Shown here: positions 1-64,000 of the stretch, piece after piece
How positions within the stretch are numbered: position 1 is the stretch's first letter
How the letters are laid out: the number at the start of each line of letters is the position of its first letter
Assembly (NCBI GenBank): GCA_948144175.1
Contig: CANXME010002654.1
Location: 1,860,001 to 1,924,000, forward strand
Source: Closterium sp. NIES-65
Taxonomy: Eukaryota; Streptophyta; Zygnematophyceae; Desmidiales; Closteriaceae
Direction: 5' to 3'
Length of the DNA stretch: 64,000 bases
Position numbers and translations under genes: made by a program
Notes under the pieces: generated by a model
The model's database searches: none
Seen by the model: only the letters and a program-made list of their open reading frames with translations
Told to the model about the DNA's origin: nothing

Positions 1-3000
1 TCAGCACCCCCAGGCTCAGCACCCGCAGCAGCACCAGAGTCACCAGTAACCTCGACCGGGTCAACGGCGTCTACCTGGGACACACCTGAGGGGGCAGGAA
101 CCTGAGGGGGGAGGGGGTCTACCGGGGGGGGAACCGGCACAAGGAAGTCCGGGGGAGGGGGGAGGGAAGGAGTGCGGTAGGGGAAGAGACGGTAGAAGGG
201 GACTGACTCGTCGAACGTGACGTCCTGGGAGGACAGAACACGACGAGAGGAGGGGTGGTAAAACTGCCACCCTGGGGCGTTAGTGGGGAAGCCAAGGAAG
301 ACACAGGGAGCAGCGCGAGGGGACAGCTTGTCCGCAGACAAGTCGCGGACAAACGCCCGAGATCCCCAGACACGGAACACAGACGCATCGCCAACCTTCC
401 CCGTCCACAGCAAGGCTGGGGACATCGCAGGCCGAGAGACCCGGGGGTGAAGGTTGAGCTGATGCGCCGCGTACCTCACCGCAAACGGCCACAGAAAATG
501 GGGGGCAGCCGCATGCATCATGGACGTACGAGCGACATCCATGACCATGCCAATGCGGCGCTCAGCAATCCCATTTTGCTGTGGTGAGTCCGGAAGCGTG
601 AACGTCTGGCGGATCCCCCGTGCACGACAGTAGTCTCGCAGAAGGCGAGAAGAGAACTCTCCGCCTCGGTCAGAGTGCAGACGCAGAACAGGAAAGTCCG
701 AGCCGAAGCTCTTCCTGAGCTGGAGACGAGCCTCGCGGATCCACTCGATCAGCACCTCAGTGACCGCACCCTTGCTGCGCAAGGGGAGGACTGTGGTGTA
801 ACGCGAGTAGTCGTCAACCACCAACAGGAAGTAGCGCTCGTAACCCTGCCCACGGACGGGGGCTGGGCCCCACACATCCATGTGAAGCGTCTGCAGGGGA
901 GCCTCTGTCGGGGGGAAGTGGGAGGAGTGAGGAGTAGCCCGGAGGCGACCCTCGACACAGGGGACACAGGAAGGTCCTGGCCCGGAGGGATGAGGAGGGA
1001 GAGACTGGGGAAGACCAGAGACAAGGACACGGGAAGCCATGCTCCGAAGACGGGGCAAGGAGGGGTGGCCAAGACGGTGGTGCCACAGGAGAGTCTCGTG
1101 AGACAGGAGGCGACAAGAACAGGGGGCAGACTCAGGACCTGACCGGGACGCAGCAGCAAGTACCTGACCCGACGCAGCCACCTGACCAGACGCAGGGACA
1201 GGAGGAGACTCAACGGTCAGGGTGTAGAGACTCGACCCCGGCCGACGCAAGAACGTGGCCAGGTGTCGGCCTGTGCGTGCCTCCGTGCAGTGGGTCACCC
1301 GCTGACTCGCAGGAGTGAACTGGTGAACACCCCCATCCTGCAGGTCTGCTCCACTCACCAAGTTCGTAGAGAACGAGGGAAGGTACAGACCCGACAGGGT
1401 GCCCGAAGGGGCAGCCGGACACGGGAGGACAGTGGAGAAGTGAGACAGGACAGGACCCCCAGAGGGGTCAGCAAGGGAGACCGCAACCGGCCGGCCAAGC
1501 GGCGTAAGGGTAGTGCGGTCTCGAAAGAAGGAGCGAGAAGCTCCGGAGTCAAGTGTGAAAGTGAGGGAGGACGAGGACGACTCAGTACCTGAGAGCGCAG
1601 TCTCACCAGTACCTGAGAGCGCAGACGCACTGGTACCTAGAGCAGCAGCCTCATAAGCACCTAGCGCAGCAGGACCAATGCCCGGGTCGGGCTGGAAACA
1701 GCGGTAACCCTCATTCTCCTCACTATAATCCACAACATACATAGCAGTAAGGATAGCATCAAAATCAAGATCAAAGATCGCTACACCAGCCCTGAGAAGC
1801 TCATCCCAGCGAGGGATCTCACTAGCCCCAGGGAACTGCTGACACCAGGCGTCCATCAGGCGGCCAAAGCAGCGCTGGGTCGCGTGGGCACCCCCACACT
1901 GCTCACCCGCGCGGTCGCCGGAACGAAGAACGTAGGTGCAGGGACCAGTACCCCCACCCCTCTGTCGCCCAGCGTACCACTCACGAAGCTGCAGAGGCGA
2001 AGGGATGTCCCGAGAGCGCTGCTGCTGCTGCCGCTGCGAGCGCTGGCCACCACCACCGCCGCTACGCTGCTGGGTACCACCCCGACCAGATCCACCCCCT
2101 CCACCACCACTGCCTCCTCCGCTGCCGCCTCCACCGCCTCCACCTCCGCCGCCTCCACCTCCGCCGCTGCCTCCACCACCACCGCTGGCACCACCACCAC
2201 CGTCTCCGCCGCTGCTGCCACCACCACCACCACCCCCGCCACTAGCCCCGCCGCCACCCCCACTCCCTCCGCCGCCACCGCCGCCACCGCCACCGCCCCC
2301 TCCAGCTCCACCCGCGCCCTTGCCCCCCTTGCCCTTGCTGGAGCGACGTCTCCCACTAGGGGGAGACGCCGCGCCGACCGACTCTAGACCAAGCAGGTCG
2401 GCAGCAGCAGCAGAGGCAACAGAGGGCAGCAAGGGGGAAGGAGAGCACCCCTCAAAGATGGGGGTGCAAGGGTCACCACGAGAAGCACCTACAGCGACGA
2501 TGCTCTTCTCCGCTGCGAGGAGGGCCTTCTCGAGGAGGTCGACGGAGAGGGTGGTGGGACAGACTGCGAGAAAGTGGTCCCTGACGACTCGAAGGGAGTC
2601 AGGGAGGCGCGCGACTACGTAGTAGAGAGCGATGTACATGGGGGGGGGGTTCTTAGCGCAGAACTCAGCAGGAAGGGCGGCGCGGTAGCGAGTGTCACTA
2701 GTGCGGAGGTGCGTTATGAGGTCAGCGACAGTGGGAAAGGCAGAGAGGTCAGGAAAGAGGTAGGGAAGCATGAGACGGCTCAGTGCAGCAGTGGCAGGGG
2801 AGGAGTAGCGCGCAACTACAGCGTCGTACAAGGTCTGAGCACTCTTGTACTGACTAAAGTGCGCACGCTCAGAGGTAGGGAGGTGGCGACGCACAGCAAG
2901 ACGTGCAGCAGCATCACGGGTGGCCCACTTAGAGCGGATAGCGGGCTCAGCATCAGCAGCAGGAGCAGGAGAGGCGCCAGAGGTGAGATCAAAGAGAGAA

Positions 3001-3110
3001 AGGTCGTCAGCCCTGTCGCACTGTAAGAACAGCTGCAGGTCGTCTAACCAGACCTCAAAATCAATGGCGCGACCCTCAGCGTCAAAAGCTAGGACACTAG
3101 GGGTAGCCAT
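1..3110 (-). CDS. Copia-1 gag-pol (partial: Gag, protease, integrase)
   Basis: The frame starts at the ATG at 3110 (MATPSVLAFDAEGR) and appears open to the window edge, about 1,036 codons. In order it shows an N-terminal Gag region, a Gly/Ser-rich tract (about 2080-2320), an RNA-binding zinc motif with a long first loop (C-x13-C-x3-H-x4-C, near 1870-1940), the aspartic protease motif LDSGASRSFF (about 1530-1560), a GAG-pre-integrase HHRLGHPS motif (about 1055-1085), and integrase motifs HMDVWGP, HSDRGGEFSS and QQNGIAERR. It ends in the linker where tandem GAEPGG repeats start. Reverse transcriptase and RNase H would lie to the left. The start matches the MATPNV start of Copia-7. Confidence 0.85.
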   Translation of the reverse strand, partial: MATPSVLAFDAEGRAIDFEVWLDDLQLFLQCDRADDLSLFDLTSGASPAPAADAEPAIRSKWATRDAAARLAVRRHLPTSERAHFSQYKSAQTLYDAVVARYSSPATAALSRLMLPYLFPDLSAFPTVADLITHLRTSDTRYRAALPAEFCAKNPPPMYIALYYVVARLPDSLRVVRDHFLAVCPTTLSVDLLEKALLAAEKSIVAVGASRGDPCTPIFEGCSPSPLLPSVASAAAADLLGLESVGAASPPSGRRRSSKGKGGKGAGGAGGGGGGGGGGGGGSGGGGGASGGGGGGGGSSGGDGGGGASGGGGGSGGGGGGGGGGGGGGSGGGSGGGGGGSGRGGTQQRSGGGGGQRSQRQQQQRSRDIPSPLQLREWYAGRQRGGGTGPCTYVLRSGDRAGEQCGGAHATQRCFGRLMDAWCQQFPGASEIPRWDELLRAGVAIFDLDFDAILTAMYVVDYSEENEGYRCFQPDPGIGPAALGAYEAAALGTSASALSGTGETALSGTESSSSSLTFTLDSGASRSFFRDRTTLTPLGRPVAVSLADPSGGPVLSHFSTVLPCPAAPSGTLSGLYLPSFSTNLVSGADLQDGGVHQFTPASQRVTHCTEARTGRHLATFLRRPGSSLYTLTVESPPVPASGQVAASGQVLAAASRSGPESAPCSCRLLSHETLLWHHRLGHPSLPRLRSMASRVLVSGLPQSLPPHPSGPGPSCVPCVEGRLRATPHSSHFPPTEAPLQTLHMDVWGPAPVRGQGYERYFLLVVDDYSRYTTVLPLRSKGAVTEVLIEWIREARLQLRKSFGSDFPVLRLHSDRGGEFSSRLLRDYCRARGIRQTFTLPDSPQQNGIAERRIGMVMDVARTSMMHAAAPHFLWPFAVRYAAHQLNLHPRVSRPAMSPALLWTGKVGDASVFRVWGSRAFVRDLSADKLSPRAAPCVFLGFPTNAPGWQFYHPSSRRVLSSQDVTFDESVPFYRLFPYRTPSLPPPPDFLVPVPPPVDPLPPQVPAPSGVSQVDAVDPVEVTGDSGAAAGAEPGGA

Positions 3111-3199
3111 GGCGACGACAGCGACGCAGTGCTAGCAGCAGGGAAAGAGCTCGCAGTGTCAGTGGGACTGTGCTCACCAGGCAGGGCAGGTCGTGTAGG

Positions 3200-4085
3200 T
3201 ATGCAGAAAGGCGGCTCGGGTGCTGGGCGGCTCGGCTGCTGGGCGGCTCGGGCGCAGGGCGGCTCGGCTCCCGGGCTGCTCGGCGGCTGGGCGGCTCGGG
3301 TGCAGGGCGGCTCGGCTCCCGGGCGGCTCGGCGGCAGGGCGGCTCGGGTCCCGGGCGGCTCGGCGTCGGGCGGCTCGGCTCACGGGCGGTTCGGCTGCTG
3401 AGGCGGCTCGGCCAGGAGATGCAGGGGCGGGGCCGTCAGGTGCAGCGGCGGGTTGACCGGTGCAGTGGCGGGCCGGCAGGTGCAGAGGCGGGCCGGCAGG
3501 TGCAGTGGCGGGCCGGCAGGTGCAGCGACGGGCCGTAGGGTGCAGTGGCGGGCCGTAGGGTGCAGCGGCGGGCCGGCAGGTGCAGCAGCGAGGCCGGCAG
3601 GTGCAGCGGCGAGGCCGGCAGGTGCAGTGGCGGGCCGGCAGGTGCAGCGGCGGGCCGTAGGGTGCAGTGGCGGGCCGGCAGGTGCAGCGGCAGGCCGGCA
3701 GGTGCAGTGGCGGGCCGGCAGGAGAGGCGGCAGGGCCGCGTCAGGGGAGGCGGCAGGGCCGCGTCAGGGGAGGCGGGGGAGCCGCGTCAGGGGAGGCGGC
3801 GGTGCCGCGTCAGGGGAGGCGGGGGAGCCGCGTCAGGGGAGGCGGCAGGGCCGCGTCAGGGGAGGCGGCGGGGCCGCGTCAGACAGGCGGCGGGGCCGCG
3901 TCAGGAGAGGCGGCGGAGCCGCGTCAGGGGAGGCGGCGAGGCCGCGTCAGGGGAGGCGGCGGAGCCGCGTCAGGGTAGGCGGCGAGGCCGCGTCAAACAG
4001 GCGGCGGGGCCGCGATCAGGAGAGGTGGCGGGGCCGCGTCTGAGGGACAGCGGGGCCGCGAGGGAAAAGGCGACCCGAGGGGGTC
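3200..4085 (-). repeat. GC-rich tandem-repeat leader of Copia-1
   Basis: This is the untranslated leader between primer site and gag. It holds two successive arrays: about 20-bp units built on GGGCCGGCAGGTGCAG (about 3440-3720) and about 24-bp units built on GGCGGCGGGGCCGCGTCAG (about 3720-4010). A looser GGCGGCTCGG array (3210-3410) lies next to gag. Open frames here on both strands are by-products of the repeats. Confidence 0.85.
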
Positions 4086-4166
4086 GCTAAAAAAAAGGCG
4101 CGCCTCGGGGCGCGCTTCGGTGGGCCCTAAAAAAAACGGTCCTAAGGTAGGACCCGCTCTATACCA

Positions 4167-4295
4167 TGTTAAGTAAAGAAAACAGGAATGGAATGACTAA
4201 GGAAAGATTGGGTACAAATACAACCCTAGAAAACCTGTACCCCATATGTGCTACCCCACTATAGCCTACAGCAACTATGTCATATAAATCTGACA
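4167..4295 (-). repeat. 5' LTR of Copia-1
   Basis: A 129-bp TG...CA repeat that resembles the LTRs at 4422-4554 and 49010-49142 through a shared core, GGCTATAGTGGGGTA. The primer site complementary to initiator-Met tRNA lies directly beside it. Confidence 0.85.
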
Positions 4296-4554
4296 CTTGT
4301 GGCCTTGACCTTGTGCTCGGACTGTGTGGTGACTTTGTGATCCACCCTGAGCTTGCTTTGCTTTGCTTTGCTTGACTGGTCTTGTGACCCCTTGTTCTCC
4401 CCCACTTTGCCTATGGGGGTGTGTCAGAATGCTATATAGCTTGTACATTTGTGTAGGCTATAGTGGGGTATCCCATAGGGGGTACAACCCAATTAGGGTT
4501 GGTACTTGTACTCACTCATTTCATAGTTCATTCATTCTCGTTCTACTTTCCTCA
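4296..4554 (+). mobile_element. Copia-2: 3' untranslated tail and 3' LTR of a copia element
   Basis: 4296-4421 closely matches the 3' untranslated tail of Copia-7 (about 56050-56167), including the CTTTGCTTTGCTTGACTGG stretch and a C-run/G-run hairpin ending at the polypurine tract. The LTR follows at 4422-4554 (133 bp, TGTCAGAATG to CTCA). Copia-1 cut this element, whose body should lie left of the window. Confidence 0.85.
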
Positions 4555-5494
4555 GCTAGAGCACTAGGGTAAGGGCAGCGTAGTGGTAGAGGTGCCGCTC
4601 TTATCGGACAGGGCGCTCGGGCGGCTCGGCGGCTCGGCAGCAACTGCAGCTCGGCGGCTTGGCGACTCGGCGGCTCGGACGGCTCAGGTGGCTCGGCGGC
4701 TCGGGCGGCTCGGGTGGCTCGGCAGCAGCGGCGGCTCGGCAGATCGGCGGCTCGGCGGCACAGCGGCAATGGCGGCTCAGCGGCGCCGGCGGCTCGGTGG
4801 TGACGGCGGGGTCGCGTAGGGTGGCAGGGCCGCTGAAGGGAGGACGGCGGGGCCGGGTGGGGCGGCGACGAGGCCGCAGAGGGCGGCGGCGGGGTCACGA
4901 AGGGTGGCGACCGGCGCCTTAAGGGTGGGGCCGCGTGGTCGCAAGGGTGGGGCGACGGGGCCAGCAGAGGCGGCGCCGGGGCCGGAAGAGCGGCGCCGGG
5001 GCCGCAAGGGTAGGCGACGGGGCCGTGAGGGCGGCGTGGAGGGGTCGCTAGGGCGGCTCGAAGAGGCCGCGAGGGCGGCGCGAAAGGGCCGCGAGGGCGG
5101 CGCGACGCGACGGGGCCGCGAGGGCGGCAGAACGGGGCCGCGTGGGTGGCGCGACGAGGCCGCAAGGGCGGCGCGAAGTGATGGGGCCGCGAGGGCGGCG
5201 CGACGGGGTCGCAAGGGCGACTCGACGGGGCCGCTAGGGAGGCGCGACGCGACGGGGTCGTAAGGGGGGAGCGCGACTCGGGCAGAGGCTGAGCGTGCTC
5301 TGGGCAGGAAAAAAAAAAACTGGTGGGCCCTAGGAACAGTTCCCATTGGGGAACCTGCTCTATACCATGTGAAATTGAACGAAAATGATTGAACTGAGCA
5401 GCATGAGAAGTACAAGTACCAAACCCTAAAGTGTTGTACCCCATATAAGCTACCCCACTATAGCCTACACAGACTATAGTATATGAGTTGAACA
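4555..5494 (-). mobile_element. Copia-2b: leader and 5' LTR of an older copia element
   Basis: The 127-bp LTR is at 5368-5494 (TGTTCAAC to TTTCACA). A primer site TGGTATAGAGC (5357-5367) is followed leftward by a GC-rich repeat leader, about 4600-5290, with units around GGGGCCGCGAGGGCGGC. No coding part is left before Copia-2 begins at 4554, so Copia-2 probably inserted into this leader. Long frames here are repeat by-products. Confidence 0.75.
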
Positions 5495-6326
5495 AAAAAA
5501 ACAAAAACTCATAGAGTCCTTTGATGCATTTTCGGGATGGATCAACCCTAAAAACGGAAAACTTTTGGTATTTAGGGTTGATGCCTCCCGAGTCGCATCC
5601 GTTTCCGAGTGGGTAATATATTATGTTATTGTGCATTTACGATCGGTTAGGTGATATGTATCACCCAGAATATAATATGTTATACGTACTCACGATTTGA
5701 CACGCCTAATTTTACTTCCAGAAGAAGGCGACGCGCGCGCTGTAGTAGACGGAGGTCAAAACCCTAAACAAATAAAATGAGTACACAATTCGGCTCGTCT
5801 AGAAAATCCCTTTTACTCACGGTTCGGCTTGTTCGCCTAGTCGTTTGGGTAGCTCTGGGTTGAAATCTTACGGTCTAGATTTACCGGCCCTACTTCGATC
5901 ACCCCTCCGGCACTGTTCGGCCCCTGGTTGATCTTTTCCCAATGAACTACCCTCCAGGTTCGAAACCACAGCCCCACATTGAGCAGCGATGAGTGGAATT
6001 CCACAACCCTGAGCTTCACTGTCAGACACACGCGAGAGAGGGTAACGATTGAGGTGGAAGTGGAAGCAGAGAGCAGAGAGCAGGGAGCAGAGTAGAGAGC
6101 AGAGAGCAGGGAGCAGAGTAGAGAGCAGAGAGCAGGGAGCAGTGTAGAGAGCAGAGAGCAGGGAGCAGTTGACGCACGCAGAGGGACCCACACAGACAGC
6201 GCCAAGACCGAAGCCACCATTTTCAACAGCCGCAGGTTTAGAATTTTGGCGATTTTAGAATATAGGCAGGAGCGCACTCTCCCACTCTAGTCTTATCTCC
6301 TAAAAAAGTCTGAAAGCCGAGTCATC
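5495..6326. other. Upstream region of the F-box/LRR gene, no coding sequence recognised
   Basis: Non-repetitive, lower-GC DNA between the transposon cluster and the gene at 6327. Apart from the short tandem repeat at 6062-6172 I see no conserved coding or RNA feature. It probably holds the promoter and 5' untranslated region of the downstream gene. Confidence 0.5.
6062..6172. repeat. 26-bp minisatellite, about four copies
   Basis: Units of about 26 bp built from GAGAGCAGGGAGCAGAGTA are repeated head to tail about 155 bp upstream of the F-box/LRR start codon, probably in its 5' untranslated or promoter region. Confidence 0.8.
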
Positions 6327-8774
6327 ATGACGAGTTTGCACATCAACAACCTTCCCGACGAGCTCCTCGTTGCGATTTTCTGGCCCTCCAAGCGTCTCTT
6401 CTCCCGCCAGTCCCACGATGACGCCGTGTGGGCGTCCGTGTGGCCAACCCCGCGGATTATTCGCGAAAATGCTGACGAGTCGTCGTATCAACAGAGCGAA
6501 CCCTTGTTTCCAAACCCGAATTTCCCCCCAGCTTTCGCCGACGCCGCTTATAACCTCCTCGTCGCGTCAGTGTGCCGTCGCTGGCGTCGCCTGGCTGAGC
6601 GCCACGTCACGACGCTTCTCGTCAAGGAAAGACGCGACGTCTCTTGCAAGGATCTCTCCGCCGCTCTCAACCGCTTCCCAAACCTCACACACCTTCACCT
6701 AAACGACTCTAGCCTGGAGACCATCGACGACACCTTTCTCGCTCGCGTCGCCGCATCGTGCCCTAATCTGACTGCTTTCCACCTGGGGGGAGGGATCGAG
6801 CAGAACGTGGATGAGGAGGAGGAGGAGGAGGGCCAGAGGTTGCTGACCAGAGCTGGCTTGGACGTTTTCTTCCGCCGGTGCACGCGGCTGGAGCATCTAT
6901 CTTTGGGCTGCCTCTCCAGTTGTCTCGTGCTCCCACCTCCCTTCTATCAGCTCGCGCACCTCCGCTCGCTCGCGATCGCCGATCGGTCGGCGTTGTCGGC
7001 TCCCGGACTCAAGAATCTATCTTCTCTCACCGCTCTCTCCCTCAACGCGGCGATCTGGTTCCAGGATCTGAATATCCTTGCTTCGTTCCCAAGCCTCACC
7101 CATCTCTCCTTGTCGGAAAGGATCTCTCAGTTTCAACCAAGGCCGCTGCCTTCTCGTCCCTTCTCGTTCGCGCATCTGCCGTCGCTCAAGTCGCTGAACC
7201 TGGGTGACAGCTGTCCGCCGTTCGACGTCATGTTTCCCTCAGAATCGCCCTGCAGCCTGCTCGAACGCCTCACGCTCAACCGCTGCCATGAGCTCGCCGC
7301 TCTCCCACACGACTTGGAGGACCGCCTGCCGTGTCTCCGCGAGCTGACCATCAGCGGGTGCAGGTCGTTCCTCGAGCAACCAGAGCAGCTCACCTCCCTG
7401 ACGAGTCTGCGCAGCCTGAAGCTCTCCGACTGCAGTTTGGTCGGCCTGCCTCATGATTTTGGGGAGCTCTCCGCGCTGAAGACGCTCGTGCTGCACAAGC
7501 TGAATGTCGACCTCCCTGCCTCGTGCAGCCGGCTTAAATCTTTAGAGACGCTGCTAGTTACAGTCTGCCCACACCTACGCGAGTTACCAGAGGGGTTCGG
7601 CGCTCTCACTGCGCTCAAATCCCTAGGCCTTGCCGGCTCACCTTCTGTGATCCTTCCTGATGACATTGGAGAGCTCACCAACCTGCAGACTCTCTTCCTG
7701 AAGTCGTACCAGCAGCATCATCTGCGTCCCTCCTCTTTCACCCACCTAGCGTCACTGACAAGGCTTGAGCTGCAGGATTGCGCGTTGACAGAGCTCCCAG
7801 AGGCGATGGGGGAGCTGAGAAGCCTGCGGGAGCTCTACATCCAAGCCTGCTCGCACCTCCAGAAGCTCCCAGACTCCGTTTCAGCCCTCCTGGGCCTCGA
7901 AATTCTCGAGGTTGACAACTGCAGCAGCCTTTTCTCGGTGCCTAGGAGTTTTGTGAACCTGACGAGGCTGAAGGAGTTGGAGCTGACCGGCTGTGGGTTG
8001 CTGAGAAAGGCTCCCGAGTTCTTGCCCGGGTCGCTAGAAGCTCTCAGCGTGGCGAGTTTACATCATGTCACCCGTCTGCCAGGTGCCTACAGTCTTCCGT
8101 GCTTGAAGAAACTGAGCCTGTACATGGTGATTTTCCCTGCTGCACTCTCCAGCAGCCTTTCCTCTCTGGAGCAGTTGAAGCTGTACCTGGCTTGGGAGGA
8201 GGAGTTCCCGTTTCCATTAACGGCTATTCCTCACCTCTGCACCCTGTCAATCTTAAGCACTGGAGTCATGAAGCTTCCTGATTTTTCCGGCTCGTCATTG
8301 CAAGAGTTGCGTCAACTAGCAATACTCTTGCCGAATTTGACCGAAATCCCACCGACTATCGCAGCCCTGCAGAAGCTCACATACATGGAGATCAGAGCTC
8401 CCAAGCTCTCCTCACTTCCTGATTCACTCATGACACTCACCAGATTATGCAAGCTGATTCTGTCCGACTCCCAATCTCTCACACACCTCCCTGCTTCCCT
8501 CACTCAGCTGTCCTGGCTCTGTGAGCTAAGGGTCCACCACGGCTCCATCACTTCTCTTCCTTCCAACTTCTCGCGGCTCAGCAGGCTGCAGATCCTGGAT
8601 TTGGAGGATTGTAAACAGCTAGAGGCACTCCCTGAAGATCTAGGAGAGCTGAAGCTGCTGGTGATTTTGAATGCTCATGGCTGCGACAAGTTGCACGACG
8701 ATGAAGGGCCAACTTACTTCGCCTGCCTGAGGGGTGCGATTCGTACCGTTGGAGGTTCTAGTGATTGCTTGTAG
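6327..8774 (+). CDS. F-box / leucine-rich-repeat protein
   Basis: An 815-residue single-exon protein. The N-terminus carries an F-box-like segment (NNLPDELLVAIFWPS, residues 7-21) whose second half (LLVASVCRRWRRLAERH, about residues 77-93) is split off by about 55 residues. From about residue 110 to the end are some 25 leucine-rich repeats of plant type, L-x2-L-x-L-x2-C-x2-L-x2-LP, such as LRSLKLSDCSLVGLP. F-box proteins bind SKP1 and select substrates for SCF ubiquitin ligases, with the repeats usually binding the substrate. The repeats also resemble the LRR part of plant NLR immune receptors, but no NB-ARC or TIR domain is present. The ATG at 6327 is the first in frame and directly precedes the F-box. 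It converges on ASF1, with 325 bp between the stop codons. The substrate is unknown. Confidence 0.88.
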   Translation: MTSLHINNLPDELLVAIFWPSKRLFSRQSHDDAVWASVWPTPRIIRENADESSYQQSEPLFPNPNFPPAFADAAYNLLVASVCRRWRRLAERHVTTLLVKERRDVSCKDLSAALNRFPNLTHLHLNDSSLETIDDTFLARVAASCPNLTAFHLGGGIEQNVDEEEEEEGQRLLTRAGLDVFFRRCTRLEHLSLGCLSSCLVLPPPFYQLAHLRSLAIADRSALSAPGLKNLSSLTALSLNAAIWFQDLNILASFPSLTHLSLSERISQFQPRPLPSRPFSFAHLPSLKSLNLGDSCPPFDVMFPSESPCSLLERLTLNRCHELAALPHDLEDRLPCLRELTISGCRSFLEQPEQLTSLTSLRSLKLSDCSLVGLPHDFGELSALKTLVLHKLNVDLPASCSRLKSLETLLVTVCPHLRELPEGFGALTALKSLGLAGSPSVILPDDIGELTNLQTLFLKSYQQHHLRPSSFTHLASLTRLELQDCALTELPEAMGELRSLRELYIQACSHLQKLPDSVSALLGLEILEVDNCSSLFSVPRSFVNLTRLKELELTGCGLLRKAPEFLPGSLEALSVASLHHVTRLPGAYSLPCLKKLSLYMVIFPAALSSSLSSLEQLKLYLAWEEEFPFPLTAIPHLCTLSILSTGVMKLPDFSGSSLQELRQLAILLPNLTEIPPTIAALQKLTYMEIRAPKLSSLPDSLMTLTRLCKLILSDSQSLTHLPASLTQLSWLCELRVHHGSITSLPSNFSRLSRLQILDLEDCKQLEALPEDLGELKLLVILNAHGCDKLHDDEGPTYFACLRGAIRTVGGSSDCL

Positions 8775-9099
8775 TGCCTGTAAAGTATTACACAACTTAG
8801 TCATTGTGGGTTTGTGCTAGTTCTGTGTTGAAAAAATATACTAGGTCCTTACATCTGTTAGGCAATTGCTAAAGCGAACCAACGTACCCTAGTAACAACT
8901 GGTTTAACTGTACCTACATCTTGTCTATTCTTTATGGACAGATACACCATAACACCTCCCAACTATCATGTATTAACTGTTTTTCAATACACTAGTGAAC
9001 AATAGAAATCTGGTACACTCAACAGCAAACATACGGCATTGAGCTGGCGTTGGCCTTGTACTGGGAACAATATACATTCATGTTACACCCTTCACACAG
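8775..9099. other. Convergent intergenic region
   Basis: Tail-to-tail spacer between the F-box/LRR gene and ASF1. It is AT-richer than its neighbours and presumably holds both 3' untranslated regions. No other feature seen. Confidence 0.6.
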
Positions 9100-10730
9100 T
9101 CAGCAGCTCTCTTGCACCCTCAAGCTGCCTTGAAACAGAGCCTCTGCATCCCTTTCTTGCATATCCGACGCGCACACGCCCTTGTCTTGACCTTCACCAC
9201 CCGTGACATCAACTGCAGGTGCACCTTCCCCTGAACCACTTTCCAAACCTGCACCAGATGCTGGTTCCGAGGCTACATCCATCTCAGTCCGGCCCACAGC
9301 TGCAGCCTCAGCTGCTGCTACCTCTGTAGCCTCTGCACCCTCTGTGGCTTTTGTGCTCCCTGCACCACTCACTACTTCCAGATTTCCTGCTCCATCCCCG
9401 GCACTTAAACCAGCCACTGCCTCGGTAACAGCTGCGTCAGTGACTGCTTCATCTCTTGCTTCCACTGCTGCGGCATCAACTGATTCAGCCGGAACCCAAG
9501 GGGCGGGTTCCGAACCAATACCAAAGCTCCGATGCTCACCTTCCCCACCATACCCGGTCCCTCTATCTCCATCCTCCATCATCGCGTCTCCTACACACCC
9601 TGAGCCTCCCTCGTACCCCGACCCTCCCACAGGGTCCCAGTTGATGGCAAATTTGGTCACTCTGGGCTTTTCAGCCCAGATGTTGCGCGATAGCTTATCG
9701 AACACGACCTTGGGAGGGGGTTCCTGCTGCAGCTGCTCGTCTACGTACTCGTTATTGACATAGTACCCGACTTGGATAAACTTCTGGTCTCGGTACGCGC
9801 ATGTGAGCAGCAGAACGGTGACTCCTAAAATTTCGCCCTCCGCAATTTTGGACACTTCGGGTGGGTCTGCCTGCAGATAAGCACGCAGTGGATAGGGACG
9901 TTTGGGAGCAATAAAAGCAGCATGGGTGGCTGTTTGAGGTGGCCCAAAGATTACTTCAGGAGGGTATGCCCGTGAGGAAGGAGGCTATGGATATCCAAGC
10001 GAGGTAGCAATGCATCAGGGGCTATTACTGAGGAGCCGAAAGAACTACTTCAAGTGGGCATGCCTGTAGTCAAGGAAACGATGATCATGGATCTGAGCTA
10101 GCAGCCAATGACAAACAGCTATGTGAAAAGCAAAAATACTGCATATAACGAGGAGGCTTACTTCGAGGATGAACCGGAAGCTGCCGACGTTGACTGGGCC
10201 AACCAAAACGCTCTCCAGCACCTGATCATAGGCGGGGTCGTTGGCCGATCCCACATACACGATCGACCACTCCAAATCTGAAGAGACAGGGGTGTGGCAA
10301 GGGGTTGAGTGCGATAGCACGAGGTGGTTCCACGTTGGTGACCATGACGCTCTCTAGCACGTGGTCGTACGCAAGGTCGTTGGCCGATCCCACATACCCG
10401 ATCGACTCAGAGTCTGCCAAGCTGTGGGAAGGTGGATGCGATGGGAATGAGGCAAAAACGACGCTCGACGAATGCAACGCTTAACCGGATCGAACATGAT
10501 GTTCTCAGAACCTGCTCGTAATGAAGGAAGTCCGGGTACGGGCCTACATGCGGACTTCCGTACTTCGAGGTTCATGCTTCCGTACCATTCACCATTCACA
10601 GCACCCTGGCGGCGCACGTACCGTCCTCCAACGGTCGGATGCAGTCGTAGGAGATCTCGAGGCGGAGCGGCGAGAGGAACGGCCCGGGGTTGTCGAGCAC
10701 CTTCACTTGCGTGATGGTCACGGCGCTCAT
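9100..10730 (-). CDS. ASF1: Histone chaperone ASF1 (anti-silencing function 1), three exons
   Basis: Exons are 10730-10622, 10277-10162 and 9870-9100, with GTACGT and GTAAGC donors, CAG acceptors and matching phases, giving about 331 residues. ASF1 carries H3-H4 dimers in nucleosome assembly. Family motifs are in order: MSAVTITQVKVLDNPGPF, DLEWSIVYVGSA, AYDQVLESVLVGP, GVTVLLLTCAY, VGYYVNNEY, NPRVTKF-like RVTKFAINWDP. The usual FIRVGYYVNN reads FIQVGYYVNN, a change at a normally conserved Arg. After the roughly 155-residue core there is an unusually long tail of about 175 residues, rich in Ala, Glu and Gly; plant ASF1 is usually about 190-220 residues in total. It is divergent from RPF2. Intron 1 carries a diverged copy of exon 2. 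Identity is very secure. Confidence 0.95.
10340..10413 (-). pseudogene. Diverged partial copy of ASF1 exon 2 inside intron 1
   Basis: A segment ending in a CAG acceptor (just above 10413) reads YVGSANDLAYDHVLESVMV, against YVGSANDPAYDQVLESVLV in the real exon 2 at 10162-10277. It can follow exon 1 in frame, but similarity stops before the exon end and no clear donor is visible. It is either a decayed duplicate or an optional exon. The change of Gln to His in the conserved YDQ argues against a normal product. Confidence 0.8.
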
Positions 10731-11696
10731 GACTGCGATGTACCGGGTGCCTCGACTGCGATATACGCGCTATGTGCAATACGCGTTATGCGCGCCGCTA
10801 GAATACGCGCTATACGGCCAAGTAAATTGAGCAGGAAATTGCTTGCGTTACTGAGACGCCTGGAAACGCGTCTACGGTGCTGTAAGCAGGTCTGAAGAAA
10901 GGCGATAACTCAAGTTGAGTCACTGAGATTTGCTGGATATGAAGAACCAGGATGGAGACGCAAGCGGCACCGAGCGGATTCGGACTGAGTGCGAGGCTAG
11001 GAAGAGTATGGAGGAGCAATAGATACCGAGGAGCGTCAAGATAATAAGGGGTGATGTGAAGAGTTAATTGCTTGCTTCTTCAATCACCAATTCAAGCACC
11101 ACGTTTCAGTCAGTTCGAAATTTCAAATCGTCATACGCGCTACAGAATCCAAGCAGGAGATTGCAAGCGCCGATTGTAATTTTGGTGAATATCTTGAAGT
11201 TCCGAAAATACGAATGTTCACCAACATTCGGATTCGCCGTTTTGCGCAATCAACCGTGTAACAAATGCAAATCGCCCTTCATTTAGTACGCGCTGTAAGA
11301 TCATGCACCCACACATCCGCCTCACCCTGCTTCCTAAACCTCGTCGTCTCATACTTTACCCCTGCCGAATCGCTGTCTCCTAATTTCAACGAGCACCGTT
11401 TTTTTCTTCTGACATTTACGCTCGATATCGCAGTTCCTTGGTTGGTTGCCGCTTCAGTATACGTAAATCACAGCGAGGCACTCACAGCAGCGCACCGTAC
11501 CTTCGAGTTGATCCGAGAGCGACCTTAACCGACAGCCACGGGAGACAGACTAGTAGGAAATTGAGGCAATCACAGCAGCGTGCCGTACCTGCTCCAACAA
11601 CCGCGGAAACATTCGACGGCCAAAGGAGCATTTGACGGTCAGGGGAATAGCGACGTGATCTAAAGATTCGTTTTGAGACGTCTCAAGGCAGCAGCC
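10731..11696. promoter_or_regulatory. Shared divergent promoter region of ASF1 and RPF2
   Basis: 966 bp between the two start codons, transcribed outward in both directions. A motif close to TACGCGCTAT occurs at 10764, 10780, 10804, 11134 and 11287, the first three within 50 bp of each other on the ASF1 side. No TATA box is obvious at a useful spacing. Co-regulation of the two growth-linked genes is an inference. Confidence 0.55.
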
Positions 11697-12039
11697 ATGT
11701 TTAAAGCTTCGAGGGCGACGACGAGGAAGGGGAAGCTCGTTCTAGATTCTCGCGCGCCCAAGATAGTACGTTCCTTAAGTTGCGGTTCCTAATTCCGTTC
11801 TTAACTGCCGCTCATGGATTGGCGCCCCTTAATGCCGCTACTTAATAATATCGTTCCGTTTTTTAGTATTATTGAGTCTGAAATAGTGCGCTCTGTACAT
11901 ATTTCATATTCCCTTGACCCAATGTTGTTTGGTCTTCGATTTCCATCTTGGCGATACGTTTTTTGCCCGAGTTAACGCAATAGCCGCACGTGCGATTCGT
12001 GTGCGTCCCAACATAAACCCTCTCCTCTCCCCCCCGTCC

Positions 12040-12123
<84 letters not shown>

Positions 12124-15100
12124 CCCCCTCTTCCTTCCCTTCCCCCTTCCCTCCCCATCCCCCTCCCTTTCCCCCTCCCCTTCCTTCCTTCCCTCCCCAC
12201 CCCTCCCAAACCCCCGTCTCCCTTCACCAGAAAGAGAACGTCCGGCAGGCATTGCTGTTGCGCGGCACTAGGTCCAGTGCGATCCTGAACGGTGTAATGT
12301 CAGACGTGCATCATCTGAAGCGGTTCAGCGGGGGCTCGTTGAAGCTCTCGCGCGCTAACGAGCACGTGCGGCCCTTCGAGGCGGGCGGCGAGGCGCCGTT
12401 AGAGCAGCTGGCGAAGAAAACAGACAGCAGCTTGTTCATGGTGCGGGGTGAGAGGTCAGGGTTGAGGGTTTAAGGCAGGGTTTGGAATCTTAGAGGGATG
12501 GTGAAATTTGAGGGTTTAAGCCAAAGTGACTTTTGCGTCAACCAAGCGGCAAGGGCGAAGAAAACAGACAGCAGCCTGTTCGTTGTGACACTCAAGAATT
12601 GCGGTGTAGGGCTTTTCTGGTTTTCATAAGGTTGTTAATAGTAATGGCCGATGGTCTGAACCGAGAGGTGCGGGTAACGTGCCCCAACACCATCTTCCCT
12701 CTATTACTTCCCATTCACTCCCTCCCTCCGTCCCTCTCCCTCCCTCCCCCCTCTTCCTCCCCCCCTCTCCCTCGTGCCGATCCTGTCTCAGTTCGCCTCC
12801 CATTCCAAGAAGCGCCCCCACAATCTGGTGATCGGGCGAATGTACGACTACCACCTGTACGACATGCTCGAGGTGGGGGTCACGCGCCACGTCAGCATCC
12901 AACAGCTCAAAGGAGGCGGGAAGCTTTCCCCGCAGGTGGGTTTCAAAGAAAGGGGGGTGAGTATGGAAATGGGGAGAGGGGAAGGGGAGGGATTAGGGAG
13001 TAAAGGGTTGATGCTTGAAGCGCTTCAATAGTTGAGGAGAAGGAGCTTGCTGAAACGATTCCTTTCCCTCGTTTACATTCCCTCAGCTTCCCCCCTTCCC
13101 CTTCTCCCCCTTTCCTCCCTTTCCCCCTTCCCCCCTTCCCCCCAACAGCCTTTCCTCCCCTTCCCCCATTTCCCCCTTTCCCCCCTTCCCCCCTTCCCCC
13201 CTTCCCCCTTTTCCCCCATTCACCCTTTCCAATTCCCCATTCCCCCCTTACTTCGTTCCCCCCTTTCCCCCCTTTTCCCCCCTTTCCTCCTTTTTCCCTC
13301 CTTTCCCCTCTTTCCCCCTTTTCCCCCCTTTCCCCCCTATCCCTCCTTTCCCCTCTTCCCCTCTTTCCCCCCCTTCCCTCCGTCCCGTTTCCCCTGTTCC
13401 CCCTTTCCCCACTTCCCCCTTTTCCCCATTCACCCCCTTCCCCCCTCCCCTCCGCTTTTTGCCTTCCACCCTTCCTCCCGTTCTCCCTCACCCCAGGTGG
13501 GCTCAAAGCCGTGCTTTTGTTTCATTGGAACCGAGTTCGACAATGACCCAGCAGCAGTGCAGCTCAAGAGCCTCTTGCTGGACTTTTTCCGAGGGGAGGT
13601 GGGTGGGTCCGGCTGCTTGGCAGTCTGGCTGCTTGGCAGTCTGGCTGCTTGGCTGTCTGCCTGTCTGCCTATTTTGAGACATCTCATAACTTCCTTCACA
13701 GTTGTTCGCACCTCTTGAAGTGCTTAAAATCTTTTAAACTTTCAGGCGCCCCAAACATCATTCCGATTCCATGTCCCTGTTCCCCTGTCACCCATTCTGT
13801 TACATGCATGTGCCATCCCTCCCCCTCTTTCCGCTGCCTTGTCAGGTGGCAGCAACAGTCGACCTGGCAGGCCTCGACAGAGTCTTTGTGTGCGCCGCTC
13901 AAAACGGCAAGGTCAGTAACGAGGTGTTCTGCAATTGTTTGAAATTGCGGCATGGGGATGAGATCCGCATCTGCCTCAAGCGATCAGACAATGGCACCAA
14001 GGTAAGGTGTCGCTTGCTGTATTCTCAAGTACCACCTGCCAGTGCTGCTGCTGGGTTCCATTCCAGCACTAGCCTTTCCTTCTTTTCCCACCACCTTGTC
14101 ATTTCCCCAATCTCTGCTGGTCCCCCACCTTTCCTCACCCTCCCTCGCTTCCCTTAACTGCTCTTCCAACCCCTCTTCCCCTTTCTCCCCACTCCCTCCT
14201 CCCCCCTCTCCCCTCTCTCCAGGGTGTTGTTTCTCAATTGTGCCATCCGCCTCAAGCGGCGGGTGGTGCTAGCTGGTGTCACCACCACTAGTCTATTCCT
14301 CCCCATTTCTTGCCCCTTCTCCCCATTTCTTCCACCCCTCACGCTCCCCCTTTGCTTTCGCCTTTCCCCCACCCCTGTTTCCACCCCTCACGCCCCCTCT
14401 CCACGCAGGTCCTATTTCGCCACTGTGCCATCCGTTTAAAGCGCTCAGGCACTAAGGTGCCTCGCGTGGTGCTCGTGCCCATTGGACCGTCCATTGATTT
14501 TGAGATCCGACGGACGAGATTGCCTGGCGAGGAGCTGAGGAAGGAGGCGATGCGGGCAGTGAAGCTTGGGCAGGAGAAGAAGGTGAGGAGGCTGGGGGAA
14601 GGGGAGTGGTTGGAGGGAAGTGCGAACGGGGGAACATTGGAATGGGCATGGGTGCGTGGCAAGGTAAAAAAATACGGTTTTCGTAAAATAAGGCCGCTTT
14701 TTACGGTGTTTTTTTTTTTTTAAGCAATAATTTTGTTAAGAACTCTGTTCACAAGAAAAAAAGGGAAAACAAGGTCAAATACATTTTTAATCATGCCAAC
14801 AACCGCACACATGCAAGAAGGGGTCCGTCCACTATATCTTGCTAAATTTCAGGTTCAATTTGGTCCCATAAAGTAGCCGTTTTGTAAGTTAACACCTCCT
14901 GAAACCGTTTTGAACCGTTTTAAACTGCCATGTTTTACGGTAAAAAAAACATACAACAAAAAAAACCGGTCTTTTTTTGTTTACCCTGTGTGGGGGCATA
15001 TGGACGTGGGGGATGGATGGATGGATGGATGGATGGGGCGCATGTACATTTGATCATGAGTGCAGATTTCACATTTTTTAATCGACTCAAAAAGGTCTTC

Positions 15101-15532
15101 ACGCTGCTAGGTCGCATATGATAAAGGGCAAGGTGGGGCGCATGTGCATCTACATGCCAAAGCAGGAAGTAGTGGCGATGGTTCCTGGGGAAGCAGGAGG
15201 TGGGGTGAATGCCTCTCAACACCACCACACCCCCTTCCTTTCTGTGCCGCCCGTTATTCTCCTCCCCCCCCCCACTCTCCTCACACCCTCCGCCCCCTCC
15301 CGTGCAGATCAAGAACGTGAAGTCAGACATAATCAAGGGCAAGGTGGGGCGCATCTACATGCCGAAACAGGAGGTGGGGTCGATGTCGCTCATGAAGATG
15401 AAGGGGCTCAAGCGGGAGCGCAGGGAGGCCGCTGCCACCAGGAAGAAGGCCAAGCAGGACGCCCCGGCCAAGGGGGGCGAGGGGAGGGGGGGAGAGGCGG
15501 CAGATGGTGGTGCAGGTGCCGCTCAGGAGTAG
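11697..15532 (+). CDS. RPF2: Ribosome production factor 2 (Brix domain), seven exons
   Basis: Exons are 11697-11765, 12231-12440, 12792-12935, 13497-13598, 13846-13911, 14409-14582 and 15308-15532. All introns are phase 0 with GT-AG ends, giving 329 residues against 306 in human. RPF2 works with RRS1 in the nucleolus to bring the 5S RNP into pre-60S ribosomes. Matches to the family run through the whole protein: RAPKIKENVRQALLLRG, HVRPFEAGG, TDSSLFMFASHSKKRP, NLVIGRMYDYH, GSKPCFCFIG, LLLDFFRGE, AGLDRVFVC, HCAIRLKRSGTKVPR, GPSIDFEIRR, GRIYMPKQEVG, MKGLKRERR. The C-terminus is Lys/Arg then Gly/Ala-rich, as expected for a nucleolar protein. The introns are pyrimidine-rich and contain several partial copies of the gene's own exons. 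Confidence 0.95.
12042..12120 (+). repeat. (CT)n microsatellite, about 39 units, in RPF2 intron 1
   Basis: A perfect dinucleotide run on the sense strand, about 110 bp upstream of the exon 2 acceptor, continued by a C/T-rich stretch up to the splice site. Confidence 0.95.
12554..12589 (+). pseudogene. Partial copy of the 3' end of RPF2 exon 2 in intron 2
   Basis: About 33 of 36 bases match the end of exon 2 (12407-12442, around AAGAAAACAGACAGCAGC). It lies 114 bp downstream of the real exon and includes the exon/intron boundary region. It is not part of the predicted mRNA. Confidence 0.8.
13086..13496 (+). repeat. Long C/T-rich intron tract in RPF2 intron 3
   Basis: More than 400 bp of nearly pure pyrimidine (CCCCTTTCC-like units) leading to the exon 4 acceptor at 13496. 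It generates long Pro/Ser/Phe-rich frames on + and Gly/Glu/Arg-rich frames on -, which are not genes. Confidence 0.85.
13925..14002 (+). pseudogene. Diverged partial copy of RPF2 exon 6 in intron 5 (first)
   Basis: The segment contains ATCCGCATCTGCCTCAAGCG and GGCACCAAGGT, resembling the start of exon 6 (ATCCGTTTAAAGCG and GGCACTAAGGT at 14427-14455), with small insertions. It follows exon 5 in an open frame and ends in GTAAGG, so an alternative exon is possible, but the encoded sequence is absent from the family. Confidence 0.55.
14219..14267 (+). pseudogene. Diverged partial copy of RPF2 exon 6 in intron 5 (second)
   Basis: After a CAG acceptor-like site, the segment TGTGCCATCCGCCTCAAGCG matches the start of exon 6, as does GGGTGGTGCT after a short gap. 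It lies about 140 bp upstream of the real exon and has no clear donor. Confidence 0.75.
15117..15180 (+). pseudogene. Partial copy of RPF2 exon 7 in intron 6
   Basis: AAGGGCAAGGTGGGGCGCAT, TACATGCC and CAGGAAGTA match the exon 7 region that encodes KGKVGRIYMPKQEV (about 15335-15380), with a 6-bp insertion. It lies about 200 bp upstream of the real exon. Confidence 0.85.
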
Positions 15533-16096
15533 TGGTCTGTCTTGGTTTGAGACTTCTGACAGCTGTGTTCGTTGTGGTAGTGTGTTTGGCTGGTCATATG
15601 TCGTCTAGAAGTGTGCGGGGGTGGTGGTGACTCGGGCAGGGACAGGCGGTAGATGGTGTTGGTGGTGCACAGGAGTAGGCGGTGTGGAGGAGGGGTGGTG
15701 TAGGAGAAGGCGAAGCACGACGATCCAGCCAAGGAGGGAGAAAGGGTGGATGATCGGGATGGTGGTGATGGTGCTCGAGCTGCACAAGCAGCAGGGTGAG
15801 CGGGGCGGGCACAGCTACTGGTAGATACGGAGGGAGTAGGTGGAGGGGGGAAGAGGAATTTCCTGGATGCTGCCGCTGCCACTCCCTGAGTAGCTTCCAT
15901 TTCCCAATCAATGGGGCGGGGGGGGGGGGGGGGGGGGGGGGAGGAGGTTTCTCTGCCTGTGCTCTCTACATTGGTTCTTGTTTCGTTAAAGTGCCTTCAA
16001 GATATGGAAGCTTATTTTTCAAACTAACGTAGGGCCACAACACAATGCAAGCACAAACCAGTGTGATCACCTTATGTATAGTACCGGTACAATTAG
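15533..16096. other. Region between RPF2 and Copia-3
   Basis: Presumably the RPF2 3' untranslated region followed by spacer DNA. It contains a G homopolymer of about 24 bases (15918-15941) and G-rich trinucleotide stretches. No coding sequence recognised. Confidence 0.55.
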
Positions 16097-16823
16097 TGTC
16101 AAAACATATTTTTATGTTCTTAGCTTTGCTAGGCTACAATGAGGTGCTCGGTAAAGAGTACAACCCCAGTTAGGGTTTCATATTTGTATTTCCCTGTTGC
16201 TAGTCATTCATCATTCCTGCATAGTTCTCTCGACATGGTTTCAGAGCAGGAACACGGTTATAATTTTTTTAGCGCCCACCAAATCGATCCGCTCGACCCT
16301 GCCCGAAGCGCCCTCGCGCTTCCCTGCCCTGCCTGAACAGTGCTGCGCTGTCCTGCTGCCACGCGCGCTGCCTGCCCTAGCGCACTGCCCTGCTGCCACG
16401 CACATTGCCTGTCTTAGCGCGCTGCCTGCTGCACGCGCGCTACCTGCCTGCACACGCGCTGTCTGTTGCACGCGAGCTGCTTGCCCGCGCACAAGCTGCG
16501 TGCCCGCCATCGCCACCAGCATGCGAGCGCCGCCTGCCCGCGCACCTGCTGCCTGCCCGCACTGCTAAACGTGCGAGCCCCCTGCCTGCGCGCGTGCTGC
16601 CTGCCCGCGAGCGCCCCTACCGCACGCGCTGCTCTGCTGCTGCAAACGCTGCTGCTGCTGCGCAGCTGCTGCCAACCGCGCTGCTGCGCCTGAGCTTCTG
16701 CTGCCGCACGCGCTGCTGCGCCGTGCCCTGCCGAGCCGCGCCACGCCGCGCCGCCCTGCCCGAGCCGCGCCGCCCTGCCCGAGCCGCACTGCCCTGCCCC
16801 TACCGAGCCGCACAGCCCTACTG

Positions 16824-16973
<150 letters not shown>

Positions 16974-17106
16974 CTGTTGTTACTGCTATTGCTGGCACCA
17001 CTGCTGCTGCTGCTGCTGCTGCTGCTCCTGCTACTATGGCCACCATCTCGGTTCTTAGCTTTGATGCGGAGGGTCGCCCGATTAGCTTTGACGTTTGGCT
17101 CGACGA

Positions 17107-20100
17107 CAGGGCCTCAGATTCAGTTTTAGGGACCTGGGCCCCCAGGGCATGGCTCAAAAATGCGTGTCCTCCTCAGGGCAGAGCCCCTAGGGGGACCCTG
17201 ATTTCTCAGGGCATGCAAGAACTAAACCCTGAAACCTCAGGGCACTTTTTGTTGCATGATGTATTCAGTGTTTGAAATGGAAACACATCCTCTGGTAGAT
17301 TACTACTACTTCCATTATACACCCCCTAAACTACTACTAAACTTGAATAGAACCAGATTAGTAGTTTTCCCCATCCGAGCTAGAGCTGCTGCTGTTGCTA
17401 TTGCTGCTGCTGCTCTCATCGTCTGAATCGTGGTTGTCGGGCACCTTCTCCCAACCCTTGGCCTGCTGGTGCTGCTGCTGCTGCTGCTGCTGCAGCAGCT
17501 GCTTGTGCTGCTGGTGATCTTTCTTGTGGGTGGGTCGGCGCTTTTTGCTACTCCTCCATATCTTCACTACCTCATCGCAATCCATGTCGTATCGCAGCAT
17601 GCTCAGGCACACGAGATCGCCGAGCTTTCCATTGCAGAGGCTCGTCCTGTGCCAGGTTTTGATGCTGATCTGCCTGCTGAATCCCCTTCCACACTCCACC
17701 GTACTCAGCGGCAGGACCGCCACTGCTACCCACATCTTCACGAGGTTCGGGTAGCTCCTCTCTCAGTCGCTGGTCTTGAGCATTGCCGCCAGACCATCGT
17801 GGAAGCTGCGCTCTCAACGAGGAGCTCCTTGGAGAACAGGCACCAGAGTCCTGAGCTCCTTCTTCGCCATGCGCTTGTCCACACCTGCACCCAAGATCAC
17901 ATGCAGGAGACACGCCAGTCAGTTGACAATAACATGCGCAGGTGATGCGCTTGCCGAAAGCATCACTCACCAGGAAGCACCTCCCTCCGCTCGCCGATGT
18001 GGAACATCTTGAATAGGGCTTCCAGGTGGGCCGCACACTCCTTGTTCCGTCCGTCCGTGTCCTTCGGCCAGCTGTCCGGCATGAAGAGCTTTGCGCCGTC
18101 CAAACTATCGAGGTCTTTGAACCTCTCCTGCAGGTGGTCCACTACCGCAACCGCATAGGAGCGGCAGGTGTTGATGCAAGTCTCCAGGTCGCCTCGCGTT
18201 TTGCTGTACCCTTTCAGCAGCTCCTCGTGCAAGTCAAAGCTATGTTTCTGCGTGCTTCCGTCACTGTCAACGCCTTCCACCTTGACGGTGCGGCTAGACG
18301 AGAGACGCTTGAGGAAGGGCGACAGGCGCTTGCTTGTCCCCGCGCCAAACTTTGACCCACAGTCGATGTAGCGCTCTTGCATGAAGATGAGTGTGCGGCG
18401 GACCAGGGACTGCACGCCAGTGAGGTCAACCTGCAGGTGGACGAGGCACGCAAAATACAGCAAAGAGGAGATAGCGATTAGTTTGTTAAAGAGGGCACGG
18501 GAATCAGGACCAGCACCACTGGACCACTCACCTCACGTCACTGAAATACAAGGTTGAGGTTGTTGAGCTCTGCTAGGACATCTGCGAGGAAGAAAAGGTA
18601 CACATGGAACTTCAGCGAGGTTACGATGTGGTAGATGGCAGTGTCGTACTCCTGGAGAAGCACAATCACCGCGGGTAGGACTTCGCAAAGTCGCTCCACT
18701 GCCTGGCCTTGACTCAGCCAGCGGACATCGTGAATGCCCTGCATCTCCAGGTTCGTGTGCAAGATGTCTCCTGGAGACGCATGAAGACACCGTGCCGTGG
18801 GTGTGATTTCCCGAGTATGCCACACACCGCACGGATTATGACGTCAATCAAGCCAACATCTGGCTCCACCAACGCAGCATCCTTGGCTGCGAGAGCTTCC
18901 CTGCCACGGACAGAGGAAACCAACAAGGATATCAGTTTCATAAATCCCGATGCCTTGAGGCAGGAAAAGACAATCATTCACCGATGAGCGACACAGTGGG
19001 TGCCAACAAGATGAGGCAGGTGCTGTCGAAGAAGCGCGACCAAACCGCCGGACGATCCCAACATGACCGGTGCGCCGTCCGTCGCAATACCTGATATCTT
19101 GTTCAGGTCGAGGCCAATGGTCTCTAAGTGTGAGAGGAGCACGGAGAGGAGAGAAGCAGCATCACACTTGTCAATGGTGAGCAACGACAGGAACTCAGTA
19201 ACGACCGCACGCTCTCGCATAAAAGTGATGAACACTATCATGTGCTTGCCGCGCACACGATCCGTGCTCTCATCACAAGTGATTCCGAGGAAAGGGGACT
19301 TGTCGATGTGTTCTCGCTGGCGCGCACGGAGGTATGTAGCGGTGGCAGTTGTGAGCTCCTAGAAGCCATACCTGGAACAACGCACACCACGTCGTGCTGG
19401 TTAGAAAGCAGTGGAAAACTTAAACGGCAAAAGCGTGACATTAGGACAAGAACTATGTGGTGTAGTAGGCACTGTAGCCTTTCTTTGGGAAACCAGGAGT
19501 ACAGCGTTCGGCTAGATGCTTCACCAAGTCGACCCACATCTCGATCGGTGCGTTCTGTTGGCATATGAAGAGTAGGGTCACGGCCAGAGCGATCACACGC
19601 TCCTTCTCGATGTCGTACACCATGGGGCAGCTGTCCAGCAATGTCTGTCCCTTTGCCTTCCTCTTCGCGATTTCCTGCTCCTTCGAAGCACGTTTGTGCT
19701 TCCTCGTTCTCTGGTATGCTCGGAACGCTTGGGTCTGAATGTCAAATGCACCATGCCTTGCGCGTCCGAATTTTGTTTCTGTCACACCCTGAGCCACACA
19801 TACAGTGCATTTCACAGAGGGAAATCCGTCAGGTTGCTGACACAAAACAAGCCACGGGAAATCACCCGACCACTCTTTCGTGTATCGGTACAGGGCGTCC
19901 TGATACTTCAGCTCTGCCTCGTCGACAAGCGGAATGGATGAATTGGAGGTGGTAGGATTGGAGGGGCCTGTGCTTGGGGACGGTGTCGTGGTTGACGCTG
20001 AAGGTCCAGCGCGAGCACGATGGAAGGTAATCTGCACTTGCCGAAAGCGCATTGTGCCGTGTCTCAGCCCTAATCTCACGCCCATCCGCCTTGCTGGTGT

Positions 20101-21107
20101 TGGTCGTGACGTAGACGCGGGAGGAGGCGACGCCTCGCCATCCTGCCCCGTCTCAGCGGTAGAGTAGAGCCGCGTTTCAGAAGTCGGCGCAGCCCTGGCT
20201 GATGGATCAGGCTGAGAATCAGTCTGAGCAAGAGTTGAGGCAGACGGTGGTACCGTGGGACGAAGGGCCTCTCTAATAGCGTGCTGCGTGGAAATCGCAC
20301 CAGGGAGACGAGTGCGGGCCATGTTAACAATAGCGCTCACAGATCGGAGGAAGTCAAGGCCCGTAAGGCCACGACTGATGTTGTTAACAATCGGAGGTAA
20401 TACATGATCTGTGTGGGTGGGAGGCGGGCTAGAGTCCGCCATGGCGATCGAGGGTTATTCAGTGCGGATTCCCAGAGCAGAGCTTACTGTTTGCAACCAC
20501 TGCAGAGCAGAGCCTGCCGAGCAAAGAAGAGACATACTGAACAGATGGAAGGGCGTGGTGAACGAGGTGGCCAGGTGCCACCAACATGTACTGCACTGGC
20601 TTGAGATGGGTGGGGTGATGGGAGTTGGAAGGCGCCTTGGGCAATGCCAACGCACAGAGGCAACACGCGGGAACTTGACTTACAATGTGCTACAATTGGT
20701 CAACTAGGGACAGTGACTGTGGACGTGTTAGTGGTGGTGGGTGTGAAGGGGGTACTGTAACGGGCGGTCATGCCTGCCGCATCGCTGTATGTTGCCCCAT
20801 GTGGGCCATTTTGTCGTCAATGTGAGTGGTGGTGGGCGACTCGCGTGTTTCGGCGCCAACTCTCGGAAATCAAGGATTGGGCCCCCTAGGCGCACAGTGT
20901 AACCGTTTTAGGGTACGCCTTACAAGAACCCTGACGCCTCAGGGTAGGCAGGTGTACACTACTATGAAATCTCAGGGTGATATAAAACCGACATCCTAAA
21001 ATCTCAGGGCTCGAAAAGCTAAGACCCTGATTCTTCAGGGCAAGGGTGTTATGTCAACCCTGAAATCAGGGTAATCAGGGTACTTTACCCTGATTTCAGA
21101 GGCCCTG
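17107..21107 (-). mobile_element. hAT-superfamily DNA transposon, 4,001 bp, complete ends
   Basis: It is flanked by an exact 8-bp target duplication CTCGACGA (17099-17106 and 21108-21115), the hAT hallmark. The terminal inverted repeats are CAGGGCCTCAGATTCAG on the left and CAGGGCCTCTGAAATCAG on the right (read inward). Both subterminal regions are packed with CCCTGA/TCAGGG motifs (17113-17250 and 20935-21105), many as small palindromes, the likely transposase binding sites. It interrupts the Copia-3 gag exactly between the two copies of the duplication. One transposase gene runs on the minus strand. Intact ends and exact duplication suggest a fairly recent insertion into an already old copia. 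Confidence 0.95.
17358..20442 (-). CDS. hAT transposase (ZNF862/ZBED-like), several exons
   Basis: Starts at the ATG at 20442 (MADSSPPPTHTD). A first exon of up to 329 codons has a Pro/Ser/Thr-rich N-terminus and then a zinc-finger-like segment (VKCTVC ... RTRKHKRAS) for DNA binding. Later segments are about 19358-18982 (catalytic region, GITCDESTD and GIATDGAPVMLGSSGG, ending HCVAHR), 18900-18546 (DVRWLSQGQAVERL), 18430-17965 and about 17775-17360. The last carries the C-terminal hAT dimerisation motif YPNLVKMWVAVAVLPLSTVE followed by a poly-Gln stretch and an acidic/Ser tail. Introns between segments have plausible GT/AG ends in part. Near 18790 the frame changes without an obvious intron, so activity is uncertain. 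Exon limits are approximate. Confidence 0.8.
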
Positions 21108-21684
21108 CTCGACGATCTCCAGCTGTTCCTACGGAGCGAGGCTAGGGATGGAATTTCACTGATAGAACATACGTCCGGATCCCTCCTTGCCCCACCTGCT
21201 ACAGCTGACCGCTCAGATCAGTCGAAGTGGCTTACACGTGACGCTATTGCCCACCTTGCTGTCCTCAATCACCTCCCGCTAGCTGAGAGAGCCCATTTTG
21301 GCTAGCATAAGACAGCCAAAGACCTCTATGACGCACTTGACCTCTACTGGTGCCCTAGGCCGCCTCATTCTGCCGTACCTCTTTCCTGAGCTCGCAGATT
21401 CCCGCACTATTGCTGATCTCATAACCCAACTTCGCTCTAATGAGACTCGCTACTGCGCCGCTCTCAAGCCGACCTTCCTCAAAGAGAACCCCCCCCCCCC
21501 CCCCCCCCCCTCGCTTTATATCACCCTGTACTTCCTTGTCACCCACCTCCCGGACTCCCTCTGCACAGTTAGGGACCACTTTCTCGCCCTTGACCCCACT
21601 GAGCTCACGCTTGCCTTGCTGGAGAAGTGCCTTCTCGAGGCTGAGACCACTACTGCCGCTGTCGCTGCCTCTCGTGGCACTCCC

Positions 21685-23170
21685 TGATAAAATCAGCAGT
21701 AGGAGTAGGCGCCATAGCTAGGAAAGCCCTAGCTAGGTAAGAAACAGTTTAGGCAAAAAGGGGTTCACTAGCAAGAATGAGGATACAAATAGCAAACCCT
21801 AGAAGGGTTGTACTTGCTATAGAGCACCCCACTACAGGCTAGAGCATAACATTCTGACACACCCCCATAGCCAAAGTGGGGTGTAATCAGCAGAGTAAGC
21901 AAAGCAGAACAAGCTCAGGGTGGATCACAATGTCACCACACATTCTGAGCACAAGTTCAAGAAGCAACAGTTTAAACTTCACAAATGTAAGCAAAGCTAG
22001 AGGCTATCGCAGAGGGCAGGTGAGGAGGAGGAGGCGAGACTGTAAGAGGAGAGGAGATAGGAGGCGACGACTGAAGCTGCAGACACACGGGCAACAGGAG
22101 GCACACTGGCACAGCGACTACCGGAAAAGCGCTACGGACTACTGGAGTAACTGGCCCCGCGGCTAAAAGTAGCGGCAGGCGAGCAACGGACCCACGGGCG
22201 ACTGGCACAGGTGGCTGCGACTGGGCTACCGGAGCAACTCCTCGGACAACAGGTGTTGCTGGCGACACGACGGCAATCTCCGTTCAACTTCCCCAAACAG
22301 TCCCACCCCCCCTGACACACACCCCCTGCTTCACCCCCTGCTTCCCCTACAGGAGCACGGAACGGCACACAGAAGCTGCACCCCCATACCCCCCACCCCC
22401 AAACCCTAATTCAGGAGAACAGGCAGCAGCAAGGGTGGGGCGCCATCAGAAGCACGGGGGACAGCGGGCAGCGCAGGATCAGCGAAGAACGGGCCGCCCA
22501 CGGGCCTGGCACAGCCGCCCGAACCGCGCGCAGGCAGCCCGAGCCACGCGCGGGCCTGGCGTAGCCCGTACGGGCCGCTCGCGGGCCTCGCGCAGCTCGT
22601 ACGGGCCGCACGCGGGCCTGGTGCAGCCCGTACGGGCTGCGCGCGTGCCTGGCGCAGCCCGTACGGGCCGCACGCAGGCTGTACGGGCCGCGCGCAGGCC
22701 ACGACGGGCGACAGGGGGCGACGCGCGGGTCCCCGTCGCCCGTCGCAGCGCCTCGCGGGAGCGACGCGCGGAGTGACGGGGCAGAAACCCACCGCGCGCC
22801 TCGGGGCGCACGGCGGGTAGAAAACCGCCGCGCGCCTCGGGGCGCACGGCGGGCAGAAAACCGCCGCACGCTCCGAGCGCGCGGCGGGATGAAAAATCCG
22901 TTGCACGCCACGGGGCGTGCAACAGACAGAGTAGCAGTAGCAGCGGAAGCAGTGAGGAGGGGCCCACAGGCCAGGAGCATATCGCTCTAATACCATGATA
23001 AAATCAGCACTAGGAGTAGGCGCCATAGCTAGGAAAACCCTAGCTAGGCAAGAAACAGTTTAGGCAAAAAGGGGCTCACTAGCAAGAATGAGGATACAAA
23101 TAGCAAACCCTAGAAGGGTTGTACTCGCTATAGAGCACCCCACTACAGGCTAGAGCATAACATTCTGACA
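21685..23170 (-). mobile_element. Non-autonomous copia-related LTR element, 1,486 bp, no coding sequence
   Basis: Two 175-bp LTRs (21685-21859 and 22996-23170) differ at about 5 positions. Target duplication CTCCC lies at 21680-21684 and 23171-23175. Reading on the minus strand, the 5' LTR is followed by a primer site TGGTATTAGAGC (22984-22995), a GC-rich repeat leader (about 22440-22900) and a tail (21860-21990) that closely resembles the 3' untranslated tail and polypurine tract of the autonomous copia elements. No gag or pol motif is present, so mobilisation would depend on proteins of a related autonomous copia. Confidence 0.92.
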
Positions 23171-23727
23171 CTCCCCGCTCCCCCTTCTTTGAAGGATGTG
23201 CTCCCTCCCCTCTCATACCCTCAGTTACCAGTGCTGCTGCTGTCGACCTCCTTGGTGCTGAGGAAGTCGGCGCTGCGTCTACTCCTAGTGATAAGCGCCG
23301 CAGTGGCAAGGGCAAGGGGGGTAAGCGAGGTGGGGGTGGCGCTAGCGGTGGTGGTAGCGGGGGTGGTGGTGGCGGGGGTGGAGGCGGTGGAGGTGGCACT
23401 GGAGGTGGAGGCGGTGGAGGTGGCGGGGGTGGTGGAGGTGGCCGGGGTGGTGAGGCGGCGGGGGTGGTGGAGGCGGGCGGAGTGGAGCTGACAGGGTGGA
23501 GGCTCTGGGGGCGCAGCTCGTGGCGGCGGAGGTTATGAGAGTGGACCGCAGCTGCCACTCCTCTCGGACACACCCACCCCTTAGCAGCTTCGTGAGTGGG
23601 TTGTCCAGCGTGGTTCCTCTGGGGGCTCTGGTCGCTGCTCGTATGTCAGGCGCACGGGGCCCAAGAAGGTTCAGACCTGCGGGAACCCTAGGCACACTGA
23701 GTATCGCTGCTTCGGTTGTCTTGAGGA

Positions 23728-24592
23728 TGTCAACGGGAGTTGTGTTTGGCCCCGTCCTCGCTTGGGCGGAGCCGCGAAACCACGGGGGTCCGTGGGAGCC
23801 GCGAAATCGTGGAGGGCCGTGGGAGCCGCGAAACCACGGGGGACCGTGGGAGCCGTGAAACCATGGGGGACCGCGGTGGCCGCGAAGTCACGGGAGGACC
23901 TCGGTGGCCGCGAAGTCACGGGAGGACCTCGGTGGCCGCGAAGTCACGGGGGGACCGCGGTTGCCACGAAATCGCGGGAGGACCGCGGTGGCCGCGAAAT
24001 CGCGGGAGGACCGCGAAATACCCGGCCAACCAGGATACCCGGGCGACGCGCGCGAATGTCGCCAGGGGTGTTTTCTGCAAGTACGATTTCGGGGGTGGTA
24101 TCCCGAGGTCGACGTGGCTAGTGGGCGCCGTCACGGGTGAAGTGTCTGCGCTGGGCGTGTGACGGGGAGTTGGGCGCCAACTAGCAGCGTGCACCTGCGA
24201 AGCTGGTGCACCATTGTCCCGCGGATGCATCGCTGTGCAGCCGACTTACTGCAGCGTTGGCACACCGCGGACGGGCAACGTTGGCAAGCCGCGACTCTGC
24301 TCTGCTGGAGCGCGGTCGACCAAGTCGTGTTGGCACGCGGTCGACCGTGCTGCGCTGGCAGTCGACCAACAGCCTTGCTAGGTCTGATGTAGTCTGTGTT
24401 GCCAATGTTGATGCCAATCATTCTGAACTTTTGTTGTCAGGTTTTCCTAGTAAAACGCTGGCCAATTTTCCCCGTGAACTAGCAAGCAGTGTTAGCACTT
24501 GGAATCGACCAAGGAACGAACGAACGCAGGGATCACACGAGCATCCGTGCCTGACCCGTAGTCTAGCTCCCGTTGCACTAGTTATCTCCGCA
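23728..24592 (+). mobile_element. Solo LTR (865 bp) of the Copia-4/Copia-8 lineage
   Basis: Flanked by an exact GAGGA duplication (23723-23727 and 24593-24597), starting TGTCAACGGG and ending ATCTCCGCA. The Copia-3 sequence continues across the site once one duplicate is removed. It contains CCTCGCTTGGGCGGAGCC, also found near the presumed LTRs at 42320-42350 and 63650-63680, and an internal 26-bp tandem array (GGTGGCCGCGAAGTCACGGG, 23760-24010). Confidence 0.8.
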
Positions 24593-27500
24593 GAGGATGC
24601 CTGGGTGGATGAGTTTGGTGATGAGCAGGAGGTCCCCAACTTGCTGGGATTGATAGCGAAAGGGAGTAGATGTGTTTGCTCTTGACTTTGCTGCTATCAA
24701 GAAGGGACTCTATGCTATGTATGTGGATGTTATTAGTGCTGAGGGTGCCTGTTACTTGTGTGTGCCTTGCACTGCTAGTGAGTCTGCTGCCGCTCTAGGT
24801 GCTACACCTCTGGCTCGGCTGAGGGGGGTGACCCTGTCGCTGATGACACGACGACCATTCGTCGCTCTCCACGCTTGAAGACTCCTCCTGGTTTTCTGCC
24901 TCGTCCGTCTTCGCCTCCTCTGCAGCCTGTAGCTGTGGACACTGGTGCTGCTGGGGGTGGTGACATTGGAGGTGAGGACGCAGGAAATGCTGGTCCTGGG
25001 GGTGCTGAGACTGGGGGTGTTGAGACTGAGGTGGGTTCTAGGGGTGCTGACTCTTGGGGTGTTGACTCTTGGGGATGCTATGAGTCCTAGTGGTGGTGGA
25101 GCCGTGGGTGCTCCTGTTGCAGGTGCCGGCGGTGGACACCAGCAGCTGCCTCGTCGACTCGAGATGCCCTCACTGTAGCAACTTCGTGAGTGGGTCGTTT
25201 CTTTGAGGCCGCTCTGGTGCTAGAGCTTGGAGTTTTCCAGCTCCTCGAGCTGCTGGTACTGGAGGTGCTGGGAGTGCTGGAGTTGCCGGAGCTGGAGGTG
25301 CTAGTGCTACTAGAGCTGGAGGTACTGGAGGTGCTGGAGCTGCTGGCACTGGGGGTGCTGGTGCTGCTGGAGGTGCTGGAGGTGCTGCTGGCACTAGAGG
25401 TGCTACAGCTGGAGGTACTGGAGGTGTTGGTGCTCCTTGTGCTGGAGGTGCTCGTCCTAGAGGTGATGGAGCTACCGGAGCTGGAGGTGCTGGAGTTGAT
25501 GGAGCTGCTGGCAATGGAGGTGCTGGAGCTAGAGTTACAGGAGGTGCTGGAGCTGCTGGCACTGGAGGTACTGGAGCTGCTGACGGTACGGATACTGCAC
25601 CGCGCTGACCGTTTTTCTACCCGTAGCCGCAGTCGTACCTGCTGCCTCCTGACTCGGCGCTTCTTCAGGTTCTTAGTCTTCCGTCTCCACTGGCCTTACT
25701 CCACCTCTGTTGTGTCCTCTGCCTAACCAATTAGAACCGCAGCTACTGCCTGGCTCTCCATTGAGGTGACTGAGTCCTAGAATGAGCGTGTCTTGAGCCT
25801 GAGACTCGTGCTTCCACACCTGTTCGTGCTCATCGTGTCGCCCATCCTTGTCCTCCTGCTGTCCCAGGCACTCACGTTATGGCACTTCGTCCTTCCTCTG
25901 TTCCACAACGTGTTGCCCTGCCGTCTCCCATGGCATCCTCTCTTCCTGACGTTCTTAACCCTGACTCTGACCTTGCTCGTGCTGCCAGTCCTACTGTTGT
26001 CACTGAGTCTACTGCTGCGTTTGCCCTAGTTACTGAGCTAGTCGACTTTGCAGCTAGGAGTCGTCTCGACTACGTCGCGAGTCTTGTTATTGAGTATGAG
26101 TATGTCTGTCCTCCGTCCGTCGGGGGTGAGCCTACCCTTAACAGTGACCTCCTTGAGGACAGGTAGTTTGAGCTTGAGTGTCTTGTGGCTGCTTTACCTC
26201 GTTTCGCATCCATGCTGCTTTGCTCTGAGGGAGACCCGGATGCACTTGACATCCCCACCCCGCGCTCTTGCAGAGAGACAATCTCGGGTGAGTACTCCTC
26301 TCAGTGGCAGGCAACCATGGACGTAGAGATGGCTTCCAAGAAGTCCACAGGCACCTACGTCGACGAGGTTCCCCCACTTGGGGCGAACATCGTCAGTGGC
26401 ATGTGGATTTTCAGAGTGAAACGACCGCCGGGTTCTCCGCCTGCCTTCAAGGCGCGTTAAAGTTGCTCGAGACTTCAGTCAGCGATAGGGAGACGACTAC
26501 TTCCTGACCTTCTCCCCAACCTCGAAGATGACTACTCTTCGAGTGTTGTTGCACGTTACAGCACAGCGTGACTACGAGCTGCACTCCCTCGACTTTTCCA
26601 CAACTTTCTTGCAGTGCATCCTTCACGAGGAGATCTAGCTGCGCCGCCCACCTGGCTTCACTGGGTCGTTTCCCGTTGGTACCCAGTGGAGCCTCCGGCG
26701 GCCAGTCTACGGTCTCAGCCAAGCGCCCCGCTAGTGGCATGACACACAGCGGACAACACTTGCGGCTCTTGGGTTTGCTCCTTCCTCGTCTAACCCGTCG
26801 CTTTTTCGACGCGCCAACACTTCTCCGCCGGCATTCTACGTTCTCGTGTACATCGACGATTTGGTTTTTGCTACTACTGACACTGAGGCGCGGGCCCTAG
26901 TGAAGGCAGAGCCACAGGAGAGACACACCTGCACTGACTTGGGTGAGCTGCGGAGCTATCTTGGCTTGCAGATGACCTGGGACAGAGCACGGCACACCAT
27001 CACCCTGACTCAGTCACATATGGTGCACCAGGTCCATCAGCGTTTTGGCTTCCAGCACTCCTCGCAATAGCCCACTCCTCTGCCTACTGGCCACTCGCTC
27101 TAAGCTCCACCTTCGGACGAGTCCGTAGAGTCGAGTGGTCTACATCCAAAGCTTGTTGGTTGCCTCATGTACGTGATGACGTGCACACGACCTGACCTCG
27201 GGTACCCTCTCAGCCTCCTGGCTCGCTACGTGGCTTCCGGTAGATACCGAAAGGTGCACTGGGATGCTGCAAAGAGGGTACTGCATTACTTGTGCAGTAT
27301 ATCGGGAATGGGGTTCGTGCTTGGAGGACGCGGTTCAGTGGTACACTCCTACGCTTCTTGGGCCGACGACCAAGCGACTTAGCGTTCGTCACAGGGTTAC
27401 ACCTTCAGTCTTGGCTCTGGTTTTGTCTCGTGGAAGTCCAATCGTTCTTCTTTTGTGCTTGGTTCCAGCTGTGAGGCCGAGATCTACGCTTGGGCTATGG

Positions 27501-28640
27501 CTGCACAGGAGCTAAGCGGCCTCGTTCTCCTCCAGTTCTGTATGTTGACAACAAGGCCATGCTTGCCTTGTGTCACGAGCAGAGACTGGAGCACAAAACG
27601 AAGCATTTTGCTCTTCGCTACTTTCTTGCTCGAGAGCTGCAGCAGCGTGGTCATCTTCGCCTTTCTTACGTGGCCTCTCGGGCCAACACTGCTGATGTCT
27701 TCACCAAGGCCCTCGGTTCTAGTAATCATCAGCGTTTTTGCACTGCTCTCGGGCTTCTGCCCGTTCTGCGTCGCCCGCTAGTCTCTGGATCTTACACTTG
27801 TTGTACACTGATATATATATATATATATATATTTATACTTGCATGTTTACTTTTGCTAGGTTGTGATCAGTGTACAGTTTTGCTATTATAACTCTGCATG
27901 TGAACTGGCCTTGTGGCCACTTGCTTGTGCTCAGAATGAGTGGCGAACTTGAGATCCACCCTGGGCTTTGCATTGCTTTGTTCTCTTGCCTGACTGGTCT
28001 TGTGACCGTTTGTTGTGTTGGCTATCCCTCACTTTGCCTAGGGGGGTGTGTCAAAACATACTTGAATGTTCTTATCTCTGCTAGGCTACAGTGAGTTGCT
28101 CGGTATAGAGTACAACTCTAGTTAGGGTTTCATACTTGTATCTCCTTGTTGCTAGTCATTCATCATTCCTCCTCAGTTCTCTCGACAATGAGGTCACTAC
28201 AAGCACCTAAAATAATAAAACCACAAATCAAAGTCCACACGAAGCAAAAACGTTGAGCATGACCCCTTGTAGCAGCAGCGGTGCTCTAAAGAAGGAAGTT
28301 GCCATAAAAGGCTTGATGCTGCGCATGGTGGGCTCGAAAATGGAAGTGCTGCTCCCTTGATTAACACCGGCAAACGCTATTCAAGCCGCTGCACCAGGAA
28401 GGAAGAGTAGAGGGGCAGATGGAAATGCACAATTGGAAAGGAATACCAAAATAGTGGGTTGGATATCGCCGTAGATAGAGAGAGCAAATGGATGGAAAAA
28501 CGACAGATTTTGTGCAAACGCAAGCATGATATAGACTTGTTGTGTCTCACACAATCAGCTGGGGGTTGGGTTGGGGAGAACGTTACACAAGATTTGTGTG
28601 TCCCCACGAACTCACCGTTCTTGCCAATCTGACCAACCCC

Positions 28641-28820
28641 TCAGTTGAGCCTATAGAGCGTCGGAGGTTGGCACGGCTTATACGGTTGGGGCGCAACACA
28701 CTGCTTGAGCTGGCCATGGCAGAGTTGATCCTTCTCAGGGCACACACACTTGTTCTTACCGTCCCTCACGATGCAGTTAGCAACTGACCCACGGTCGTCA
28801 TTGCAGCCTTTGGGACAAGC
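28641..28820 (-). CDS. Possible terminal exon of a small Cys-rich protein
   Basis: After an acceptor-like CCCAAAG, an open segment encodes about 55 residues with seven cysteines, including KCVCPEKDQLC and VAPQPYKPC, and ends at a TGA. The spacing hints at a disulfide-rich secreted domain, but I do not recognise the family, and no upstream exon or signal peptide could be found. It could be a gene remnant or chance. Confidence 0.3.
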   Translation of the reverse strand, partial: ACPKGCNDDRGSVANCIVRDGKNKCVCPEKDQLCHGQLKQCVAPQPYKPCQPPTLYRLN

Positions 28821-29099
28821 AAGGGGCGTTTGTGGAGACAGGGAGGAGGGACCAAATGAGGAGGAGGGAGAAGAATGGAAACAGCTAGGTTTATGGTTCG
28901 AATCAAACGAGTTCAAATCCATCACAGACAATTGCCACATGGTACTAGGGACGTCATAATACAGTGCGTGCAATTGAGCATGAAATTTTGCAAGAGAAAA
29001 TAGGGGGGCGGGGCAGATGCATGTGATGGCGCATGACAAACGCCTTGTGTGTTATTAAATGAAGCTAAGCATCGGCCTTCCAGTTGGACATCGCACACA

Positions 29100-29156
29100 A
29101 CACTACACACCACACCACGTTACCACACCACACCACACCACACCACGTATTACACG
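29100..29156 (+). repeat. CCACA-type short tandem repeat
   Basis: Repeats of CACCACACCACAC form an imperfect pentanucleotide array. Confidence 0.75.
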
Positions 29157-31540
29157 ACACCATGCATCAGGCTATGATGAGTCATTGCTGTGAATCATGG
29201 TGCAGTGTGGTGCAATCAACGACCCTTGACACGTGCATTGCCCTTACCGTGATGGGCAAGCGTGTCACACCTGGAAACGACCTCGGGTAGTCTCGAAGTC
29301 TTACCTATCTTGCATCATTGTCGTCGACCAGCTGCGTCAACCATTTGACCACCTGCTCACCACCTGCTGATTTCGACCACTCCCCTGTTGACAGCACCCC
29401 TGCTGCTGCCTCCTGTTTGATCGGCTCCCCTGTCTGCTGCTCCCCTGTCGTCGACGGCTTCCCATCCTGGTCGACGAGCTTGGCGCCTTGTCGACCGCCG
29501 GCGATGCCACCGCCCGGCGCCACAAGCGACGCCTCAAGGCTCCCCTCATCGCCGGTGGCCGACACAGGTGTCGACGCAGGCTGATCTACAACCGGGGAGG
29601 GAGGAGAAAGAACAGGGGGAGGTGGAAGAACCTCCACAACATCCTCATCAGCAGGCTCGTCGACGTCGGCGAGCAGTGGAACCGTCGCTGTCGAGGTGTC
29701 TGTCGGCGGGTGAGCCTGCGTCCGCCCCGACGCCGGCCCATACTTCGCCTTCCACACCTCCAGTGTCAGCGTCTCGAAGAAGATCACCCCGGCCGACATG
29801 ACCACCTTGTTGCCGGTTAGGTCGAGCACCTCCCAGCCCTTGCTCTTTGGCGACACACCCAGGTGAAGCCCCCAGTGGGCCTTTGGTGCCAGCTTCCCAC
29901 CACGCTGCTGCTCGGGAATCATGAAATGCACCATGCAGCCCCACACCCGTGCCAACATGAGATTGGGCTTCTTCCCAGTCAGCAGCTGGTACGGCGTCGT
30001 CCTCGGCCGGGTTGTCGACCACTCCAAGCAGCTGCGCACCCAAACAGCTTGGCGTAGAGCGAGGTGCCACCAGTGGTGCTGCATGCCCATATGTACAAGC
30101 ATCGTACGCACGGGCTCGACGGGCGTGCGCATCCCCCGCTCAGCCATGCCGTTCTGCTGCAGAGTGTAGGGGCACGTCAGATCGTGGACAGTGTCCTTCC
30201 CGTTGACGAAATTGGTGAACTCCTTCCCAAGGAACTCCCCTCCTCGGTCAGAGCGGAGCATCAGCACCGTCTTCTTCATCTGCCGTTCCACCAGCACCAG
30301 CCACTGTTGAAACTCCCGCAGCACATCGCTCTTCTTAGCGACTGGCATTGCCCACACGAACCGAGTGTGGCGATCCTTCAGCAGCAAGAAGTACAAGCTG
30401 CCATCCTTGGCAGCCACTCGAAATGGCCCGCACAAGTCAATGTGCATGACAACCAGTGCCTCTTCGGTGGTCGAGCCCTTGTCGGGGAAGGTGTGCCGCG
30501 CCAGCTTTTCTCCGACGCACGAGACACACGGCGGGTCTGCTCCAGTCGGCGGCGTGATGTCGAGCCCAGTAGCAACTTCATGCTTCACAGAGCTCTTGAT
30601 CGTGTCGACGTCGACGTGCGCGAGCCTTGCATGCAATCGTCGCCGAGACGATCGTCCGCAGAGCTACCACCTCGGTCGATGGCGACTGCGTAGAGCAAGG
30701 GCGGAGGTCGGTGCAGAGGACTCATCCAGTGTAGCGTGCTCGACCGAGCACCTCCTCGGTCGAGGCGACGAGCAGCATCTCGTCGCTGTCGCCTTGCAGC
30801 TGCACTCCGTTCTCCTTTAGTTGGCCAGCTGACAGCAGATTCGCCTGTACGCCCTGAACGTAGAGCACGTCTGGGATGAGGAATTGCTCCTCGGCCTCCC
30901 CTTGTAGAGCGAAGGTTCCACAACTCTCGACAGGTTGCAGCGCCCCGTTGAATCCACGCACGTGCTTCACTCCGTCGCTCGGAGCCATGTCGACGAAGAC
31001 CGCCTTCGACCCCATCAGGTGGTGAGAGCACCCGCTGTCGAGCAACACCGCCATCAGGTTGGCCTGCACAGCTGCCGCCACCGCCTGGAAGTCCTCGCCC
31101 CCTCCGGTGCCAACGAGACTGTCGGCTCCACCACGCCGACCATCGAGCACGACGCCTCCCCGTCGCCTCGGCCCTTGCCGATGGAGCCGTCGACGTCCTT
31201 TGTCGACGACGTCTTCTTCGACGTCTGCTTCTCCTTACGCGGCTTAGCATCTCGACGGGGGCGACGGCTGGTCGACCGGCCATGGCCTCCCTTGATGTCG
31301 TCCTCGTCGCTGTCGTCGCGGTCAGGGCACTTGTAGGAAAGGTGGTCGGGTTCGTGGCAGATCCAGCACTCCCGCCGTCCACCACCACCTCCACGGCCCT
31401 TGTCCCGCGTCGACCTCTTCTCGTTGACATCCTTCGTCGACCGCCCACCTCCGCTACCACCTCTGCTCGGCTTCCCGTGCTGTCCTTGCAGCTGATTCAA
31501 CTTCGTCAGTGCAGCGTAGTTTGACTGTGGAAGGAGCTCC

Positions 31541-31672
31541 TGTCAGAAAGAACGAACGGGAATGAATGAACTAGCAGCAGGATGGGTACAAGTAGCAAAC
31601 CCTAATTTGGGTTGTACCCCATATGGGCTACCCCACTACAGCCTACACAATAAGCAGCATATATGTTGGACA
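31541..31672 (-). mobile_element. Solo LTR of a Copia-7-like family in Copia-4
   Basis: A 132-bp TG...CA repeat with the family core (GGGGTAGCCCATATGGGGTA) and exact GCTCC duplications at 31536-31540 and 31673-31677. LTR-LTR recombination removed the interior. Confidence 0.9.
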
Positions 31673-32411
31673 GCTCCGTAGGCTGTTCGGCCTCCTGCAT
31701 CGCCTCGTCTTGAAGGATGTAGCTGGTGATGAAGTCCTCGTCGAGGGACTCACGCGTGCCGGGCACCATCATCATCCTCTTCATGAGGTTGTAGCCACGT
31801 GGCAGGCCCTTGGCAATGTGGGTGATGTAGGACGTCGTCGAGTATTTGGCGCCCGCCATCCGCATCTTAGCCAGGATCTATCGAGCATAGTTGCAGTAGT
31901 CCGTCGCCGACTCTTGCTCGCCCATCCGAATGTGTGTCAGCATCTCCTCCAGATGTCCGATGTACAGGTTGTCCTTGACCTGGTACGTCGACAGGATGGT
32001 GTCACAGGATCGAATTCTCAATCGAAACTTGTCAATAAAACCGAATACAAGGCCTATTTATACTCGGTAAGTACAAGGATAAACGAGATAAAACGAACCT
32101 TCAGGAACACACCCTTCCCGATACTACAATCACAAGTGCGCATAAGCACGCAAGTCTATTGGCACTCGGGATTACGCCCAGATTACGCCGTATACACCAC
32201 TGTCGGCGCTGTCGGTGCCGTATAATAGGTATGTCGGTGGGAAAAGTAGGAAATAAGAGAAATAAATAGAAGGCTCTAGGAAATAGAATAGTAGGCCGAT
32301 TGAGATGAGATAAAGACCAAAATAAAGAGGAGAAAAGGGAGAATAGGATAACAGAAAAATATAATAGTGAGAAAGTATTATAACGGGGACGTCCTCTCAC
32401 ACTTCCCCCCC

Positions 32412-35400
32412 TCAAAGCTGGGTGGTAGAAGTAACACCCTGCTTGACAAGGTAGTCCTGTAGAGGACGGCGGGCGTTATCCATGTCGTGTTCAGGTACCC
32501 AGCTATCCTCGGAAGGATCATAGCCTTTCCAACGAATCAAGAGCTCCAAGGTGCCGCTACGTCGTCGTCGGTGCGCCAGAACGGCTTCGACTTCGTACTC
32601 GGGTTCCCCATTAACGATCACTGGCAGCGGCGGCGGTGGCTGGCGACCTTTGAAGACCGTGTTTGGGTCCTGATAGGGCTTGAGGAGTTGAACATGGAAG
32701 GCATTGTGAATTCTCCAGGTAGCTGGTAAACGCAAGCGGAAGGTTACTGGAGTGACCTGCGCCTCGACGAGAAAAGGTCCGCAGAAGCGAGGTCGGAGCT
32801 TAGACGGAAGATGGCTAATGTCGAGATTGCGTGTATCCAGAAGCACTTGATCGCCAATCTTGATGGAATGATCGTTGCGACTCCGATCAGCGAGCTTCTT
32901 TTGTTGCTGCTGGATAGTCAGAAGACGTTTATGCGTGCGCTCCCACAATTGGTGCATAGTGGAAATGAAGTCGTGTGCGGGTTGCACCGTGGCGGGTACT
33001 GTTGGTTTCTGAGGCGTGAGTGGGTTGCGACCGTAACAGAGGAAGAAAGGAGTTTGCCCTGTTGCGGCGTGCGTGGCGTTGTTATAGGCAAACTCGAGAA
33101 CCGGCAGGTGTGCATCCCAGTTAGAGATATCGTCCTTACTCGCTGCTCGCAGAAGCTGTTCGACAATCTGGTTGAGGCGCTCTGTCTGACCATCCGTTTG
33201 GGGATGATAGGCTGATGACATGGCGAGTTTGGTCCCCATGAGCGACATGAGCTCCTTCCAGAATTTACTCGTGAATTTCGGGTCTCTATCGGATATCAGC
33301 GTGGTTGGAATGCCATGTTGCGAGATGACGTAGCGGAAGAATAATTGCGCTGTCTCCTCGGTGCGGCCCGTTGTGTGTGTCGGAATGAAGTGTCCCATTT
33401 TGGAGAATTTGTCGATGACGACTAGAATGGCGTCGTAACCAGCTTTGGTAGGTGGTAACCCGGTGATGAAGTCGAGGCTAACCACTTGCCAAGGCTGTTC
33501 AGGGACTTGAAGAGGCTGTAGTAATCCTGCTTTCTTCTGTTTGCTGCTCTTCATCCGTTGGCATGTGTCGCACGAGGTGACGAATTTGTGTACGTCATCC
33601 GCCATGTGGGGGCAATAATAATGCTTCGCAATACCGGCAAGCGTCTTGTTACTACCGAAGTGGCCCGCGTAGAGAACATCATGATATTCTTCGAGCAGTA
33701 ACTGACGTAAGGGAGGGTAATTAGGTACCCATATTTTGGTTGAGCCCTTGCGGTATGCGATGTCTTGATCCCAATGTAGAAGATGGCGCTTTTCTGCTAC
33801 AGAGACTTCGAGGTCGATGGTGTATCCATGCGTGAAGAGTCCCTTCAAAAGTGGGTTCATGCCATCGATTTGTAAGGCGGCAACGTGTGCAGGGCGACTC
33901 AGTGCGTCTGCCTTGTTCTTGTGCCCCGGCGTATACACGATGTCGTAATGGAAGTGGGTTTCGAGAAAGTCAATCCACCGGACCTGCCGCCTGGAGAGTG
34001 TTGGTTGGGTCTTCAGGTACTTGAGGCTGCAGTGGTCGGTGTAGACAGTCGTTTTTCTTCCTTCGAGATAACACCTCCATGCCTTAAATGCGTTGACGAT
34101 GGCGAGGGCCTCTTTGTCATGGATGGGGTAATTGAGTTCTGCCCCGTGAAGCTTTTTACTGAGGTATGCAATAGGTTGCAGTCCCTTCCCTTGATCCTGC
34201 ATGAGTACTGCGCCCACTGCTTGATCACTAGCATCGGCCTCAATGACATAGTCAAGTTCAGTGTCCGGCACGATAAGGACAGGTGCGGACGTGAGTGCGG
34301 TTTTAAGTTGTTCCACGGCTTCCTGGTGCTTCGCCTCCCATTGATATGGTGTATTCTTCTTCAACAGGTTCGTTAACGGTGCGGCAATCTTGGCGTAGTT
34401 CGGTACGAACCGGTTGTAGTAGTTGGCGAATCCAAGGAACTGTTGTAACTCCTTCACGTTCTCAGGGGTCTTCCACGTTCGCACTGCTTCGATCTTCTTA
34501 GGATCCACGTGAACTCCTTGAGCGCTCACCATATGTCCAAGGAACTGGACTTTTTTCAACGCAAACTCGCTCTTGGATAGTTTCACATAGAATCGTTCTC
34601 GTCGAAGAATTTCAAACACCCGTTGTAGATGCTCAACGTGCTGCTTCATATCTTTCGAGTAGATCAGGATATCGTCCAAATATACCACCACGCAGTCGTC
34701 CAGAAGGGGCCGAAGGATGTGGTTCATTTCCGCGTGAAATGTGGCTGGTGCGTTAGTGAGTCCGAATGGCATCACGAGATACTCGTATGACCCGTATCGA
34801 GTTCGAAAAGCGGTTTTGTGGATAGAGTTGTCCGCCATACGAATTTGCCAGTATCCCGATCTGAGGTCGAGCTTGGAGAATACCGTAGCACCGCGAAGTT
34901 GATCGAGTAAGTCGTCGATCCGTGGTATCGGGTATTTTTTTTTTACAGTCTGATTGTTCAAGGCTCGGTAGTCGATGCACATTCGCAGACTTCCGTCTGG
35001 CTTTGGAGTGAAGAGAACTGGAGCTCCGTACGGCAAAGTCGAAGGTCGAATCAGCCCTTTCTCCAGGAGATACTCTATTTGTTTTTTCATATCGGCAAGC
35101 TCTGTCGGGCTCAACCGGTATGGTGCTCGGAACGTTGGCTTGGACCCCGGCTCTTCTACGATCTCGTGTTGATGTGTCCGGTATGGCGGTAGTTGATCAG
35201 GTAAATCGTCGGGGAGAACGTCCTGGAACTCTTCAAGAATTTTCTTGACTGCTGGAGGAAGTTCCTGGGTCAGCTTCTCTCCGTTGTCTGCCTCGTTGAC
35301 TATCGCCATGAATCCCGCCGTGGTCCGTTTGACGTCCTTTTCAAAGCGTGCGAGTGTCTCTACTGGAATATTTCCCGTGTCGTCCCATTTGGGAAGGCTG

Positions 35401-36512
35401 ATTTTCCTCCCGTTGTTGTTGATGTTGGCCGTGTGGTTAACCCAGTTGATCTCGGGGTTGAACTTTTTAAGAAAGTCTCTCCTGAAGATTACGTCGAGTC
35501 CTTTGATATTTGTGACGGCGAGAGCAGGCTTCCATCGAAGGGGTCCAATCTGGAGTAGCAACCGTGTTTCCCCGTAGATAGGTAGCTTACTGCCATCCAC
35601 CATCGTTGCAGAGAAGCTTGAGGACTTGATGTCTCTTCCGAGTCGATCGATTGCCTTTTTGTCATAGACGCTGTGCGACGCCCCGCTGTCCACGAGTACT
35701 TGGAGGCGCTGTCCGTTGCAGATCACCTCGAGCAGGAGTGGTGAGCGTTGCTCGGAGTACCCAAAAATAGTATCATTAATAGGATCATAGGGTACATCCC
35801 AATATTCAGTACACACCGTGGTTCCACTGTTTTCTCCTGGACAACTAGCTGGCCTGGGCTGCGTGGAGAAAGGCTCCTCTCCAACGCCAGGAGTATAGGT
35901 AGTAACCGTACAGGTTGACCCTAAGGGGGTGGATCCGGTCGACGCCTGCGATCCACTGGATGCATCCTTGAGGGATTTTCGGAGTTTCTGCAGCTTCTTT
36001 TGAACTCCCAGCTGCCTCTTCAGCTGCTTCAGCTCCATAGACTTCTTCCCTGGGGAGTGGAGAGTCGTCTTGGGCTGGTTCCGGGAGAGGACGTTGACGC
36101 CGTGGAAAGGTCTACTCCTTTCCACACTCCTTAATTTTTTCCCCAGCTCCGTAGGCACCGGTACCACTTCTTTAATCATCTGCTTCCTCTGGAGTTCTTC
36201 CCGGATTTTTTTTATGGCTCCGGACCCGCGAAAATCGCCAGTCTTCATTAAAGCATCTTTGAAAGATAACTTTAACGAATTCTGTTTTTTTCCGGGGTCG
36301 AATTGGAGAGTTCCCGTCTTGGTCGAGTCTGTTTTCGCGGAGATTTTCTTTTTCTCGGCGAGTTCCTCTGACAAATTTCGGTCAAGGGGCTTGGGATTTC
36401 GCCCTTGATCCTCCAAATCTCGTGCCCAATGCCGTTCTTCGATTTCGATTCGGTCCAGATCGCGCTGACGCTTTCGGATCTGTTTTTCCTCGCCAGCACG
36501 ATCCGCAATCAC
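32412..36512 (-). CDS. Chromovirus Pol polyprotein (protease, RT, RNase H, integrase, chromodomain)
   Basis: A 1,366-residue frame. The N-terminal third is Lys/Glu-rich. Then come the protease motif [15 protein letters not shown], reverse transcriptase ([26 protein letters not shown]), RNase H ([16 protein letters not shown]), the integrase HHCC zinc region (HFGSNKT ... CDTCQRMK) and catalytic core ([32 protein letters not shown]). At the C-terminus is a chromodomain ([19 protein letters not shown]), which places it among chromoviruses. Chromodomains steer integration to particular chromatin; the target here is unknown. The order RT-RNase H-integrase is diagnostic of Ty3/gypsy. Confidence 0.95.
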
Positions 36513-37471
36513 TGGCGAGATCCGTTCTTTGACTTTTTGTTTTTAGTTTCGCCACTCCCACGAGCTCGGAATGCCGCACGTGCTGATTTTATGTGAAAAC
36601 GGTCGACAATCCGATGTCCGTTTCCGCCGCAAAATTCACAAATCGTTTTGTTTTTTGCAGGTCGTGAATTCGCGTCGAATTTGTCGACTTCCATGGGGTC
36701 GGCGAACGTGGTTGAAGCCGAGCGATCCCCTTGTCGTGATCGGACGACGTGGGGCCGTCGTGTTCCGGAGTTGACCAAGTCAAAACGCTCCGCGGCCGAT
36801 ACGATTTCGCTGTAGCTGCTGCAATTCGCTGCTGCAACCTAGCGCCGAATGTCGGTTTTCAGCCCCGCGATGTAGGACTGATTTTTTTCGCCCTCGGTAA
36901 TGTTGGGAATCCGATTATAAAATTCCTCCATCTGCTGCGTGTATTGCGCGACACTACGGAATTGCCTATGGTGATGTAATTTTTCGCGCGCAATATAAGT
37001 GGAATTAATCGGCTCAAAACGTTTGAGAAGGTCTCCCCGGAACTGCTGCCATGTGGCTTCGCCCTGGAAAATGCTACTGTTGCTTCCGAGCCACTCGAGA
37101 GCTGGACCGCGCATCAACGTTGTCGCGAGACGAATTTTCTCGCCGTCGTACTCCGTCGTCGACCATCCGATCGCCGCGAAATAAATTTCCATTGTCGCGA
37201 GCCACCGCCTGACGTCGGATTTTCGATCGCTAGGGTCGAACGATTCCGGCGAGCGAAGTTTCGGAACCTCGAACTGACGCTGCGACTGCTGCGAAGTCGT
37301 CGAAGCAGGAATGTTCGTAGTCGAGAGGAGTTGCGTAACGCGCTGCAGTTTGTTTCGCATCTGCTCGTTCTCCAATCGCGACCGTTCAGTCATCGCTCCC
37401 ATCTCCGCTTCCATCTTGGCGATTTGCGTGAAGAGCTGCTGCGTAACGTCGTTGGTCGCCGGTGAAACCAT
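36509..37471 (-). CDS. Chromovirus Gag region
   Basis: Begins [14 protein letters not shown] at 37471, with a predicted coiled-coil-like stretch, then a capsid-like segment ([16 protein letters not shown] ... [15 protein letters not shown]) typical of Ty3 Gag, and a C-terminal zinc-knuckle-like segment CEFCGGNGH near 36600. The region is not one continuous frame and appears broken. Confidence 0.8.
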
Positions 37472-40400
37472 CCTGTTCAGAAACCACGCGAGGGGGTTAA
37501 TTCGAAAAGCGCGGAACTGGTGCTTACCAGAAATCGGCGTCGAACTGGTCGCCCCCGGCGGTTTTTCGAGGCGATTTTTTCCGCGACCGCTGCTTAGCCA
37601 AGATTCGTCGAGTGAGAACGGCTCTGATTACCAAGTGTCACAGGATCGAATTCTCAATTGAAACTTGTCACTAAAACTGAATACAAGGCCTACATATACC
37701 CGGAAAGTACAAGGATAAACGAGATAAAACGAACCTTCAGGAACACACCCTTCCCGATACTACAATCACAAGTGCGCATAAGCACGCAAGTCTATTGGCA
37801 CTCGGGATTACGCCCAGATTACGCCGTATACACCACTGTCGGCGCTGTCGGTGCCGTATAATAGGTATGTCGGTGGGAAAAGTAGGAAATAAGAGAAATA
37901 AATAGAAGGCTCTAGGAAATAGAATAGTAGGCCGATTGAGATAAGATAAAGACCAAAATAAAGAGGAGAAAAGGGAGAATAGGATAACAGAAAAATATAA
38001 TAGTGAGAAAGTATTATAACGGGGACGTCCTCTCACAGATGGAGTGCCATGCTTGGTGACAAGCATCCATTCGCTCTCGACAGCTCCTAAGCGCCAGCTG
38101 CACCACCGGCGAGCAGCAACTCGAGATGACCATGAAGGTGAGCAAGGGAGCTGCACGAAACTCCCCACGCAACTCGACATTGGCACTGTGCCATCGGCGA
38201 AGCCCTTCAGCCCTGCGACCTCTAGCTGAGGTTCTATCGACTCCTTCCAGGTGATGAAGTCCCGTCGACCTTGCAGCGGTGCGACGGTGATCCGGTCCGG
38301 CGAGAACTTGAAGTAGCCATACGCCTGTGCAATCCCGCCCGCAGTCATATGCGTCGTCGCCGAGAGCCCTCCACTGCTTCGTAGAGGAGAGTGACGTTGA
38401 CCATCGACGTCGGCACGCGAGCTGCGTGCAGCCGCCGTAGACCGCTGCACTCGCGCCTGAATCCTGTCGACACCACCGTCGACCTTGATCACCCTTCTCT
38501 GCTTCGTGCCTTCGCTGTCGCTGACTTGTGCACCACCGTTGAGCTCTTCGTCGATGCCACCTTCGTTTCATACCGATCGACGAGATGCAGGACGGGAATG
38601 GTGTTCCGTCGGCCATTGCGACCAGATGCCCAACTCGGCGATCATCAAGGGGATCGTCCCGTACTCGCCATCCGCATGGCGTTTCCTCGCGTCAGCCAAG
38701 CGAGCCTCTAAGGTATCCGCTATGCACGCATCAGGCACCTAGCAACCCTGCACCTAGCCTGGACAACCACCAGCACAGCTTGGTCGACCGCTTGCCAGCG
38801 TTGCATAGAGGAGCCGCGCCAATACTGCTGAAGGGCGACCTGCCAACGCTGCAGGTCGACGGCGTGCCAACGCTGTGTTAAAGTTATATTTAATATATAT
38901 CCTGGTTGCTGTAGTTATTCTAGTGTATTTCATGAATTGCTTGTTTGGTGGTGCACCTTTGCTAGTTTGCTATATGTACCCTATGTGCTATAGTGAACGC
39001 AGTCATTCTCACTTACCATGGCCACAACTTTCTCGACATACGTTGGCCTAGGCTCTTTTAAGTCTAGGCCCTAAGCCTTACGTTAGATTCTTGACATGGT
39101 ATAGAGCGGTTCCTTCCTAAGGACCAATTTTTATGGGCCCACCGCTAGCCTCTTGCCATGGTGCGCCACGTTGCGCGGCCCGTAGTGTGCCTCGTGAGGG
39201 CTTTCCCCCATCCAGCCCATCACCCGCGCGATACCCGCTGCAGTAGCCTGCCGCCCGCGAGCTATCCACTTCTGCAGCGCGTCGCTCGTCGCACGTTAAC
39301 TCGTCGCCCCACATTCCGCCCGCACCCCTTCGTTGCGCTGCACTGCTGCAGCTCGTCGCTTGCGCGCTACCTACGCGGCCGTCCCGTCGCCTGTCTTGTC
39401 GCGGAGCTCATCACGACGGTCGCAGCGGATGCTATGGCGAACGCCAGCGGACCCGCTTACAAATCGTTAGCGAAATCGCCAGCAGTCCGCCAGCTTAATC
39501 GTCAGAGCGTTCACCCACGCGCCTGCGACCCCGCCGTCGGATCCGCCGACGAGCAAGCGAGCAACATCGCCAACCGACGCGCCAGACAGCTCGCCCACCG
39601 ACACGCCCGCCAGCTTTGCCACTGACGCGTTCGCCAGCTCGACGCAACAGCCGCCAGCCGCAAACGGAACCGCCAGCAGTTACAACGCCAGTGACACCGC
39701 CAGCAGAGACCCCGCCAGCACAGACCCCCGCTGGCAGAGACCTCGCCGGCAGAGACCCCGTAAGCAGAGACCCCGCCAATAGAGACCCCACCAACAGAGA
39801 CCCCGCCAGCAAAGACCCTGCCAGTAGAGACCCTGCCAGCAGAGACCCCACCAGCAGCTACACCGTCAGCAGAGACCCGCTGCAGGGACTACCGTGGGTG
39901 GGGCAGGGGTGTGGAGGAAGGAAGAGGGGGGGGGGGGAGGGGGGAGGTCCAAGGGGGCGGGTGTTGTGGGGGGTGAGGTTAAAGGGGGGTGGTTGAATGG
40001 GTGTGGGGATTTGGGGGTTACTAAGAGGGGTTTCGCCGTGCTTGGCTCCCCCCCACCTCCTCATCTCGTCACTCTCTCACCTCCCCACTTTGTAAGAGGG
40101 GGTTACTACGAGGGTTTCCCCACGGGTGGCTCTCCCTCTGTTAGAATCCAGCAGCAGTAGAAATGAATGCACTATGGAAGAGTTGGGTACAAGTATGAAA
40201 CCCTAAACGGGGTTGTACCCCATATTGGCTATCCCACTACAGCCTAAACACATATAACATGCATATACTTTGACACACCCCCACAGGCAGAGTGGGGGAG
40301 AACAAGCGGTCACAAGACCAGTCAAGAGAAGCAAAGCAAGCTTAGGGTGGATCACAACGTCACCACACACACTGAGCACAAGCAAAGGGCCACAAGGCCA

Positions 40401-43115
40401 GTTCACATGCAGAGGTAAATATGCAACAACGGCAGCACAGTGATCTCTACCTAGCAGAGAAAGCATGCAGGAGTATATATAGATCACATTAAAGGCAAAG
40501 TCTACAGCAAGTGAGAAAACGTGGGCACAAGGCCTAACAAGGTACAAAAATGCTGATGATCACCAAACGGAAGTGCCTTGGTGAATATATTAGCAGTGTT
40601 GGCCCGAGTGACCACGTGAGCAAGGCGAAGCTGACCACGCTGCTGCAACTCTCGAGCAAGGAAGTAATGCAGAGCGATATGCTTCGTTCTGTGCTCCAGT
40701 CTGTGCTCTTGACAATGGCGGCCTTGTTGTCGACGTACAGCACTGGAGGAGAACGAGGTCGCTCTCTCAAGTCGGTCAGCAGGTAGGTGAGCCAGCGTAA
40801 CTCGTGTGCAGCCATTACCCCTGCGTAGATCTCAGCCTCACAGCTGGAATTGAGAACAAAAGACGAGCGAGTAGGCCACGAGGAAATTGAACCAGAACCA
40901 AGGCTGAAGGTGTAACCCAGTGACGACCGCTGCGTAGCTAGGTCGTCAACCCAAGAAGCGTCCGAGTGCCCAGTGAGGACAACTGGGCTCCGCCCTCTAA
41001 GCACGAGCCCCATGCCCGATGTAGTGCACAAGTAGCGCAGTACCCTCTTAGCAGCATCCATGTGCACCTTTCGGTGCCTACCAGTAGCCACGTAGTGGGC
41101 CAGAAGGCCAAGAGGGTACGCAAGGTCAGGTCGAGTGCAGGTCATCAGGTACATGAGGCAGCCCACTGGCTCTGGGTACGGGCCACTCGGCTCTACGGAC
41201 TCATCCGAAGGCAGAGCTGAGAGCGAGTGACCAGTAGGCAGAGGAGTGGACTATGGCGAAGAGAACTAGAAGTCGAAGCGCTGAAGGACCTGCTGCACCA
41301 TGTGTGACTGAGTCAGTGTGATGGTGCGGCGTGCTCTGTCCCGGGTGATCTGCAAGCCAAGGTAGCTGCGCAGCTCACCCAGGTCTGTGCACGTGTGTCT
41401 CTTCTGCAGCTCCGACTTCACCAGGGCGAGAGCCTCAGTGTCAGCAGTGTCAAAGACCAAGTCGTCGACGTACACGAGGATGTAGAACGGCGGCAGCGAA
41501 GTGTCAGTGGAGACTGTAGACTGGCCGCCGGAGGCTGCACTGGGTACCAGGAGGGTGCGGAGAATTCTATTCTAAGGGAGAGCTGAATTGCGTGTGACGC
41601 ATGGTCAGAGTTTTGGCAGTGATTCTGGACAGAGTGTTTGAATGACTTTGTAGAATTCGAGCATAGTTTCACTAAGAAAAATTGATAGAACAAGATTATG
41701 GTACAAGGAAAGAGATCCCAAATAGCAAGCACAATGAACCCTGGAGAAACTTTCCTCGACGAACGCTCGACCTTTCCGAGTCAGCAACGCCAGGTAAAAC
41801 GACAAGCATATGTGTCTTTCCCCTGAGTTCAGGTTCTCAGGTTTCCAACGTTCAGAGTTGTTTACGTTTTTACTGTAAGCAAAAACGTGTTTCAGGTTCA
41901 GTTTCCTCTCTGATTCGAAATCTCCAGGGGAGTACAATTTCCAAAATGCTCTGATTGGTCGAAATTTTCTGTTTCGCGACTAGTCGAAATTCGCACACAT
42001 TGCAAAGTTTGGAGACAAGTAAATGTTTCGACCAGAAACGCTCTGCTCGACGGTGCCTGTTTTGAGCTTAATTCTGTCGACCAGCGTTTCGTCGAAACGC
42101 TGTTTTCTACCATTTCGTCGACCCGCAAGGCTCGATTTCGACGCGGTTTTGCTCCCCTCGACAAGTGCCTCGTCGAGGGGCAATTGCGTAGAGCAGAAAC
42201 AACACTTCAATTTCGACGAATTGATCTCGTCGAAAATCGACCCGTCGTTCAGAGATAAAAGTCCCTGAAGTCGCCGATGACCACGAAACGAACACCGTTG
42301 TGCTCTGAAAAGCATGGCCGACTTTGCCCAAGCGAGGGCGGAGCCTTTTCTCCTCGACACTCCCCTGCCCAGCTCACCCTTGGGCACCCATACACAAGAT
42401 ACACCCAGAACCTAGCTAATAAAATACAAGGGGACATTTCTCTGGCGTGCACACCTCCGCACGCCGATCACCGCACCAGCCATGTTAGAGGACATGGCAC
42501 CTACTGCTGCTCACCGTCATCGTCGCCGATTTCGGCAAGGCGAACCTGACCGACCGCGACAGAGTACCGGTTGAAGGCCGGAAAGTGCAGCCCTTTCGTA
42601 AGGAAGTCCGCCGGCTGCTCGGATGTCGAAATGTACTCCAGCGTAATCTTCTTGCGCTTCACCATCTGCTGTAGCCAAGCGTAGCATCACTCCATGTGCT
42701 TCAGGTTGCCCTTCAGCCCCAAGCCCTCAGCGACAGCGATGACGGACTGATTGTCCACATTCAGAACAGTTGGCGTCCCAGCATCAAGGAGCTGGAACTC
42801 GGCGAGGAGGAACCGAAGTCGACGAGCCTCCTTGCCTGCTTCGGTGGCCGCGATGTACTTCGACTCTGTAGAGGACAGAGTCACGCACTTGATGCGTTGG
42901 CTCGTCCAGGAAACAGCTGCGCCGCCGAAGGTGAAAACGTAGCCACTTGTGCTAGTGTGATTCTGCTTATCGCCGGCATCGTCCGCGTCCGCGTAGCAGA
43001 CCAGTTCCATAGTTTCGGGTCCTCCTCCGAACTCCAGAGCGAAATCGCGCGTGTTGGCAAGATAGGTGAGGCAGCGATCGACCTTGCGCCAGTGCTGATC
43101 GCTCCTCACCATCAG

Positions 43116-43459
43116 TGTCAGAGGTCCACTGGTGATCCCCGATTGATCCTAGGGAAGGGTTACAAGCAGGTTGGCCTGGGGGGTTATGGGCGCACTGACT
43201 CGCTACTTAACAAGCCCTTTTATCCCAATGGTTAGTGGTTGGGATTCTGACTTGGTATCCGAGCGAAGGTCTCGGGTTCGAATCCCGGTGTATGCACTTC
43301 GGGCATCCCAGTGCGGGGGGGTGTCAGAGGTCCACTGGTGATCCCCGATTGATCCTAGGGAAGGGTTACAGGCACGTTGGCCTGGGGGGTTATGGGCGCA
43401 CTGACCCGCTACTTAACAAGCCCTTTTATCCCAATGGTCTAGTGGTTGGGATTCTGACA
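43116..43459 (+). mobile_element. Miniature LTR element A1 (344 bp) with tRNA-like Pol III promoter
   Basis: LTRs 43116-43252 and 43322-43459 (TGTCAGAGGT to ATTCTGAC[A]) flank a 69-bp interior. It contains a primer site TGGTATCCGAGC (43253-43264), a B box GGTTCGAATCC (43275-43285) and a G7 polypurine tract before the second LTR. An A-box sequence sits at the end of each LTR (about 43229-43238; TGGTCTAGTGG at 43435-43445), just downstream of a CTTTTA run. Flanking pentamers are ATCAG and GTCAG. It has no coding capacity. It lies in Copia-8 between reverse transcriptase and RNase H. Confidence 0.88.
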
Positions 43460-46400
43460 GTCAGACCAGACCCCAGCTTGCTACACGCGAAAGCAATGTC
43501 GGGCCGAGTTGTTGTGGCAGCAAACTGCAGCGAACCGACCTTCTGACGGTACTCCTCCTCTTTGCGCAACTGGAAGTCCTCATCGTCGAAAGTCAGCTCC
43601 GCGTAAGCGTCAACGGAAGCAGGCGTCTTCGGACGCCGACCGGTCTGCTCCTCATCGATGAAGCGCCTACGCATCTTGTCAACGTAGGACTGCTGGTGTA
43701 GCCACAGCTTCAACGCCGGACGGTCGCGCACGATTTCGAACCCCAAATACTTCTCGACCGGGGTGATCTCGCGCAGCTCAAAAGCGGCCTCCAGCAGCTC
43801 CTTCAGCATCGCGGTGCTGCTGCTGGCGGCGAGCAAGTCGTCGACGTAGACAATCACCCAGCACGCCACTCCGTCGTCGCCAACTCTGAAATAGAGAGCC
43901 TCGTCCACCTGGCTCTTGCTCCAACCGGCGCCAGTCAGCACAGCGTCGAGCGCCGAGTACCACAGCAGAGGACTCTGCTTCAGCCCGTACAAACTCTTCA
44001 GCAGCTTGCATACGCGGCCGGTACCATCGTTGTAGTAAGCCGGCTGATCCATGTAGAGCACGAGATCGAGCTTGCTCTGCAGAAAGCATTCTTCATGTCC
44101 AGCTGCATAAGGTGCAGATCGAGAACGACGACGATGCTGAGAAAAATCCGCAGCGTGACGTAGCTCCCGACTGGTGCGTACGTCTCGTCGTAATCAGCTC
44201 CGTAGATCTGCGTGAAACCTTTCACCACCAGGCGCGCCTTTTTGCGGGCAACCGTGTCGTTGACATGGTCCTTCGTCGTCAAAACCCAGCGGTTCTTCAT
44301 GACATTGACGCCGCGCGGGCGCTCCACTAGCTCCCAAGTGCCGTTTGTGATAAGACTTCGAATCTCCTCGTCCAGTGCCGCTTTCACCGCCTTGCCCTTC
44401 CAGCTCGCTAACACTTACTTCACTATCATGTTAGCGATGTCCCATCGATGCTCCGGGTCAGCGTGCATATCGGGATCGAGCTCGGGCACGTTGACGTCGA
44501 ACTGCGCATCGTCGAGCAGAGTGCTGTAGGAGGACGGCGGGAGGCACGCATGGTAGCTCAGCCTCTCGGGAGGCTTGCCAAAGTTGGAGCGGGTGGAACA
44601 TCGAACTGCAGGATTGTCGGCAGAGACTTCCACCATGTGCCATCGTCGGACTTCTCCCCTGTCCACAACTCCTCTGAAACGCGCTCCCTGTTCGACGGCT
44701 CCTCTGTCAACGGCTCCTCTAAAACGCGCTCCCCGTTCGACGGCTCCCCTGTCGACGGCTCCTCTGAAGCGAGCTCCTCGTTCGACGGCTCCCCTGTTGA
44801 CGGCTTCTCTGAAATGCGCTTCTCGTTCGACGGCTCCCCTGTCGGCGGAGACTCCTTTCCAACGCCGACTTGCTTGCCGATCAGATTACGTCGACCGCTA
44901 GCGATGCCGATGGGCGGAGCCAAAGGCAACGCACCAATGCTCCCCTCATCGCGGGCGGCCGACGTCGATGCCGACTTAGGCAGATCGGCAACAAGCGAAG
45001 GGGGGGAGGCGGGAAGAGGAGGAGGAGGTTTCGACGAGGGCGGAATGGAGGGAGAGGGATCTTCAGAAGGACCATCGTCCTCGGATTCGAGCAACTGAAT
45101 TGCCGCCGGCGGCGGACCCGTCGGCGGAGAAACCTTCGTCCGCTCTGACGCGGGCCCGTGCGCCACCTTCCGCTCCTCTAGAGACATCGCCTCATAGAAG
45201 ATTGCCTCCACTGTGGTGACCATGCGGTTGGCGGTGAGGTCTAGCACCTCCCATCCCTTGCTGTCCGGCGAAACTCCAAGGTGAATTCCGCAGCGTGCCT
45301 TCGGTGCCAACTTTCCGCCGCGCTGCTGCTCCGGGATCATGAACTGCACCATGCAGCCTCACACGCGTGTCAGCGTGAGATCCGACTTCTTCTCGAACAG
45401 CAGCTCGTACGGCGTCGTCCTCGGAGGAAGTGAAGCCCGTTCGAGGCAGTTGCGCACCCAGACGGCGTGGCGAAGGGCGAGGTGCCACCAGTGATGCTTC
45501 ACCCCCATGTGAAGCAACATCGTCCGCACAGCTTCGACGACCGTGCGCATCTCCCGCTCCGCCATGCCCTTCTGCTGCGGAGTGTAGGGGCAGGTGAGAT
45601 TGTGGAGGATACCCTTGTCCTCGACGAGATCGGTGAAGGCCCGGCCGAGGAATTCCCCTTCGCGGTCAGAGCGCAGCCTTTTTACCGACTTCGAAGTCTG
45701 GCGCTCCACTTCCTTCAGCCACTTCTCGAAAACGACCAGCACATCTTTCTTCTTTGCGATCGGGCGGACCCACACAAAGCGGGTCTTGCGGTCCTTGAGG
45801 AGGAGGAAGTAGAGGCTCCCATCCATGGCGGCCACGCGGAAGGGGCCGCAGAGGTCAATGTGCACGACGTCAAGGGCGTTTTCAGCATTCGATCCCTTCT
45901 CTGGAAAAGTATGTCGCGCTAGCTTCCCTCCGACACAGGAGGCACACGGGAAGTCGGCTCCGGTCGACTTCTTGATGTCCAGACCGATGGCAACACCATG
46001 CCTTGCCGAACTCTGAATCGTATTAATGCCGACGTGCGCGAGCCTCGGGTGCCACGTGTCCATCATCGACTTCGTCACAGATGCGATCGTCCGCAGAGCA
46101 ATTGCCTCTGTCGAAGATGTCCTCGAGTTCGAGGAGCAGGGGCGGAGGTCGGTGCAGAGGACCCTGCCAGTGTAGCGTGCTCGACCGAGCACATCACCTG
46201 CAGCGGAAACGAGCAGCATCTCGTCACCCTCGATCTGCAGCTTCACGCCGTTTTCCTTTAGCTGACCAGCAGATAGTAGATTTGCGTGCACGCCCGGAAC
46301 ATACAACATGTCAGGGATGAGAATCGGCTTTCCGATCTCCCCTTTCAGAGCAACTGTGCCACGGCCTTCCACGTTCTGAAGCGCCTCGTTGAATCCGCGA

Positions 46401-47132
46401 ACGTGACGGATTTCTCCTCCTGGCTTCATTTCGACAAAGGCCTCTCGCGTTCCCATCAGATGATGAGAGCAGCCGATGTTGAGGAGCACCACGCTCGGAT
46501 TCTCCTTCACGGCTGCAGCGACCGCCTGGAAGTCTTCTCCAGCCTCCGGCACCAGTGAAATAGTTGGCTCAACCACTCCAACCATCGAACAAGAGGCTTC
46601 CTTGCCGCTCGAGGTGTCTTCCTCTGATTTCGATGGCGTTTTCGACGACGCTGGCTTCTCCTTGCGCGGCTGGTGGTCTCGACGATGACGCTCGCTGTCA
46701 GACTTCCCGCGGCTTCTTCTTTGATCGTCGTCGGACTCGTCGCGATCAGGGCAGTCATACGAGAGATGGTCAGGGTCTCTGCAGATGTAGTAGCGACGTC
46801 CTCCTCAACGCGAACCACTACTACCGCGATCATTGCCCTTCACCGACTTCCCGCGGTCGGCGTCCTCCGTTGACTTCGTGTTCGAAGACTTTCCGCCACT
46901 GCCTCCTCCTCCACCCAACTTCCCACGCTGTCCCGTCTGACGACCCTGCTTTGTTGGAGCAACGTAGTTGGCCTGCGGAAGGAGCTCTGAAGACCGCTCA
47001 GACTCCTGCATGAACTCATCCTGGATGATGTGACTCGAAAGCGAATCCTCGTTCCGAGTCTCGCGCGCGCCGGGCATGATCAGCATCCGTCGCATCAGAT
47101 TGTAGCTCGAAGGGAGGCCATTGATGACATGC

Positions 47133-47271
47133 TGTCAGAGGTCCACTGGTGATCCCCGATTGATCCTAGGGAAGGGTTACAGGCATGTTGGCCTGGGGGG
47201 TTATGGGCGCACTTACCCGCTACACAAACAAGCCCTTTTATCCCAATGGTCTAGTGGTTGGGATTCTGACA
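47133..47271 (+). mobile_element. Solo LTR of miniature family A
   Basis: 139 bp, TGTCAGAGGT to ATTCTGACA, with exact CATGC duplications at 47128-47132 and 47272-47276. It carries the CTTTTA run and A box TGGTCTAGTGG (47247-47257). It lies in the Copia-8 gag. The solo form with duplication shows that the repeat behaves as a genuine LTR. Confidence 0.92.
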
Positions 47272-48295
47272 CATGCGTGACATATGACGCCACCGAGTAC
47301 TCGAAGCCAGCAATCTGCATGTCGGCCAAAATTCGTCGCGCTCGATTGCAGTACTCGGTCGCCGATTCCTGCTCGCCCATACGAATGGTGGCCAATTTCT
47401 TCTCCAGTTGGCTGATGTAGAGGTCGTCGGTCGCTTTGTAGGTGCGCATGATGTACTGCCACGCTTGGTAGCCGGCGTCCACACGAAGTCGGCACGGCTT
47501 TAATGCGACTTGCACCAGTGGCGAACAGCACCGCGAAAGGACCATAAAAGTCAGAAGGTGAGCAGCGCGAAATTCCGCCAACAATTCAGAGTCGTCTTCG
47601 TCCGGCATCTCCACCTTGCCGTCAACGAACTTCTTCAATCCAGCGATCTCTAGCTAGGGTTTGATTGACTCAATCCATGTGATCAAGTCATGTCGTCCTT
47701 CGAGCGGCTTCGCCACAAAGATCTTGTCCGGCGAAAATTTGAAGTAGCCGTACGCCGAAGCGATGCTTCCGTCTCGACCAGCCGACGCATGAGTCGCCGA
47801 AGTCGGCCTGGCTCCACTCCGCTGAGGAGATTAACGTCGACCATCGATGTTGCCGTTCGAGCTGCTTGCAGCCGCCGTCGACCGCAGCACTTGCGCTTGC
47901 ACTCCGCCAACGTCGACGTCAGCGACCCAAATCACTCCACGAACCCTCGTGCTTCCTTCGCCGACAACATTGCCGCCGTCACCTTCGTTGTGCACGGGTC
48001 AGGGAGAGGCGGACGCGCCGTCCGCTTCAGCACGGGGAGGGGGATGCTCACGCGCCCACTGCGCACGAGTTCCGAGGACCAAAATCTCCAAGTCCGCCTC
48101 GCCGTACCCGCCAGCCTCGTGGCGTGTCCGAACAGCATCCAACCGCGCCTGCGGAGTATCCTCTACTCCTGCATCGACTCCTTGGTCGTCCATGGCGGTC
48201 TAGGTGGTTGCCGGCCTACAAGGACTTAGGTATATAGCGAAATGTTGTCAAATCTGAAGGTTCTAACGCGGGGTCGTTCCACGCTCACCGCACCA

Positions 48296-48650
48296 TGTCC
48301 AGTTTGCTAACCAACTGGGCTAAAAGGGCATGTTTCCATAGTGGGTCAGCGCACCCATACCCACCCAGGACGACGCCTGTAGCCCTTAGGGAGACCACTT
48401 TGGGCCATTCTAGTGTCCACTTCCAACACTCCCCTCACTGGGAGGGCCCACCACTAGGGCACAGGAAGTCGCTAACAGCAGGAATCGAACCCCAGTCCTC
48501 CACGCTCACCGCACCATGTCCAGTTCACTAACCAACTGGGCTTAAAAGAGCATGTTTGTATAGCGGGTGAGCGCGCCCACGCCTCCCAAGCACCAAGGTC
48601 GTAGCCCTTCCGGCGCCAGACCAGAGGCCAATCCCAGTGTCCTTTCCACA
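48296..48650 (-). mobile_element. Miniature LTR element, family B, with tRNA-like Pol III promoter
   Basis: On the minus strand, LTRs 48517-48650 (134 bp) and 48296-48428 (133 bp) run TGTGGAAAGG or TGTTGGAAGT to AACTGGACA. The 88-bp interior has a primer site TGGTGCGGTGAGCGTGG (not initiator Met), a B box GGTTCGATTCC (48481-48491) and a GTGAGGGGAG polypurine tract. Each LTR end carries an A box (TAGCCCAGTTGG at 48311-48322; near-identical at 48532-48543) preceded by CTTTTA. A second primer site follows the left LTR (48279-48295), then the leader of Copia-8. The LTRs are more diverged from each other than in family A, so it is older. Confidence 0.8.
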
Positions 48651-49239
48651 GAGGGAACGACCCAGTGAAGCCAGCTGGGCGGCGCAGCCAGATCTCCTCA
48701 TGCAGGCTGCCCTGTAAGAAAGCAGTGCTGAAGTCAAGAGAGTGAAGCTCGTAGTCACGCTGAGCGGCAACGTGCAGCAGCACCCGAAGAGTGGTCATCT
48801 TCGGGGTGGGGGAGAAGGTCTGGAAGAAGTCTACTCCCTCTCGCTGACTGAAACCTCGAGCAACGTAACGAGCCTTGAAGACAGGCGGAGAACCTGGCGG
48901 CCGCTTCACCCTGAAAATCCACATGCCACTGACGATGTTCGCCCCAGGAGGGGGAACCTCGTCAACGTAAGTGCCTGTGGACTTCCAGGATGCCATCTCT
49001 GCGTCCATGTGTCAGAACTATATAGCTTATACTACTGTGTAGGCTATAGTGGGGTATCCCATAGGGGGTACAACACAATTAGGGTTTCCTATTTGTACTC
49101 ACTTCCTTCATAGTCATTTCATTCTCGTTCTTTGTTTTCACATGGAATCAGAGCAGGTTCCCTCCTAGGGACTGCTTCTAGGGCCCACCGAACCGCGCCC
49201 CGAGGCGCGTTTTTTTTTTTAGCGACCCGTCGTGTCGCC

Positions 49240-49930
49240 CCTAGCGGCCCGTTGCGCCGCCCTTTCCCTAGCGGCCCCGCCGCCCTTCGATCGCGGCCCC
49301 ACCGCCCTCTGCTACGCGGCCCCGCCGCCCTCTGCTACGCGGCCCCGCCGCCCTCTGCTACGCGGCCCCGCCGCCCTCTGCTACGCGGCCCCGCCGCCCT
49401 CAGCTACGCGGCCCCGCCGCCCTCTGCTACGCGGCCCTGCCGCCCTCTGCTACGCGGCCCCGCCGCCTTCTGCTACGCGGCCCCGCCGCCCTCTGCTACG
49501 CGGCCCCGCCGCCCTACGATCGCGGCCCCGCCGCCCTCTGCTACGCGGCCCCGCCGCCCTCTGCTACGCGGCCCTGCCGCCCTCTGCTACGCGGCCCCGC
49601 CGCCCTCTTCGGTCGCGGCCCCGCCGCCCCCTGCTACGCGGCCCCGCCACCCTCTACTACGCGGCACCGCCGCCCTCTGCTCCGCGGCCCCGCCGAGCCG
49701 CCCAGCAGCAGCCGAGCCGCCGCCGAGCCGCCGCCGCCTGAGCCGCCGCCCGGGCCGCCGCCGAGCCGCCGCCGCCTGAGCCGCCGAGCCGCCGCCGAGC
49801 CGCCGCCGCCTGAGCCGCCGCCCGGGCCGCCGCCGAGCCGCCGCCGCCTGAGCCGCCGAGCCGCCGCCGCCTGAGCCGCCGCCGAGCCGCCGCCCGAGCC
49901 GCCCGAGCCGCCCGAGCCGCCCGAGCCGCC
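49240..49930 (+). repeat. GC-rich tandem-repeat leader of Copia-7
   Basis: Starts with about 17 copies of a 23-bp unit (TACGCGGCCCCGCCGCCCTC plus TGC, period checked at 49331/49354), then passes into GAGCCGCCGCC-type units. It lies wholly between primer site and gag. The Ala/Pro/Arg-rich frames here are by-products. Confidence 0.9.
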
Positions 49931-50019
49931 TGAGGAGCCGTGCTGCTGTTCCTGAGCTGTGTTCCTCTACTGCTGATCTACCCGACGCTCCCAGCCCGGT
50001 GAGACTTTCAGCTGCTGCC

Positions 50020-53000
50020 ATGGCCACCCCCAATGTTCTTACTTTTGACGCTGAGGGGAGGGCCATTTACTTTGCCGTCTGGATTGAAGACCTGCAGCTG
50101 TACTTACTGTGTGATGCGATAGATGAGGTCTCTCTTTTTGACTTTGTCTCTGGCGCTGTCCCTGCCCCACCTGCTGATGCTGACTCTGCCGTTCGCTCCA
50201 AGTGGGCGACCCGCGATGCTGCTGCACGTCTTGCTGTGCGTCGCCACCTCCCTTCCTCTGAGCGTGCCCACTTTAGTCAGTGCAAGACCGCTCAGGCCTT
50301 GTACGACGCTGTAGTTGCACGCTACTCCTCCCCTTCCTCCGCTACCCTTAGCCGCCTCATGCTACCGTTTCTCTTCCCTGACCTCGCTTCCTTTCCCACT
50401 GTCGCTGACCTCGTTACCCACCTCCGTGCTAGTGACACCCGCTACCGCGCTGCCCTTCCTGCTGAGTTCCGCGCTGCGAACCCTCCTCCCATGTACATCA
50501 CCCTCTACTTTCTCGTCACCCGTCTCCCTGAGTCCCTTCGTGTCGTTCGGGACCAGTTTCTCTCTGTCTGTCCCACCACTCTCACTGTCGACCTCCTTGA
50601 GGAGTCCCTGCTAGCGGCTGAGAAGAGTATTGTCGCTGTAGGGGCCTCTCGGGGTGACCCTCGCACCCCCATCTTTGAGGGGTGTGGTCCTTCGCCCCTA
50701 CTGCCCTCTGTCGCCTCTGCCGCTGCGGCCGACCTCACTGGTTTTGAGTCGGTCGGCGCGGCGTCTGCCCCCAGCGGCAGACGCCGCTCTGGCAAGGGCA
50801 AGGGGGGCAAGGGAGCGGGTGGAGCTCGAGGGGGCGGTGGAGGAGGCGGTGGGGGTGGCGGGGGGAGTGGGGGTGGCGGTGGGGGTGGTGGCGGGAGTGG
50901 AGGTACTGGTGGCGGCGGTGGAGGCGGAGGTGGCGGCGGAGGTGGTAGCGGGGGAGGCGGTGGGAGCGGTGGGAGCGACAGTCCTGGTGGGGGAGGTGGA
51001 GGTGGAGACGGGGGTGGCGGTGGAGGCGGGGGTGGCGGTGGAGGCGGGGGTCGGAGTGGCTCGTCCCAGCGGAGCAGCTCTGGGGGTGGTCAGCGCCAGC
51101 AGCAGCAGCAGCAGCAGCCGCAGCAGCAGCCACAGCAACAGCAGCGCTCTCGCACCGTCCCCGCCCCTCAGCAGCTCCGTGAGTGGTACTCGCAGCGTCA
51201 GCGTGGTGGTGCGCTTGGTCCTTGCCCCTACGTTCTTCGCACCGGTGACCGTGCAGGGGAGCGGTGTGGAGGCGCCCACACAGCCCGCCGCTGCTTTGGC
51301 CGCCTGACTGACGCCTGGCGTCAGCAGTTTCCGGAGGCAGCTGAGATCCCCCGCTGGGGAGAGCTGTCTAGGGCTGGTGTAGCTATTTATGATCTTGATT
51401 TTGATGCTATTCTCTCTGCTATGTATGCTGCGATTGGTAGTGATGAGGATGACTGTTACCGGTGTTTCCCGCCCGACCCGGGCATTGGTACTGCCGCGTC
51501 AGGTGCTAGTGAGGCTGCTGCCCTAGGTGCCAGTGCGTCTGTGCTCTCAGGTGCTGGTGAGTCTGCCCTCTCAGGTACTGTGTCGGCTTCAGCCTCTCAC
51601 ACCTTCACCCTTGACTCTGGAGCGTCTCGCTCCTTCTTTAGGGACCGCACCACTCTCACGCCGCTGAGTCGGCCGGTTGCGGTGTCCCTGGCTGACCCCT
51701 CTGGGGGGCCTGTCCTGTCTCGCTTCTCCACTGTCCTCCCGTGTCCGGCGGCCCCCTCTGGCACCCTGTCTGGTCTCTACCTCCCCTCGTTCTCGACGAA
51801 CTTGGTGAGTGGTGCTGACCTCCAGGATGCGGGTGTCCACCAGTTCACCCCTGCTCGTCAGCGGGTGACCCACTGCACGGAGGCGGATACAGGTCGCCAC
51901 CTGGCTACGTTTACACGTCGGCCAGGGTCGAGCCTGTACACACTGACCACTGCTTCTCCTCCAGGTGCTGAGTCTGGTAGGGTCCCTTCGTCTGGTCAGG
52001 TGTTTGCTGCAGCGTCCAGGTCTGGTCCTGAGTCTGCCCCCTGCTCGTGTCGTCGTCTGTCTCACGAGACCCTCCTCTGGCACCACCGCCTTGGCCACCC
52101 CTCTCTGCTTCGGCTCAGAGGCATGGCCTCGCGAGTCCTTGTGTCTGGTCTTCCCCGGTCTCTCCCTCCCCTTCCTCCGGGCCCTGGCCCTACCTGTGTC
52201 CCCTGTGTCGAGGGGCGCCAGCGTGCTGCCCCTCACTCCTCCCAGTTTCCTCCGACAGAGGCCCCGTTGCAGACGCTTCACATGGACGTGTGGGGCCCAG
52301 CCCGCGTCCGTGGACAGGGTCAGGAGCGCTACTTCCTGCTGGTGGTTGACGACTACTCGCGTTACACCACGGTCTTCCCCTTGCGCAGCAAGGGTGAGGT
52401 CACTGCGGTGTTGATCGACTGGATCCGCGCAGCTCGTCTCCAGCTTCGGAGGAGCTTTGGCTCTGACTTCCCTGTTTTGCGTCTGCACTCGGACAGAGGC
52501 GGAGAGTTCTCCTCTGGCCTCCTGAGTGCCTACTGTCGTGCACGAGGCATCCGTCAGACCTTCACGCTTCCGGACTCACCACAGCAGAATGGGATTGCTG
52601 AGCGCCGCATTGGCATGGTCATGGACGTCGCTCGTACGTCCATGATGCATGCGGCTGCTCCCCATTTTCTGTGGCCGTTTGCGGTCAGGTATGCTGCGCA
52701 CCAGATCAACCTCCACCCCAGGGTCTCTCGCCCGGAGACCTCCCCAGCCCTGCTGTGGACGGGGAAGGTTGGCGATGCGTCGGCGTTCCGGGTCTGGGGA
52801 TCTCGGGCGTTTGTTCGCGACCTGTCTGCGGACAAGCTGTCCCCTCGTGCTTCTCCCTGCGTCTTCCTGGGGTTCCCCCCCGACGCCCCTGGGTGGCAGT
52901 TTTACCACCCCACCTCTCGGCGTGTTCTGTCCTCCCAGGACGTCACGTTCGACGAGTCGGTACCCTACTACCGCCTCTTCCCCTACCGCACTCCGTCCCT

Positions 53001-55956
53001 CCCCCCACCCCCGCTCTTCTTGGTACCAGGTCCCCCCCCGGTAGTCCCCCTCCCCCCTCAGGGTCCTGCCCCTTCAGGTGTGTCCCAGGTAGACGCGGTC
53101 GAGCCTGTCGAGGTCACTGGTGACTCTGGTGCTGCTGCGGGAGCTGAGCCTGGGGGTGCGGAGTCTGGGGGTGCTGCGCCTGGGGGTGCTGAGCCTGGGG
53201 GTGCTGAGCCTGGGGGTGCTGAGCCTGGGGGTGCTGAGCCTGGGGGTGCTGTACCTGGGGGTGCTGTGTCTGGGGGTGCTGAGCCTGGAGGTGCTGTGCC
53301 TGGGGGTGCTGAGCCTGGGGGTGCTATGCCTGGGGGTGCTTCGTCTCGCCGGGAGCCACCCTCCCCACAGGAGCTGCGTGAGTGGTTTGCCAGGCGCTGG
53401 AGGTGTGCTGCTGGTGCTGGTGGTTCTTCGGCTGCAGAGGGTACTGCTGCCTCGCGTCCCGCCGGTGCTCGTACTGTGGGTGCTGGAGCCGCTGGGTCTG
53501 AGGGTTCTCCTGGAGCTGGTACTGCTGAGGGTGTTGGCGCTGGGCCTGCCGTTGGCGGTCCGACTGACAGTGCTCCTGGTGCTGCGGCTGGAGCGTCTGG
53601 AGCAGCTGGTGACTCTGGTGCTGCTGGAGGTGCTGCTGGAGTGGGTACTCCTGCCGAGGCTGCTGGTGCTGTTCCTGCTGTTTCTAGTGTCGCCGCGCGG
53701 CCCCGACCGTACTTCGTTCCGCTCCTGCAGCAGGTTCTTGGTCTTCCGCCTCCTCCTTCTCCTCCCTTAGAGGGTCCGCAGCCTGTCCGGTCACAGCCAC
53801 AGCTACAGCCTGCCTCCCCTTTGCCTGCTCCTTCTCCCTACACTGGTCCGACTGGAGGTCTTACTGAGCGTCGTGAGCCTGCGTCTCGTCCTGTGTCGCC
53901 TGTTCGTACTGAGCGCGCTAGTGGTCGCGGGTCGCGTCAGCGTCCTCCTCCTGTCCCTGGCACGCACCGGATGTCACTGCGTCCGTCCACTGCTCCTCTG
54001 CGTGCCCCTTTGCCTTCTCCTCCTGCTTCCTCTCTTCCTGCTCTTGCCGACCCGGAGTCGGACTCTCTTCGTGCTGCCAGTCCTACTGTCATGCGTCTCC
54101 TTGCTACAGCTGTCACTGACCCTTCCTTCGAGTCGTCTGCTGCGTCTGCCCTTGTCACTGAGCTTGTCGACTTTGCTGCGCGCTGTCGTCTAGACTACGC
54201 TGCTCGTCTTGTCACTGAGTCTGAGTCCGCCTGTCCTCCGTCCGTCGGGGGTGAGTGTGCCCTTGGCACGGACGTCCTTGAGGACAGGCAGGAGGAGTTC
54301 CAGTGTCTGGCCGCCGCTTCACCTCGTCTCGCGTCTGTACTGCTAGCCCCTGAGGGAGACCCGGATGCACCAGACATCCCGACTCCGCGCTCTTACGCGG
54401 AGGCGATAGAGGGTCCCTACTCCTCTCAGTGGCAGGCAGCTATGGATGCAGAGATGGCTTCCTGGAAGTCCACAGGCACCTACGTTGACGCTGTTCCCCC
54501 TCCTGGGGCGAACATCGTCAGTGGCATGTGGATTTTCAGGGTGAAGCGGCCGCCGGGTTCTCCGCCTGTCTTCAAGGCGCGTTACGTGGCTCGTGGCTTC
54601 AGTCAGCGGCAGGGGGTTGACTACTTTCAGACCTTCTCCCCCACCCCGAAGATGACCACTCTTCGGGTTCTGCTGCACGTTGCTGCTCACCGTGACTACG
54701 AGCTGCACTCTCTCGACTTCAGCACAGCTTTCTTGCAGGGCAGCCTGCACGAGGAGATCTGGCTGCGTCGCCCACCTGGCTTCACTGGGTCTTTCCCTCC
54801 TGGTACCCAGTGGAGTCTCCGGCGTCCAGTCTACGGTCTCCGCCAGGCGCCACGTGAGTGGCACGACACACTGAGGACTACGCTCGCGGCACTTGGGTTT
54901 GCTCCTTCTACTGCCGACCCGTCGCTGTTTCTGCGCACCGACACCTCTCTGCCGCCGTTCTACATCCTCGTGTACGTCGACGACTTGGTCTTTGCCACAG
55001 CTGACACTGCTGGACTCGCCTACGTGAAGTCCGAGCTGCAGAAGAGACACACGTGCACTGACCTGGGTGAACTGCGCAGCTACCTTGGCTTGCAGATCAC
55101 CCGGGACAGAGCACGCCGCACCATTACCCTGACTCAGTCACACATGGTGCAGCAGGTCCTTCAGCGCTTCGGCTTCACGTACTCCTCGCCTCAGGCCACT
55201 CCTCTGCCTACTCGCCACTCGCTCTCAGCTCTGCCTTCGGATGAGTCCGTAGAGTCGAGTGGCCCGTATGCAGAGCTTGTTGGCTGCCTCATGTACCTGA
55301 TGACCTGCACACGACCTGACCTTGCATACCCTCTTAGCATTCTCGCACGCTATGTTGCTCCTGGGAGACACCGACCAGAGCACATGGCTGCAGCGAAGAG
55401 GGTGTTGCGCTACTTGTGCAGTACGTCGGGCATGGGGCTAGTGCTTGGAGGGCGCAGTCCAGTGGTCCTCACTGGGCACGCGGACGCTTCTTGGGCCGAC
55501 GACCAGGCTACGCAGCGGTCGTCACAGGGTTACACCTTCAGCCTTGGTTCCGGCTCTGTTTCGTGGCGGGCTACCCGCTCGTCTTCTGTTCTCGGCTCCA
55601 GTTGTGAGGCTGAGATCTACGCTGGGGCTATGGCTGCACAGGAGTTACGCTGGCTCACCTACCTGTTGACCGACCTTGGAGAGCAGCCTCGTTCTCCTCC
55701 AGTCCTGTACGTAGACAACAAGGCCATGCTGGCCTTGTGTCGAGAGCAGCGACTGGAGCACAGAACGAAGCACATTGCTCTCCGCTACTTTCTTGCTCGT
55801 GAGCTACAGCAGCGTGGACAGTTGCGACTTGCGTACGTGGCCTCTGAGGCCAACACTGCTGATGTCTTCACCAAGGCACTTGCGCCTTGTGATCATCAGC
55901 GTTGTTGCACGCAGTTGGGTCTTGTGCCTGTCTTGCCTCACTTGCTCTCCTCTTGA
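50020..55956 (+). CDS. Copia-7 Gag-Pol polyprotein
   Basis: One frame of about 1,978 residues from MATPNVLTFDAEGR (the conserved start; an in-frame ATG at 49999 adds 7). Approximate order: Gag 1-270; Gly/Ser-rich tract 270-350; Gln-rich stretch about 365-385; zinc motif C-x13-C-x3-H-x4-C about 405-430; protease LDSGASRSFF about 530; GAG-pre-integrase HHRLGHPS about 690; integrase HMDVWGP, HSDRGGEFSS, QQNGIAERR 750-860; tandem GAEPG linker about 1040-1110; reverse transcriptase from about 1475 with YVDDLVFA about 1652; RNase H ADASWADDQATQ about 1821 to the end (YVDNKAMLAL). The integrase-before-RT order is Ty1/copia. Gag and Pol share a frame, so their ratio must be set by splicing or processing, as in other plant copia. 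Confidence 0.96.
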   Translation: MATPNVLTFDAEGRAIYFAVWIEDLQLYLLCDAIDEVSLFDFVSGAVPAPPADADSAVRSKWATRDAAARLAVRRHLPSSERAHFSQCKTAQALYDAVVARYSSPSSATLSRLMLPFLFPDLASFPTVADLVTHLRASDTRYRAALPAEFRAANPPPMYITLYFLVTRLPESLRVVRDQFLSVCPTTLTVDLLEESLLAAEKSIVAVGASRGDPRTPIFEGCGPSPLLPSVASAAAADLTGFESVGAASAPSGRRRSGKGKGGKGAGGARGGGGGGGGGGGGSGGGGGGGGGSGGTGGGGGGGGGGGGGSGGGGGSGGSDSPGGGGGGGDGGGGGGGGGGGGGGRSGSSQRSSSGGGQRQQQQQQQPQQQPQQQQRSRTVPAPQQLREWYSQRQRGGALGPCPYVLRTGDRAGERCGGAHTARRCFGRLTDAWRQQFPEAAEIPRWGELSRAGVAIYDLDFDAILSAMYAAIGSDEDDCYRCFPPDPGIGTAASGASEAAALGASASVLSGAGESALSGTVSASASHTFTLDSGASRSFFRDRTTLTPLSRPVAVSLADPSGGPVLSRFSTVLPCPAAPSGTLSGLYLPSFSTNLVSGADLQDAGVHQFTPARQRVTHCTEADTGRHLATFTRRPGSSLYTLTTASPPGAESGRVPSSGQVFAAASRSGPESAPCSCRRLSHETLLWHHRLGHPSLLRLRGMASRVLVSGLPRSLPPLPPGPGPTCVPCVEGRQRAAPHSSQFPPTEAPLQTLHMDVWGPARVRGQGQERYFLLVVDDYSRYTTVFPLRSKGEVTAVLIDWIRAARLQLRRSFGSDFPVLRLHSDRGGEFSSGLLSAYCRARGIRQTFTLPDSPQQNGIAERRIGMVMDVARTSMMHAAAPHFLWPFAVRYAAHQINLHPRVSRPETSPALLWTGKVGDASAFRVWGSRAFVRDLSADKLSPRASPCVFLGFPPDAPGWQFYHPTSRRVLSSQDVTFDESVPYYRLFPYRTPSLPPPPLFLVPGPPPVVPLPPQGPAPSGVSQVDAVEPVEVTGDSGAAAGAEPGGAESGGAAPGGAEPGGAEPGGAEPGGAEPGGAVPGGAVSGGAEPGGAVPGGAEPGGAMPGGASSRREPPSPQELREWFARRWRCAAGAGGSSAAEGTAASRPAGARTVGAGAAGSEGSPGAGTAEGVGAGPAVGGPTDSAPGAAAGASGAAGDSGAAGGAAGVGTPAEAAGAVPAVSSVAARPRPYFVPLLQQVLGLPPPPSPPLEGPQPVRSQPQLQPASPLPAPSPYTGPTGGLTERREPASRPVSPVRTERASGRGSRQRPPPVPGTHRMSLRPSTAPLRAPLPSPPASSLPALADPESDSLRAASPTVMRLLATAVTDPSFESSAASALVTELVDFAARCRLDYAARLVTESESACPPSVGGECALGTDVLEDRQEEFQCLAAASPRLASVLLAPEGDPDAPDIPTPRSYAEAIEGPYSSQWQAAMDAEMASWKSTGTYVDAVPPPGANIVSGMWIFRVKRPPGSPPVFKARYVARGFSQRQGVDYFQTFSPTPKMTTLRVLLHVAAHRDYELHSLDFSTAFLQGSLHEEIWLRRPPGFTGSFPPGTQWSLRRPVYGLRQAPREWHDTLRTTLAALGFAPSTADPSLFLRTDTSLPPFYILVYVDDLVFATADTAGLAYVKSELQKRHTCTDLGELRSYLGLQITRDRARRTITLTQSHMVQQVLQRFGFTYSSPQATPLPTRHSLSALPSDESVESSGPYAELVGCLMYLMTCTRPDLAYPLSILARYVAPGRHRPEHMAAAKRVLRYLCSTSGMGLVLGGRSPVVLTGHADASWADDQATQRSSQGYTFSLGSGSVSWRATRSSSVLGSSCEAEIYAGAMAAQELRWLTYLLTDLGEQPRSPPVLYVDNKAMLALCREQRLEHRTKHIALRYFLARELQQRGQLRLAYVASEANTADVFTKALAPCDHQRCCTQLGLVPVLPHLLSS

Positions 55957-58900
55957 CCTTGCTTGTACCTTCGCCTATATATACTCTTGCTCTTGCTTGC
56001 TTGACTCTTGTATATCTCTATATATGATCTTGCATGTGAACTGGCCATGTGGCCTTGAACTTGTGCTCGGAATGTGTGGTGACTTTGTGATCCACCCTGA
56101 GCTTTGCTTTGCTTTGCTTGACTGGTCTTGTGACCCCTTGTTCTCCCCCACTTTGCCTATGGGGGTGTGTCAGAACTATATAGCTTATACTACTGTGTAG
56201 GCTATAGTGGGGTATCCCATAGGGGGTACAACACAATTAGGGTTTCCTATTTGTACTCACTTCCTTCATAGTCATTTCATCCTCGTTCTTTGTTTTCACA
56301 CCATGGCTGTTTGCCACTGAGAGGAGTACTCACCCGCGATCGCTTCAGTGTAATAGCGCGTGGTCGGGATGTCTGGAGCATCCGGGTTTCCCTCAGGGGC
56401 AAGCAGCATGGACACGAGATGAGGCGCAACGGCTGCAAGACACTCAAGGTCCTCTTGCCTGTCCTCAAGGACGTCCATGCCAAGAGCACACTCACCCCCG
56501 ACAGACGGAGGACAGACAGACTCAGACTTAGCAACTAGACTAGCGGCATAGTCTAGACGACAGGCAGCAGCAAAGTCAACAAGCTCAGTGACTAAGGCAG
56601 AAGCAGCAGCAGACTCAAACGACGGGTCAGTGACAACTGTGGCTAGCAGACGCGTGACAGTAGGGCGAGTAGTACGGGTGCGGCCAGACTTAGGCTCAGG
56701 AACAGTAGGCAGAGAAGACACATGAGGGGACGGTAGGGGAACACGCTGCGGAGTAGAGAAAGGACGACGGACTACGAGGTGGGTGCCAGGGACAGCCGGC
56801 TGACGCGAACGAGGAACACGATGACCGGAACGACCAAAACGGTCAGGCGAGACAGGACGCGACGCAGGCTCACGACGCTCAGTAAGACCCCCTGTCTGCT
56901 CAGTGTAAGGAGAAGGAGCAGGCAGCAATGAGCCAGGCTATAACGGAAGACCAGTAGACGAAGGGAGACTAAGAACTTGGCGAAGCACAGAGTCAGGCGG
57001 TGGAGAAAAGAAAAGGTGCGGCTGTGCAGTACCACCAGCACCAGCAGCTCCAGCAGCTCCAGCAGCTCCAGAACCCTCAGCGCCAGCTCCTCCAGGACCA
57101 GCTCCACCAGCAGAAGCACCCCCAGACCCAGTGTCTCCAGCAGTAGCACCCTCAGGCTGAGCACCTCTAGCCCCAGCAGCTCCAGTACCTCCAGTACGAA
57201 CACCTCTGGGACCAGCACCACTCCCAGCTCCAGGGACGTCAGCAGAAGTACCTCCAGCGGCAGAGCCCCGAGCTCCCAAAGCGCGACCCTGACGGCGACC
57301 GTACCAGTCGTGCAGCTGCTGTGAAGTGAGAGGCACACGCGGACGAAGGCGGCTACTCCAAGGAGACCGTGCAACAGTAGAATCAGAACCCTCAGCACCT
57401 CCAGAACCTCCAGCAGCTCCAGAACCTCCAGCACCAGCACCCTCAGCAGCTCCAGAACCTCCAGCTCCAGCGCCACCAGCGGCAGCACCTCCAGCAGCTC
57501 CAGAACCTCCAGCACCAGCACCCTCAGCAGCTCCAGAACCTCCAGCAGAAACAACTCCTTTAGCAGAGTCACCAGCTCCAGCGCCTCCCGCAGCAGGGCC
57601 CCTAGCTCCAGCAGCGCGACCCTGACGGCCAACGTACCACTCACGCAGCTGCTGTGGGGAGAGAGGGAGTCACCGACGAGAGTGCAGCGGCGAGGCACCA
57701 GCGGAGCTACTACGGAGATGGCTTCTCCAGGGAGACTGCTCACCAGACGCCTCAGCGCCCCCAGGTGCAGCACCCCCAGACACAGTACCCCCAGGCTCAG
57801 CACCCCCAGACTCCTCACACTCAGGCTCAGCACCTTCAGGCTCCGCACCCTCAGGCTCCGCACCCCCAGGCTCAGCACCCCCAGGCTCCGCACCCCCAGG
57901 CTCAGCACCCCCAGGCTTAGCATCCCCAGAAGCAGCACCCCGAGCAGGACCACTCTTAGCAGGACCTGAGTTACCAGTGATTTCAACCGGCATAGTCAAG
58001 GGAGGAGGGTGTACCTGAGACACACCTGAAGGAGCACGACCGGGAGCGGGGAGGGGGTCTACCTGGGGAGCACCTAGAGCGAGGAAGAGCGGCGGGGGGG
58101 GGAGAGGGGCAGTGCGGTAGGGGAAGAGACCGTAAAAGGAGACCGACTCGTCGAACGTGACGTCCTGAGATGCGGCACTAGGTGGGGTGGTAAAACTGCC
58201 AACCATGCGCGTCAGGGACAAAGCCCAGGAAGACACAGGAAACAGCGCGGGAAGAGAGCTTGTCCGCGGTGGTATCACGGACAAAGGCACGAGCACCCCA
58301 GACCCGGAAACACGACGCATCACCAACCTTGCCCGTCCACAGTAGTGTGGGCGAGGTCTCCGGCAAGGAGACACAGGGCCAGAGGTTGAGCTGATGCGCG
58401 GCGTAGCGGACCGCAAACGGCCATAGAAAATGGGGGGCAGCCGCATGGATCATGGAGGTACGAGCGACCTCCATGACTAAGCCAATGCGGCACTCAGCAA
58501 CCCGATTCTTCTGCGGAGAGGCCGGAAGCGTGAACATCTGGTGGATGCCGTGCTCCGCACAGAAGGCTGCCAAGAGGTCTGAGGAGAACTCACCACCTCT
58601 GTCAGAGTGCAGACTCAGGACAGGAAAGTCCGTCCCGAACCGCTCGCGGAGCTGGAGACGAACAGCGCAGATCCAAGGGATCAAAACATCAGGGACCTCC
58701 CCCTTGCGCTGCAAGGGGAAGACCGTGGTGTAACGCGAGTAGTCGTCGACGACCAGCAGGAAGTACCGCTCGTGGCCCTGTCCACGGACGCGGGCTGGGC
58801 CCCACACGTCTAGGTGGAGAGTCTGCAGGGGAGCCTCTGTGGGAGGGAACGAGGAGGAGTGAGGAGCGGCGCGCTGCCGCTTCTCGACACAGGGAAGACA

Positions 58901-60329
58901 GGGAGGAGCAGGCGAGGGTGGGAGAGGAGGGAGAACCCTGGGAAGACCAGAGACAAGAAGACGGCGGTGCATGGTACGAAGGCGCTGCACCGAGGGGTGA
59001 CCAAGGCGGTGATGCCAAAGGAGGGTCTGGTGCGACAAGGCGCGACACGAGCAGGGGGCCGCTAGACCTGACGTAAACGCAGACGCAGCTACCTGAGGGG
59101 ACTCAGTGGTCAGTGTGTACAGGCCCGACCCCAGCTGCCGAGTGAAGGTAGCCAAGTGACGACCTGTCTGAGCACACGTGCTGTGTGTCACACGCTCGTA
59201 GGCAGGGGTGAACTGGTGAACACCCGCGTCCTGGAGCGTAGAACCCGCCACCAAGTTCGTCGAGAACGAGGGGAGGTAAAGACCCGACAGTGTGCCGGAC
59301 GGGACAGCAGGACAAGGGAGGACAGTGGTGGAGGTCGCACAGACTGGACCCCCAGAGGGGTCTGCCAGGGAGACTGCAACCGGCCGACTGAGAGGCGTGA
59401 GGGTGGTGCTGTCGCGAAAGAAGGAGCGAGAAGCACCGTAGTCAAGTGTGAAGGTGTACAAGGCCTCAGAAGGCGCAGTACCAGAGAGAGCAGACTCACC
59501 AGCACCTGGAGAAGCAGCCTCACCAGCACCCAGTGCAGGAGACGCAATAGCACCTAGAGCAGCAGCCTCACCAGCACCTAGAGCAGGAGACGCACAAGCA
59601 CCTAGATCAGCAGCCTCACCAGCACCGAGAGGCGGTACGCACAAGTAACAGGCACGGTCAGCACTAGTAGGCAATGCATACATGGCAGTGAGAATAGCAT
59701 CATAGTCAAGAGCAAATATATCTACCCTCTGCCCAAGCAGCTCCTCTGAGTCGGGGAGCTCAGCCTCGTCGCCAAACTCGGTACTCCAGGCGTCGCTCAG
59801 ACGGGCGAAGCAGCGGGACTGTGTGTGACTAAGCGTCCCGCAAGCCTGACCATTCCGATCACCTGTGCGAATGACGTACGGGCAGCGAACGGTACTCAAA
59901 GACCCTGTACTCTGAGCGTACCACTCAAGAAGCTGCTAAGGCGTAAATGTCTCGCCCGGACGCCGCTGCAGCTGCAGCTGGCCACTGCCAGTCGCTCCCG
60001 ACTGACCAGCTCCAAGGCGACAGCCACGACGGCTACCGCCACAACCCCAACTAGCGTACCACTCACGAAGCTGCTGAGGCATGAGAGACTCGCGCGGACG
60101 TTGTTGGAGCTGCATCTGGCCATCGCCAGCAGCAGCAGTAGCAGTAGTAGCTGCTGCAGCGCGGGCAGGGCAGGCGCGGCAGGCAGGTAGGGAGGCAGGC
60201 AGGCAGGCGTGCAGGCACGCAGGCAGAGGGCACGGCAGTGCGCGAACAAGGTAGGTGCTCACCAGTGGCGGGAAGGGCCGGCGCTCGGCAGGCGGCGGCA
60301 AGGTAGGCGCACGACGGCGGCGACGGCGA

Positions 60330-61703
60330 GGCCGCGGCAGCTGCAGGGTGGGGCCGCGTCAGCGGCAGGTCGGAGCTGCGTTAGCTGCAGGGCTGGCGGG
60401 GCCGCGTCGGCGTCCAGGCGGGGCCGCGTCGGCGGCAGGGCGCGGCCGCGTCAGAGGCAGGGCGGGGCCGCGTCGGCTGCAGGGCGCGGCCGCGTCAGAG
60501 GCAGGGCGCGGCCGCGTCAGAAGCAGGGCGCAGCTGCGTCGGTTGCAGGGCGCGGCCGCGTCAGAGGCAGGGCGCGGCCGCGTCAGAGGCAGGGCGGGGC
60601 CGCGTTGACTGCAGGGCGCGGCCGCGTCGATTGCAGGGCGCGGCCATGTCGAAGGCAGGGCGCGGTCGTGTCAGAGGCAGGGCGGTGCCGCGTCGGCTGC
60701 AGGGCGCGGCCGCGTTGAAGGCAGGGCAGGGCCGTGTCGACTGCACGGCGCGGCCACGTCGAAGGCAGGGCGCGGCCGCGTCAGAGGCTGGGCGCAGCCG
60801 CGTCAAAGGCAGGGCGGGGCTGCGTCGCCTGCACGGCGCGGCCGCGTCGATTGCAGGGCGCGGCCGCGTCGAAGGCAAGGCGCGGCCGCGTCAGAGGCTT
60901 GGCGCGGCCGGGTCAGAGGCAGGGCGGGGCTGCGTCGGCAGCAGGGCGCGGCTGCGTCGAAGGCAAGGCAGGGCCGCGTTGACTGCAGGGCGTGGCCGCG
61001 TCGAAGGCAGGGCGCGGCCGCGTCAGAGGCTGGGCGCGGCCACGTCAAAGGCAGGGCGGGGCCGCGTCGGCTGCAAGGCGCGGCCGCGACAGAGGCAGGG
61101 CGCGGCCACGTCAGAGGCAGGGCGGGGCCGCGCCGACTGCAGGGCGCGGCCGCGTCGATTGCAGGGCGCGGCCGCATTGAAGGCAGGGCGCGGCCGCGTC
61201 AGAGGTTGGGCGCGGCCGCGTCAGAGGCAGGGCGGGGCCGCGTCGGCTGCAGGGCGCGGCCGCGTCGAAGGCAGGGGGGGGGGCGCATCGACTGCAGGGC
61301 GCGGTCGCGTCGAAGGCTGGGCGCGGCCGTGTCAGAGGCTGGGTGCGGCCGCGTCAAAGGCAGGGCGGGGCCGCGTCGGCTGCAGGGCGCGGCCGCGTCA
61401 GAGGCAGGGCGCGGCCGCGTCAGAGGCAGGGCGGGGCCGCGTCGGCTGCAGGGCGCGGTCGCGTAGAATGCAGGGCGGGGCCGCGTCAGAGGCTGGGCGC
61501 GGCCGCGTCAGAGGAAGGGCGCGGCCGCGTTTTGGCCTAACGGGCCTGCAGGGGTGGCTCGCGGGCCTGACGGGCCTGTAGGGGCGGCTCGTGGGTCTGA
61601 CGGGCCTGTAGGGGCGGCGCGTGAGCCTTACGAGCCTGCAGGGGTGGTGCGCGGGCCTTACGGGCCTGCAGGGGCGGCGCGCTGGCCTAGGGCAGCAGGA
61701 GGC
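60330..61703 (-). repeat. GC-rich tandem-repeat leader of Copia-6
   Basis: More than 1.2 kb of 20-22 bp units around GCAGGGCGCGGCCGCGTCAGAG, dense in GCGGCCGC, then about 30-bp GGGCCTGACGGGCCTG units (61540-61690). It lies between the primer site and gag on the element's strand. The Arg/Ala/Gly-rich frames on both strands are by-products. Confidence 0.9.
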
Positions 61704-62312
61704 TGTCAGAATCCCAACCACTAGACCATTGGGATAAAAGGGCTTGTTTCAGTAGTGGGTGAGTGCGCCCATAACCCCCCAGGCGAACGCGCCTGTAACC
61801 CTCTCCAGGATCAATCGGGCATCCACAGTGCAGATCTACTGACACCCCCCCACACTGGGAGGCCCAGGACTAAGCACAGCGGCAACGGCCTACATGTGCA
61901 TACACCGGGAATCGAACCCGAGACCGCTCTGATACCATGTCAAAATCCCAACCACTAGACCATTGGGATAAAAGGGCTTGTTTTAGTAGCGGGTGAGTGC
62001 GCCCATAACCCCCCAGGCGAACGCGCCTGTAACCCTCTCCAGGATCAATCGGGCATCCACAGTGCAGATCTACTGACACCCCCCCACACTGGGAGGCCCA
62101 GGACTAAGCACAGCGGCAACGGCCTACATGTGCATACACCGAGAATCGAACCCGAGACCGCTCTGATACCATGTCAGAATCCCAACCACTAGACCATTGG
62201 GATAATAGGGCTTGTTTCAGTAGCGGGTCAGTGCGCCCATAACCCCCCAGGCGAACGCGCCTGTAACCCTCTCCAGGATCAATCGGGCATCCACAGTGCA
62301 GATCTACTGACA
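61704..62312 (-). mobile_element. Miniature LTR family A, tandem form (LTR-interior-LTR-interior-LTR)
   Basis: Three 141-bp LTRs (61704-61844, 61938-62078, 62172-62312) and two 93-bp interiors (61845-61937, 62079-62171) are nearly identical among themselves and are flanked by one GAGGC pair (61699-61703 and 62313-62317). Each interior has primer site TGGTATCAGAGC, an overlapping tRNA-like T-arm with a B box (61908-61918; 62142-62152) and a GTGTGGGGGGG polypurine tract. Each LTR ends with A box TGGTCTAGTGG (minus strand; 61718-61728, 61952-61962, 62186-62196). It lies in the Copia-6 leader. Confidence 0.92.
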
Positions 62313-63008
62313 GAGGCAGCGCGAGGGCTGCAGGACGGCGAGCGCAGTGCAGCACGTCACAAGGCAGGGCAGGCAGGCAGGCGCAGGATAACACGTGGGG
62401 TAGCGCGGTAACTGCAACGGTAGGTGGGCCCGAAAAGGAAGACGGTCCTACAGACGTAATGCTCTGAAACCATGTTAGAATCTAGCAGCAGTAGGAATGA
62501 ATGCTCTGTGGAAGAGTTGGGTACAAGTATGAAACCCTAAACGGGGATGTACCCCATATTGGCTACCCCATTACAGCCTACACACATATAACATGCATAT
62601 ACTTTGACACCCTCAACTCCTCGCCTCATCCCTCTCTCACCTCCTTCTTCGTACTTCTCCCCTCTCCTCTCCTCTCTCCCTCTCGCCTCCTCCTCCTCAT
62701 TTAACTCTGCCGTCTTCCATTGCGCCAGGTGTACCCCTTCAGGGAGTGTTTTCTGCACTACTTATTCCTACAAGCAGGCTAAGGGGGTGTGTTAAAGTTG
62801 TATTTAATATCTATCCTGCTTGTTGTAGTTATTGTAGTGTAGTTCATTAATTGCTTGTTTGGTGGTGCACCTTTGCTTGTTTGCTATATGTACCTTTTGT
62901 GCCATAGTGAACCCAATCATTCTCACTTACCTTGGCCACAACTCTCTCGACATACATTGGCCTAGGCTCTTAAGCCTAGGCCCTAAACCTTACGTTAGAT
63001 TCTTGACA

Positions 63009-63706
63009 CGCTGCAGCAAAGTGGCTGTCCAGCGTTGGCCCGTAGAAGACAGCAGTGCGCACGCTCGCAGGTGCGCGCAGACGATTGGCCTGACTTGCAC
63101 CGTTGTGCATCCATTGGCCGTTGTCTGCGCGTGACAAGCCACATCGACTTCGGAATACCAGCCCAAATTCGCCTTCGTCATCGCGACCTCGACGACGTTC
63201 GCTTGCCTCTGCAAAACTCGTCGAACAGGTTACCCGATCCACCTAGTCGACCACCAAGTGCTCCGGTCGACCACCAGTGCCTCTGGTCAACCACTGGGTC
63301 CCTTTGGTCGACCACCAGGTCCCTCTGATCGACCACAGCTCCCGTCGAGCTACCCCGTGGTCGACGGACCCAATCTGTCGACCAGAACTGGCAGATGATG
63401 TCGACGAGCTCCCCTCGTCGACCGCTTCTCCGTTGTCAGGTCGACGGACTGCTCCCTCGACCTCCCGATCGAACTGCAGCTCCTGGTCGACGGCCCACCC
63501 GTCGCCCAAACCAGACAGTTGCAGCTGTCGAGCTCCCTGGTCGACAGCAACACCACAACAGTCCCCTGCAGCTTGACAAAGCCTTTCGAGCAGCTCTCCC
63601 ACTGTGAACGGTCGGCTGCTACTCCCGTACATCCGACCAAGTCGTCGGCGTTGCCCAAGCGAGGGCGGGGCCAATACTCCATTCCCATTAATAGGAACAC
63701 TAGGAA
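63009..63706 (-). mobile_element. 5' part of Copia-4, right of Copia-5 (probable LTR/leader)
   Basis: Sequence directly following the CGCTG duplication continues the Copia-4 upstream region. It is rich in GTCGAC/TCGACC motifs and contains GCCCAAGCGAGGGCGGGGCC (63655-63674), also present in the probable Copia-8 LTR and the solo LTR at 23728. The outer limit near AGGAACA (63706) is a guess. Confidence 0.5.
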
Positions 63707-63712
63707 CAACTA

Positions 63713-64000
63713 GGGGTGAAACCTAGGTCGCGGTCAAGAGAGGCAACTGCGGCTGCCAGTCGCTGCGAGGAACGCCTATGGCAGGAGGCATGTGAGGGAC
63801 TGCAGGTACGGGTGGAAGGGTGCAGGCGTGTGCAACTGTAGCTGCGGGCGGAGCAGACAAACTTGCTCAATACCACGGACCGCCGGAAGTTCATAACCTG
63901 GAGGCTGCAGCATGTAGAGAATCCCATTAAGCATGCCATTGAGGAAGGCGTTGGAGATCTCTAGTTGATGGAATTCCAAGTTGAAAGTGGCAGCAGGGGT
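63713..64000 (-). mobile_element. Fragment of a copia reverse transcriptase
   Basis: Minus-strand FHQLEISNAFLNGML and LYMLQPPGYE match the copia reverse transcriptase core (LDVxNAFLNG, MxQPPGF). It is broken, and belongs to a further element cut by the right edge, into which Copia-4 probably inserted. Confidence 0.65.

Follow-up and report, generated by a model that had tools for sequence, protein, structure and literature searches.

Miniature LTR elements of Closterium with tRNA-type A and B boxes divided by the LTR/interior junction, and their probable transcription by Pol III

TRIM loci in the window and their genomic copies

The window, meaning the whole 64-kb stretch of Closterium sp. 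NIES-65 DNA analysed here, contains a miniature LTR element (TRIM) array of family A on the minus strand at 61704–62312. The array has the order LTR-interior-LTR-interior-LTR, with three 141-bp LTRs and two 93-bp interiors. The LTR termini are TGTCAG...CTGACA, and a perfect 5-bp target duplication, GAGGC, brackets the array (plus strand, 61699–61703 on the left and 62313–62317 on the right). Read along the minus strand, the 5′ LTR (62172–62312) is followed by interior 1 (62079–62171), the middle LTR (61938–62078), interior 2 (61845–61937) and the 3′ LTR (61704–61844). Each interior begins with the primer site (PBS) TGGTATCAGAGC (unit 1, 62160–62171; unit 2, 61926–61937), which we take to correspond to the 3′ end of initiator tRNA-Met (iMet), and ends with a G tract, the polypurine tract (PPT; GGGGGGG at 61845–61851 in unit 2).

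Both units of the array have the exact A box TGGTCTAGTGG (62186–62196 and 61952–61962, minus strand). The B box is exact in unit 2 (GGTTCGATTCC, 61908–61918) and has one mismatch in unit 1 (GGTTCGATTCT, 62142–62152). The 3′ LTR has an A box, with no B box after it. A TTTT adjoins the A box upstream in the middle LTR (61970–61973), and the 3′ LTR has its own (61736–61739); these are putative Pol III terminators for units 1 and 2, respectively. Neither unit is clean, because unit 1 has the damaged B box and a damaged TTTT in its 5′ LTR (mutated to TATT), and unit 2 has a TTTT between its A and B boxes, made by mutation where GATTTTGACA replaces GATTCTGACA in the middle LTR. A long GC-rich minisatellite with a 22-bp unit (60300–61530) adjoins the array.

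Two further family A loci and a related family, B, are found in the window. A copy of a short-interior subfamily of A lies at 43116–43459 (plus strand), with a first LTR (43116–43252), a 69-bp interior (43253–43321; B box at 43275–43285) and a second LTR (43322–43459); its flanks, ATCAG and GTCAG, agree in four of five positions. The other is a solo LTR (47133–47271, plus strand) with CATGC on both sides, which has an A box and no B box. Family B is represented by a minus-strand copy at 48296–48650 (LTR 48517–48650, interior 48429–48516, LTR 48296–48428), at whose flanks a target duplication was looked for and none could be demonstrated. Its layout is that of family A, but the primer site (48499–48516) differs: its 18 nt are the complement of the 3′ end of what is presumably tRNA-Phe. 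The B box is again GGTTCGATTCC (48481–48491), the A box at the junction is AAGCCCAGTTGG, with one mismatch (48532–48543), and that of the other LTR is TAGCCCAGTTGG (48311–48322), all on the minus strand. The LTRs of the two families are partly alike (81% over 74 positions), and the interiors align best in the B-box stretch and the PPT. Both families have the make-up of TRIMs: two short LTRs, PBS, PPT, a length below 1 kb, no coding sequence, and LTR/interior/LTR sizes of 141/93/141 bp in A and 134/88/133 bp in B. A second contig (C741:1801265–1815868) holds a near-identical family A array, short-interior copy and family B copy, with matching flanks where compared, and is probably the other haplotype of this region.

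Genome searches gave 727 first-look candidates for family A (best 40 scored, 81 matches; loci L001–L030, L001 being the array at 61704–62312), 342 for family B (40 scored, 47 matches; L031–L060) and 11 for the short-interior subfamily (all scored; L061–L078). Loci with identical flanks, some of them probably haplotypes, were counted once. For family A, the 30 best-matching loci represent 21 distinct insertions, 18 of them with perfect 5-bp duplications; two of the 21 are arrays, with three and six LTRs. The larger array (L003) consists of six LTRs and five interiors and has 5-bp target duplications on either side. Perfect duplications were also found in four of five distinct insertions of the short-interior subfamily. 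In family B, 12 of the 30 loci had two full LTRs and reduced to eight distinct flank pairs, six with a perfect 5-bp duplication; in three of the six the flanks are repetitive. On one 163-kb contig (C2364), five family B loci (L037, L038, L042, L044, L050) show copies followed by a ATAGGCGCC-type repeat. A scan of viral contigs for the TRIM LTR end gave 0 matches. A cellular LRR gene had its best hits in Closterium.

The A and B boxes and their conservation

In family A, the A box starts at LTR position 117 of 141 and the B box at interior position 20, with 33 nt between them. Re-scoring of the sequence agreed with the preliminary description of this DNA in coordinates, motifs and the 33-nt spacing of the tRNA-like boxes. 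The patterns scored were TRGYNNARNGG and GGTTCGANTCC, which we take as the A-box and B-box consensus. The LTR edge is certain, since the solo LTR, which has a target duplication to itself, stops short of the primer site, and the perfect 5-bp duplications of the other insertions also fix it; the two boxes therefore lie on opposite sides of the LTR boundary. That these are miniature LTR elements whose boxes straddle the LTR/primer-site junction was borne out by many copies with target duplications and by the second family with a different primer. The elements are thus a real multi-copy group of TRIMs, in two families, with tRNA-type boxes divided by this junction.

Exact B boxes occur three times in the window, always within TRIM interiors; in 200 dinucleotide shuffles of the window their mean number was 0.175 and the maximum 3. 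One exact A+B pair was found in the window and none in the 200 shuffles, and a looser pair occurred twice, compared with a shuffle mean of 0.01. In 5000 shuffles of one LTR plus interior, no B box arose in the interior. The four complete TRIM junctions of the window have 0–1 mismatches to each box, and a fifth, cut off behind the primer site, has three B-box mismatches. Full-size-type elements contribute five junctions to the window (one copia and one gypsy with confirming coding sequence, three called copia by LTR and primer-site likeness); there the best matches had 4–5 mismatches to the B box and 2–4 to the A box.

The stretch upstream of the A box is also patterned. TTTT stands right upstream of the A box in seven of the eight window LTRs, covering both families, and the only other T4 in the window TRIM copies arose by mutation. 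Just upstream of the A-box region, family A has CAAG and family B has CATG; CAA is described as a start signal in plant tRNA genes (PMC11700998). The preliminary description held that these LTRs have no TATA box. This is correct for the six family A LTRs of the window, but one of the two family B LTRs does have one.

A tRNA gene or cloverleaf was rejected as the identity of the stretch. ARAGORN (bacterial code) found 0 tRNAs in the window, and Rfam gave no tRNA-family match for the elements and no match of any kind at gathering score in the window; the T-arm alone was listed, as a weak tmRNA match.

Box integrity was scored in 18 best-matching two-LTR family A copies, that is, the 21 distinct flank pairs minus the two arrays and one locus (L009) with one LTR found. 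At the 5′ junction the A box fits the consensus in 18/18, and the B box is exact in 16/18. The primer site and the G tract are intact in all 18, and TTTT precedes the A box in 16/18 5′ LTRs and 16/18 3′ LTRs. Among 23 distinct family B junctions, the A box matches the consensus in 13 and the B box is exact in 8, which indicates that most family B copies are old. Some loci of family A subfamilies (L061, L062, L066, L068) have a shortened A box, TGGTTAGTGG.

When family A subfamilies were compared, the 44 aligned positions that run from CAA to the end of the LTR were all identical, whereas the upstream LTR differed at 17/98 positions for the solo LTR (p = 0.0015) and at 16/98 in the other subfamily comparison (p = 0.003). 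This conservation is not specific to the A box, because the LTR end also serves integration and can form a hairpin. TRIM sequence has also been read into many predicted proteins of Closterium NIES-53 and NIES-54 (P0121–P0254), where it will mislead annotation; 131 of 134 such proteins contained 165 TRIM matches. In these translated copies, B-box codons were kept at 0.944 vs 0.86 for other interior codons, and A-box codons at 0.827 vs 0.865 for other LTR codons, with the codon of the last A-box G changed in 25/134. The lowest score, 0.587 for primer-site codons, probably reflects breaks of the gene models at that point. TRIM peptide matches were all from NIES-53/54 (31/31 in one search, and the best 120 of 128 in another); this is uninformative on other strains, since NIES-65 DNA itself gave the 727 first-look candidates. 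In the 18 young family A copies, differences per site were few: 0.010 in the A box vs 0.025 and 0.013 in the rest of the LTRs, and 0.010 in the B box vs 0.014 in the rest of the interior. Boxes better conserved than their surroundings were thus found between subfamilies and, for the B box, in translated copies, but not for the A box in translated copies. As to constraint across copies, young family A holds too few changes, and old family B many damaged boxes.

These conservation data bear on the reading that the elements are ordinary Pol II TRIMs and that their tRNA-like boxes have no function today, being left over, for instance, from a SINE or a piece of tRNA taken up at the junction. In its favour, A-box codons are no better kept than their neighbours, boxes are degraded in family B copies, and the B-box stretch also turns up where a copia-type LTR lacking an A box adjoins the interior (L070, L071; see below). 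However, those two look like single chimeras and not like a separate expanded family. Both boxes stay near consensus in two families despite different primer sites and different A-box letters, the six family A LTRs of the window lack a TATA box, and the terminator-like TTTT keeps one fixed place. On balance, we regard relic boxes as unlikely.

Far less probable is a second reading, in which the tRNA-like stretch acts as RNA structure, as a tRNA mimic for packaging or primer annealing, and not as a promoter. A hairpin around the A box persists although its letters differ (ATCCCAAT/GTTGGGAT in A1, CCAGTT/AACTGG in B), a ATCCCAGT/GCTGGGAT hairpin in L065 is a paired change, codons 38 and 42 covary (Fisher p = 8e-5, a statistic that ignores kinship), and the family A T-arm can pair. 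Paired changes preserve the hairpin, so more than a single constraint may act on the LTR end. The stretch does not, however, adopt a tRNA fold: its 5′ half pairs internally instead of forming a D arm, and family B drops most T-stem pairs yet retains the B-box letters, as judged by eye. The short hairpins alone reached z values of −1.15 to −1.98, but the joined stretches of 81 and 75 nt fold like shuffles (z 0.44 and 0.63), and a tRNA mimic was rejected as an identity.

Traces of reverse transcription

Behind the window's family B copy, at 48252–48295 (minus strand), lies the 3′ part of a tRNA-Phe in antisense, 36/39 matched with a 5-nt insertion and ending before nt 37. In its part beyond the primer site, 9/1000 shuffles scored as well. 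A second tail, at L058:1462–1500 (minus strand), is matched at 38/39 with 0/1000 shuffles as good, and its sole mismatch is base 58. In both family B tails base 58 is changed, and both stop after base 38, just before 37. Among the 24 loci listed, such tails occur in L031, L032 and L058, which represent two distinct insertions, L031 being the window copy and L032 likely its other haplotype; L052–L054 have 13 nt of primer site, and the remaining loci have no tail. An Rfam search of the captured tRNA part (L058/L031) returned no tRNA match up to E 0.5.

Base 58 is reported as m1A in retroviral primer tRNAs and as the normal stop point of plus-strand DNA, and base 37 of mammalian tRNA-Phe as wybutosine (PMC13191261). 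If, as we infer, Closterium tRNA-Phe is modified like those tRNAs, the tails are likely the trace of a reverse transcriptase copying its own modified primer. The antisense tails point to tRNA-Phe as the primer of family B.

Capture of this kind raises the question of whether the B box is its by-product, a tRNA T-arm left by reverse transcription past the primer site. Family B insertions show that primer capture does occur, but it leaves antisense sequence (GGATCGAAC or GGAACGAAC), whereas the B box reads in sense, and primer capture was rejected as the B-box source for this wrong orientation. The same B-box consensus moreover accompanies both iMet and Phe primer sites and lies 7–10 nt beyond the complementary stretch. 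This origin of the B box is hardly credible, and least so of the readings weighed here.

A different trace is found in family A. At L071:1370–1600, a copia-type LTR is joined exactly at the primer site to a family A TRIM interior; about 21 nt of TRIM LTR come next, and after these sequence similar to the window's copia ORF. GACAC precedes the copia-type LTR and recurs behind the matching 3′ LTR (L083) about 13.6 kb on; the chimera is known from a 3-kb locus plus this 3′ LTR end. The LTR was assigned to copia type from six fetched stretches, two of which (L080, L081) are 5′ LTRs that continue into a primer site of their own. A further junction of a copia-type LTR with a TRIM interior, L070, is less certain. 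The L071 junction would result if plus-strand strong-stop DNA jumped at the primer site, and such a jump would place TRIM RNA and copia enzyme in one particle. The proposal that the elements are reverse-transcribed in trans by a copia enzyme gains some support from this chimera and the GACAC on both sides; the window's chromodomain gypsy element likewise makes 5-bp duplications. Together, the sequence traces document the tRNA-primed reverse transcription with outside enzymes that characterizes TRIMs.

The window's copia element (49010–56300, plus strand) has one open frame of 2034 aa, flanks CCATG, the primer site TGGAATCAGAGC, and LTRs of about 133 bp that are 99% alike. The chromodomain gypsy element (31999–38037, minus strand) has LTRs of 403 bp, 98% alike, and flanks CCATC, and is similar to TRIM family A in its LTR ends (TGTGAGAGG...TGTGACA). 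A repeated unit in L052–L054, L058 and L060 (about 525–1725 in element orientation) has about 975 nt of unassigned sequence joined exactly at the Phe primer site; with the family B interior and LTR to which it is joined, it is a possible helper-derived chimera.

Proposed transcription and comparison with known systems

The best explanation, to which we give a probability of about 70%, is that these are non-autonomous TRIMs with a type-2 (tRNA-type) Pol III promoter spanning the LTR/interior junction. Pol III transcription is here deduced from sequence. TFIIIC would bind both boxes, one close to the end of the LTR (A) and the other a little beyond the primer site (B). Pol III would start near the CAA, about 10 nt ahead of the tRNA-like start, read through the interior into the next LTR and stop at the TTTT directly upstream of that LTR's A box. 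The resulting R repeat would be about 10 nt and U5 about 32 nt, so that the entire promoter would lie at the 5′ end of the RNA. Since CAA, TTTT and A box follow one another in this order, one short LTR stretch could hold both the start and the end of a Pol III transcript. According to the sequence traces, the RNA is an LTR-type template primed by a cellular tRNA (Phe in family B; in family A, by primer-site match, iMet), and the enzymes act in trans, those of copia in at least one event of family A.

Because both boxes come together only at a complete LTR-interior junction, 3′ LTRs and solo LTRs should not fire. The primer site would lie in a tolerant spacer between the boxes and would thus be exchangeable without loss of the promoter. 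The split may even be a working design, which combines a very short U5, silent 3′ and solo LTRs, a separate transcription unit for each unit of an array, and an exchangeable primer-site cassette (iMet in A, Phe in B); we put this forward tentatively, at somewhat less than even odds.

Among known elements, Cassandra is a plant TRIM, with the family A primer site TGGTATCAGAGC in its published search pattern (PMC7215508). It also has a Pol III promoter and forms short arrays of about three LTRs, but its promoter is of the 5S type and lies inside the LTR (PMC7215508, PMC10853983). The published 5S motif occurs 7 times in the window, vs 6.84 expected, and is absent from 61704–62312, and Rfam gave no 5S match for the TRIM sequence searched; membership in Cassandra was therefore rejected. 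The name TRIMp3 has been proposed for TRIMs with Pol III promoters, of which Cassandra is called the sole validated one, and how a TRIM stays dependent on its helper is called unknown (PMC10886601, section 4.2 for the latter). In Closterium, the copia-TRIM chimera and the tails left by primer capture record directly which element mobilised a TRIM, and with which tRNA. In tRNA-derived SINEs (SINE2), a short RNA with a tRNA-like head is found as in the Closterium TRIMs (PMC10886601), which differ in their LTRs, PBS, PPT and 5-bp target duplications, in contrast to target-primed insertion.

The closest described elements are the Helenus TRIMs (Kojima 2024, PMC10886601), which have tRNA-derived A and B boxes and for which Pol III transcription was proposed. 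They share with the Closterium TRIMs the tRNA-type boxes, PBS, PPT and 5-bp target duplications. Helenus is reported from fungi and plants, with tandem arrays in one family and mobilisation by copia in fungi; its single plant family, Helenus-1_SMo of Selaginella (LTR 120 bp, interior 85 bp), is near the Closterium TRIMs in size, and the list of families given there contains no algae (PMC10886601). Helenus is, however, described with the tRNA-like sequence in its LTRs (PMC10886601). In Closterium the LTR contributes the A box alone, and the B box follows the PBS in the interior. The Closterium elements thus have A and B boxes in a TRIM as Helenus does, but not both boxes inside the LTR, as the solo LTR at 47133–47271 ends before the B box.

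The preliminary description knew of no LTR element with a tRNA-type promoter split by the LTR boundary. The split itself seems undescribed, but TRIMs with tRNA-type boxes had been published as Helenus (PMC10886601). The main text of Gao 2016 on plant TRIMs makes no mention of tRNA, promoter or Pol III, and neither the split-promoter form nor Closterium TRIMs are described in the titles and opening parts of abstracts found in the open-licence PMC literature. What seems new is therefore the split promoter, the algal host and the evidence on the helper, and TRIMs with tRNA-type boxes were already known. If our reading is true, an LTR element driven by Pol III can be built in a second way, in which copies must be complete to have the promoter, and TRIMs with tRNA-type boxes extend to Zygnematophyceae, the algal class closest to land plants (PMC9915684).
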